A stretch of DNA of 38,170 nucleotides from Phycisphaerae bacterium (GTDB lineage Bacteria > Planctomycetota > Phycisphaerae > Phycisphaerales > SM1A02), in assembly GCA_002709295.1 (NCBI GenBank), contig PAQL01000031.1:97769-135938 (forward strand). Direction: 5' to 3'. Shown one piece after another: positions 1 to 38,170 of the stretch (position 1 is its first letter; the number at the start of each line of letters is the position of its first letter). The translations under genes were made by a program, and so were the position numbers. A model generated the notes under the pieces. It ran no database searches. It saw nothing but the letters and a program-made list of their open reading frames with translations, and was not told where the DNA came from.

Positions 1-908
1 ACGCCGGAAATCGCGCCCGCGGCCAGGGCCAGGGCGAGATGCCAGTGCGACAAGGCCCGCGCGGGCGGACGCAGCGACTGCTGCGCGGCCCCCAGGTGCG
101 TATCGAGCGCCGGCCAGAGTCCTTGCAGCCGGCCGACTTCATCGGCGAACTGCTCGGGCTCCATCGTCACGCGATAGAAGTGCTCCGGCTCGGCCGGGCT
201 GGCAGGGACGGTGTACGGCAGGAACGGCCATTCGAGCGGCAGCTCCTCGGCTTCGGCGTCGCCCTGTCCGATCTGCAGCAGCAGACCGCGCACGGCTTTG
301 ACCGACTCCGACGCCTGGTCGCGTTGACGAATCCTGCGACCGAAAATCACCACCTGCTTGAACTGCGTTTCCACCGCACGGTAGATGCGCAGGTCGGCGA
401 AGTGGCGCGTCAGCCATCCGACCAGCTCGGCGTCGAGCACGTAGTGCGGCACGATGAAGATCAGCACGCCACCGTACTGCAGCAGCGGCAGCGCGCGCTG
501 ATAGAACAGCTTTTCCAGCCGCGCACGGCCCTGGCCTTGATAGCCGATGTTGCCGTTCACGTCCTTGCTCAGGTCGCCATACGGCGGGTTCAGCCACAGC
601 AGCCCGAATGACTGGCGCGAGATCAGCGTGTCCATCAGGTCACCGTGGATGCAGCGATCGACCAGTTGCCGTGCGTGGCGGGCACGCTCGGCGTCGTACT
701 CGACGACGAAGGCCTGGACCTGCTCGCGCCCGAGGGCGTGGGCGGCTTCGGCAATCGCCACGCCTTCGCCGGCGCAGGGATCGAGGATGGACATGGAGCC
801 GGGAGACGGCGCCAATGCGGACAAGGCCCGCTCCAGCGTCGGCTCGTCGGTGGGGAAGTAGCCGTTACGGATGAAATTGCGCGCCAGGCGCGGAAACATG
901 AGTGCCAT
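1..908 (-). CDS. DUF6094-type N6-adenine methyltransferase-like protein (3' end beyond window)
   Basis: The frame stays open from an ATG at 908 to the window edge, giving 302 visible residues with no stop. AGGAGA lies just upstream of the ATG. The protein shows a class I SAM-binding motif LDPCAGEG (residues 42-49) and the adenine-methylase catalytic motif NPPY (107-110) inside LWLNPPYGD. This order, motif I then NPPY with a short N-terminus, fits gamma/beta-type N6-adenine DNA methyltransferases. The family carried by clc-type ICEs is usually labelled DUF6094. No target-recognition domain is obvious in the visible part, and no restriction gene is nearby, so a role in protecting or marking ICE DNA is inference. 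It is the last gene seen of the minus-strand ICE array; the C-terminus lies left of the window. Confidence 0.85.
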   Translation of the reverse strand, partial: MALMFPRLARNFIRNGYFPTDEPTLERALSALAPSPGSMSILDPCAGEGVAIAEAAHALGREQVQAFVVEYDAERARHARQLVDRCIHGDLMDTLISRQSFGLLWLNPPYGDLSKDVNGNIGYQGQGRARLEKLFYQRALPLLQYGGVLIFIVPHYVLDAELVGWLTRHFADLRIYRAVETQFKQVVIFGRRIRQRDQASESVKAVRGLLLQIGQGDAEAEELPLEWPFLPYTVPASPAEPEHFYRVTMEPEQFADEVGRLQGLWPALDTHLGAAQQSLRPPARALSHWHLALALAAGAISG

Positions 909-939
909 GGATTTCTCCTGATGATGGATGAGGGAAGGC

Positions 940-962
940 GGGCACGCGCGGCGCGCATGCCC
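940..962 (-). promoter_or_regulatory. Stem-loop in the leader of the methyltransferase gene
   Basis: A GGGCA / TGCCC and GCGC / GCGC stem with one C-A mismatch and a 3-nt loop sits between the stop of the upstream gene (974) and the start at 908. No U-run follows on the minus strand, so it is more a leader hairpin than a clear terminator. It is one member of the spacer stem-loop series seen across 900-7100. Confidence 0.45.
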
Positions 963-973
963 GTGGGGATGGC

Positions 974-1624
974 TCACGCCACACGCCGAAGCGGTGCGTT
1001 CGCGGCCAGTTCGTACTGCGTGGCACCGAGGGTGCCGTTGCGGATCAGCTCGCCCAGCGCCTTCGTCAGTGCCGGGACATCGAGGGCCAGCCGATGGCCT
1101 TCCAGCGGCCCGAGGGCCAAGGGAAGACCGGTCAGCATCCGCCGTGTCTGCAACAGCTCCAGCACGGTGTCGCGCCAGTGGTCGAGCAGTGGCAGCGGGC
1201 AGGTGTCCTGCACCAGCGTCCACAGCCGGTCGAGCCGGTGAGCGGAATCCCTGGGCAGAAGCGCCAGCGCGCTGGCGTTGGCCTTGTCTGGCTTCACGCA
1301 GCGACGATCGAACAGCCACACGTTCGTCAGCGAACCGAACAACGTTCGCCGATAGGCGCGGGTGATGCGCTTTTCCAGGTTCTCGACGTTGCCGACGAAG
1401 ACCGGGATGGATGCGCCCTGCTCGGTGATGACGTGGAACTGATCCAGTCCCTGTTCATCCCGGCCGAGGGTCAGGCGGGCGAGGAACTCCTGAACGGCGG
1501 TGTCGCGCGCCCAGATCGAGAGAAAGACGAGATTGCCCTGCTCGTCACCGACGCAACCGTCGGCCATGAGGTCGGGGCATTCGTCGATGCGGTACAGCGG
1601 TTTCGCGGAAGAAGGTGCAGGCAT
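974..1624 (-). CDS. Conserved ICE protein of unknown function (216 aa)
   Basis: I do not recognise a domain. The start at 1624 (MPAPSS) is preferred because AGAGGAC lies 6 nt upstream; an in-frame ATG ten codons earlier has no such site. The protein is soluble, with no signal peptide or membrane segment. It begins with a tyrosine- and acid-containing segment (YRIDECPDLMADG) and is rich in Leu and Arg in its second half. It lies in the array of small ICE genes with its own leader. A replication or modification accessory role is possible from context only. Confidence 0.75.
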   Translation of the reverse strand: MPAPSSAKPLYRIDECPDLMADGCVGDEQGNLVFLSIWARDTAVQEFLARLTLGRDEQGLDQFHVITEQGASIPVFVGNVENLEKRITRAYRRTLFGSLTNVWLFDRRCVKPDKANASALALLPRDSAHRLDRLWTLVQDTCPLPLLDHWRDTVLELLQTRRMLTGLPLALGPLEGHRLALDVPALTKALGELIRNGTLGATQYELAANAPLRRVA

Positions 1625-1708
1625 GGTGATGTCCTCTTGGAAATGAAGGAGCAACCACAGCCCGCGGGGCCATGCTCGCCCCGGTTGGGTGAAGGAAGAT
1701 GCATGCCG

Positions 1709-2074
1709 CTAGACAGCGCGTCCCGCGTGAAAGCGGTGAACCCGCTCGCGCCACTCGGAGCTTTGCACCGGCGCCATGTCGAGATAGCGCAGCGGGCACG
1801 AGTAGTAGTACGGATGCACGGACTCATCGAGGGACTTGTAGCCCCAATCGCCGCCCGAGCTTTCCAGCAGATGGCAGCCGATGTAGCAGACGGACTCACC
1901 GGCCGCGAGGCCCATGACGCCCGCCTGCCTGGCGGTGACGCGAACCACGGTCCACAGAACGTCGCCGTCCAGCGTGTGGTCGATGACTTCGCAGCAAGCG
2001 CGTTCGGACGCCTGCGGAGCGAGCAGCTCGCGGATCAACTGATCGCGCGTCTGACGAACGAAGGTCCAGCCCAT
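1709..2074 (-). CDS. Conserved ICE protein beginning MGWTF (121 aa)
   Basis: The ATG at 2074 follows AAGGAGA at good spacing; the longer open frame to 2299 has no ribosome site and overlaps the gene upstream. The 121-residue product is soluble and mixed alpha/beta. It contains two cysteine-containing patches (ERACCEVIDH and SVCYIGCHLL) and a tyrosine triplet HPYYYSCPL, which could suggest metal binding but is not a known motif to me. Proteins starting MGWTF recur in clc-type ICEs as uncharacterised genes. Function unknown. Confidence 0.78.
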   Translation of the reverse strand: MGWTFVRQTRDQLIRELLAPQASERACCEVIDHTLDGDVLWTVVRVTARQAGVMGLAAGESVCYIGCHLLESSGGDWGYKSLDESVHPYYYSCPLRYLDMAPVQSSEWRERVHRFHAGRAV

Positions 2075-2163
2075 GAGGGTCTCCTTGAAGAAAAGGCCGG
2101 AGCCCTCCCCGTCGGGGGAGAACCCCGGCGGGTGGCGGAATGCCGCGCAAGGCGGCGGATGGA

Positions 2164-2775
2164 TCAGGCAGCTTGGAGGTGCCAGTCCTGGGACAGCGGA
2201 GCGAACTCGTAGCCCAGCTTGTCGAGACGGTCGCGCTGCTGACGCAGCACACGACGATCCACGGTCGCATCGAGCTTTACGGTCTCGCCCAGGGGCCACA
2301 AGGCACCGAACAGCGCCGCGTCGTCTGCCTCGGCCGAGGCCGCAGCGGACACGGGAGCCGGTTCGCTGCCGAACGGCGTGGTATCGACCAGGGGATCGCG
2401 CGGACTGCGCGGCTTCGCCTTCGGCTTGGCCGGGGGCGTTGCCGGCGCGGGCGCCTGCGCTTCCTCGTCGATTGGATCGACTTCCTGCGGACTCAGCCGG
2501 CGGGCTTCGTCGCGGCTCAGGGCGTCGATGTTGGACAGGGTCATCCCGCCCAGATGGGCGCGGATCTCGATGACCATGCGGCCGTTGGCGTTGTACGTGG
2601 AGGGGCGAATCTCGACGATGACGAAATCACCGTCGTACTTGCCCTCGCGGTACTGATCGAGTTCGGCGTTCTTCACGACGAACTCGCCGATCGAGGTCGC
2701 CAGGCGGCCGACGTTGAAGTCGCCGTTCCTGCCGTGGATGGTCTTGATGGCCAGTTGGCCGGGAATGGTGATCAT
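2164..2775 (-). CDS. DUF3275 family protein
   Basis: A 203-residue protein starting at 2775 (MITIPGQLAIK), with GGAGACC upstream. The N-terminal ~95 residues form a compact domain with repeated beta-strand patterns (FVVKNAEL, GDFVIVEIRPS, GRMVIEIRAHL), followed by a Pro/Ala/Lys-rich linker (about 105-135) and a C-terminal coiled segment with many Arg/Asp. This is the DUF3275 family found almost only in ICEs of this group. The fold of the N-domain and the neighbouring STY4534 protein suggest a DNA-related role, but no biochemical function is established. A terminator-like stem-loop at 2803-2826 lies just upstream. Confidence 0.85.
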   Translation of the reverse strand: MITIPGQLAIKTIHGRNGDFNVGRLATSIGEFVVKNAELDQYREGKYDGDFVIVEIRPSTYNANGRMVIEIRAHLGGMTLSNIDALSRDEARRLSPQEVDPIDEEAQAPAPATPPAKPKAKPRSPRDPLVDTTPFGSEPAPVSAAASAEADDAALFGALWPLGETVKLDATVDRRVLRQQRDRLDKLGYEFAPLSQDWHLQAA

Positions 2776-2802
2776 GAAGGTCTCCTGCGGACGAAGAGAA
2801 GA

Positions 2803-2826
2803 CAAGGCCCCGGGGATGGGGCCTTG
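2803..2826 (-). terminator. Intrinsic terminator of the STY4534/DUF3577 gene, or leader attenuator
   Basis: A perfect 9-bp stem CAAGGCCCC / GGGGCCTTG with a 6-nt loop begins 4 bases past the stop codon at 2831 and is followed on the minus strand by TCTTCTCTTC. The short distance (28 bases) to the next start means it can act both as terminator and as part of the next leader. Confidence 0.65.
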
Positions 2827-2830
2827 CGGA

Positions 2831-3382
2831 TCAGAACGACTCGGCAACGGCCAATGCGGGGGCATCGGCAGCGTCGTCGGCAGCATCGGCGACGGGCCTG
2901 GAAGGCTCCGGTGCCGAGGCTTGCTGCGCGGCGGGCGCGTCGGACGTCACGGGGACTTCCGGGTCGCGCTCGTCGGTCTCGGTCGGCTTGGGTTCGGCCT
3001 TGTAGACGAGCTTGCCGTCGACCTTGATCCAACTGACGAACAGCAGACGGGCCTTGAGGCTCACACCCTGCTCGCCGGCACGCTTGCCCTTGGAGTAGGT
3101 GAAGGTGTCGGTCCACAGGTCGCCCATGCGGAAGCCGATCATCACCTTCTTCTCGGCGTCGACCGCCTGAATGCAGCGGCGCACCAGGTGCTGCGCTTCC
3201 GAACCCGATACGCGCGTGTCGAAACGCACATACGAGACGTCATCGCTGGGACCGTTCAGAGCCGCGATGTCGCAGGCCAGGAACGCATCGCCTTTCTTGG
3301 GCTTCACTTCGCGGATGCGATTGAGATACCCGAGGCCGGTGATGTGCAGATCGAAGTAGGACTTGTCGGTGGAAGTGGTCAT
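2831..3382 (-). CDS. STY4534 family ICE replication protein (DUF3577)
   Basis: A 183-residue protein starting at 3382 with CAGGAGA upstream. The first ~125 residues form the conserved domain: YFDLHITGLGYLNRIREV, then a segment that reads like an OB-fold (KKGDAFLACDIAALNG). The remainder is an Ala/Pro/Asp-rich acidic tail. The family is annotated as an ICE replication protein (DUF3577); the single-strand-binding-like pattern with an acidic tail suggests ssDNA or replication-partner binding, which is inference. Its leader is unusually long (343 bp) and carries copy A of the three-hairpin repeat, so expression is probably controlled at the RNA level. Confidence 0.85.
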   Translation of the reverse strand: MTTSTDKSYFDLHITGLGYLNRIREVKPKKGDAFLACDIAALNGPSDDVSYVRFDTRVSGSEAQHLVRRCIQAVDAEKKVMIGFRMGDLWTDTFTYSKGKRAGEQGVSLKARLLFVSWIKVDGKLVYKAEPKPTETDERDPEVPVTSDAPAAQQASAPEPSRPVADAADDAADAPALAVAESF

Positions 3383-3534
3383 GGTGAATCTCCTGGGAAC
3401 AATGAGGCGGAGACACACCCGACCCAGGCGGGGAAGGTGTGGAACCCCCGCGTGGGTTGATGGAACAGCTTGGAGGCATCGCCATCGAGAACCGATGGCC
3501 GTTCGCGCATGGATGCCGGTGCGAACTGGAGTGA

Positions 3535-3606
3535 TCAACGCGGTCGGAACCGCGTCGCAGCCTTGAAGATCGTGGCTGCCTGGGCATGTCGCTGACGGAC
3601 GTCAGC
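3535..3606 (-). repeat. Three-hairpin leader repeat, copy A
   Basis: Hairpin 1: ACGCGGT 3538-3544 with ACCGCGT 3549-3555; read on the minus strand its loop is UCCG, a UNCG tetraloop. Hairpin 2: GCAGCC 3557-3562 with GGCTGC 3574-3579; copies B and C have GCAGTC / GACTGC, a compensated base-pair change. Hairpin 3: GCTGAC 3591-3596 with GTCAGC 3601-3606. The loop word CTTGAAG and the spacer GGGCATG are shared with the other copies. Confidence 0.7.
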
Positions 3607-3694
3607 GGAACATGGCCGGAAGCGTCGCGCCAGGACGGCGCGCAGGCGAGCGGCAATCGGCACTCGCGGCTGTCCGCATTGCCGGGAAGAAAGA

Positions 3695-3713
3695 GGCCCC
3701 CGGAGCGGGGGCC
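3695..3713 (-). terminator. Intrinsic terminator after the DUF3085 gene
   Basis: A perfect stem GGCCCCC / GGGGGCC with a 5-nt loop starts 12 bases past the DUF3085 stop and is followed on the minus strand by TCTTTCTTCC. Confidence 0.7.
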
Positions 3714-3725
3714 AGGGATGGGCGG

Positions 3726-4091
3726 TCAGTTACCGCTGGGCGTGGGAGGAACCGCCTGCAGCGATAGGTGTGTCGCGGAGGCGGACACGTCGAGGTCGTC
3801 CTCGCTGCGCAGGATGCGCGCAAACACGCCCTCCTGCGGATCGAAGAACTCGCCGAAGTCGTCGCCACCGAACTCGGCGCGCGCCAGCTCCCACCAGTCA
3901 TCGAAGGCATCGACATCCGGGTTGCAGCCAGCGGCATAGGCGATGGTCTTCTGGCGACCATCGGGTCGGCGCTCGCCGCACTCGGCCAGGAAGTACACGC
4001 CCTGATCCTTGACCAGGATGACGCGGCATTGATTCGCCACCGCTTCGGCGAGCACGGGCCGCAGCTCCGTGCCTTTGAATCGAACAGTCAT
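3726..4091 (-). CDS. DUF3085 domain-containing protein
   Basis: A 121-residue protein from an ATG at 4091, with CTGGAG about 10 nt upstream. The whole chain matches the pattern I know for DUF3085: an N-terminal LRPVLAEAVA segment, ILVKDQGVYFL, then CNPDVDAFDDWWELAR and an acidic FGGDDFGEFFD stretch. It is strongly acidic, which fits a DNA-mimic or protein-partner role, but that is a guess; the family function is unknown. It sits between two intrinsic terminators (4122-4146 and 3695-3713), so it looks monocistronic. Confidence 0.85.
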   Translation of the reverse strand: MTVRFKGTELRPVLAEAVANQCRVILVKDQGVYFLAECGERRPDGRQKTIAYAAGCNPDVDAFDDWWELARAEFGGDDFGEFFDPQEGVFARILRSEDDLDVSASATHLSLQAVPPTPSGN

Positions 4092-4121
4092 GGGTGTGAT
4101 CTCCAGGGGGCAGGAAAAGAG

Positions 4122-4146
4122 GCTTCCCGCCGCGAGGGCGGGAAGC
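4122..4146 (-). terminator. Intrinsic terminator after the 265-aa ICE gene
   Basis: A perfect 10-bp stem GCTTCCCGCC / GGCGGGAAGC with a 5-nt loop, 10 bases past the stop at 4157, followed on the minus strand by CTCTTTTCC. It also lies in the short leader of the DUF3085 gene. Confidence 0.75.
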
Positions 4147-4156
4147 TGCTGTGAGA

Positions 4157-4954
4157 TCAGTGCCGGATAGCCTTACGACACGACAGGCACTGCACGCGGA
4201 TGCGCCGCCAACTCCCGTCGTCGATCAGCCGTTCCAGCGTCTCGCCGAGGGTGTCGAAGAACACCTCATCGACCCGTTCGACCAGCTCGCCGTCGCGGTG
4301 CAGCTCCACCGCGTAGAGGTCGAGGCCACGCTCATACAGCACGGTGACGCGACCCTGGAACTTCGTCGTGGCGACGGTGAAGCCGATGGCCGGCGGCGTG
4401 CGGATGATGTCGGCGGGCAGCGGATCGACCCAGGTGATGTCCCGCGCGCCGGCATCCACCAGCATGTGGGTGACGCGCCGGAAACCGTCGGGAGCGGGCA
4501 ACTGCTCCAGTTGGTCGACCAGTTCCTGCAGCTCGGGGCAGCGCGGCTCGGGGATCGGCAGCTTCGCCGGTGCGGACCCGAGCACGAACCGCTTCACCGT
4601 GTAGGGCTGGCCGTCGGCGGTGAACTCGGTCTGCTCCTCGGGCGTGTCCGCCCGCTGACCGTCGAAGCGGCGTCTGACATAGGGTTCGACCTGCACCTTG
4701 GCGCCCTCGTCGGGCACTTCGGTCACGAGCGTGCGATCGAGCACCGCGAACTCGGCTCGTCCCGTCTTGACGACGATGGCCTCGTCGGTGGTGGCGATGA
4801 CCTTGCCCTCGAAAGGCTTCGGGTCGATGTGAAAGCCCAGCGTCGAAACCTTGGGCTGGCCGTCGAAGATGTTGAATTTGAACGAACGGACGTTGGAAGG
4901 CACATGACCGACAACGAGCGTCGGCATCTGTGCGCGGATGGCTTGGGTATCCAT
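4157..4954 (-). CDS. Conserved ICE protein of unknown function (265 aa)
   Basis: The start at 4954 (MDTQAIRAQ) has AAGGAG about 8 nt upstream. The open frame continues to 6037, but that part runs through a structured leader and a shadow frame of the gene beyond it, so the longer version is rejected. The protein is soluble with alternating beta-strand and loop segments (TLVVGHVPSNVRSFKFNIF near the start, PAIGFTVATTKFQGRVTVLYERG near residue 205). It ends with a Cys-containing basic tail (QCLSCRKAIRH). No catalytic signature is visible. It is a standing member of clc-type ICEs. Its leader carries repeat copy B. Confidence 0.8.
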   Translation of the reverse strand: MDTQAIRAQMPTLVVGHVPSNVRSFKFNIFDGQPKVSTLGFHIDPKPFEGKVIATTDEAIVVKTGRAEFAVLDRTLVTEVPDEGAKVQVEPYVRRRFDGQRADTPEEQTEFTADGQPYTVKRFVLGSAPAKLPIPEPRCPELQELVDQLEQLPAPDGFRRVTHMLVDAGARDITWVDPLPADIIRTPPAIGFTVATTKFQGRVTVLYERGLDLYAVELHRDGELVERVDEVFFDTLGETLERLIDDGSWRRIRVQCLSCRKAIRH

Positions 4955-4976
4955 GGGGAGACTCCTTGTGGCAACC

Positions 4977-5011
4977 AAGGGACTCCCGCCCGCAAGGGAG
5001 GTCTGTCCCTT
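4977..5011 (-). promoter_or_regulatory. Two-part stem-loop in the leader of the 265-aa gene
   Basis: AAGGGAC (4977-4983) pairs with GTCCCTT (5005-5011), enclosing a second stem (CTCCC / GGGAG). It lies 23 bases before the start codon, between repeat copy B and the ribosome site. Confidence 0.5.
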
Positions 5012-5054
5012 GAGGGTGAGGTGGATGGACGCGGGTGCGCCCGGAGAACGAAGC

Positions 5055-5125
5055 AACCAGCACGGCGAACCGCGCCGCAGTCTTGAAGGTCTCGACTGCC
5101 TGGGCATGCTGCCGGCAACGCCAGC
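5055..5125 (-). repeat. Three-hairpin leader repeat, copy B
   Basis: Hairpin 1: GCACGG / CCGCGC (5060-5065 with 5070-5075; one mismatch), loop UUCG on the minus strand. Hairpin 2: GCAGTC 5077-5082 with GACTGC 5094-5099. Hairpin 3 at 5108-5125: GCTG / CAGC plus CG / CG around a 4-nt loop; sequence differs from copies A and C while the fold is kept. Shares CTTGAAG and CTGGGCATG with the others. Confidence 0.65.
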
Positions 5126-5210
5126 GAACATGCGGCCAGCGTGCGGCACATGGCGGCGACCATCCGTTGGGAATCGGCAATGCGCCGGCACCGCGTTCCG
5201 CGAAAAAGAA

Positions 5211-5230
5211 GAGCCCCGACGTGGGGGCTC
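5211..5230 (-). terminator. Intrinsic terminator after the 238-aa ICE gene
   Basis: A perfect stem GAGCCCC / GGGGCTC with a 6-nt loop, followed on the minus strand by TTCTTTTTC. It starts 14 bases past the stop at 5245. This is the clearest terminator of the left array. Confidence 0.82.
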
Positions 5231-5244
5231 GAATGGGTTGCGGG

Positions 5245-5961
5245 TTACTCGTCGTCGTAGAGCGTCAGCCCGTCCAGCACTGGCGCGTCGGCATCGAACA
5301 CCAACATGCGAACGTCGGCGAGCGCAGCCAGGTGCAACACTTCCACGAGGGACTCCGGCACGCCCTTGGCCCGATGCTCCTGCCGCAGCTCTTCGGCGGT
5401 GATGCCCTCGACATGCTGCAGGTTCGCATCCGTCCAGGGCGTGGCGATCAGCTTCACGCCGACCGCCGGGCTGTAGGGAATGCGGAAGGCCACGAACAGA
5501 AAACCGCTCGGCGTGGCGATGTCCGCCAGTTCGGCGAGGAAGCGACCGGCCTCCTCGGTGATGTGCGCCGAACTGATTTCCCAGGCACGGCTGTAGAACC
5601 CGGTCTCGAAGCGCAGGCGGCGTACCACCTCGCGCGCGGCTTCCTCGGAGTAGGTATCGCCGACGTGCAGCGGCTGGCCGGCTTCTTCGGCCATGACTGC
5701 GTAGACGAGGTTTCGGGCGATACCGTGGCTGGGGCACTGCGCGTCCAGCTCGGGCGGCACGTTCTGGCCCTCGGTGATCAGCGCGAAGTCGTCGCAGAAG
5801 ACGCAGGCATGGCGCTCGACCTGGTTGTCCGGCAGATGCGACTGCGAGACGTGCAGCGGCAGATAGCTCAGCGGGCAGTCGTCGTCGTAGGAAATCGCCA
5901 GCAGCCGCTGCACGGACAGGCCATCGTAGCCGCGGACGAAGGGGTTTTTGGAATGAGACAT
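5245..5961 (-). CDS. Conserved ICE protein of unknown function (238 aa)
   Basis: Starts at 5961 (MSHSKNPFVRGYDG) after TGGAGGAA. The soluble protein has an N-terminal cysteine/histidine cluster (DDCPLSYLPLH, ERHACVFCDDF, then CPSHG) that could hold a metal, followed by a helical middle and a C-terminal acidic region ending in YDDE. I do not recognise a domain with confidence. Its spacer has the usual stem-loop (AATCCCC / GGGGATT), and the gene is closed by a strong terminator, so it is probably a single transcription unit or the last gene of one. Confidence 0.78.
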   Translation of the reverse strand: MSHSKNPFVRGYDGLSVQRLLAISYDDDCPLSYLPLHVSQSHLPDNQVERHACVFCDDFALITEGQNVPPELDAQCPSHGIARNLVYAVMAEEAGQPLHVGDTYSEEAAREVVRRLRFETGFYSRAWEISSAHITEEAGRFLAELADIATPSGFLFVAFRIPYSPAVGVKLIATPWTDANLQHVEGITAEELRQEHRAKGVPESLVEVLHLAALADVRMLVFDADAPVLDGLTLYDDE

Positions 5962-5985
5962 GGGATTCCTCCAGCAGAGGATGGC

Positions 5986-6003
5986 CGAGGCAATCCCCTG
6001 CCG
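5986..6003 (-). promoter_or_regulatory. Leader stem-loop of the 238-aa gene
   Basis: An AATCCCC / GGGGATT stem with a 4-nt loop (approximate bounds) about 25-40 bases before the start at 5961; another member of the spacer stem-loop series. Confidence 0.45.
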
Positions 6004-6135
6004 GGGATTGAACCCCAGCGAGTGGATGAAGTGGCAACCGGTCAGCCGGCCGCGGCGTCGGGCCGCCCTGGCGCCGGGCGGTGCAGGTCAGTGGAAGATG
6101 GTGATTCGGGACATGGCCGCTCCTGCGAAAGGAAG

Positions 6136-6171
6136 GAGGGACATGGCCCCGAACGGGGACGCATGTCCCTC
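6136..6171 (-). terminator. Long stem-loop after the 130-aa gene (terminator or leader)
   Basis: GAGGGACATG (6136-6145) pairs perfectly with CATGTCCCTC (6162-6171) around an inner CCCC / GGGG stem. A pyrimidine tract (CTTCCTTTCG) follows on the minus strand. Immediately after comes CAGGAG and an 8-codon open frame (6112-6089). Confidence 0.6.
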
Positions 6172-6211
6172 GTGGGGTGGGATGAAAGAACGGTGGGTTG
6201 CCAGGCGCGGC

Positions 6212-6604
6212 TCACCAGCCGTTGTAGTGCAGCGTGAGGTCGGCGATGACCTGGCGCCGTTCCAGATCGAGGCCGCCGAAGTCGGACAGCCCCTCGAAGC
6301 CGCAACGCTTGAGCATCGCGCCACCCTCGCGGGCGTTGTAGAAGCTCACCATCGCGGACAGGAACATGCGTTGACCGCTGCTCAGCACGCCCAGGGCGTC
6401 GTTGAGCATCAGCATGTTGGGCCGCAGATCCCACTTGGTGGTGGCACGCTGCAGACCTTCGCGTGTGCCGTCGCCGAACCACTCGTGGCCGGCGATCTGC
6501 GCGCCGCGCTTCCAGGCCTCGAAGAAGGCCTGCGGTGCAGCGTCGAAGTGCGCCTGTTCCAGCGCCATCTGATCGAGCACGTCTTCGGGCAAAGACAGAT
6601 TCAT
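6212..6604 (-). CDS. Conserved ICE protein of unknown function (130 aa)
   Basis: Starts at 6604 (MNLSLPEDVLDQ) after AAGGAG. The product is small, largely alpha-helical and soluble, with segments FFEAWKRGAQIAGHEWFGDG and MLMLNDALGVLSSGQRMFLSAMVSF. No known motif is visible. Only 26 bases separate it from the stop of the 78-aa gene upstream, without a hairpin, so the two are likely co-transcribed under the leader that carries repeat copy C. Confidence 0.78.
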   Translation of the reverse strand: MNLSLPEDVLDQMALEQAHFDAAPQAFFEAWKRGAQIAGHEWFGDGTREGLQRATTKWDLRPNMLMLNDALGVLSSGQRMFLSAMVSFYNAREGGAMLKRCGFEGLSDFGGLDLERRQVIADLTLHYNGW

Positions 6605-6630
6605 GAGAGGACTCCTTGAAGGGTGGGGAA

Positions 6631-6867
6631 TCAGGGCTGAGCGCGCTGCGTCCAGGCATGGGTATCCAGGGCGCGCTGTGCTGCGAGGTGGGTGGGGAAA
6701 TACTCGACGGACTCCCGCGATACCGGGCCTTCGTCGTCTTGCGTGCCGATGTATTGGCCGGCCGCGCTGCGCAGCACCTGTAGCGGCAGACGCTTGCCGG
6801 TCCAGGCCAGCGCCAGCGCACCACTGCGCACTGCGGTTGCAGAGGAAGATGCGGAAGGTTCAGACAT
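6631..6867 (-). CDS. Small ICE protein of unknown function (78 aa)
   Basis: The ATG at 6867 follows CAAGGAG at 8 nt spacing; the frame is open upstream to 6945 but without a ribosome site. The protein has a Ser/Ala-rich first 15 residues, then a short globular part (ALAWTGKRLPLQVLRSA, then YFPTHLAAQRALDTH). It contains neither cysteine nor a membrane segment. Its leader holds repeat copy C, so this two-gene unit shares RNA-level control with the STY4534 and 265-aa genes. Confidence 0.72.
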   Translation of the reverse strand: MSEPSASSSATAVRSGALALAWTGKRLPLQVLRSAAGQYIGTQDDEGPVSRESVEYFPTHLAAQRALDTHAWTQRAQP

Positions 6868-6997
6868 GCCGTGCTCCTTGGTGGGTCGGGGAGCACGCAT
6901 CCCACAGGGGATGGGGTTCCCCTCGGGTGGTTGAGAAAAGTGCATCGTCGCCAGACCGGCGAGCGTCCGCGGTGGGCGATGCGAAGCGGACTGGATC

Positions 6998-7069
6998 GGT
7001 CAACGCGGCGAACCGCGTTGCAGTCTTGAAGACCGAGACTGCCAGGGCATGCCGCTGACGACTGTCAGC
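6998..7069 (-). repeat. Three-hairpin leader repeat, copy C
   Basis: Best preserved copy. Hairpin 1: CAACGCGG 7001-7008 with CCGCGTTG 7013-7020, perfect 8 bp, loop UUCG on the minus strand. Hairpin 2: GCAGTC 7020-7025 with GACTGC 7037-7042. Hairpin 3: GCTGAC 7054-7059 with GTCAGC 7064-7069, 4-nt loop. Confidence 0.7.
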
Positions 7070-7077
7070 AACGCATG

Positions 7078-7646
7078 GGTGAGGATGGGCGCGAAGCATG
7101 GCTGCCGTCGCAGGGAAAACCGAATCGCGGACGGCCCGCTTTAGGGCAGGCCCGCGTCACGGGACAAGGCAAGGACCAGGGCGCCGAAGGCCACGCGGGC
7201 CTTCGGCTGGAGAGGAAGGAAAACCACCTGTGGGCTGCGTCAGCGCAGGCCGTCGTCAAAGCCGTTCGCTGCGTCAGCAATCGCACCCGGCCCGTTTCGT
7301 GGCTGGGGCCGGAAACCTCTGGCGTGCATCCACACACAAAGGGAGCCCGTTGTTCCGCCGGCGGGCACCGGCACGGAATACCCTCGGCCCAAGTGGCCTC
7401 CTCACGGCTCGCGCGGCGGCAAGGCGTCAGGAAGCCCCTCGTGGCCGAGGCAAGGCACACCGATCAAGGGAATGGCGGCGGGCGCGATTCGTGGAGCAAT
7501 GACCTTCTCGCCCCGTCGCCCGATGCCGGGCAGACGGGGCGAGCACACCGTTGCAGAAGGAGACGCGCGCTTTGGAGTCCCGCGCGGTGCGGGACGTTTG
7601 CCTCGCCGCCAGTGAAGTGGCCGGCGCGGCAGGGGAAAAGCGAGGA
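7078..7646 (-). other. 570-bp gene-free, stem-loop-rich region downstream of topB
   Basis: I see no credible protein here; open frames on both strands lack ribosome sites and family features. It holds strong inverted repeats: 10 bp GCCGAAGGCC / GGCCTTCGGC (7183-7207); an 11-bp stem CTCGCCCCGTC / GACGGGGCGAG enclosing GCCCG / CGGGC (7507-7543); GTCCCGC / GCGGGAC (7577-7595). An 11-bp direct repeat GCTGCGTCAGC occurs at 7234-7244 and 7268-7278. Together with repeat copy C this makes about 780 bp between the topB stop and the next start. It could encode a structured RNA or a long 5' leader. Confidence 0.5.
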
Positions 7647-9662
7647 TCAGGACGCCTTGGAGGCAGCGCGCCGCTTGCGCGGTGCGCTGCGCCGGCCCGT
7701 CGGGGACTCGATCGGCAGCGTGCCCTTGCAGTCCGGGTAGCGCGAGCAGGACCAGAACGCGCCGCTCTTGCCCGTGCGCTGCTGCATCGGTGTGCCGCAC
7801 TGCGGGCAGGCCGGCGCCGGCGGCAGCTTGAGCGAGAGCGTTGCGCCGCGGTACTGCTGCACGAGCTGGCCGACCCACACGGACTGCTTCTCGATGAAGG
7901 TGTCCAGCGCCATCTGGCCGGCCTCGATCATGTCGAGTGCCTGCTCCCACACCGCCGTGGTGCCGGGGTCGGCGATGGCCGAGGGCACCGCGTCGATGAG
8001 CGTGAATGCCGCGTCGGAAGCGCGGACGGCGCGGCCTTTCTTGACCAGGTAGCCGCGACCGATCAGACCGTTGATGATGTTGGCGCGTGTCGCCTCGGTG
8101 CCGATGCCGGTGGTATCTCGCAGCTTCTGTTTCAGCCGCGGGTCGGTCACGAACTTGGCGACGGTCTTCATGGCCTTGATCAGCTCGCCCTGCGTGTAGG
8201 GTTTGGGCGGCAGCGTCTTCAGCGCCTTGAGATCCACCTTTCCGACCGGGCAGGACAGGCCCGCATGCAGGGCGGGCAGCACCTGGCTGCGCTGCGCATC
8301 CTCGCCATCGGCATCGTCCGGCCCCGGCGTCGCCAGCACCTCGCGCCAGCCGGTGACGGCGATCTGCTTGCCCACGGCCGCCAGCGACTGACCGCCGCAC
8401 GAGAACTGCGCCATCGTGCGGTCGAACTCATGGTGTGGGAGGAACTGCGCGAAGTAATGGGCGCGGATCAGCCGGTAGACGGCCAGCTCCTTCTCGCTCA
8501 TGGCCGACAGGTTGGCGGGTTCCAGCGTCGGGATGATGCCGTGGTGAGCCGACACCTTGCCGTCGTTCCATGCACGCGAGCGCAGTTGGCGATCCAGGCG
8601 CTCGATCAGCGGCCGCAGGCTGGGGTCGGTCTTGACCAGGCTGTCGAGTACGGTCGGCACCTCAGCCAGCATGCTCTCGGGCAGGTAGCCCGAATCCGAG
8701 CGCGGATACGTTGTCGCCTTGTGCGTCTCGTACAGCGCCTGGGCAATGTCCAGCGTCTCCTGCACGTCGAGGCCCAACTGCTTGGAGCACACTTCCTGCA
8801 GCGTGCCCAGGTCGAACGGCAGCGGCGGCCCTTCGCGAACGCGCTCGGTTTCTACCGACAGCACCTGGGCGGAGCCGGCCGTGCGCAGGCGCTCGGCGGC
8901 CTGCTGCGCCACCGGCTGTTGCAGGCAGCGGCCCGCATCGTCGGTGCTGCCTTGCGGCGGCGTCCAGCTTGCGACGAAGGGCTGGCCTGCATGCGATAGC
9001 GCAACCTCGATGGCCCAGAACGGTACGCAGACGAAGCGCGCGATCTCGCGATCGCGGTCCACGACCAACTTCAGCGTCGGCGTCTGCACGCGCCCCACCG
9101 ACAGCACGCCGCTATAGCCGGCCTGGCGCCCCAGCAGTGTGAACAAGCGGCTCAGGTTCATCCCGATCAGCCAGTCGGCGCGCGATCGGGCGAGTGCGGA
9201 GAAATACAGCGGCAGCGTCTCGGCGGACGGCTTGAGCGCACCCAGCGCTTTGCGGATCGACGCATCGTTGAGCGCCGACAGCCACAGGCGCTGAATCGGC
9301 CCGCGGTAGCCGCATAGGTCGATGATCTCGCGGGCGATCATCTCGCCCTCGCGGTCGGCGTCGGTCGCTATCACCAGCTCGCCCGCCTTGGCGACGAGCT
9401 GCTGCACGACCTTGAATTGCGCCGCGGTCGCCGCCTTGGGCTCGACACGCCAACGCTCAGGAAGAATAGGCAGTTGCTCGATGGCCCAGCGCTTGTATTG
9501 TTCGCCGTAGCCTTCGGGCGGAACCGCCTCCACCAGATGACCGATGCACCAGGTCACGACGACACCCGCGCCGCTGTAGCAGCCGTTGCCGCGTTGGCCG
9601 GCGCCCAGCACACGGGCGATGTCCTTGCCCTGGGACGGCTTCTCGCACAGAAACACGCGCAT
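7647..9662 (-). CDS. topB: DNA topoisomerase III (ICE type)
   Basis: 671 residues from an ATG at 9662 with AAGGAGG upstream. It is a type IA topoisomerase that cleaves and passes single DNA strands, probably resolving ICE replication or transfer intermediates. The Toprim domain at the N-terminus holds the EKPSQGKDIA start and the metal-binding DADREGE (101-107). The active-site tyrosine is in TTYPRSD (Tyr319). The gate region includes LSVGRVQTPTLKLVVDRD (about 187-204). A C-terminal zinc ribbon has CPQC...CSRYPDC (Cys 619, 622, 639, 645), then a Lys/Arg tail, as in plasmid and ICE TopB. It follows ssb with a 297-bp spacer that carries one of the 21-bp palindromes, so it may have its own promoter as well. 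Confidence 0.95.
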   Translation of the reverse strand: MRVFLCEKPSQGKDIARVLGAGQRGNGCYSGAGVVVTWCIGHLVEAVPPEGYGEQYKRWAIEQLPILPERWRVEPKAATAAQFKVVQQLVAKAGELVIATDADREGEMIAREIIDLCGYRGPIQRLWLSALNDASIRKALGALKPSAETLPLYFSALARSRADWLIGMNLSRLFTLLGRQAGYSGVLSVGRVQTPTLKLVVDRDREIARFVCVPFWAIEVALSHAGQPFVASWTPPQGSTDDAGRCLQQPVAQQAAERLRTAGSAQVLSVETERVREGPPLPFDLGTLQEVCSKQLGLDVQETLDIAQALYETHKATTYPRSDSGYLPESMLAEVPTVLDSLVKTDPSLRPLIERLDRQLRSRAWNDGKVSAHHGIIPTLEPANLSAMSEKELAVYRLIRAHYFAQFLPHHEFDRTMAQFSCGGQSLAAVGKQIAVTGWREVLATPGPDDADGEDAQRSQVLPALHAGLSCPVGKVDLKALKTLPPKPYTQGELIKAMKTVAKFVTDPRLKQKLRDTTGIGTEATRANIINGLIGRGYLVKKGRAVRASDAAFTLIDAVPSAIADPGTTAVWEQALDMIEAGQMALDTFIEKQSVWVGQLVQQYRGATLSLKLPPAPACPQCGTPMQQRTGKSGAFWSCSRYPDCKGTLPIESPTGRRSAPRKRRAASKAS

Positions 9663-9789
9663 GAAGCCTCCTTGGAAATGTGCGGTTCATCGGATGGGCG
9701 TCAGCTTGGCGGGGCCAGGAGATGCCGGCAGCAAGGAAGCCGATTGATGCAGACACCGCTTTGTGATCGGCAGGTGGTCTGTTGCTGCA

Positions 9790-9807
9790 GCGGTGCGCGT
9801 ACACCGC
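9790..9807 (-). promoter_or_regulatory. Hairpin in the topB leader
   Basis: GCGGTG / CACCGC with a 6-nt loop, extended by TGCTG / CAGCA with a bulge, about 130 bases before the topB start. Confidence 0.4.
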
Positions 9808-9873
9808 AGCAGGAGCTGGCACAGCAAGAGCGTCGTTTCGGGAGGACGGCTGGAACTCCGTGGACGACCTTGG

Positions 9874-9894
9874 AGCTATCCCCCGGGGATGGCT
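9874..9894. promoter_or_regulatory. 21-bp palindrome, copy 1 (upstream of topB)
   Basis: Arms AGCTATCCCC and GGGGATGGCT around one central base, one mismatch. Lies 212 bp before the topB start, between ssb and topB. Nearly identical to the copies at 11793 and 12828, which suggests one DNA-binding regulator. Confidence 0.6.
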
Positions 9895-9959
9895 CGCTGG
9901 TGCATCGCGGGCGTATGACGGTTGCTACAGCCGCCCTCGGGGGAACGGCGATGGGCGAA

Positions 9960-10343
9960 TTACTGTCCGCCGGCCGGCTTGGCGCTGAGCGCCACCGACT
10001 CGATGCGGTACGGCAGGATGCCCACGCGCCGCGCCTCGACCTTGAACGTCACGCGCTCGTTCTCGTCGGCGTCCTCCCATTCGTCGCGCACGGTGCGGCC
10101 CTCGACCAGCACCCGCATACCTTTCTGGTACAGCGTCTTCCAGTGCTCGGCGTCGCGGTGCCACAGCTCCACGGGCGCCCAGAAGCCGCCGCGATCTTCG
10201 TACTCGCCGTCCTTCTTCGGGATCGGGTTGTCGAAGTAGACGTTCAGGCGAAGCAGCCGGCGCGGCTCGTCGTTGCCGTTCGGAAATTCGCGGTAGTCCG
10301 GCGCAGAACCGATGTTGCCCTCGCCGACGAAGTGCGTGCTCAT
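9960..10343 (-). CDS. ssb: Single-stranded DNA-binding protein (ICE type)
   Basis: 127 residues, start at 10343 after CAAGGAG. One OB-fold domain: an N-terminal MSTHFVGEGNIGSAPDYREF, strand LLRLNVYFDNPI, then WAPVELWHRDAEHW and MRVLVEGRTVRDEW, all in the usual SSB positions. It binds ssDNA during ICE replication or transfer. The chain ends in SAKPAGGQ and lacks the acidic DDDIPF-like tip that chromosomal SSBs use to recruit partners. The start codon overlaps the DUF3158 stop as ATGA, so translation is coupled. TopB lies downstream. Confidence 0.92.
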   Translation of the reverse strand: MSTHFVGEGNIGSAPDYREFPNGNDEPRRLLRLNVYFDNPIPKKDGEYEDRGGFWAPVELWHRDAEHWKTLYQKGMRVLVEGRTVRDEWEDADENERVTFKVEARRVGILPYRIESVALSAKPAGGQ

Positions 10344-10888
10344 GGTGACTCCTTGGTGGTGGGTGGAACGGACGCGGTATGCCCGTGGACGCGCCGCAGG
10401 TAAGCCGCTTCGGCCTGCGCGGCCTTGTTGGCGCATTCCAGGGCTTGGCGAGCGATGCTGTGGGTCAGACTGATCTGCATGTTCAGCACGATGCGCTGCA
10501 GTTCGATCGCGTACAGCTCGTCGATCAGCGAGGCCGGCGTCGCGGGGTTGGCCAGCAGGGCCTCCCACAACGCCACGCCCATGGAGGAACGGTCGAGGTT
10601 GCGCCAGCGCAGGAAGGTCGTCCCTGCGCCAGTGGCCTGCTGGGCCAGTTGCACGTCGAGCAGACTGAATGGATAGGCGCGCGCCTGGGGCAGCACGCGC
10701 CGCTGCGCCAGGCCAATCACGTCGTCGCGCAGCGCTGCGCACTGGCTGGCCCAGGTCTCCAGACTCCCCTTACCCTTAAAAGGCTGTAAAAGGCCTTTTA
10801 GGTAGCCTGCGTGTTCCAGCCGCTGGAAGTCCGCCTGTTCCAGCGCCACGAAGCGCGTGGAGTGGCTGATAGGGGGCGATGCTGTCAT
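10340..10888 (-). CDS. DUF3158 family protein
   Basis: 182 residues, starting at 10888 with MTASPPISHSTRF. The start overlaps the PFL_4669 stop as ATGA, and its own stop overlaps the ssb start the same way, making a tightly coupled three-gene block. The product is alpha-helical and soluble, with FVALEQADFQRLEHAGYLKG at the N-terminus and LYAIELQRIVLNMQ in the C-terminal helix. The DUF3158 family occurs in this ICE class next to ssb. Its function is unknown; an SSB or replication accessory role is suggested by the coupling only. Confidence 0.85.
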   Translation of the reverse strand: MTASPPISHSTRFVALEQADFQRLEHAGYLKGLLQPFKGKGSLETWASQCAALRDDVIGLAQRRVLPQARAYPFSLLDVQLAQQATGAGTTFLRWRNLDRSSMGVALWEALLANPATPASLIDELYAIELQRIVLNMQISLTHSIARQALECANKAAQAEAAYLRRVHGHTASVPPTTKESP

Positions 10889-11673
10889 GCGCCAACACCC
10901 TCATCGCCCGCCGCACCATCGGCTGCGCCACCCGTGGAAGCCTGCGCATCGGGCACGATGGCAGGCGCAGCAGGCGGCGTGCCGGGCTTGTTCGTCCGCC
11001 GCGCGATGGGTGGCGCGAAGCGCGAGCGGCGCGTGCCTTCCAGCACGTCCTGCGGCAACTCGCCGAACTTCTCCAGCGCCGCTCGCGCCGCCGCGTTCTT
11101 CGCCGCGAAGTCGTCGCGCGTCGTGCCCGAGTAGCGGTACTGCTGGGCCAGCGAGAACAGGCTGCGCAGCGCGTGCGCACCATCATTGAGCCAGCGCTCC
11201 AAGGTGCTGCGGTCGATCAGCGCCGTGTGGTGCGCCAGGATGAGTTTGCGTGCCAGGTCGTCGTAGTCGGCCAGCAGATACACCGCCATGAAGCCGAGCT
11301 GGGCGTTCACGAACAGCGGCAGCTTCACCGGCTGCACGTTCATGTTCTCGCCCAGCGACAGCGCCGATGGCACGTCGGCCAAGGCCTGATCCACCTGGTC
11401 GCGCAGGGTCTGCAGACGGGTCTTGGTGTCGGCGAGCTTGTCCTCGATCCGCAACATCCACCAGTCCGAGTACGGGTCGTCCTGCTCGGCGCCGCGCTTC
11501 ATCTTGTTCATGGCGCCGATGAAGCCGTTGAGACCGATGATGCCTGGGCGCCCCTCGGTCGGCGCGCGGCCGTGCCAGATGCGCGAAGCGTGGTGCGTGT
11601 GCAGCGTCAGCGACATCGCGCTGCGCAGCGATCCGAGATTCAGTTGCAGGGGTTCTGTGCGTTCGTTGGCCAT
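10885..11673 (-). CDS. PFL_4669 family integrating conjugative element protein
   Basis: 262 residues from an ATG at 11673. The N-terminal ~200 residues are the conserved part: LNLGSLRSAMSLTLHTHHAS, RIWHGRAPTEGRPGIIGL, then helical segments. The last ~60 residues are a Pro/Ala-rich tail beginning RTNKPGTPPAAP. The family is a signature of ICEs of the PFGI-1/clc class; its molecular role is not known. First gene of the PFL_4669-DUF3158-ssb block, with a 21-bp palindrome 120 bp before its start, a likely promoter-control site. Confidence 0.88.
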   Translation of the reverse strand: MANERTEPLQLNLGSLRSAMSLTLHTHHASRIWHGRAPTEGRPGIIGLNGFIGAMNKMKRGAEQDDPYSDWWMLRIEDKLADTKTRLQTLRDQVDQALADVPSALSLGENMNVQPVKLPLFVNAQLGFMAVYLLADYDDLARKLILAHHTALIDRSTLERWLNDGAHALRSLFSLAQQYRYSGTTRDDFAAKNAAARAALEKFGELPQDVLEGTRRSRFAPPIARRTNKPGTPPAAPAIVPDAQASTGGAADGAAGDEGVGA

Positions 11674-11861
11674 GGGAGCGACTCGCGGTGAATTGGCGAG
11701 TCGCCAGCATCGGCATCGGCCGGAAGGCTGTCAGTCAACAAACCGCAGCCCATGCGCGCCCGGTTTGTTCCGCGCGGAAGGCTGTGTGTGCCGGCTATCC
11801 CCTGGGGATAGCTCGGCGGATGTGTTCGCGGCTCGCGCGGAGGGGAGACCGCGTTGCGGGG
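11674..11861 (-). promoter_or_regulatory. Intergenic control region before the PFL_4669 gene
   Basis: Besides the 21-bp palindrome it holds two hairpins near the start codon: GACTCGC / GCGAGTC (about 11680-11703) and CAAACCG / CGGTTTG (about 11738-11767). Confidence 0.45.
11793..11813. promoter_or_regulatory. 21-bp palindrome, copy 2 (upstream of PFL_4669 gene)
   Basis: Arms GGCTATCCCC and GGGGATAGCT around a central T, one mismatch at the outermost pair. It is 120 bp before the start at 11673. Confidence 0.65.
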
Positions 11862-12716
11862 CTATGCTTCGCGAGGTCTGTACCAGGCGGCCCGTTGCCC
11901 CTCCACCTCACGGTAGCGAAGCTCGAACAGGCGGCACTCATGCACCACCTGCCGCCAACTGCTGCAGCCGTACTTGGCTGGAAGCTGCTCGGGATGCCGG
12001 TCCGCGATCCAGCGGCCAGCGGCGGCGATGGGTGTCCAGCCCTCGACGGCCAACTGCGCGGCGGCCTCGCGCAGCGCGCGGACGATGCCGGCGGCCGGCC
12101 AGTCCACCGTGCCGTCCGGCGCGATGCCATTGACCACCAGGTCGTGGAACACATCCGACTGGACGAACTCCGCTGCCAGGCGCCGCGCCTGATCCATGTG
12201 CTCGGCCCAGCCGCGCAGCTGCTCGAAGTGTTGATCGATGCGCGTGTAGGCGGAACCGAGTTCGTCCTGTGCAACGCGGCACCCGTCCACGGTCCATAGA
12301 TCGTGCTGATCGATGAAGTGGTGCACCAGAGTGTTGCGCAGCGATACCAGGTCTTTGAGGTCGGCCTGGGTGTTGGCGTAGTCCTGCGCAGACAGGCTCA
12401 GTTGCACGCGCGTGCGAAAGGAAATCACGTCGCCGGGAAGATCGTCGTCGCGTTCCTCGCCGCCATTTCCATCGGTGACGACATACGAACCAAACAGTTG
12501 TCCGACCAACGTGCCCAGGGTCTTGGTCGCGGCATCTTCAATCCGCGCTGCGCGAATGGCCTCCAGCGAATGCGCCGGGCCTGAAATCTCGTGGTGGGCC
12601 ACGATGGCTTTCATGAGGCGCTCGTATTGTTGAAGGCGCAACAGGCATCTGCCCAGCAAGCGCTGAACGTCTTGCTGTAGTGGTTGCAGTGCGTTTGTGG
12701 CGGGGGAAGTCGTCAT
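11862..12716 (-). CDS. LOTUS/OST-HTH domain-containing ICE protein
   Basis: 284 residues if started at 12716 (MTTSPATNALQ); an ATG two codons earlier (12722) is equally possible, and neither has a strong ribosome site. The first ~200 residues are helical: LQPLQQDVQRLLGRCLLRLQ, then a segment KDLVSLRNTLVHHFIDQHD that resembles HEPN-like RNase folds (RNTLVHH reads like RX4-6H). The last ~65 residues have the OST-HTH/LOTUS pattern (EGWTPIAAAGRWIADRHPEQ, YGCSSWRQVVHECRLFEL), a fold that binds RNA, including G-quadruplexes. A palindrome (12828-12848) lies 112 bp upstream. RNA binding is inference from the fold; an RNase role for the N-part is speculative. Confidence 0.8.
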   Translation of the reverse strand: MTTSPATNALQPLQQDVQRLLGRCLLRLQQYERLMKAIVAHHEISGPAHSLEAIRAARIEDAATKTLGTLVGQLFGSYVVTDGNGGEERDDDLPGDVISFRTRVQLSLSAQDYANTQADLKDLVSLRNTLVHHFIDQHDLWTVDGCRVAQDELGSAYTRIDQHFEQLRGWAEHMDQARRLAAEFVQSDVFHDLVVNGIAPDGTVDWPAAGIVRALREAAAQLAVEGWTPIAAAGRWIADRHPEQLPAKYGCSSWRQVVHECRLFELRYREVEGQRAAWYRPREA

Positions 12717-12827
12717 GTCCATCGTCGGCCGGGCTCGTGCGTGGCTGTCCTCGTCTGATTCACAGGCGACAGTTTCGCCTGTCATTCGGCGGGCGACAAT
12801 CGAGCGCGGCGGAAAGATGTCTGTTCC

Positions 12828-12848
12828 AGCTATCCCCTGGGGATAGTC
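12828..12848. promoter_or_regulatory. 21-bp palindrome, copy 3 (upstream of LOTUS gene)
   Basis: Arms AGCTATCCCC and GGGGATAGTC around a central T; the outer two pairs on one side deviate. It lies 112 bp before the start at 12716, just after the STY4528 stop. A perfect hairpin ACAGGCGA / TCGCCTGT is also present between it and the start (about 12766-12786). Confidence 0.65.
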
Positions 12849-12852
12849 AACA

Positions 12853-14046
12853 TCAGCGATCACGCAAGGCTTCTCGGAGCTGAGCCAGGTAGGCTCGTGC
12901 GACCTCGGGGTCAGCCGCACGGGATGCCGGCGGTGACGAGGGCGCAGGTGACGGGGGCGCTGGCGGTGCCGATGCACTTTCTCCGGCCCAGGCCTTGAAC
13001 TCCCCGCGGATCGCCTTCTGGATGATGCCAAACAGGTAGCCGGCCGGGTTGCGTACCGCGCTGTTGTGGCAGCGTGCCGCCCACTCGTCGAGAACGGCCT
13101 GCCTCTGCGCCTCGTCCACCTGCTGCAGCGCCACCAGCGCGCCGGCCTGCTGCTCGTCCTTCAAGCGCAGGAAACGCTCGGGTAGCCGCAGGTTCTGCAA
13201 GGCCCTCGCGCGCGGTACTGTACGTACTTCATTTATACGATCATTACGTACTGTACGGTCCTCCTTCGGAATCCGAAGAGAGCCGTCCGGCGCGGGTTTC
13301 GGTCCTGCTTCGGATTCCGAAGACGGGCGCGCAGCATTCCGAAGAAGGGCTTCCTGGCCTTCTTCGGATTCGTGGTCCGCACCCTCCTGTGGATAACCTG
13401 GCGTCGTCCAGCCATGCAGCGCCATGCGCTGCGCCAGCACCTGCAAGCGGGTCGGCAATGTGCGGCCGCTGAGCAGCGGGTCTTCGGCAATCTCCTTGAG
13501 CGTGTTCATGCCCACGATCTGTACCGCCTTGGCGGCATGGGTCAGCGCCTGGCTGACCAGGCCGAGGTAGTCGGCATCGAGCTGCATCGCCTCGAAGGGC
13601 GACAGCGGTTCGTCGTGCAGCACGTAGAGGTTGCCTTGGATGCGGCCGGTCTTCGGGTCGCGCCGCCGCCGCGCCAGGCTGAGCCAGCGCGTCAGCCGCA
13701 GCAGCGTCAAGGCGCGCGCCACGGTCTCGTGCGAGGCTTGCGCCGCACAGGGCATGGACGCCAGATAGGGGCGGAGCTGGTCGTAGGTGGGAAAGGCGGT
13801 CACGCCGTCGTCGTTGAGCTGCAGGCGGAACACCTGCCAGGCGTTGCGCTCCAGCGGCGTCAGGCGCCGGTCGAGGAACAGCCTGCGCGGCACGCTCTCA
13901 TGGCGGTTGCCGCTGTAGAGGAAACCGTCGGCGGCCGGCGCCGTGCCCTGCGCCGGTTCCTTCGGCTCAAGGTGCCGCAGCGCCTCGTCGAACAACGCCG
14001 ACAGCGCAACCGGGCCATCGCGCCGTGATGCGCTGCCCGTGGTCAT
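12853..14046 (-). CDS. STY4528 family pathogenicity-island/ICE replication protein
   Basis: 397 residues from an ATG at 14046 (MTTGSASRRDG), which directly follows the DUF2857 stop; the open frame to 14445 is a shadow over that gene. A winged-helix region is likely at about residues 65-135 (FPTYDQLRPYLASMPC, SHETVARALTLLRLTRWLS), a typical Rep-like DNA-binding pattern. The middle (about 215-280) is low-complexity, Glu/Arg-rich, and its DNA holds iteron-like repeats. The C-terminal part, NPAGYLFGIIQKAIRGEFKAW, resembles replication-initiator tails. The family is annotated as a replication protein of islands and ICEs; initiation from the internal repeats is inference. Confidence 0.88.
   Translation of the reverse strand: MTTGSASRRDGPVALSALFDEALRHLEPKEPAQGTAPAADGFLYSGNRHESVPRRLFLDRRLTPLERNAWQVFRLQLNDDGVTAFPTYDQLRPYLASMPCAAQASHETVARALTLLRLTRWLSLARRRRDPKTGRIQGNLYVLHDEPLSPFEAMQLDADYLGLVSQALTHAAKAVQIVGMNTLKEIAEDPLLSGRTLPTRLQVLAQRMALHGWTTPGYPQEGADHESEEGQEALLRNAARPSSESEAGPKPAPDGSLRIPKEDRTVRNDRINEVRTVPRARALQNLRLPERFLRLKDEQQAGALVALQQVDEAQRQAVLDEWAARCHNSAVRNPAGYLFGIIQKAIRGEFKAWAGESASAPPAPPSPAPSSPPASRAADPEVARAYLAQLREALRDR
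13212..13368. repeat. Iteron-like repeats with a locally AT-rich patch inside the STY4528 gene
   Basis: Two 15-bp near-perfect palindromes, CTTCGGAATCCGAAG (13264-13278) and CTTCGGATTCCGAAG (13308-13322), lie exactly 44 bp apart. Next is an 11-bp inverted repeat TCCGAAGAAGG / CCTTCTTCGGA (13338-13368). Beside them, 13215-13258 is much richer in A+T than its surroundings and carries GTACTGTACG twice (13215, 13249) and TACGTA twice. Such iteron plus AT-rich layouts are typical of replication origins. Confidence 0.55.
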
Positions 14047-14048
14047 GG

Positions 14049-14609
14049 CTACACCAGCCCCTGGTCGATCCAGTTCCGTATCGCCGACCAGATCACCGAC
14101 ATGGGCAGGGTCATGGCCTCGGCCAGGTCCATGGTCAGCGCCAGCATCGCCATGTCGTCGTTCAGTGCGATGTGCCGCTCCGTGATGCCGGCCTTCCAGC
14201 GTTCCCACAGGGCCACGTCCTGCGCCTCGTCGAGCACCGGATGCCGGCCCTTGCGCTTGGGCAGTCCGAGGATGTCGCGGCGCAGCGCCACTTCTTGATG
14301 CGTGAGGCCGTAGAACTTGCTGACCATCTCCGTGCTCGCCTCCAGGCGCAGCATGCGGTCCACCGTGGCGATCTCCCGCTCCACGTCGTGCACCTGGCTC
14401 AGCAGCCGCTTCAACACTTCCCGGTTCACTGACACCGAGCACCACGACACCGTGGCATTCACCAGCATGCTCACGAGTTCGGGGTGCTTCAGCGCATCCA
14501 GCTCCTCCTCGCCGAAGCCCATCGCCTTGCAGCGGCGCAACTGCCCGTTGCGCAGGTCATGCAGGGCCTGGGCGATCACGGCCTGGTTGAGTGGGTGCGG
14601 TGCCGACAT
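14049..14609 (-). CDS. DUF2857 domain-containing protein
   Basis: 186 residues, starting at 14609 after GGAGGC. All-helical and soluble; it begins HPLNQAVIAQALHDLRNGQL, and a middle segment FYGLTHQEVALRRDILGLPK has a helix-turn-helix look. DUF2857 proteins occur in the same place, between ParB and the STY4528 replication gene, in related ICEs, and are thought of as maintenance accessory factors; no activity is known to me. Its stop and the STY4528 start lie within 2 bases, so the two are translationally coupled. Confidence 0.85.
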   Translation of the reverse strand: MSAPHPLNQAVIAQALHDLRNGQLRRCKAMGFGEEELDALKHPELVSMLVNATVSWCSVSVNREVLKRLLSQVHDVEREIATVDRMLRLEASTEMVSKFYGLTHQEVALRRDILGLPKRKGRHPVLDEAQDVALWERWKAGITERHIALNDDMAMLALTMDLAEAMTLPMSVIWSAIRNWIDQGLV

Positions 14610-14626
14610 GCGGGAGCCTCCTGCGC

Positions 14627-16291
14627 TCAGGAATCCTGGCTCGCTACGCCGGCTTCCAGATCCAGCAGCCGGCGCGCCAGGCGCAGCAAACGGAACAGCT
14701 TCACCAGCGCAGCATCGCTCAGGCGTGTGGCCGAGCCGCCGTGGCCATGCAGCAGCGCCGCCAGCTCGTCGGCCAGCCGCGCGCGGTCCAATCCATTCGC
14801 GGAGGGCGGAGCCGCACTCAGCACATGCAGCAGGGTCAGCACCGCCCGCGCGAACGCCGGCAGCGCCTTCGCCTGGCCCACGGCCGGTGCCACGCAGACG
14901 AAGCCGATGCCGCCGACGCTGGCCTCAATGTGGTCGGCGACCGCCGCTTCCTCGCCGATCTCGCGCGCGAACTGCGCGATGTGCACGCGCAGGCGATCCG
15001 GCACGTCCAGCCCCGGCTCGACGTACCAGACGTCCGAGATGGGATAGAGCCCGCCGACCTGCACGGGGATCGCACGCAGCGCATCGGCCTCGAAGTCGGG
15101 CAGCTTGTCGCCGAGCTGGTCCGCGACCATCCGCTGGATGGACTGCAGGCGCTCGGTGGTCGGTGCCGGTGTCACGATGTGCCCTTGCAGGCGCTCGTCG
15201 CGTTGCCCGTGCTGGTCCTCCGGCGCTTCGGGCGATGCAAGCGGTGTCGCTGCTGGCGCCGAAGGCGCGACCGGCGTGGTGTCGCGCGGCACAGACGAGG
15301 CGGGTGGCTGCCGAGGCGCGGAGACCGGCGGGGGAGGACCAGCAGGCACGACAGGCGCTGCCGGTGGCGTCGGTGCCGCCGGTTCGCTGGTCAGCGCACG
15401 CTGGCGGCTTTCGCTGTCGTTGATCTCCAGCGCCAGCGTGTCGTAGTCCGCCTCCAGCAGCTCGGCCATCTGGCCGACCAGCTCGTCCTGCACCCGCTGC
15501 GGCGAGAAGTCGTCCGGCTGTGTGTCGAACTGCGTCAGCACGTCCTGAAACAAGGTGGCGAAGTCCACAGTCACGGTGCGGCCCAGCGCACGCCGCTCCC
15601 AGGTGCGCTCGCACGCCTTGCGCAGCACCGCGAGCCGGTCCACCTGATGCCGGCCCAATCCGCCGTACAACAGCGTCGGGATCGCCGGCAGTAGATAGCG
15701 CACCGCATCGTTCATGCGGCTGATGTGTGACTGCGGCACCGGATAGCCGTCGGCAGTCAGTCGCCGCGCGAGTTCGCTCTGCGACAGCGCCTGGCCGCTT
15801 TCCTGCTCGTAGAACTCGCGCGCCTTCTCGATGCCCAACGCCCGCTCGATGAAGGTCAGCCCGCCGCGCAGCTCGTTCTCGGCCAGATGCCCGGTCAGCG
15901 CCACGATTTCGCCGCGCGCCGGCCACGGGCGGAACAGGCACGCAATGCGGAAAAAGCGCTCCTCCTTGGTCTCGCTCCACAACTCGCGCAGGATCGCCAG
16001 CCGCGTGTTGCCGCCGTTGCGAATGATGTAGTGCGCCTCGCCCGGCCTGCGCGTGATCGCGGGGGGCGCGTCCAGCCCACGTTCGCGGATGGACGCCTTG
16101 ATCTCCGCATAGGCCGGGTTGCGCGTCACGCGTGGGTCGTGGTCGTAGGGCCGCAACTGGTCCAGCGTCACCACCATCGGCGTGTCGGCGATGGGGTCGC
16201 TCAAGGTCGCGGCCGAAGGGCCGCTGCGCTCGAAGCCGGTGGCCAGCAGCTTGGCAGCCATGTCCTGCGGCGTCAGCTCAGCCACGGCCAT
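14627..16291 (-). CDS. parB: ParB family partition protein of PFGI-1-class ICEs
   Basis: 554 residues with the start at 16291 (MAVAELTPQ). GGAG is only 2 nt away there; an alternative ATG at 16348 gives 573. The N-terminal ParB/Srx-like domain shows RPYDHDPR (about 47-54) and RNGGNTR (about 91-97, in place of the usual GERR box). A helix-turn-helix follows (ALSQSELARRLTADGYPVPQ, near 175). The region around residues 320-385 is Pro/Ala-rich linker, and the C-terminal ~170 residues are specific to the ICE class. It likely works with ParA to keep or segregate the excised ICE. It overlaps the HicA-like gene by 14 bp. Length and the linker match the ICE family rather than chromosomal ParB (about 290 aa). 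Confidence 0.9.
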   Translation of the reverse strand: MAVAELTPQDMAAKLLATGFERSGPSAATLSDPIADTPMVVTLDQLRPYDHDPRVTRNPAYAEIKASIRERGLDAPPAITRRPGEAHYIIRNGGNTRLAILRELWSETKEERFFRIACLFRPWPARGEIVALTGHLAENELRGGLTFIERALGIEKAREFYEQESGQALSQSELARRLTADGYPVPQSHISRMNDAVRYLLPAIPTLLYGGLGRHQVDRLAVLRKACERTWERRALGRTVTVDFATLFQDVLTQFDTQPDDFSPQRVQDELVGQMAELLEADYDTLALEINDSESRQRALTSEPAAPTPPAAPVVPAGPPPPVSAPRQPPASSVPRDTTPVAPSAPAATPLASPEAPEDQHGQRDERLQGHIVTPAPTTERLQSIQRMVADQLGDKLPDFEADALRAIPVQVGGLYPISDVWYVEPGLDVPDRLRVHIAQFAREIGEEAAVADHIEASVGGIGFVCVAPAVGQAKALPAFARAVLTLLHVLSAAPPSANGLDRARLADELAALLHGHGGSATRLSDAALVKLFRLLRLARRLLDLEAGVASQDS

Positions 16292-16514
16292 TCTCCTGCG
16301 CTTGCCGGTCGGCGCGGCGAAGCTGTGCGCGGGCATTGCGGTCGGCACGGTTGTCGCTCGCCGTCGAGCTGGTGTAGATCGACGCGCAGCCTTGCTTCGT
16401 GAATTTCAGGTGCCCGCCGGACGTGCGAACCACGCGCCAGCCTTCGCCCAGCGCGAACTCGATCAGCGCGCGCAGCCGTTCGCGGCCGCGCGCCAGTTCA
16501 TGCGCGCTCGCCAT
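16278..16514 (-). CDS. HicA-like small protein inside the par operon
   Basis: 78 residues from an ATG at 16514. The segment LIEFALGEGWRVVRTSGGHLKFTKQG followed by a Thr/Ser-rich turn and an Arg-rich helix fits the double-stranded-RNA-binding-like fold of HicA/YcfA mRNA interferases. The histidine in SGGHLKF sits where the HicA catalytic histidine lies. The gene overlaps parA by 17 bp and parB by 14 bp, so it is expressed with them. No HicB antitoxin is adjacent. It may therefore be a domesticated RNA-binding member rather than a toxin; that is inference. Confidence 0.78.
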   Translation of the reverse strand: MASAHELARGRERLRALIEFALGEGWRVVRTSGGHLKFTKQGCASIYTSSTASDNRADRNARAQLRRADRQAQENGRG

Positions 16515-17364
16515 GGCCGGCCCCTCCCGCATCGGCCCGACCGGTGACCAGCGCGAAGCGCTCCCGCCACACGGGGAACAGTTCGCCGGCCAGCGTGCGC
16601 ATGGTCTCCAACGCCGCGGGCGCCGTGCGCCCAGCCGGCTGCCGGTACTCCACCCGGTGCACCGGCAATCCTCGTGTCGCAGCGCGCGGATAGGCTTCGA
16701 TGGCCGGTACGTCGGTGCCCAGCACCTGCACGCCGGCCTGTTCCTGAAACACCTGTCGCAGCGCCTGCTGGACCAGCCGCGCATTCGACGACACAGGATG
16801 CACACGGTTGATGAGCAGACGCAGCGGCGGCGGCTCGATGCCCAGGTGCCGATACGGCGCGATGTCCTCGATCAGCTGCAGCGTGCCGCGCCGCAGCTCG
16901 CGCGCCGCGAGGATCTCCGGCGTCACCGGCGACAGCGCCAGGTCGGACGCCAGCACCGCCATCTCCAGCAGCACGCTGCGCGCGCCCTGGGTGTCGACCA
17001 GCAGCAAGTCATAGTGCGTGCGGAAGACGGGAAGCAAATGGCGCAGTCGCAGGCGCCCATCCGGTGCGTGCAGCAGCAGCGTGTTCAGTTCGCCGCGGTC
17101 GTCGTTGGAGAGCACCAGGTCCAGGCCCGCGATCGCGGTGCGCGACACCAGTTGCTCGATGCGCCGTTCGTTGAAGGCCAGCATCTCGTAGATGCCGCCG
17201 GGCGCGCGCACGTCCAGCGTGAAGTAGCTCGACAGCGTGGGCTGCACGTCCAGATCCAGCAGCAGCACGCGCAGCCCGGCATCGGCGATGAAGCCGCCCA
17301 GGTTGGCCGCCGTCGTGGTCTTGCCCACGCCGCCCTTGGTCGAAATGATGGACACCACCTGCAT
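16498..17364 (-). CDS. parA: ParA family partition ATPase (Soj-like)
   Basis: 288 residues, with the ATG at 17364 chosen over one at 17388 because GAGGAGA lies correctly before it. It has the deviant Walker A motif KGGVGKTT (10-17), a Walker B-like LLLVDTQGA at about 125, and the family's LRLLINRVHP strand. It is a ParA/MinD-type ATPase that binds DNA and moves ParB-DNA complexes; in clc/PFGI-1 ICEs Soj is needed for maintenance of the excised circle (family knowledge). First of the parA-hicA-parB series; the short upstream alpA gene is 40 bp away and probably in the same transcript. Confidence 0.95.
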   Translation of the reverse strand: MQVVSIISTKGGVGKTTTAANLGGFIADAGLRVLLLDLDVQPTLSSYFTLDVRAPGGIYEMLAFNERRIEQLVSRTAIAGLDLVLSNDDRGELNTLLLHAPDGRLRLRHLLPVFRTHYDLLLVDTQGARSVLLEMAVLASDLALSPVTPEILAARELRRGTLQLIEDIAPYRHLGIEPPPLRLLINRVHPVSSNARLVQQALRQVFQEQAGVQVLGTDVPAIEAYPRAATRGLPVHRVEYRQPAGRTAPAALETMRTLAGELFPVWRERFALVTGRADAGGAGHGERA

Positions 17365-17404
17365 GAGCTTCTCCTCGTCGAATGGCATGAACCGAGAAGA
17401 AGCG

Positions 17405-17623
17405 TCAGGCGCGTTCTTTGAGGCGATCAGCGATCCACTGTTCGATCTCCACCGAGTCCCAGCCCACCGCGCGCACGCCCAGGCGCAGCGCCTTGGGGAA
17501 CTTGCCTTCCTTCATCAGGCTGTAGATGTGCGCGCGCTTGAAGCCGGTCTTGGCTTCGACCTCGGCGCGGCGCAGGATGCGGTGCTCGGGCGGCAAGGCC
17601 GGCGCGATGGTCTGCGAAGACAT
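17405..17623 (-). CDS. alpA: AlpA family DNA-binding regulator
   Basis: 72 residues from an ATG at 17623, after GGAGTGCC. It is a small MerR/excisionase-type winged helix: ILRRAEVEAKTGFKRAHIYSL, KFPKALRLGVRAVGW, IEQWIADRL, the exact AlpA pattern. AlpA-like proteins act as regulators or excisionases in phages and ICEs. As the first gene before parA it could control the maintenance operon. Its upstream region holds a perfect 14-bp palindrome and a direct repeat, probable operator sites. Confidence 0.92.
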   Translation of the reverse strand: MSSQTIAPALPPEHRILRRAEVEAKTGFKRAHIYSLMKEGKFPKALRLGVRAVGWDSVEIEQWIADRLKERA

Positions 17624-17698
17624 GAGAGGCACTCCTTGACGCTCGATGGCGTTGTTCAGAAAGTGCCTCGCATTCCACATGCTGCTGCTGCGGAATTC

Positions 17699-17733
17699 AC
17701 TGCAACTGCAGAACACGCAACTGCAATTGCAGT
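17699..17733. promoter_or_regulatory. Candidate operator upstream of alpA
   Basis: ACTGCAATTGCAGT (17720-17733) is a perfect 14-bp palindrome. GCAACTGCA occurs directly at 17702-17710 and 17717-17725, 15 bp apart, and the first copy is itself nearly palindromic (CTGCAACTGCAG). The block lies 76-110 bp before the alpA start, inside a 124-bp spacer, and could bind AlpA or another regulator. Confidence 0.6.
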
Positions 17734-17747
17734 CTGCTGTTACAGGC

Positions 17748-18503
17748 TCAGCGCGATGCCTCCAGGTGGCGACGCGCCTGTGCCAGCTTGCTCCACAGCG
17801 TCCGCTCGCTGATGCCGGGCCGCCCTTCATGGTGGGCCAGTAGCGCACTGACCACCGCATCCATGTTGCGGAAGGACGAGTAGGCAGAGCCCGCGGGGGA
17901 CTTGCCCAACAGCAATGTCAGCAGGCCGCCGATGATGTTCAGGTAGGTCGATTCGCTGCGCAGGCCCGGCTCACGCGCATCGCCCTCTCGGATGCGAATG
18001 GCATGCTCCTTCGCCAACGCTTCGTGCTGCGCCTTCAGCGCCGTATGCAGTTGTGCGAGTTCGGCAAGCTGCAGCTTGGCGGCCTCGCGATCGGCCAGCA
18101 ACACGTTCAGCATGGCGACGCTCACCGCAGGGTGCAGTTCGCGCTCGATGCCGTCGAACAGGAACGGAGGCCGCTCACCGGGGTAGTAATGCGACATCCA
18201 CGCCTTCAGGTCGACGTGGCGCACGATCAACGCAGGATCGTCGAGTGCGGGGCGCTGAGATTCCTGCGCCATGCCTGCCTTGCCATAAGAAAGTTCATCG
18301 TGTGCCAGTGCGTCGAAGATGCGCTCGGAAAAAAGGCGCAGTAAGGGCCAGCGCGGAAAGTCGTTCGGCTCGGGCATGGCCCGTGGCCCGAGCGTTTCAA
18401 GAATCCGCGGCTCAAAGCGCAACAGGCCCGCCCAACGGATGGCCGCCTCGATCGGGCGGTAGTAGATCCTGGCGCCAAAGGCAAGGCAACTCGATTTCTC
18501 CAT
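17748..18503 (-). CDS. ICE-end protein of unknown function with coiled coil (251 aa)
   Basis: Start placed at 18503 (MEKSSCLAFGARIYY); no strong ribosome site is visible there, nor at the ATG further upstream (18608), so the N-terminus is uncertain. The protein has a helical coiled segment in the middle (LADREAAKLQLAELAQLHTA, about 145-165) and a conserved C-terminal block (TYLNIIGGLLTLLLGKSPAG, about 190-210, then a basic helix SERTLWSKLAQARRHLEA). That C-terminal block recurs in uncharacterised ICE and prophage proteins. It is the last gene of the core before the cargo. Function unknown. Confidence 0.72.
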   Translation of the reverse strand: MEKSSCLAFGARIYYRPIEAAIRWAGLLRFEPRILETLGPRAMPEPNDFPRWPLLRLFSERIFDALAHDELSYGKAGMAQESQRPALDDPALIVRHVDLKAWMSHYYPGERPPFLFDGIERELHPAVSVAMLNVLLADREAAKLQLAELAQLHTALKAQHEALAKEHAIRIREGDAREPGLRSESTYLNIIGGLLTLLLGKSPAGSAYSSFRNMDAVVSALLAHHEGRPGISERTLWSKLAQARRHLEASR

Positions 18504-19057
18504 GTCGCGTGCGTCCCATCGTCGGATCGAACTCCGGCAGACGCGCACCGCCCAAGTGGGCGAGGCGATTGCCCAGAAATCCGGATGAAGCGCAGGGCCG
18601 GCCGGCATCGTGGAAGGAGGCGTTGCATCGGCGCTGACGGCCGGCCAAGGGCAAACTACATCTTGCTACGCTTGAAACTCCTCAACCATAATGCGGGCGC
18701 TTTGCCTTTGGACCGGCACGCGGCTTGGTGGTCGCGCTCCCCTGGAATCAAGCATGGGTGCCGCGCTTTACCCGAAACCTGGTCAAAGTTTTCCGTAGGA
18801 ATTCCAACGGCGTAAAGTGCCAATGCGTCAATCGGATGAGCCGGTTTGCAACCAGCAAAAGCTCATGCGTTCCGCGTCAGTGAAATGACCGCGGCGGCGA
18901 GCCCGCAGGCGGGTGCTGGAGTACAGAAGGGCGCAGCAATTGCGTCGAAACTGGAATCAGTACAGCGCATGAGCCATGCAGATCGGGTCAGCCGCAAGAC
19001 CAAAAATGAATCGCGCAATCCGAGAAAACTAGCCGCGCACCTTCCGATAGATCCGCG
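18504..19057. other. 554-bp stretch without a convincing gene between ICE core and cargo
   Basis: A plus-strand frame (18846-19088) starts with TTG, has no ribosome site and overlaps the end of the LysR gene, so I do not call it. I see no tRNA, no IS end and no strong terminator. The upstream control of the 251-aa gene must lie here, but no clear promoter boxes stand out. Confidence 0.4.
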
Positions 19058-19969
19058 TCAGATCGCGCGTGATGTGCTTGCGTCCTGATGGCATACACGT
19101 TCGGCGCGTTCGATGAACCGCTGCAACGGCTCCGTCATACCACCCTCGGTTCGTAACAGATAGGTGGTTATCGATGCGCTCTGATCGGCCAACGGGCGGA
19201 CAACAACATCCGCCGGCTGGCAAGTTGCCAAGTGCGCGGCAGTGGAAAAACCTAGCCCGTACCCTGCGGCCACCAACGTCAGCATCAGCCCGTGAGAAGC
19301 GGCGTACTCGGCCACAATCGGTTGGACATCGACAGAGCGGAACAGTCGTTCGCTCTGCCGACCGCAACCTTGGCATGCCCGTGGATCACAAAGTACCAGC
19401 GGATAGCTCACCACTTCCTGCAACGGCACTTCCTTGAAGGCTACAAGCGGGTGCCGTGCGGGCAGGAGCACTACCAAGGGGTCGGCCCACAACGGCTGAG
19501 CAATGATCCCGGCCTCCACTTCATCGACCATTGCAAAGCCGGCGTCGAACAGATCCGCGTTCAGCCCCTGCACGAGTTCGGTCAGCGGTACTTCGGAGAG
19601 CCGGATGTTTACCTGCGGCGACTCTTCGCGGCACAGCGCAAGCAGTGCTGATAGCCTCGCCCGCCCTATGTCTCTCGACAGCGCGATGCGCAAAGTGCCC
19701 TGAAAACCGGAGGCAGCAGCCTTCGCTCTGGCCACTGCCTGCTCAACGCTCAACATGACGCGGCGGGCGTCCTCCAAGAAGACTCGCCCTGCCCAGGTCA
19801 GGGTTGCGCCACGCGGCGTGCGACTGAGCAACGTCACGCCTAGAGTTGTCTCCAGCTTGCGGATCGTGCGTGATAGGGGAGATTGTTCTATGTGCAGCCG
19901 CCGAGCGGCTCGACCGAAGTGCAGTTCCTCGGCTACAGCAATGAAGCAGCGAAGATGACGTAAGTTCAT
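19058..19969 (-). CDS. LysR family transcriptional regulator
   Basis: 303 residues, start at 19969 (MNLRHLRCFIAVAEEL). The N-terminal winged helix covers about residues 1-60 (GRAARRLHIEQSPLSRTIRK). A substrate-binding domain follows, with LRIALSRDIGRARLSALLAL and a cysteine pair CQGCGR. It belongs to the same LysR subfamily as the genes at 20205 (broken) and 33380. The effector is unknown. Its divergent neighbour is the decayed copy, so it may once have controlled a gene that is gone, or serve the efflux operon. An intact ICE cargo regulator. Confidence 0.93.
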   Translation of the reverse strand: MNLRHLRCFIAVAEELHFGRAARRLHIEQSPLSRTIRKLETTLGVTLLSRTPRGATLTWAGRVFLEDARRVMLSVEQAVARAKAAASGFQGTLRIALSRDIGRARLSALLALCREESPQVNIRLSEVPLTELVQGLNADLFDAGFAMVDEVEAGIIAQPLWADPLVVLLPARHPLVAFKEVPLQEVVSYPLVLCDPRACQGCGRQSERLFRSVDVQPIVAEYAASHGLMLTLVAAGYGLGFSTAAHLATCQPADVVVRPLADQSASITTYLLRTEGGMTEPLQRFIERAERVCHQDASTSRAI

Positions 19970-20204
19970 GCGCAGTCCTTCGTGACGTGACCAGTCCTTA
20001 TGATCGTAGGGAGCCGCATGCGTGCGGAGAAGAGGCCGGCATGTCTTGCAGCGGCTGCCGTCGCCGGCTCACAGCACGCGGGCAATGGTGTCCGGAGTTA
20101 TTGCAACGCTGCTTGAACGCGGGCGGCGGTCATGGCGGATGGCTAGCTAGAGCACTCGCGCCAGCGCGCCTCGGCTATCTTCTGTGGCCGCAGCGACCCG
20201 AGGA
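19970..20204. other. Spacer between divergent LysR genes
   Basis: No gene recognised. It should contain the promoter of the LysR gene and the decayed start of the next. A fragment near 20030-20150 has a coding look on the plus strand but is stopped repeatedly. Confidence 0.35.
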
Positions 20205-20968
20205 AGACAGTCGCGGCGTCTTACGTCACTCCCCGAGGGCGAGCGATTTGGTCTGTCGACACGGGCGGCGGCGCAGCGTCTGAAGTTCGCGCCAGCGGGC
20301 ATCGCGCCGGATGAACTGTCGATGGGCATGTTCGGCGAATTCGAGATCGCCACCTGTAACCGCGCTGCTGAAGCACTGCGGCCGGAGCAGTCGCAGCAAG
20401 CGGCTGACGCGGGCGGACAAGCAATTCCTGCAACATGTGCCGCGCCTCTTCACTGCCTTGCAGCAAGCCCGCGACAGCGTGAGGGGAGCGGCCAACGGCT
20501 TTCACGGTCAGCAACGCATTACGCTGTCCGATGGCATCACCCCGTCGCGCTTGCCGACCTTGCTGGCGTTAAGCTGGCAGGAGGAGCCCGACGTCGAGTT
20601 GCGCCTGTTCGAGGTGTCACTGTCGCAGCAAATCAAGGGGCTGCATGGCGATCTGTATGACCTAGGGCCCAGTCTGGTGAAGTGGGTGACGACATCGTGG
20701 CTAAGGCGCTTTGGAGCGCCCCCCCTCATGGTCGCGGCGCCGGCATGGCATCCGCTGCTCAAGCACAAACGTATCTCACTGGACGAGGTGCTGCGTTATC
20801 CGCTGGTGCTGGTGACCCACATGCATACGGGAGTCATGAACGTCAGATCCAACGAGTGCTGCCGCGGGTGAAGCAGGAACCCGTGATCGCTGCACGGGTG
20901 GCTTCCTGGGAACCTGAAACGCGTCGAGGTATATTGATTGGACAGAAGCTAGTCTTCCGTCAACAGGT
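20205..20968 (+). pseudogene. Decayed LysR family regulator
   Basis: Pieces of a LysR protein appear in order but in different frames. First is a helix-turn-helix remnant (LSTRAAAQRLKF near 20250). Then comes the dimerisation helix and domain start (FLQHVPRLFTALQQARDSVR, NGFHGQQRITLSDGITPSRL), LFEVSLSQQIKGLHGDLYDL and LSLDEVLRYPLVL-like text to about 20820, then HERQIQRVLPRVKQEPVI in another frame. Each piece aligns by eye with the intact LysR genes at 19058 and 33380. Several frameshifts and a lost second helix of the HTH make it non-functional. Confidence 0.8.
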
Positions 20969-20982
20969 GTAGCCATCCCTTG

Positions 20983-21456
20983 CTAGCGGCTTCCATAGAA
21001 CTTTTCCACGAACGAGCGACGGTAACTCTGGTGGCAGGCTAGGCAGCTTTGCTGGGTCTTGGAGAAAGCCGCGATGACTGCTTGGCCGTCATTCCGCTGT
21101 GCAGCCTCGCCCATGGCGGTCGCGGCGTCATGGACCTGTCCATCAAGACCCCGAAACTTTCCAGCGTCTGCCCCAAGCCAAGCAAGGATGCGCATCTTTT
21201 CCGACATGGGCGGCTCGGCATGCTTGGCGATTCGTGGTGCTAGCTCGGCGACCAGCGGCCAGTCTTCTTTGGAGATCGCGCCCGTGACGGCTTGCATGTC
21301 GCGACCGAGTCTTTCCATTATGGTACGAAGCGCCATTGGCTTTGCCGCCTCTACGGACTGCGCACCGAGTGCCGTGGCGAAGGTTGCCAAGAGCACGGAC
21401 AGCGGGACGGTGAAAAACGATCTGGGTTTCAAGGGCTGGTTCACGAATTTCTCCAT
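20983..21456 (-). CDS. Cytochrome c' family protein
   Basis: 157 residues from an ATG at 21456. A GTG at 21444 has a better ribosome site (GGAG, 6 nt) and may be the true start. The N-terminal signal peptide (about 12-35, SFFTVPLSVLLATFATALGA) sends it to the periplasm. The mature part is a four-helix bundle ending with the heme motif CLACHQSYR near the C-terminus, the layout of cytochrome c' (usual length about 150). Such proteins bind NO or act in stress redox reactions. It is the last gene of the long minus-strand operon, 48 bp after the LpxR stop, so co-expression is likely. Confidence 0.9.
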   Translation of the reverse strand: MEKFVNQPLKPRSFFTVPLSVLLATFATALGAQSVEAAKPMALRTIMERLGRDMQAVTGAISKEDWPLVAELAPRIAKHAEPPMSEKMRILAWLGADAGKFRGLDGQVHDAATAMGEAAQRNDGQAVIAAFSKTQQSCLACHQSYRRSFVEKFYGSR

Positions 21457-21504
21457 TGATGTTGTGACGAATGCTTTGGGTCTAACGATTGGTTGCAGGT
21501 GTCC

Positions 21505-22704
21505 TCAAAATTCCAGACTCAGCGCGATCGATCCGAATGCGTGATGGCCCGCCTGCTGGTCGAACTCGCGGGTTCTCCAAACGCGCATCACGGCGAGCCG
21601 TACGCCACGTCCAGCAACGATCCATTGGCTACTGATGCCGAGAGCTGCTTGCGCGATCCAAGGCCGCCGGCTGACGTGATGGCTATGCCGGAACATGTTT
21701 CCGTCGAGTGAGAAGTCCCAGGCGACGGCTTTACCCTCCAGATTCAGGAAGACATGTGCCCCAGGTTTGGGCGCCAGGACCGACTGCGGCGTTGTCGTGC
21801 GCAGATCGGCAACACCAGAGGGCGGGCGGTTCTCTGCGCCAGGGCGGATCGGATAGCTGCCGAAGTCGTTCGGTATATTCCAGCCCGCGCGAAACTCCAC
21901 GCCGGTACTGGCGGCGGTTTCGATGTTTCCGACCCGCAGGGCATAGCTGCCGATCACGTCGCTGCCCCATCCAGGGCGGACCGCACCCTCCATGTACGGC
22001 TTGAACTTGCGGTCCATGGCCATCTGAAACGCCGGCTCGTTGCGCAACTGGTTGTCCCAGCCGCGAAATCGCTCAATGCCGCGTGCCCGATGCACCAGAT
22101 CCTGAGATTGCTCGGCCAGCGACCAGGGGCCGATCACGCCCAGGGTCAGCTCACGCACGTCAAGCATTTCGTAGCTGGCGGCTTGTGGGTGGATGCGGCG
22201 ATTCCACGCCAAACCCAGGTAGAGCAAACCAGCGTACGGTCGGTCATCTGGAATCACGTCGGTGCGCGTCTTGTTCTCGGGCGTGTACATGGACTGGCCA
22301 AAGCGCACGACGAGGTTTTGCGACGATGTCTGGGCGCCGGAATCGCGCCAGAACCCGGGATCAGCCCAGCCGATGAAGCGGGCGTACAAACCAATCGGCT
22401 GAGGCAGGCACTCCGGACGGAGCCCGCCTTGCAGATCACGTGAGACTGCTGTTAGCGCGACACCGTTGGTGTAGTTGCGATCGGAGCCGGTGAACAAATC
22501 GTTCTCCAGACGCAGGGTGCCGCCCCGCCAGCGCAGGGATTGCTCTGGCGAGCAGGAGGGAGGATTTGCAGAGAGTGAGACTTCGGAACCAAAAGCAGAA
22601 ATCGGGCTGAACAATGCACCCGCAATCAACAAGATGACGCACTGCATCGGCTGCCGCACCTTGGTGCCGCGCAGGCTCCAGCGATACCCGCCGATGCCAA
22701 TCAT
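21505..22704 (-). CDS. Lipid A deacylase LpxR family outer-membrane protein (DUF2219)
   Basis: 399 residues if started at 22704 by ATGA overlap with the LOG gene. A second ATG 19 codons in (22647) begins directly at a signal peptide (MQCVILLIAGALFSPISAFG) and may be the true start. LpxR removes the 3'-acyloxyacyl group of lipid A in the outer membrane. The family signature appears as RLENDLFTGSDRNYTNG (about 65-81, with Asn/Asp of the active site) and DDRPYAG later. Aromatic-rich amphipathic strands and a C-terminal Phe (IALSLEF) fit a beta-barrel. Its position in an efflux operon links pump expression to outer-membrane remodelling. Confidence 0.88.
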   Translation of the reverse strand: MIGIGGYRWSLRGTKVRQPMQCVILLIAGALFSPISAFGSEVSLSANPPSCSPEQSLRWRGGTLRLENDLFTGSDRNYTNGVALTAVSRDLQGGLRPECLPQPIGLYARFIGWADPGFWRDSGAQTSSQNLVVRFGQSMYTPENKTRTDVIPDDRPYAGLLYLGLAWNRRIHPQAASYEMLDVRELTLGVIGPWSLAEQSQDLVHRARGIERFRGWDNQLRNEPAFQMAMDRKFKPYMEGAVRPGWGSDVIGSYALRVGNIETAASTGVEFRAGWNIPNDFGSYPIRPGAENRPPSGVADLRTTTPQSVLAPKPGAHVFLNLEGKAVAWDFSLDGNMFRHSHHVSRRPWIAQAALGISSQWIVAGRGVRLAVMRVWRTREFDQQAGHHAFGSIALSLEF

Positions 22705-23570
22705 GTTGCCCCATCGCCTGCCGCCCTGTTGACGTAAAAGCGTTCGAGGGCACTGACGATTTCCTCCGCATCGTCTACGCAGGTGAACAAGTCGAGATCG
22801 GATGAAGAGACATAGCCTTCGTCGAGCAGAAGATCGAAATCAACTACGCGACGCCAGAATGCACGGCCGACCAGCACCACCGGAACACGCTGCATCTTTC
22901 TGGTCTGGATCAAGGTGAGCACCTCGAACAGCTCATCGAGCGTTCCATAGCCACCGGGGAAGGCCACCAAGCCCTTGGCGTGCAACAAGAAGTGCATCTT
23001 GCGCAGCGCGAAATAGTGGAATCGGAACGCCAAATCCGGGCACATGTAGGGGTTGGGTGCCTGTTCGTGGGGCAGCGTGATGTTGAGGCCAATCGAACGT
23101 GCGCCGACCTCGAAAGCACCGCGGTTGGCGGCCTCCATGATGCCGGGCCCACCCCCGGTGACGACGACGAAATCACGGCGGTTTTGCTGCTGGAAACGCG
23201 CCGAAATAAGGCCCGAGAAACGCCTCGCTTGCTCGTAGTGACGTGCCTGTTCGACCCGGCGATTGGCCCGCGCAAGCTCTTGCCGCAGCCCGACATCCTC
23301 CGGAGTGACGAGCGCCTGACGCTCCAGAACGCCAAGACGGGCTTCTGCCGTCTCGGCATCGCTCACGCGTGCGCTGCCGAAGACCACTACCGTCGAGCGA
23401 ATGCCTTGCTCGTGCAGGATGCGCTCGGGCTTGAGCAGTTCGAGCTGTAGTCGCAGCGGCCGCAGTTCGTCCTGGCCAAGCAGCTCGATGTCTTCGTACG
23501 CAAGCCGGTACGTTGGCGACTCGCGGATGGCGCGCAGGCGTTCATCGAGATCTTCTGCGGGCTTCATCAC
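22701..23570 (-). CDS. LOG family (TIGR00730) Rossmann-fold protein
   Basis: 289 residues from an ATG at 23570 that overlaps the stop of the MBL gene as ATGA. It contains FGSAR (64-68), GGGPGIMEAAN (139-149) and PGGYGTLDE (205-213), the nucleotide-monophosphate phosphoribohydrolase signature. The family cleaves AMP-like nucleotides (LOG-type) and includes PpnN-like proteins. An N-terminal helical extension of ~60 residues and an insert at about 75-125 make it longer than the core fold (~190 aa). The substrate is not evident. Coupling to an RNA-processing-type hydrolase suggests a nucleotide-salvage or signalling step, which is inference. Confidence 0.92.
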   Translation of the reverse strand: MMKPAEDLDERLRAIRESPTYRLAYEDIELLGQDELRPLRLQLELLKPERILHEQGIRSTVVVFGSARVSDAETAEARLGVLERQALVTPEDVGLRQELARANRRVEQARHYEQARRFSGLISARFQQQNRRDFVVVTGGGPGIMEAANRGAFEVGARSIGLNITLPHEQAPNPYMCPDLAFRFHYFALRKMHFLLHAKGLVAFPGGYGTLDELFEVLTLIQTRKMQRVPVVLVGRAFWRRVVDFDLLLDEGYVSSSDLDLFTCVDDAEEIVSALERFYVNRAAGDGAT

Positions 23571-24976
23571 TCGTGCGCCAGAAAGTCCGGCCAGCGCAGC
23601 GCATGGCCATACTCGGGCACCGTGACCTGCCAGCCGAGTTGCTGCTGCAAGAGGTCAGCGAAGGTTTGCGCGGCCGACGATTCCCCATGCACCACGAAGG
23701 TTTGCGCCGGTGCTTGAATGAAAGCACGGGCCCAATCCAGCAGCGCCTTCTGGTCGGCATGCGCCGAGAGGCCGTCCACGCTGTGGATCGCCGCACGTAC
23801 CGGGATGTCCTCGCCGAAGATGCGTACACGTTCGGCCCCCTCGATCAGGCGCCGGCCAAGCGTCCCCTGCGCCTGGAAACCGGGAAACAAGATGCTGCAT
23901 TCGCGGCGTGGCAAGTTGTGGCGCAGGTGGTGCCGGATACGTCCCGCATCGCACATGCCGCTGGCAGAAATAATGATGGCCCCGGAGCGAATCCGGTTCA
24001 GCGCCATGGACTCCTCAGCGCTCGCTGTGAAATCCAGGTACGGGAGGTTCTCGCCGCGCGCGTGCCATCCGGCCAACCGCTTCGCCTGTTCGTCGAACAA
24101 TTCGAGATGTTCACGCGTGATGCGTGTGGCCTCGGTGGCCATCGGCGAATCGACAAACACCATTGGACGCTGCAGACGCCCTTCGCAGGTGAGACGATGT
24201 AGGTGGTAGAGCACCTCCTGGGTTCGGCCGACCGCAAAGGCCGGAACGATGACATTGCCGCCGCGCTCGAACAGGGTTTTCTCGACGATGCCGATCATGT
24301 CCGCTTCGGTCGCCGAAAAATCCTTGTGCCGGCGGTCACCGTAGGTGGACTCGATGACGAGGATGTCGGCTTCCTCAATGGGTGTCGGGTCGCGCAGGAT
24401 GGGGCGTCCCGGCTGACCCAGATCGCCGCTGAACACGATCTTCGTGGGGTAACCGTACTCGGTAATCCACACTTCCAGGATGGCCGAACCAAGGATGTGT
24501 CCGGCATCACGAAAGCGGGCGCGCACCCCGACGCGGGGTGCGAACTCCCGGTCGTATTCGATACCTCGTACTTGCTGCAGGCATTCGTGTGCATCCTGCA
24601 GGGTATACAGGGGTGGCGGCACGGTCTTTTCTTTGAGCCGCTTGGCAACCCGCTTGGCATCGATTTCCTGGATGTGAGCGCTATCGGGCAGCATCACCCC
24701 GAGCAGATCAACCGTCGCTGGCGTGGCGTAGATGGACCCCTTGAACCCGGCGCGCGTGAGTTTGGGCAATAGCCCGCTGTGGTCGATGTGGGCGTGGGTT
24801 AGCAGGACGAAGTCAATGGACGCCGGGTCGAACGCGAACGGCTCGTGGTTGCGTGCTGCTGCTATACGCCCACCTTGAACCATGCCGCAATCGACCAGGA
24901 AGCGGACATTAGCCGCTTCGACCAGAAAGCACGATCCGGTGACTTCTCGGGCTGCGCCCAAAAAACTGAGTTTCAT
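23567..24976 (-). CDS. MBL-fold / beta-CASP metallo-hydrolase (RNA-processing type)
   Basis: 469 residues from an ATG at 24976 (MKLSFLGAAREVTGSC); the longer frame to 25078 overlaps the upstream gene. The MBL zinc motif is THAHIDHSG (60-68), with further metal ligands DAGHILGS and FSGDLGQPG. The beta-CASP domain has VESTYGDRRH and ASGMCDAGRIRHHL, and the C-terminal RMMBL part has SVDGLSAHADQ. This is the architecture of CPSF73-like or RNase J-like hydrolases; in bacteria such proteins act on RNA, though small-molecule substrates are possible. It is 7 bp after the DUF2892 gene and overlaps the LOG gene, so all three are translationally linked. Confidence 0.93.
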   Translation of the reverse strand: MKLSFLGAAREVTGSCFLVEAANVRFLVDCGMVQGGRIAAARNHEPFAFDPASIDFVLLTHAHIDHSGLLPKLTRAGFKGSIYATPATVDLLGVMLPDSAHIQEIDAKRVAKRLKEKTVPPPLYTLQDAHECLQQVRGIEYDREFAPRVGVRARFRDAGHILGSAILEVWITEYGYPTKIVFSGDLGQPGRPILRDPTPIEEADILVIESTYGDRRHKDFSATEADMIGIVEKTLFERGGNVIVPAFAVGRTQEVLYHLHRLTCEGRLQRPMVFVDSPMATEATRITREHLELFDEQAKRLAGWHARGENLPYLDFTASAEESMALNRIRSGAIIISASGMCDAGRIRHHLRHNLPRRECSILFPGFQAQGTLGRRLIEGAERVRIFGEDIPVRAAIHSVDGLSAHADQKALLDWARAFIQAPAQTFVVHGESSAAQTFADLLQQQLGWQVTVPEYGHALRWPDFLAHE

Positions 24977-24983
24977 AGGGCGT

Positions 24984-25187
24984 TCACTCGGGTTTTCGCA
25001 TCGGGCAAGTGCTGAGGCCGAGCAGGCGATAGCCAGGACAGCGGCCTGCCAGGCCGGTGAGGAGTGGCATGATTCCAATGAGCCCCAGCCAACGCCAGGA
25101 TGAGTCCAGCCACAATGGGAGACTGAGCATAATCAGTCCGATGACGATGCGCACAATGCGGTCGAGATTTCCAACGTTGATTTGCAT
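24984..25187 (-). CDS. DUF2892 family inner-membrane protein (YgaP-like)
   Basis: 67 residues from an ATG at 25187 after AAGGAG. Two membrane segments (IVIGLIMLSLPLWLD and LGLIGIMPLLTGLAG) form a hairpin, and the cysteine-containing end CPGYRLLGLSTC matches the DUF2892 family, the membrane part of YgaP-type proteins but without the rhodanese domain. The function is not defined; the cysteines could serve in sulfide or redox chemistry. It lies 20 bp after the outer-membrane channel stop and 7 bp before the hydrolase start, bridging the two halves of the operon. Confidence 0.88.
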   Translation of the reverse strand: MQINVGNLDRIVRIVIGLIMLSLPLWLDSSWRWLGLIGIMPLLTGLAGRCPGYRLLGLSTCPMRKPE

Positions 25188-25207
25188 GACGGTCTCCTTG
25201 TGTTGAA

Positions 25208-26746
25208 TCAGCGGCTTGAAAACGCGACGGGGGCGGCAGCGCCCCGCAGCGGATGGGTTGCGGTCGATGCCGTCGTGGATACGTCCCAGCCACCACCAAG
25301 GGCCTTGTACAGCGCCACCAGTTGCACGGCGGCGTTGGTATGCGCGCGTGCGGCTGCGGTTTCTGCCTCGTGCAGACTGCGCTGGGCAGCCAGCAGTTCG
25401 ACCAGCGCAATGTCGCCCGCCGCGTAGCGCGCCTTGGCGTGGCCGTAGCTGGTGCGCGCGGCATCCAGTGCCATACCGCGGCGCTCCAGTGTGTCCAGCC
25501 CGCCGTGGTAGTCGCCAAGCGCGCGCTCGGCATCGCCCAGCGCCGCCAGCACGGCCTGCTCATAGGCCAGCGCGGCCTGTCGCTCGGCCGCCTCGCGTGC
25601 CCGAATTTCGGCTCGCACACGGCCACCGTCGAACAGGCGCCAGGAAATCAGCGGCAGGATGGAAAAACGCGAGCTGGATGCATCGAACCAATCGCCCGTA
25701 CTGAGCGCTTGGAACCCGCCGCCGACACCGATGGAGAGTTTGGGGAACAACTCGGCCGTGGCCACGCCGATGTCGGCGGAACTCGCTGCCAGGTGACGCT
25801 CCGCAGCCAGCACGTCCGGGCGCCGGCGCAGCATCTCTGCGCGCTCGCCCACCGGCAGCGCCCGCAGCGTGCTCGGCGTCAAGGGGCCATCCAGCAGTGC
25901 CAGCTCCCGCTCCGGCGGCGCGCCCAGCAGCACGCCCAGGCTGAGTATCGCGGCGCGCTGACGCGCCTGGATATCCGGGATGAGCGCGTTGACTGCTGTC
26001 CATTGGGCGTACGCCGCCTCCACGTCGGCGGCCGACGCGTCGCCCAGCGCATGCCGCAGGCGCACCAATTCCAAGGTCTGCTGCAGCGTATCCAGTGTGG
26101 CCTGTTGTGCGTGCAACTGGTAGCGGGCGCCGACGGCGGTGAACCAGGTGCGCGCGACCTCGGCCACGATGCGCATGCGTACGCCCTGCGCCTCGGCTTC
26201 GGTCGCCTGCAGGCGGGCGCTGGCGCCTTCCAGCGCCCGCCGCTTGGCCCCGAACAAGTCGGCCTCCCAGGCCGCGTCGAAGCCCGCGTCGTAGATGGTC
26301 TGCGTTGCGTCAAGGCCGGGGATCGAACCTACGGGCAGGGGTCCGTTCTCGCTTTGACGGCTCCGGTTGACGCTCGCGCCAGCGGCGGCGGTGGGCAATG
26401 CCTCGCCGGCCACACGATCGCGCAGGGCGCGTGCCTCATCGATGCGTGCCGCAGCCTGGCGCAGATCCAGGTTCTGTGCCAGCGCCGTGGCCATCAGGCG
26501 ATCGAGGATGGGATCGTCCAGTGCAGACCACCATTGGCTCAAGTCTGCGGACTGGGATTCGCTTGCCAACGGCAAGCTCCAGCCGCTGCCGACGTCGACC
26601 GGCGGCGGCTCGCGGTAGTCGGGGCCCACGCTTGCGCAGGCAGTCAGCAGCACGCAGGACAGGGCCAGCGCGAGCGGACGCGCGCGCCCAGGGGTCAGGC
26701 CGGTGACGGTTGCGCGAAGAAAGGGAGTGCGGGGCTTGGATTTCAT
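25208..26746 (-). CDS. Outer-membrane efflux channel, NodT/OprM family lipoprotein
   Basis: 512 residues, ATG at 26746 overlapping the permease stop as ATGA; the frame to 26815 is a shadow. A lipoprotein signal ends in LLTAC (lipobox, near residue 30), followed by ASVGPDYREPP, a standard start of TolC-like channels. Two long helical repeats follow with the typical RLLDRLMATALAQNLDLRQA-like and AAAILSLGVLLGAPPERELA-like segments. It forms the outer-membrane exit duct of the ABC-type pump encoded upstream. The usual length is about 450-500; the extra is at the C-terminus (Ala/Thr-rich tail). Closely coupled to DUF2892 downstream. Confidence 0.93.
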   Translation of the reverse strand: MKSKPRTPFLRATVTGLTPGRARPLALALSCVLLTACASVGPDYREPPPVDVGSGWSLPLASESQSADLSQWWSALDDPILDRLMATALAQNLDLRQAAARIDEARALRDRVAGEALPTAAAGASVNRSRQSENGPLPVGSIPGLDATQTIYDAGFDAAWEADLFGAKRRALEGASARLQATEAEAQGVRMRIVAEVARTWFTAVGARYQLHAQQATLDTLQQTLELVRLRHALGDASAADVEAAYAQWTAVNALIPDIQARQRAAILSLGVLLGAPPERELALLDGPLTPSTLRALPVGERAEMLRRRPDVLAAERHLAASSADIGVATAELFPKLSIGVGGGFQALSTGDWFDASSSRFSILPLISWRLFDGGRVRAEIRAREAAERQAALAYEQAVLAALGDAERALGDYHGGLDTLERRGMALDAARTSYGHAKARYAAGDIALVELLAAQRSLHEAETAAARAHTNAAVQLVALYKALGGGWDVSTTASTATHPLRGAAAPVAFSSR

Positions 26747-27861
26747 TGCAGGCGTCCTCGGACGAATACGGTGGCCATCGTCAGCGTGGCCAGGGCGATG
26801 ACCGCCAGCGGCCACAGGCTGGCGAGAATGTCACCGGGCGGCATGGCCTTGAGAAAGCTGCCTTCGACGATGATGAGGAAGTGGGTCAGCGGAATGGCCT
26901 GAGCCAGCCATTGCAGGACGACAGGCATGTTTTCCACAGGCGTCGCAAAGCCTGACATCAGCACCGCCGGCACGCCGACGGCGAACGCCCCCAGGATGGC
27001 CTGCTGCTGCGTCATGCTGACCGCGGAAATCATCAGACCGATGCCGACCACCGAGGCGATGAACAGCACCAGGCTGGCAAGCAGGAGTGCAAACGAGCCC
27101 GTAAACGGGATGCCGAACAGGAAGACGCCCGCGCTGATCATGAACAGGCCCAGCGCGGTGCCAATTGCGAGTGCCGGCAGTGATTTGGAAATGATGATCT
27201 CGGGCGTCGAGGTGGGCGACACCAACAACTGGTCGAAGGTCCCGAGTTCACGTTCGCGCGCGATCGACAGCGAGGTGATGAGCAGCGCGCTGAACAGCGC
27301 CAGGATGCCCGTCAGGCCGGGCACGATGAACCAGCGGTAGACCAGATTCGGGTTGAACCAGTGGCGCACGACCACGGGCGTTGGTGCCTGGGCGTCGGGC
27401 ACGACCTCGGCGCCGACATCGGCGGCGATGGTGGACAGATAGGCCACGGTGATCTGCCCGGAGTTGCTGCGCCGGCCATCGACCAGTACCTGCGCGCGGC
27501 CACTTTCGCCGGCGGCGATGGAGCGCGAGAAATCCACCGGGATGGCGAGCGCGGCGATCACCTCGCCACGGTCGATCAGCTCGTGGAGCTGCTGTTGGCT
27601 GTCGACATGCCGGACGTGGGTGATGAAGCGGGCGCTGTCCAGGCGCTGTACCAACTCGTGCGACCAGCGCCCCGCATCCTGATCGTAGACGGCGATATCG
27701 ACGTTGCGCACTTCCAGCGTCGCGGCAAAGGCGAACACCAGCAACTGCAGGATCGGCGGCACGAACACCACCATGCGGCTGCGCGGGTCGCGCAGGACGC
27801 TGAGCACTTCCTTGATGAACTGGGCGCGCAGGCGGGTGAACGAGAATGCGGAAGTCAACAT
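26743..27861 (-). CDS. ABC-2 type permease (YbhR/YhhJ-like), second subunit
   Basis: 372 residues from an ATG at 27861. An N-terminal membrane segment (MVVFVPPILQLLVFAFAATL) is followed by a periplasmic domain of about 130 residues and then five membrane segments in the C-terminal half, ending with VIALATLTMATVFVRG. The pattern and RERELGTFDQLLVSPTSTPE loop are typical of ABC-2 permeases that pair with a HlyD adaptor and export drugs or hydrophobic compounds. The start lies 4 bases after the preceding permease stop; its stop overlaps the channel gene. Confidence 0.93.
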   Translation of the reverse strand: MLTSAFSFTRLRAQFIKEVLSVLRDPRSRMVVFVPPILQLLVFAFAATLEVRNVDIAVYDQDAGRWSHELVQRLDSARFITHVRHVDSQQQLHELIDRGEVIAALAIPVDFSRSIAAGESGRAQVLVDGRRSNSGQITVAYLSTIAADVGAEVVPDAQAPTPVVVRHWFNPNLVYRWFIVPGLTGILALFSALLITSLSIARERELGTFDQLLVSPTSTPEIIISKSLPALAIGTALGLFMISAGVFLFGIPFTGSFALLLASLVLFIASVVGIGLMISAVSMTQQQAILGAFAVGVPAVLMSGFATPVENMPVVLQWLAQAIPLTHFLIIVEGSFLKAMPPGDILASLWPLAVIALATLTMATVFVRGRLQ

Positions 27862-27865
27862 CGCG

Positions 27866-29035
27866 TCACTCCAGGTTCTTGCGCGTGGCGCGCTTGGCGA
27901 TCACGAAGAACAGCCCCCCGATCGCCGCCATGGCCGCCAGGTTGGGCAGGAACACGGCCCAGATGTCGCCGGCCAGGAACACCGTCTTCAGCGAATCGAC
28001 GAAGTAGCGCGCCGGAACCACCAAGGTGATGGCGCGGATCGGTGCCGGCATGGCGTCGATCTCGTACAGAAAGCCCGACAACATGAAGGCCGGCAGAAAA
28101 CCCGTGAACAGCGCGATCTGCGCTGCCAGGAACTGGTTGCGTGCCAAGGAGGAAATCAGCAGACCCTGACCCAGCGCCGGCACCATGAACACCGCCGACA
28201 GCAGCAGCAGCGCCGCCAGCGAGCCCCGCATCGGGACCCCGAACACGAACACCGCCAGCGCCGCCGCACCCAGCGTGGACAGCATGCCGAGCACGAAGTA
28301 CGGCAGCAGCTTGCCGATCAGGATTTCGGCCACCGAGGCCGGCGTGGACAGCACCGCCTCCATGGTGCCGCGCTCCCATTCACGCGCCACCACCAGTGCA
28401 GTCAGCATGGTGCCGATGATGATCATGACGATGGCGATGGCACCGGGAATCAGTGCGCGGCGGCTTTCCAGCTCGGGGTTGAACCAGTAGCGCGGTTCCA
28501 GCATGACGGCCTGCGCTGGTGCTCCGACGTCCAGTCCGGCACGCCAGGACTGGACCACGCCGCGGGCGTAGTTCTCGACGTAGTTGGCGGTATTGGGGTA
28601 GGAGCCGTCGGTGACGATCTGCACCAGCGGCTCGCTGCCACGCTGGGCCAGCCGCTGCTCGAAATCCTGCGGGATCACCACGTAGCCGCGCAGGTCGCCT
28701 GAGACCAGCTGGTCGGCCACTTCGCGCCGGTCATGGGCGAAGTGGGCATCCAGGAACTTTGTGCCGGCAAAGGCCGCCGCAAGCTCCTGCGCTGCAGCGC
28801 CGGGCGACTCCAGCACCACGCCGACGCGGACATCCTTCGCATCCAGCGACACCGCATAGGCGAACAGCAGCAGCAACACCACCGGCAGCACGAACGCGAC
28901 CAGCAGCGTCGAGGGGTCGCGCAGCGCCTGGTAGCTTTCCTTGGTGACCAGGGCGATCAAGCGCCGCAGATCAAAATGGCGCAGGTCGGTCTGCTGTGGT
29001 CCATTCCCGTCCTTGTGCTTTGTGGTGCCGTTCAT
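27866..29035 (-). CDS. ABC-2 type permease (YbhS-like), first subunit
   Basis: 389 residues from an ATG at 29035. Membrane topology as its partner: one N-terminal segment (LVAFVLPVVLLLLFAYAVSL), a large periplasmic domain, then five C-terminal segments, with the cytoplasmic loop REWERGTMEAVLSTPASVAE. It overlaps the ATPase stop as ATGA (29032-29035). Two different permeases and one fused double ATPase make the pump a heterodimer. The substrate cannot be read from sequence. Confidence 0.93.
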   Translation of the reverse strand: MNGTTKHKDGNGPQQTDLRHFDLRRLIALVTKESYQALRDPSTLLVAFVLPVVLLLLFAYAVSLDAKDVRVGVVLESPGAAAQELAAAFAGTKFLDAHFAHDRREVADQLVSGDLRGYVVIPQDFEQRLAQRGSEPLVQIVTDGSYPNTANYVENYARGVVQSWRAGLDVGAPAQAVMLEPRYWFNPELESRRALIPGAIAIVMIIIGTMLTALVVAREWERGTMEAVLSTPASVAEILIGKLLPYFVLGMLSTLGAAALAVFVFGVPMRGSLAALLLLSAVFMVPALGQGLLISSLARNQFLAAQIALFTGFLPAFMLSGFLYEIDAMPAPIRAITLVVPARYFVDSLKTVFLAGDIWAVFLPNLAAMAAIGGLFFVIAKRATRKNLE

Positions 29036-30804
29036 GTGGCGGCCTCCAGCTCGCGGTCCGCCGACTCCACCAGGTGAATGAAGGCGTCCTCCATCGTCGG
29101 GTCGGGTCGTTCGGGGCTGACCGCCGAACGTTTGAGCGCGTCGGGCGTATCCAGCGCAATCAGTTGCGCACGCGAGAGCATGGCCACGCGGTCGCAGTAT
29201 TCGGCCTCGTCCATGAAGTGGGTGGTGACCATGATGGTCACGCCCTTGCGGGCCAGTCCGTTGATGTGGGTCCAGAATTCGCGCCGGGTGATCGGGTCCA
29301 CGCCCGAAGTGGGTTCATCTAGGAACAGCACGGGCGGCCGGTGCATCAGCGAACAAGCCAATGCCAGGCGCTGCTTGTGGCCCAGCGGCAGGGAATCGGG
29401 CGTGGCGGACAGCCAGTCGCCCAGATCGAAGGTTTCGATCATCTCGGCAATGCGCTCGCGCCGGGTGTTGCCTTCCAGTCCGTAGACGCCGGCCGAGAAT
29501 TCCAGGTTCTGCTGCACCGAGAGCAGGCCGTAGAGCGAAAACTTCTGCGCCATGTAGCCGAGCCGGCTCTTGGCTGCGCCGGTGGCGCGGCGCAGATCAT
29601 GGCCCACCACATGCGCTTCGCCAGCAGTGGGTTTCAACAGGCCGCACAACATCTTGAAGGTGGTGGACTTGCCGGCGCCGTTAGGGCCGAGCAGGCCGAA
29701 GATTTCGCCCTTTTGCACCTCGAAGCTGACGTTGTCGGTGGCGGTGAACTCGCCGAAGCGCTTGGTGAGGTTTCGGCACGACACGGCAATGTCGGAACCC
29801 AGCTCAACCGGCGGCAGACGCTCGGCCAGCGTCGAAGTGCCGCCGGGGCCGCCACCGAGCAGATCGATGAAGGCGTCTTCGAAGCGCGCGGGCACCTGCG
29901 CCAGCTCCACTCGCGCCTGATCGGACAGGGCCTGGAGCTGCTCCGCTTGAGCGCCCTCGCGCAACACCACGCGCACGCCGGCGCCCTGGATCACGCCATC
30001 GCTCACGCTGGGCAGGTCGAGTGCCTGGGTCAGGACCGCTCGGCGCTCGGCACCGACGTCTTCCAGACGGAAACTGCGGCCTTCGAGCTGCGCGGTCAGC
30101 TCCTGCGGCGGGCCATCGAACAGGAGCTGCCCTTGGTTCAGCAGCAGCACGCTCTCGCAGCGCTCGGCTTCGTCGAGATAGGCGGTGGACCAGACCACGG
30201 CCATGCCTTCATCGGTCAGCGCCTGCACCATGCGCCACAAGTCCTGGCGGCTGACCGGGTCGACACCCACGCCCGGCTCGTCCAGCAGCAGCACCTTCGG
30301 CCGCGCCATGAGCGCACAGGCAAGGCCCAGCTTCTGCTTCATGCCGCCGGAGAGCTTGCCGGCCAGGCGTTTGGTGAAGGGTCCGAGCCGCGTGAAGTCC
30401 AGCAGCTCGGCAAACAGATCGGCGTTGCGGTCCGCATCCATGCCGCGCAACTGCGCATACAGGCGCATGTTCTCCATCACCGACAGGTCTTCGTACAGGC
30501 CAAAGCGTTGCGGCATGTAGCCACTGGCGACATGAATGGCGTCGTTGTCCTTGACCACGTCATAGCCTGCCAAGGTGACGTGGCCGGCGTTCGGCACCAG
30601 GAGGCCGGTCAGAATCCGCATCAGCGTCGTCTTGCCGGCGCCGTCGGGGCCGACCAGACCCGTCAGCCGTCCATAGTGGATGCGCGCGCTCAAGCCCCGC
30701 AGCGCCTTTACGTCGCCGAAATGCTTGTCCACGTCTTCGATGACGATGGCAGCGTCTTCGCCCGCACCCGCAGGCACGGCGGCGATAGCAGGGCTTGCCT
30801 GCAT
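29032..30804 (-). CDS. ABC transporter ATPase with two nucleotide-binding domains (YbhF/RbbA-like)
   Basis: 590 residues; the ATG at 30804 is chosen because GGGGAG lies 9 nt upstream (a frame to 30846 gives 604). NBD1: Walker A GPDGAGKTT (52-60), signature LSGGMKQ (151-157), Walker B LLLDEP. NBD2: Walker A GPNGAGKST (373-381), Walker B LFLDEP, H-loop VTTHFMDEAE. NBD1 has STAYLDEAE, without the H-loop histidine; NBD2 has LPLGHKQ in place of the LSGG signature. So one composite site looks complete and the other degenerate. It powers the two ABC-2 permeases. Starts by overlapping the adaptor's stop (TGAAATG). Confidence 0.94.
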   Translation of the reverse strand: MQASPAIAAVPAGAGEDAAIVIEDVDKHFGDVKALRGLSARIHYGRLTGLVGPDGAGKTTLMRILTGLLVPNAGHVTLAGYDVVKDNDAIHVASGYMPQRFGLYEDLSVMENMRLYAQLRGMDADRNADLFAELLDFTRLGPFTKRLAGKLSGGMKQKLGLACALMARPKVLLLDEPGVGVDPVSRQDLWRMVQALTDEGMAVVWSTAYLDEAERCESVLLLNQGQLLFDGPPQELTAQLEGRSFRLEDVGAERRAVLTQALDLPSVSDGVIQGAGVRVVLREGAQAEQLQALSDQARVELAQVPARFEDAFIDLLGGGPGGTSTLAERLPPVELGSDIAVSCRNLTKRFGEFTATDNVSFEVQKGEIFGLLGPNGAGKSTTFKMLCGLLKPTAGEAHVVGHDLRRATGAAKSRLGYMAQKFSLYGLLSVQQNLEFSAGVYGLEGNTRRERIAEMIETFDLGDWLSATPDSLPLGHKQRLALACSLMHRPPVLFLDEPTSGVDPITRREFWTHINGLARKGVTIMVTTHFMDEAEYCDRVAMLSRAQLIALDTPDALKRSAVSPERPDPTMEDAFIHLVESADRELEAAT

Positions 30805-30805
30805 T

Positions 30806-31846
30806 TCAACGCTCCCCCGCCGGGATACGGGTGCCGGCTTTCGCATCGACCTCGATCGTCACCGGCATGCCCTGGCGCAAGGCACTATCGCTGTCGGCTT
30901 CGTCGATGACGATGCGCAGGCGGTAGACCAGATCCGTGCGCAAATCCGTCGTCTCCACCGTCTTGGGGGTGAACTCGGCGCGCGGCGAGATGAAGCCGAT
31001 CTGGCCGCGATAGACCTTCTCTGATGAATCGCTTTTGACGCGCACCACAGTACCGGGCGCGATGCGCCCCAAGTCCGACTCGCCCACGTAGGCGCGCACG
31101 TAAACCGGCTTGTCCAGGCTCAGGCTGTAGACCGCGCTCTGGCTTGCGACCATGCTGCCGGGCTCCCGCACTCGTGCGATGACGGTGCCGCTACTGGGCG
31201 CCATCAACTCGGTGTCCGCCAAGGCTGTCGTGGCTTGCGCTGCGGCAGCCTGTGCGGCCGCAAGGCGAGCTTCTGCCGCGGCGATGTCTTCCTTGCGAAA
31301 ACCTTCGGATGCTTGCGACAGGGCCGCCTTGGCCGCTTCGACGCCAGCGGCTGCCTGGTCGCGCGCCGTGCGGGCTGCATCGACCGTGCGCTGGCTGCTG
31401 GCGCCCGATGCCAGCAGGCCACTCTGGCGCTGGAAATTGCGCTCGGTCTCGGTGGCGAGCGCCTGGGCCTGCCTGAGGGCTTCGCGCGCCTGGGTGATTT
31501 CCTGCGGTCGCAGACCGCGGCGCAGCTTGGCCAGTTCCGCCTGCGCCACCTGCACCTGGGCCTGTGCTGCCGCAAGTGCTTCCCGATAGGGTTGCGCGTC
31601 AAGCGCCGCCAGGCGCGCGCCCGCGCTGACGGCATCGCCCTCATCGAAAGCCATTTGCATCACGCGCCCGGGCTGACGGAAGGCCAGTTGCACCTCGCGG
31701 ATGTCGACGTTGCCGTAGAGGCGCAATGCATCTTGTTGTCCATGGTCGCGCGACAACCAGAACGCCAGTGCGCCGCCAAGAGCGAGCACGACGACGGCGA
31801 TCACGACCCAACGGGTTTTCTTGAAGAGGAGGTTTGGAGTTTTCAT
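30806..31846 (-). CDS. HlyD/YbhG-type periplasmic adaptor subunit
   Basis: 346 residues from an ATG at 31846, with one membrane anchor (WVVIAVVVLALGGALAFWL, about 13-31). Then lipoyl halves (GNVDIREVQLAFRQPGRVMQ and MAPSSGTVIARVREPGSMV) enclose a long coiled-coil hairpin (Ala/Gln-rich, about 90-210). A C-terminal beta-barrel domain follows (YVGESDLGRIAPGTVVRVKS). It links the inner-membrane ABC pump to the outer-membrane channel. The length matches the YbhG family. 27 bp after the membrane protein gene, no terminator between. Confidence 0.94.
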   Translation of the reverse strand: MKTPNLLFKKTRWVVIAVVVLALGGALAFWLSRDHGQQDALRLYGNVDIREVQLAFRQPGRVMQMAFDEGDAVSAGARLAALDAQPYREALAAAQAQVQVAQAELAKLRRGLRPQEITQAREALRQAQALATETERNFQRQSGLLASGASSQRTVDAARTARDQAAAGVEAAKAALSQASEGFRKEDIAAAEARLAAAQAAAAQATTALADTELMAPSSGTVIARVREPGSMVASQSAVYSLSLDKPVYVRAYVGESDLGRIAPGTVVRVKSDSSEKVYRGQIGFISPRAEFTPKTVETTDLRTDLVYRLRIVIDEADSDSALRQGMPVTIEVDAKAGTRIPAGER

Positions 31847-31873
31847 CGATGGGTTTCCGCTGGATAAAGGTGC

Positions 31874-32299
31874 TCAGTGCTCGCGTGCGACCGGCGCATT
31901 CGCCGCTGACCGGCGCCAGGCGATGGCCGCTATGCCAGCCCACACCAACGTGCGCAGCGTCATGGCGACCACCGTGCGTCGCTCCCAGGCGCCACCCAGA
32001 GCCACATGCACTCCGAAAGCGAGGAACACGAGTGCGGTCGCCACCGTGATGACAATCGCTAACCACGCGGCCCAGCGCCGGCGCATCCACAAGCCGACGC
32101 CGGCGACGATGTAGGCGAACCCGGCCAGAAAATTGAACCAGAGCACGAAGGGCACATAGTGGCCGGCGGCTTGGCGCGCCGCGCCGTCGACAAACAGAAC
32201 GGCGCCGCCCTCCCGAAGAGTGAGCAGACCGAAGCCGATCGCAAGCAGGGAGATCAGCCAGTGCCAGATGCTGCGTTGTGGATGAGTGGTCATCTTCAT
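31874..32299 (-). CDS. Small four-helix membrane protein of the efflux operon (141 aa)
   Basis: Start placed at 32299 (MKMTTHPQ); a second ATG two codons later is as likely. Four membrane segments (HWLISLLAIGFGLLTL; FVLWFNFLAGFAYIVAGVGL; WLAIVITVATALVFLAFGV; the last near LVWAGIAAIAW) make it an inner-membrane protein without a known motif. As the first gene of the operon after the TetR gene it may help the pump or protect the membrane; unknown. The open frame to 32524 is an unsupported extension. Confidence 0.78.
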   Translation of the reverse strand: MKMTTHPQRSIWHWLISLLAIGFGLLTLREGGAVLFVDGAARQAAGHYVPFVLWFNFLAGFAYIVAGVGLWMRRRWAAWLAIVITVATALVFLAFGVHVALGGAWERRTVVAMTLRTLVWAGIAAIAWRRSAANAPVAREH

Positions 32300-32486
32300 G
32301 GCCTTTACTTGATCGGGGAAACTCCCAGGCCTTCGTCGTCGTCGCGGCGTGCGTGTGCATTCCGCCGGGCGGTCGGGCTGAGTGTTGAATGACGCGGATT
32401 CGCGCTGGAGGCGCAACGCGATCGCATGACCGTGGTGTGCCTCTCGGCTGACCGAGGAACTGCGTGGCGGCAGGATGGAAGGCGTT

Positions 32487-33105
32487 TCATCGGGTGTGCG
32501 TGATGCCACGGAGATAGATGGCAAACACGGCTGGCGCGTCGCGGCGGATGCGTGCTACATCGCCCGCCAGCAACGACTGCATCACCAGCCATTGAATTGT
32601 GCCGATGAACAAGACGACGGCCGCGTCCACATCCAGTTCTGAATGCAGCTCGCTTCGCGCCTTAACGGCTTCGAGCAGTCGACGCAACCGCTCACCATAT
32701 TGACGGGTCAAGGTCTGCACCATTTGCTTGGGCAGGGTCTCCCCCGGCCGCTGTAATTCGCCGAAGAGCATCCTCGGCACCCCCGGGTGCTCGGCCACGA
32801 AGTCGATGTGCGTCTTGAAGATCGCTTCAAGAGCTGCGAGGGGGGGACGTAGCACCTTCTGCGGCCTTGTCTACTCGAGCGAGCAGGCGTTCCGTAACCC
32901 AGGACATCACCGCCTGCAGGATTGCGTCCTTAGTCGGGAAGTGACGGAACAATGCTCCCTGGGTCAACCCCATGCGCTGCGCGATGGCCGTGGTCGTGAT
33001 GTCGCTGGGGTTCTGTTCGGCAGCCAAGTCGACCACTGCCTCGACGGTGGCCGCGCGCCTCTCATCAGCCGGTAGATGCCTGGAGTGTCCGCTCATTGCT
33101 TGCAT
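32487..33105 (-). pseudogene. TetR/AcrR family regulator split by a frameshift in a G7 run
   Basis: The N-terminal half (33105 to 32827) has the TetR winged helix (DITTTAIAQRMGLTQGALFR, HFPTKDAILQAVMSW). The C-terminal half (from about 32846 to 32487) carries the ligand-binding domain (FKTHIDFVAEHPGVPRMLFG) in another frame. The shift is at seven Gs (32840-32846); six would restore a single protein of about 205 residues reading GATSPLAALEAIF. It lies directly upstream of the efflux operon and is its likely repressor. The break may be a real mutation, a phase-variable tract, or a sequencing error. Confidence 0.85.
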
Positions 33106-33116
33106 CCCAAAAAGTG

Positions 33117-33130
33117 AGTAATCTATTACT
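33117..33130. promoter_or_regulatory. Candidate TetR-type operator
   Basis: AGTAAT and ATTACT arms around two bases (33117-33130), 12 bp before the TetR start codon, in an AT-rich patch within GC-rich DNA. It is placed for autoregulation. Confidence 0.55.
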
Positions 33131-33379
33131 TTCTTACCACTGTGCAGCCAGACCGCAAGAGGGGAAGCACGAAAAAGAGGTCTCGATGAACAGCAGAACT
33201 GCTATCTCAGACGGCTGCCAACGGTCGATTTCTGGCGGGCGCAAACGTCGCCCTCCGCACCTCATTGGCGGAAGGGCGCCGGCACATCGCAAGCCTGGCG
33301 GGGCGTAAGTGGGCGGGATGTGGATGGAGATGCTGGCGCCCGAGAGGCCGAACCAGAAGAAGACGAACAGGAGGTGGCC

Positions 33380-34276
33380 TTGGATTTCAGATTGCTGCGC
33401 TACTTCATCGCAGTCGCGGAAGAGCTGCATCTCGCCCGCGCGGCCGAGCGTCTCGGGATCGAGCAATCTCCCGTATCGCGAGCAATGCGCGACCTGGAAA
33501 GCCAGCTTGGCGTGCAGTTGTTCGACCGCAGCACACGCCTGACGCGGCTGACCTGGGCCGGCCAGGTGTTCCTCGGCGAATGCCGGCGCGTGCAGGCCAC
33601 CGTGGAGCAGGCAGTCAAGAGCGCCAAGGCGGCGGCACAGGGCTACCAGGGCCATCTGCGCATCGCGATCTGCGACGGCCTGGCGCAGCCCCGCATCGCC
33701 ACCTTGCTGGCACGCAGCCGCGAGGAGGAGCCCGAGATGGAGATTCGCGTCTTCGAGCTGCCGTTCGCGCAGCAGCTCAAGACGCTGCACGACGATCTGC
33801 TGGACATCGGCTTTGCGTTGTCAAACGCGGTACATGATGGCCTCGTCGCCGAGCCGGTGTGGACCGATCCGCTGTCGGTGATCGTGCTCGCACGCCACCC
33901 CTTGCTGGCACACGTGCAGGTGCCGCTGGCCGAAGCCCTGAAGTTCCCGCTGGTTCTGTGCCATCCCGAATCGGGATCGGGCTGCCGCCATCAGATTCAA
34001 GCGCTGCTGCAGGACGCAGGCACGCCGCTCAAGCTGGTCGATGAAGTGACCAGCCTGGGCGTGATGCTGACCCTGGTCGGTGCCGGCTACGGCATCGGCT
34101 TCGCCATCGCCTCGCAGGTGCAGACGCTACAGCGCCCGGACATCTCCATTCGTCCCTTGGCCGGCAGCCCACCGGTGCTCTCTACCTACCTGCTGCGCCG
34201 CCGGGGCGAACCCTCGGAGCCCATGAAGCGGTTCATCGAGCGGGCGAAAGGCGGGCGGGACCGGGCCTGTCGATGA
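33380..34276 (+). CDS. LysR family transcriptional regulator
   Basis: 298 residues with a TTG start at 33380 (LDFRLLRYFIAVAEEL), because AGGAGG lies 5 nt upstream and the homologous LysR gene at 19969 begins at the same residue; the ATG at 33320 would add 20 unrelated residues. HTH at about 1-60 (ARAAERLGIEQSPVSRAMRD); effector domain with LRIAICDGLAQPRIATLLAR and VEIRVFELPFAQQL-like text. Same subfamily as the LysR at 19058. It is the only intact plus-strand gene of the cargo and faces away from the efflux operon, next to the ICE border. Confidence 0.93.
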   Translation: MDFRLLRYFIAVAEELHLARAAERLGIEQSPVSRAMRDLESQLGVQLFDRSTRLTRLTWAGQVFLGECRRVQATVEQAVKSAKAAAQGYQGHLRIAICDGLAQPRIATLLARSREEEPEMEIRVFELPFAQQLKTLHDDLLDIGFALSNAVHDGLVAEPVWTDPLSVIVLARHPLLAHVQVPLAEALKFPLVLCHPESGSGCRHQIQALLQDAGTPLKLVDEVTSLGVMLTLVGAGYGIGFAIASQVQTLQRPDISIRPLAGSPPVLSTYLLRRRGEPSEPMKRFIERAKGGRDRACR

Positions 34277-34524
34277 TGAGTCAATCCTTTGAGGACGCAG
34301 CTCACCTGTCCGTAGCGGCCTGTGGCGTGATGTGCCAGTAGACAGATAGACTTCCGAATGAAATCCGATGCTCTGGCTGTTGATGGATGTGCTTGGCTCG
34401 CTTTGGATCACCCGCAACGGCCTGCGTTGACCAGGCCGAAGACTTGAGTCCACAATCGAGTCCATTCCGTGACGCTTGGATCGGAAAAAACGTTCGTAAT
34501 AAACGAGTTAGCGACCGGGTGCTG
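34277..34524. other. ICE end region, gene-free
   Basis: No gene. AT content rises toward 34490-34515, where AACGTTCGT and AAACGAGTT form an imperfect inverted repeat near the candidate attachment site. Repeated GAGTCCA words (near 34447 and 34460) are also present. Such ends often hold integrase or excisionase arm sites; none can be assigned. Confidence 0.4.
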
Positions 34525-34542
34525 TTCCCTTCGCCCGCTCCA
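34525..34542 (+). other. Candidate ICE attachment site (tRNA-Gly 3'-end sequence)
   Basis: TTCCCTTCGCCCGCTCCA matches the 3' end pattern of bacterial tRNA-Gly genes (T-stem half, acceptor half and discriminator-CCA). The upstream bases do not complete a tRNA: no T-loop GTTCGA, anticodon arm or D-arm is present. An intrinsic terminator follows at once. ICEs of the clc/PAGI-2 type insert into tRNA-Gly 3' ends, leaving an 18-bp copy at the far end. It separates ICE-type from chromosome-type genes. Confidence 0.7.
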
Positions 34543-34555
34543 GATACCGCACGTT

Positions 34556-34581
34556 AAAGCCCTGTTTTTACAGGGCTTTTT
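34556..34581 (+). terminator. Intrinsic terminator beyond the attachment site
   Basis: AAAGCCCTGT / ACAGGGCTTT stem, 4-nt loop, then a U run. Likely the original terminator of the tRNA-Gly transcript, left behind after ICE insertion. Confidence 0.85.
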
Positions 34582-34755
34582 CGTTTGGCCCGAACGACTT
34601 TCGGCCCAGCCGTGGCTACTCGCGAGCTGCCAGCCCTCCTGGCGGCCTCCGTCCTTTTCGGCGCTTGCGCGTCGACGGTTGTGCCAATCCATCGAACCGA
34701 ACCGTACCTCACCGCGTCCCACTGAAAAGCCTATTGGCAGACCCGGAGGGTGAGC

Positions 34756-35568
34756 ATGCAGGTAACCAGAGGCGTCGTCTGGCTGGCGCGTAGCGGTTAT
34801 GCGGCGCGTGGGCTGGTGTATGGCATCGTTGCTTTTTTCGCGGCTTTGGCGGCGCTTGGCGCGGCCCGCACAGTGGATACCAAGGGCGCCATCGAGGAGC
34901 TGCTGACGCAGCCGTTCGGTGCCGTGCTGCTTTGGCTGGTGGCTATCGGTCTGTTTGCGCATGTCGCCTGGCGGCTGACACAAGGTCTTGGCGATACCGA
35001 TCGACATGGCGACGATGCCAAGGGGCTGTTGATTCGTGGCGGATTGCTGGGCAGTGCCGTCGTCAATCTGCTGCTGGCGCTGTTCACGCTGGGATTGATC
35101 AGCGGCCTGGACAGCTTGTCTGGCGGCAGCGGTTCGGGGGGAAGCGCTGAGGCCGACGCGCTGCAGCGTTTTCTCGGCCTACAGCATGCGCGCTGGCTGG
35201 TGTACCTGGCAGCGCTGATACCGCTCGGAGCCGGCATCGCTCATCTGGTCAAGGCCTGGCGGGCGAAGTTCGAGCGTTACTTTCAGTGCGACGAGCAAAC
35301 CATGCGCGTGGTGCGGCCAATATCGCGCATCGGCCTGGCGGCACGCGGCTGCGTGCTGCTGATCATTGCCGCGTTGCTGCTGACCGGCGGCAGCCGATAC
35401 AGCCCGACCGATCCGCCCGGGGTCAAGCAAGCCCTCGAAACGCTACAGCAGTTGCCCGCCGGGGAAAGTCTGCTGTTGGCAATTGCAGCGGGGCTGTTCG
35501 CCTTCGCGCTGTACAGCGTCGCCGAAGCCTGCTGGCGGCGAATCGATCTGTCGGAGGTGCTCGACTGA
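34756..35568 (+). CDS. DUF1206 family membrane protein
   Basis: 270 residues; ATG at 34756 with GGAGG 6 nt upstream (a GTG at 34750 is too close to it). Three tandem copies of the DUF1206 unit, each with two membrane segments: GLVYGIVAFFAALAALGA / VLLWLVAIGLFAHVAWRL; then GLLGSAVVNLLLALFTLGL / LVYLAALIPLGAGIAHLV; then GCVLLIIAALLLTGG / LLLAIAAGLFAFALYSV. An inner-membrane protein of unknown function, common in pseudomonads and actinobacteria. First chromosomal gene beyond the ICE border. Confidence 0.92.
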   Translation: MQVTRGVVWLARSGYAARGLVYGIVAFFAALAALGAARTVDTKGAIEELLTQPFGAVLLWLVAIGLFAHVAWRLTQGLGDTDRHGDDAKGLLIRGGLLGSAVVNLLLALFTLGLISGLDSLSGGSGSGGSAEADALQRFLGLQHARWLVYLAALIPLGAGIAHLVKAWRAKFERYFQCDEQTMRVVRPISRIGLAARGCVLLIIAALLLTGGSRYSPTDPPGVKQALETLQQLPAGESLLLAIAAGLFAFALYSVAEACWRRIDLSEVLD

Positions 35569-35633
35569 AGGGTTCGCCGCTGGAGCGCCGGGAGGCCAAG
35601 GCCAGCATTCGACCCTGGCCTGGCCCGATCGCC

Positions 35634-37646
35634 TCAGAAGTTCAGCCGTACGCCGACCGTCAGGTTGCGCCCGGGTAGCAACACCTCATCCTTGATGAAG
35701 GAAGTGTGCTGGCGAGCCTTCTCGTCGAGCAGGTTGCTGCCTTTGAGATACAGCAGAAAATCCGCCTCGTTGAACGAGCCGTGGTAGCCAAGGCCGGCCG
35801 CCAGCATGTTATAGCCACCGGTTTCGGTCTCATGATCGGCCAAGCGGTCCTGACGCTGAACGCGGTAGAGCTCGAGCAGGCCATCGAGCGCAGGCGTGAG
35901 GCGTTGGTCGAGCCGTATACCGAGTCGATCGGCTGGCATCCTCGGCAGATCATCTCCTCCTTTGCGCAACTCGCCGCGCACGTGGTCGCCGAACAGGGTG
36001 AACGCAGTGGCGTCGCTGGCCTGGAAGCGCACCTCCCCTTCCGCACCGGTGAGCACGGCGTCCTGCTGGCGATACGCGATCTCGCGGTAGCCGCCGCCGA
36101 TATCGTTGCCGGTGTCGGCGGCGTAGATGAAGTCGTTCACCTCGTTGCGGAACAGGCTCAGGCTGAAGGTCGTGCGGCCGGCGAACTTGCGCAGGGTGAG
36201 CTCGGCATTGTGCGAGGTTTCTTCCTTTAGCTCGACGTTGCCCAGTTCGACGGTACGGGTCGCCGCGTGAGGACCGTTGGCGTATAGCTCTTCGGCCGTC
36301 GGCAGGCGTTGCGAGCGCGACAGCGCAAAGCCCAGCGAATACTGCGGAGCAAAGGTCCAGACCGCACCGGCGGACATCGAGGTGCCGCTGTGATCGGTAT
36401 CCGGGCGGCCATTGGCATCGATGTCCTGCCATTCGTGGCGCAGGCCGAGCTCGTAGCGCCAGGCGCCGGCGGTGTATTCCTCGAGCAGGAACAAGCCGTG
36501 GTTGCGGGTCAGGGTCTGCGGCACGTAGGCCTCTTCGCCGAGGGCTTCGAAGTCGCGCCGCTGGGTCTGCGCGCCGAGCACACCGCGCCAGCCGAACAGC
36601 GGCTGATGGGTCAGTTCCAGGCGCGCGTCGGTGGCATCGTTGTTGAAGCGGGTGCCCACTTCACCACCTTCGATTTCCTTGTGCTGATAGTCGCTGTGGC
36701 CGACACGCAGCCGCGCCAGTTCGAAGCCCGGCAGCGGATCGCTCAGCTCGCCACGCAGATCCCAGCGCTTCTGACGCATGTCGACATAAGGCACGCCGCC
36801 ATGTTCGTGCTCGTGATCATCGTCGTGGTCATCGTGACCGCCGCAATGCCAGTCGCTGCCGTGGGTGTGGCAATCGGCGTGCTCGTGGGCCAGCAGCCCG
36901 TAACGGTTGTTCTGCTCACCGTAGGCAGCGCCGATGTAGCCGCGCTCGCCGATGAAGCTGGCGCCCAGGTTGAAGCTGTCGGTGTCGTTGTAGGAGCCTT
37001 CCTGCTTGTCTGGCGAACCGGGGATTTCATAAGGGTCGGCCTGGCGCTTGGTGCCCTCGGCGCGGACGGCGAAGTGGCCGCTGCCGGCGGTGATGCCGAA
37101 CACCCCGGCACCTTCGTTGGCGACGCTGTTGGTGCGCAGTTCCAGCTCGCCTTCGTAGCCCTTCTCCGGCACGTGGATGGGGATCTTCTTGTCGATCACG
37201 TTGACTACCCCGCCGATGGCGCCGCCACCGTAGAGCAGCGTCGCCGGGCCCTTGAGCACCTCGATGCGCTCGGCCAGTAGCGGCTCGCTGGTCACCGCGT
37301 GGTCGGGGCTGATGGTGGAAGCGTCGAGCAGCTCGACGCCATCGCTCAGCACCTTGACCCGTGCGCCATCCAGCCCGCGGATCACTGGTCGCGCCGCGCC
37401 GGCGCCGAAGCTGCTGGAGCGCACGCCCGGCAGATGATCGAGCGTCTCGCCCAATGTCGCCTCGCGCCGCAGCACCAGTTCATCGCCCTCGACCACCTGA
37501 GCAGCGGTGGTCATTGCCTCGCGGGCACTGCCCAAGGCGCTCGCGCTGACGACCACCGGCGGCAGCTCGACCGGCTCGCTAGCCTGTGCGCACGGAAATG
37601 CGACCAGCCCGAGGGCCAGTGCAAGCGGGTTCTTTTTCGGATGCAT
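35634..37646 (-). CDS. TonB-dependent receptor with His-rich loop, probable zinc receptor (ZnuD-like)
   Basis: 670 residues from an ATG at 37646 with AGGAGA upstream; the frame to 37709 lacks a ribosome site. Signal peptide (about 7-22), TonB-box-like VELPPVVVSAS, plug domain (LGETLDHLPGVRSSSFGAGA, VIRGLDGARVKVLSDGVELL, VLKGPATLLYGGGAIGGVVN), then a 22-strand barrel ending VGVRLNF with the C-terminal Phe. An extracellular loop at about 254-282 has ten histidines in 29 residues, the mark of zinc receptors such as ZnuD. A Zur-box-like repeat lies 84 bp upstream. It likely imports zinc across the outer membrane. Confidence 0.92.
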   Translation of the reverse strand: MHPKKNPLALALGLVAFPCAQASEPVELPPVVVSASALGSAREAMTTAAQVVEGDELVLRREATLGETLDHLPGVRSSSFGAGAARPVIRGLDGARVKVLSDGVELLDASTISPDHAVTSEPLLAERIEVLKGPATLLYGGGAIGGVVNVIDKKIPIHVPEKGYEGELELRTNSVANEGAGVFGITAGSGHFAVRAEGTKRQADPYEIPGSPDKQEGSYNDTDSFNLGASFIGERGYIGAAYGEQNNRYGLLAHEHADCHTHGSDWHCGGHDDHDDDHEHEHGGVPYVDMRQKRWDLRGELSDPLPGFELARLRVGHSDYQHKEIEGGEVGTRFNNDATDARLELTHQPLFGWRGVLGAQTQRRDFEALGEEAYVPQTLTRNHGLFLLEEYTAGAWRYELGLRHEWQDIDANGRPDTDHSGTSMSAGAVWTFAPQYSLGFALSRSQRLPTAEELYANGPHAATRTVELGNVELKEETSHNAELTLRKFAGRTTFSLSLFRNEVNDFIYAADTGNDIGGGYREIAYRQQDAVLTGAEGEVRFQASDATAFTLFGDHVRGELRKGGDDLPRMPADRLGIRLDQRLTPALDGLLELYRVQRQDRLADHETETGGYNMLAAGLGYHGSFNEADFLLYLKGSNLLDEKARQHTSFIKDEVLLPGRNLTVGVRLNF

Positions 37647-37729
37647 GCGACTCTCCTGTCGTTTCGAAAACTGCGAGGCGACCAGCGCAACGAAGTGGGT
37701 GGTCGGCAAGAGGGCCGGAAATCTAACAT

Positions 37730-37742
37730 GTTATATCGTAAC
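37730..37742. promoter_or_regulatory. Candidate Zur box between the receptor and DUF3203-like genes
   Basis: GTTATATCGTAAC has GTTA / TAAC arms and the AT-rich spacing of Zur sites in pseudomonads (GTTATANNNTATAAC-like). It is positioned to control the receptor gene, and perhaps the divergent gene. Confidence 0.6.
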
Positions 37743-37832
37743 GTTTAAGGCTTTTTTCCCCTGGATGGATCGCATTGCCCGCTCGGCAGGTCTGAATTGC
37801 AGAACCGTCGAGAACCCAGAGGAGGCATGGCC

Positions 37833-38057
37833 ATGGCAATCGAAATCGATACCACGAGCGGCACTTGCGTCATCACGGTGGATGGCCAGCCGCACCGCGG
37901 GGCGATCATGGATGCGCGCATCACCACCGATCCGCAGGCGCGGATGTCCGAACTGCACTTGGACGGGCATCGGGTGCATGTGCCCGAGGACGAGGCCGAA
38001 CACCTGATCGCCGCCGGCGCGACCGATGATCGCTCCAACCTGATCGCCGACGACTGA
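37833..38057 (+). CDS. DUF3203-like small protein
   Basis: 74 residues; ATG at 37833 with GAGGAGG 7 nt upstream (an ATG at 37827 is too close to it). The acidic, beta-rich chain (IEIDTTSGTCVITVDG, HLDGHRVHVPEDEAEHLIAA, then GATDDRSNLIADD) resembles the small DUF3203 proteins of Pseudomonas; the family assignment is by memory of the pattern. No signal or membrane segment. Divergent from the zinc receptor. Confidence 0.72.
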   Translation: MAIEIDTTSGTCVITVDGQPHRGAIMDARITTDPQARMSELHLDGHRVHVPEDEAEHLIAAGATDDRSNLIADD

Positions 38058-38077
38058 CGAAACGAAAAAAGCCCCGC

Positions 38078-38170
38078 CAACAGACTGTGTGAAAACCTAG
38101 CAATCTGCGGCGCGGTTTAAGAAAATGCCCCGTATCGAAAGATCCGGGGCATTTTTCGTTATGGCGTACA
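38078..38170. mobile_element. Probable end of an insertion sequence (body beyond window)
   Basis: After the DUF3203-like gene a terminator starts (AAAAAAGCCCCGCC, 38065-38078) but its right arm is missing: the sequence changes at once to AACAGACTGTGTGAAAACC, a terminal-repeat-like start seen in several IS families. Further in, ATGCCCCGTATC / GATCCGGGGCAT with A and U flanks (about 38124-38157) is an intrinsic terminator that could end a transposase gene running leftward from outside. Confidence 0.5.

Follow-up and report, generated by a model that had tools for sequence, protein, structure and literature searches.

Three stretches on the minus strand of the 38,170-nt piece of Phycisphaerae bacterium DNA analyzed here (the window) are full-length copies of the radC RNA (Rfam code RF01754), each aligned by cmscan from position 1 to position 149 of the 149-position model, and they lie in 5′ leaders, each belonging to a different gene group of an ICEclc-like element. 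All three score above the Rfam gathering cutoff of 40 bits, with E values from 3e-25 to 4.4e-18, far beyond chance. The copies and the genes behind them are as follows.

3476-3624, minus strand: class I radC RNA (copy A) in the leader of the DUF3577/STY4534 gene (RF01754, 131.7 bits, E value 3e-25; R1 match at 3532-3628, 85.7 bits)
4986-5142, minus strand: class II radC RNA (copy B, without PK-B) in the leader of the 265-aa gene (RF01754, 100.2 bits; R1 match at 5054-5146, 91.2 bits)
6942-7087, minus strand: class I radC RNA (copy C) in the leader of the 78-aa gene (RF01754, 118.6 bits; R1 match at 6997-7091, 83.1 bits)
2831-3382, minus strand: gene for the DUF3577/STY4534 family ICE replication protein (NF040584, PF12101)
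4157-4954, minus strand: 265-aa gene (weak KfrB match, below the cutoff)
6631-6866, minus strand: 78-aa gene (no Pfam match at an E value of ≤0.01; start chosen by eye, the gene caller having given a different one or none)

The preliminary description had placed the three copies at 3535-3606, 5055-5125, and 6998-7069, which is where they lie, the quoted stretches being part of a minus-strand element of about 150 nt. It had also suggested searching Rfam for an existing family, and this search named RF01754 for all three; the motifs named after DUF3577 and DUF3085, which it had raised as possible identities, were wrong, in that neither was among the Rfam matches. Its estimate of 105 to 155 nt between copy and start codon agrees with the core-to-start distances obtained here for copies A (149 nt) and C (130 nt) but not for copy B (99 nt). 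Likewise, the element does precede the three ICE genes that it singled out but is not confined to them; a fourth copy, about 40 kb off in the same ICE, stands ahead of a radC gene (named via its homologous place). This copy sits within a row of T4SS genes, begins before the upstream gene has ended, and is without the promoter motif. No other cis-regulatory Rfam family was among the matches in positions 1 to 20000 of the window, even at an E value of ≤5, and the STAXI RNA (RF01728) gave no match in the window at the gathering cutoff or in positions 1 to 20000 at an E value of ≤5.

The radC RNA family itself is already known (Rfam; Weinberg et al. 2010, PMC2864571); in the main text of that paper a table row is its sole mention, and a search of one open library of papers found none on the motif. 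After removal of three low R1 matches (L020, L091:7024, and L009) from 181, we retained 178 elements, of which 169 are followed by a called gene on the same strand; for the remaining nine no later gene is called, some of them lying at the edge of a locus. Six gene families account for 154 of these 169 elements, the distance from element to start codon is narrow in most families (e.g., 92 to 103 nt for the 265-aa gene), and all elements share one strand in each of the 45 multicopy loci. The neighboring genes include ssb and DUF3577. Among random genomes, RF01754 was found in 3 of 392, above the cutoff solely in the genome studied here, and DUF3577 in 1 of 397, again this genome; both are so rare that a with/without comparison is impracticable there. 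The search pattern had 0 matches in viral contigs.

Fold, pseudoknots, and covariation

In the sense direction, the RNA is predicted to fold into three hairpins (H1 to H3) closed by a pseudoknot, PK-A, with a further pseudoknot, PK-B, following in copies A and C, an arrangement supported by covariation. The 3′ half of copy B is unlike that of the other two. In copy A, the predicted pseudoknot helices are as follows.

3533-3571, minus strand: PK-A, GATC at 3571-3568 in the loop of hairpin 2, pairing with GATC at 3536-3533, past hairpin 3
within 3475-3526, minus strand: PK-B, GTTCGC 3526-3521 with GCGAAC 3506-3501
within 3475-3526, minus strand: crossing helix of PK-B, GGCATC 3517-3512 with GATGCC 3480-3475

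In the core alignment (A2; 30 rows picked by eye for diversity), 14 of 23 pairs show a change on both sides, with 0 of 500 shuffles as high, and 95.2% of the cells are paired, as against at most 45.3% in slid controls. Double changes are also seen in all seven pairs of hairpin 3 and all five pairs of PK-A (alignment A5), H4 being left out of the pair counts as the alignment slips there; the complement needed for PK-A is present in 81 of the 84 distinct elements containing TTCAAG. The 53 rows of A5 are 53 references less 7 judged by eye not to be class I, plus 2 copies from the window and 5 from plasmids that had not been filtered. The 39 rows of A6, on which the second PK-B helix was counted, exclude a near-duplicate (L016:7810) and 13 rows in which GGCATC is shifted by one base, as it is in copy A. 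Most rows (48 of 53 in A5, 34 of 39 in A6) either come from the window or were admitted through the PK-B filter, so that the 100% pairing seen for PK-B in these alignments is largely by construction, and the rates scored against shuffles, 13 of 14 DUF3577 leaders and 12 of 12 radC leaders, are the fairer measure. In class II elements PK-B was rejected, with rates under the shuffled mean (3 of 17 for the 265-aa leaders, mean 4.8; 2 of 8 for the 216-aa leaders, mean 3.0). G-U outnumbers A-C by 205 to 30 in the sense reading, which points to the transcript as the selected strand.

Covariance models cannot hold pseudoknots. What is new here is the covariation for the hairpins and for PK-A and PK-B, two pseudoknots that are absent from the Rfam model displayed by cmscan, where three bases of the 3′ domain are paired differently from our pseudoknot reading; both may have been drawn earlier, in the Rfam seed or in the 2010 supplement. 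Taken with the Rfam match, the one-strand orientation, and the narrow start distances, the covariation and the sense wobble bias support the earlier proposal of a selected RNA structure acting in cis. Several of its particulars hold as well: the common words CTTGAAG and GGGCATG, which read CTTCAAG and CATGCCC on the RNA strand, are shared by the three copies, hairpin 2 has the compensated change GCAGCC/GGCTGC versus GCAGTC/GACTGC, and hairpin 3 is rebuilt in copy B (GCTGAC/GTCAGC to GCTGGC/GCCGGC). The UNCG loops reported for all three copies are there, but just 36 of the 82 distinct elements scored possess one, so the element is not defined by this loop. The unpaired words of the radC RNA are highly conserved.

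Promoter-like motifs and intrinsic terminators

The leaders are set among promoter-like motifs and U-tailed hairpins resembling intrinsic terminators, for several of which the homologous gaps in related loci could be scored.

3655-3681, minus strand: promoter-like motif CAATGCGG-N11-TGCCGATT upstream of copy A, kept by the majority of the DUF3577 leaders aligned (21 in all)
about 5172-5199, minus strand: similar promoter-like motif before copy B
about 7113-7143, minus strand: similar promoter-like motif before copy C
3685-3713, minus strand: intrinsic terminator behind the DUF3085 gene and ahead of copy A (hairpin plus TCTTTCTTCC, dG -16.9)
5201-5230, minus strand: intrinsic terminator behind the 238-aa gene and ahead of copy B (hairpin plus TTCTTTTTCG, dG -13.5)
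4112-4146, minus strand: intrinsic terminator in the 265-aa/DUF3085 gap (tail ending 20 nt before the next start; in 19 of 24 homologous gaps)
2793-2826, minus strand: intrinsic terminator between the DUF3577 and DUF3275 genes (17 nt to next start; in 22 of 27 homologous gaps)
2086-2129, minus strand: intrinsic terminator between the DUF3275 and 121-aa genes (11 nt to next start; in 15 of 17 homologous gaps)

Across the loci, 215 gaps lie downstream of the element, of which 74 contain a sense terminator and none an antisense one. The corresponding counts are 5 of 78 for other same-strand gaps in the same loci, which include loci cut off before an element, and 5 of 127 for host gaps, a weak yardstick because the detector recovers just 3 of 32 convergent host gene ends. 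Counted by gene-family pair, terminators occur in 17 of 50 downstream pairs versus 2 of 51 (Fisher P = 8e-5). The distance from tail end to next start has a median of 21 nt and is under 40 nt in 68 of 107 downstream terminator gaps, with redundancy kept. Terminators are also present in 53 of 83 gaps upstream of the element, in 2 of 98 leaders, and, behind the gene family of the fourth copy (recognized by order), in 18 of 20 loci. Downstream gaps lacking one number 141 of 215. Unit C has none in either of its gaps (78-aa/130-aa, 0 of 18; 130-aa/238-aa, 0 of 21), and the 216-aa unit has few, in 6 of 28 gaps and then in 0 of 17. In the left part of the ICE itself, mostly distant from the elements, 3 of 17 gaps have a terminator.

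Possible roles of the element

The reading that we favor, albeit tentatively, is that the radC RNA might be an RNA-based processive antiterminator. Each unit would be transcribed from the motif just upstream of its radC RNA (copies A, B, and C), which we predict to be a promoter, and at copies A and B the previous gene would be closed by the terminator ahead of that motif. The sense RNA would fold and then help RNA polymerase past the terminators between the genes of the unit. Genes behind strong terminators, which seem to lie too near the next start codon for a promoter in between, would be transcribed from the regulated promoter, and stray transcription would be halted at the first terminator, an arrangement described for the conAn and canT systems. 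The terminator pattern that goes with antitermination is present in units A and B and absent between the genes of unit C.

In its favor is the downstream excess of terminators given above, often less than 25 nt from the next start, together with the terminators behind the gene family of the promoterless fourth copy, the TTGACA-type promoters adjoining the element in L149, L150, and L153 (by eye), and the wobble bias toward the transcribed strand. Intrinsic terminators inside a unit are taken as a good sign of processive antitermination, conAn, put, and EAR being known cases (PMC8955417), and the canT RNA of Tn916 has been described too (PMC11658703). In put of HK022, EAR, conAn2 of pLS20, and canT, an RNA lies early in the transcript of a unit with internal intrinsic terminators, as is predicted for the radC RNA, although these occur once per long operon whereas the radC RNA has several copies per element. 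Against it stand the downstream gaps that lack a terminator, those of unit C included, the terminators in the left part of the ICE, and the distant DUF3577 loci (17 scorable). Of the 13 such loci that have no radC RNA match, 8 have a terminator after DUF3577, ahead of the following gene (L152, L154, L155, L156, L158, L159, L161, and L165; five of the eight within 30 nt of the next start), versus 1 of 4 with a match (L151, at 133 nt; none in L149, L150, and L153). Adding the already known L011 brings the latter to 2 of 5; L160, which has no annotation, and L167, where the genes touch, were left unscored. On account of these loci we graded the antitermination reading, and with it the joint radC RNA/STAXI idea given below, somewhat lower, and the two main rivals, processing and translational control, higher. 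In ICEclc, RT-PCR and Northern blots join ORFs 83350 to 84835, which by size and position we take to correspond to the region running from unit B to unit A, and we count this in favor of antitermination. Counted against it is UR84835, mapped by us to the place of copy B, which had no promoter activity in a reporter even though RNA-seq coverage rises there; the authors suspect transcript processing.

Such processing, in which longer transcripts would be cut and the folded RNA would shield the new 5′ end, is a rather doubtful alternative. It would account for the coverage rises without matching reporter activity at UR84835, 73676, and 89247, for the break in array slope near 86,000, where we place copy B, and for a fourth copy inside a gene row. 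It leaves unexplained the U-tailed hairpins directly before start codons, and TTGACA-type promoters adjoin the element in L149, L150, and L153 (by eye), making cutting unneeded there. A single-stranded DNA hairpin on the strand entering the recipient, serving as an Frpo-like promoter or a protein site, is very unlikely: ssb and DUF3577 are among the neighbors, the orientation is constant in multicopy loci, and single-stranded DNA was raised by Weinberg et al. for the STAXI motif (PMC2864571), but the wobble counts reverse the prediction for the template strand (assumed to be the transferred one), UUCG loops stabilize RNA and not DNA (PMC2864571), and the promoter-like sequences lie outside the element. 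Frpo/ssi single-strand promoters (PMC11541004) do resemble the radC RNA in combining hairpins with conjugation-related genes, and differ from it in these last respects of wobble bias and promoter position; the wobble test made such a promoter unlikely as the main reading. Least probable of all is a generic leader with weak or no present function, kept because units were copied with their leaders; the concentration of the elements in six gene families would fit, but the double changes in PK-A, hairpin 3, and the core argue for selection on the fold.

It is also possible, though rather unlikely, that the leader senses a ligand or protein and regulates how the one gene that follows is translated, one signal thereby setting several ICE proteins. 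The Cis-reg type assigned to RF01754 in Rfam, the narrow start-codon distances, and the conserved unpaired words are consistent with this, as is a structure beside the DUF3577 start, separate from the radC RNA:

3383-3460, minus strand: near-start pseudoknot/Shine-Dalgarno toggle in the DUF3577 leader

This toggle is found in 21 of 27 DUF3577 leaders versus 2 to 3 of 27 in six shuffled sets (its MAFFT alignment was too poor for pair counting); the same test was failed by the leaders of the 78-aa and 265-aa genes. However, it is seen alongside the radC RNA, alongside STAXI, and with neither, and hence is not tied to the radC RNA; DUF3577 translation is probably set separately, by the toggle. 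A general helix masking the Shine-Dalgarno sequence was rejected, the mean energies of five leader families lying 0.3 to 1.8 kcal/mol under those of shuffles and in no case clearly under those of host genes, and the differing 3′ halves of classes I and II show no common expression platform.

STAXI and wider implications

If the antitermination reading, which is now cheaply testable, is true, these ICEs would have an RNA mechanism silencing genes against stray transcription, with one switch opening several units, and STAXI would be tied to the same question. In three enterobacterial relatives (L154, L156, and L157), the slot in the DUF3577 leader is filled by the STAXI RNA, which has a different fold; L154 and L156, which have a terminator after DUF3577 and no radC RNA match, possess STAXI instead. 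STAXI consists of repeated pseudoknots, in which UUCG loops are frequent, and is found close to genes whose proteins manipulate DNA (PMC2864571). We venture the unlikely idea that the radC RNA and STAXI are unrelated folds sharing one job, namely, RNA-only processive antitermination in Gram-negative conjugative elements, a counterpart of conAn/canT in which many short units with their own terminators would obey the transfer-competence switch. STAXI is found at three places per plasmid record, which may be internal repeats.

Three radC RNAs and their homologs

In a cmscan search of the window at Rfam's gathering cut-off, three matches were recovered, all to the radC RNA (RF01754, Cis-reg) and all spanning the full 149 model positions.

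radC RNAs of the window
3624-3476, minus strand: copy A, 131.7 bits, E 3e-25
5142-4986, minus strand: copy B, 100.2 bits
7087-6942, minus strand: copy C, 118.6 bits

Hence, the three stretches picked out in the preliminary description are real leader elements, but each is only part of a known RNA; the Rfam search it had proposed assigns all three to this existing family. A permissive Rfam scan of positions 1-20000 added only two chance-like matches, both under the cut-offs of their families, one microRNA and one snoRNA. In the direction of transcription, the genes run ICE_PFL4669, DUF3158, ssb, an ORF at 9662-7647 (which, from gene order, we take to be topoisomerase III), copy C, the 78-aa, 130-aa and 238-aa (DUF5983) genes, copy B, the 265-aa gene, DUF3085, copy A, DUF3577/STY4534, DUF3275, and the 121-aa and 216-aa genes. 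Among the genes separating copies A and B is DUF3085 (3726-4091), whose start is 20 nt downstream of a strong terminator. Elsewhere in this genome (positions prefixed C31), a fourth radC RNA lies at C31:61533-61683 on the same strand, upstream of a gene called at C31:61441-60947; in plasmid pKF715A, the homologous place precedes an annotated radC gene. This copy sits within a type IV secretion (T4SS) gene row, overlapping the 3' end of the preceding gene, and its gene is followed by a gap in which a terminator and a promoter-like motif both lie. Several genes of the ICE at C31:89269-97501 contain ambiguous bases (X in translation), and the assembly may therefore mix near-identical copies.

An exact core pattern run over genome contigs yielded at least 116 stretches, and a covariance model of the core (R1, built from 30 sequences) gave, in 124 sources at E<=0.01, 121 + 60 = 181 matches. 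With three weak matches left out, 178 elements in 107 loci remain among those listed, and 103 of the 116 pattern loci carry at least one. Among the matches listed, strand is uniform in all 45 multi-element loci, and a same-strand next gene was called for 169 of the 178.

Next genes of 169 elements and core-to-start distances, among the matches listed (family labels from sequence and order, not family search)
265-aa: 39; median 99 nt, range 92-103
DUF3577: 38; median 150 nt, range 146-2007, the top value an outlier
radC: 29; median 136 nt, range 128-162
78-aa: 19; median 130 nt, range 103-176
216-aa: 15; median 99 nt, range 98-130
130-aa: 14, a count affected by the 78-aa gene often being missed by the gene caller
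Others: 15

Plasmids and Serratia also hold diverged copies of the radC RNA, scoring 38-62 bits against R1 and several of them in tandem upstream of additional genes, in L011 (13592-16530), L061 (1180-4115), L149 and L153.

Fold, pseudoknots and selected strand

Across the 30 aligned sequences, the three hairpins have 95.2% of their cells paired, a share that falls to 20-45% when the partner is slid by 1-3 columns, and 14 of the 23 pairs show double changes, a number reached by 0/500 shuffles; the covariation across many leaders that the preliminary description had looked to is thus present. Two pseudoknots are absent from the Rfam model. In PK-A, four bases 5' of TTCAAG in the hairpin 2 loop pair with bases just 3' of hairpin 3. 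The complement is present in 81 of 84 distinct TTCAAG-containing elements, in covarying forms (GATC/GATC, GGTC/GACC, GACC/GGTC and AACC/GGTT), and in a 53-row alignment all five pairs show double changes, with 89.8% of cells paired and a weak outermost pair (20/46 unpaired). PK-B comprises a first helix, GTTCGC/GCGAAC (also GTCCGC/GCGGAC, GCTCGC/GCGAGC and GATCGC/GCGATC), and a crossing helix, GCATCC/GGATGC (also GCATCG/CGATGC and GCTTCC/GGAAGC). Since most PK-B alignment rows were picked by a PK-B filter, a fair figure is obtained from how many elements pass when chosen by gene only.

PK-B pass rates, elements chosen by gene only
DUF3577 leaders: 13/14; shuffled mean 2.4
radC leaders: 12/12; shuffled mean 3.4
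78-aa leaders: 8/11; shuffled mean 1.8
130-aa leaders: 2/4; shuffled mean 0.6
265-aa and 216-aa leaders: below the shuffled mean

As these rates differ by leader family, the elements fall into two classes: class I, with PK-B, takes in A, C and the copy ahead of radC, and class II, without it, takes in B. Among core wobble pairs, G-U exceeds A-C by 205:30 in distinct rows of alignments A3 and A4, both fitted by Infernal to a sense-strand model, and by 48 to 12 in the MAFFT alignment A2, which is free of that fitting. It is therefore strongly indicated that the structure is kept most likely in the transcript, i.e., the sense strand, as the preliminary description had supposed.

Promoter-like motifs, terminators and possible function

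A bipartite motif is conserved between the preceding terminator and the element.

Bipartite promoter-like motifs of the window
3655-3681: ahead of unit A
5172-5199: ahead of unit B
7113-7143: ahead of unit C

Its form is AAtgcGG-N10/11-TGCCGATT in the A and B types, GCAAAnaGG...CGGTTTT in the 216-aa type and TAAAGCGGG...TTCGGTTTT ahead of copy C; we take the TGCCGATT part to resemble a sigma-28 type -10. The motif is absent from the radC-type leaders examined, a similar sequence lies at C31:60887 ahead of the genes after radC, and in L149, L150 and L153 a TTGACA-type promoter, by eye, ends directly at the element.

Terminators were called by a hairpin-plus-U-tail detector.

Gaps with sense and antisense terminators (detector poorly calibrated, finding 3/32 convergent host gene ends; first four rows, loci among the matches listed)
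Upstream of elements: sense 53/83; antisense 4
Leaders: sense 2/98; antisense 0
Gene-gene gaps downstream of elements: sense 74/215; antisense 0
Other same-strand gaps, same loci: sense 5/78; antisense 0
Host gaps: sense 5/127; antisense 1
Left part of the window's own ICE: sense 3/17; antisense 0

The main collection thus shows an excess of internal terminators, which by gene-family pair occur in 17/50 downstream versus 2/51 other gaps (p 8e-5; loci among the matches listed). In the window's own ICE, the next start codon follows three internal terminators by 20, 17 and 11 nt. The 216-aa unit has few (6/28, then 0/17), and none was called in 39 gaps of two kinds in unit C (0/18 and 0/21).

Nineteen DUF3577 loci were also compared; plasmid records supplied 18 of them and an E. 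coli chromosome the other. By Rfam, five carry the radC RNA (L149, L150, L151, L153 and L160) and three STAXI (L154 3169-3320, L156 3202-3346 and L157 3158-3308), which in enterobacterial elements occupies the radC RNA slot ahead of DUF3577; sRNA matches in two others, isrC in L158 and psRNA2 in L161, lie beside transposase genes. The gap after DUF3577 was scorable in 17: a terminator is present in 1/4 with the radC RNA (L151, where the next start is 133 nt away) versus 8/13 without it (at 14, 19, 21, 25, 30, 65, 83 and 85 nt), so that in this small set terminators track the ICE family, not the radC RNA. L011, a radC RNA locus outside the nineteen, has one 18 nt from the next start. The terminators may be tied to a wider putative class of leader RNAs, two of them named.

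One ICEclc study reports the transcripts 85934-88400, 83350-84835 and 68241-81655 as induced in stationary phase, with log2 ratios of 6.5, 6.3 and 4.0-5.7 (PMC2892462). By their listed sizes, ORF88400, ORF84835 and ORF81655 would be the 78-aa, 265-aa and 216-aa genes, and ORF83350 would match DUF3577 only roughly; given this placing of ORF84835, two terminators would be crossed by the joined transcript 83350-84835 on its way from unit B to unit A. Another study describes a 27-bp motif common to eight of nine bimodal ICEclc promoters, including P88400 and P58432, and other regions without it (PMC9286271). From position and spacing, our guess is that this is the bipartite motif, an equation that may be wrong for B, because the regions without the motif would include that mapped to copy B.

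The identity, fold and position of the radC RNA are established, and its function can be proposed. The closest working logic is that of conjugation-operon RNAs that let polymerase pass internal terminators (PMC8955417, PMC11658703). In this reading, transcription of the radC RNA units would start upstream of the RNA, the RNA would contact polymerase, and the internal terminators would be read through; we offer such processive antitermination tentatively, as a possible but doubtful reading, though the likeliest of those considered. In the promoter study, UR84835 shows no promoter activity despite rising coverage, for which the authors suggest too short a fragment or processing (PMC9286271); this favors an element acting in transcript stability or processing at least as much as antitermination, although such an element is itself rather unlikely. 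A leader that senses some signal appears similarly improbable, an ssDNA promoter very unlikely and a lack of any function slightly more so, with a small share of the probability left to none of these readings.

A second element at the DUF3577 start codon

The DUF3577 leader holds, at 3383-3460, a hairpin/pseudoknot adjoining the start codon, whose 3' strand pairs with either the loop or the Shine-Dalgarno region. This competition is present in 21/27 DUF3577 leaders versus 2-3/27 in six shuffled sets. The element is distinct from the radC RNA, this start-codon toggle being found with the radC RNA, with STAXI or with neither; Rfam gave no match at 3383-3460, either for the window at the gathering cut-off or in the permissive scan of 1-20000. 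The toggle test was also positive ahead of the 238-aa gene (5961) and DUF3275.
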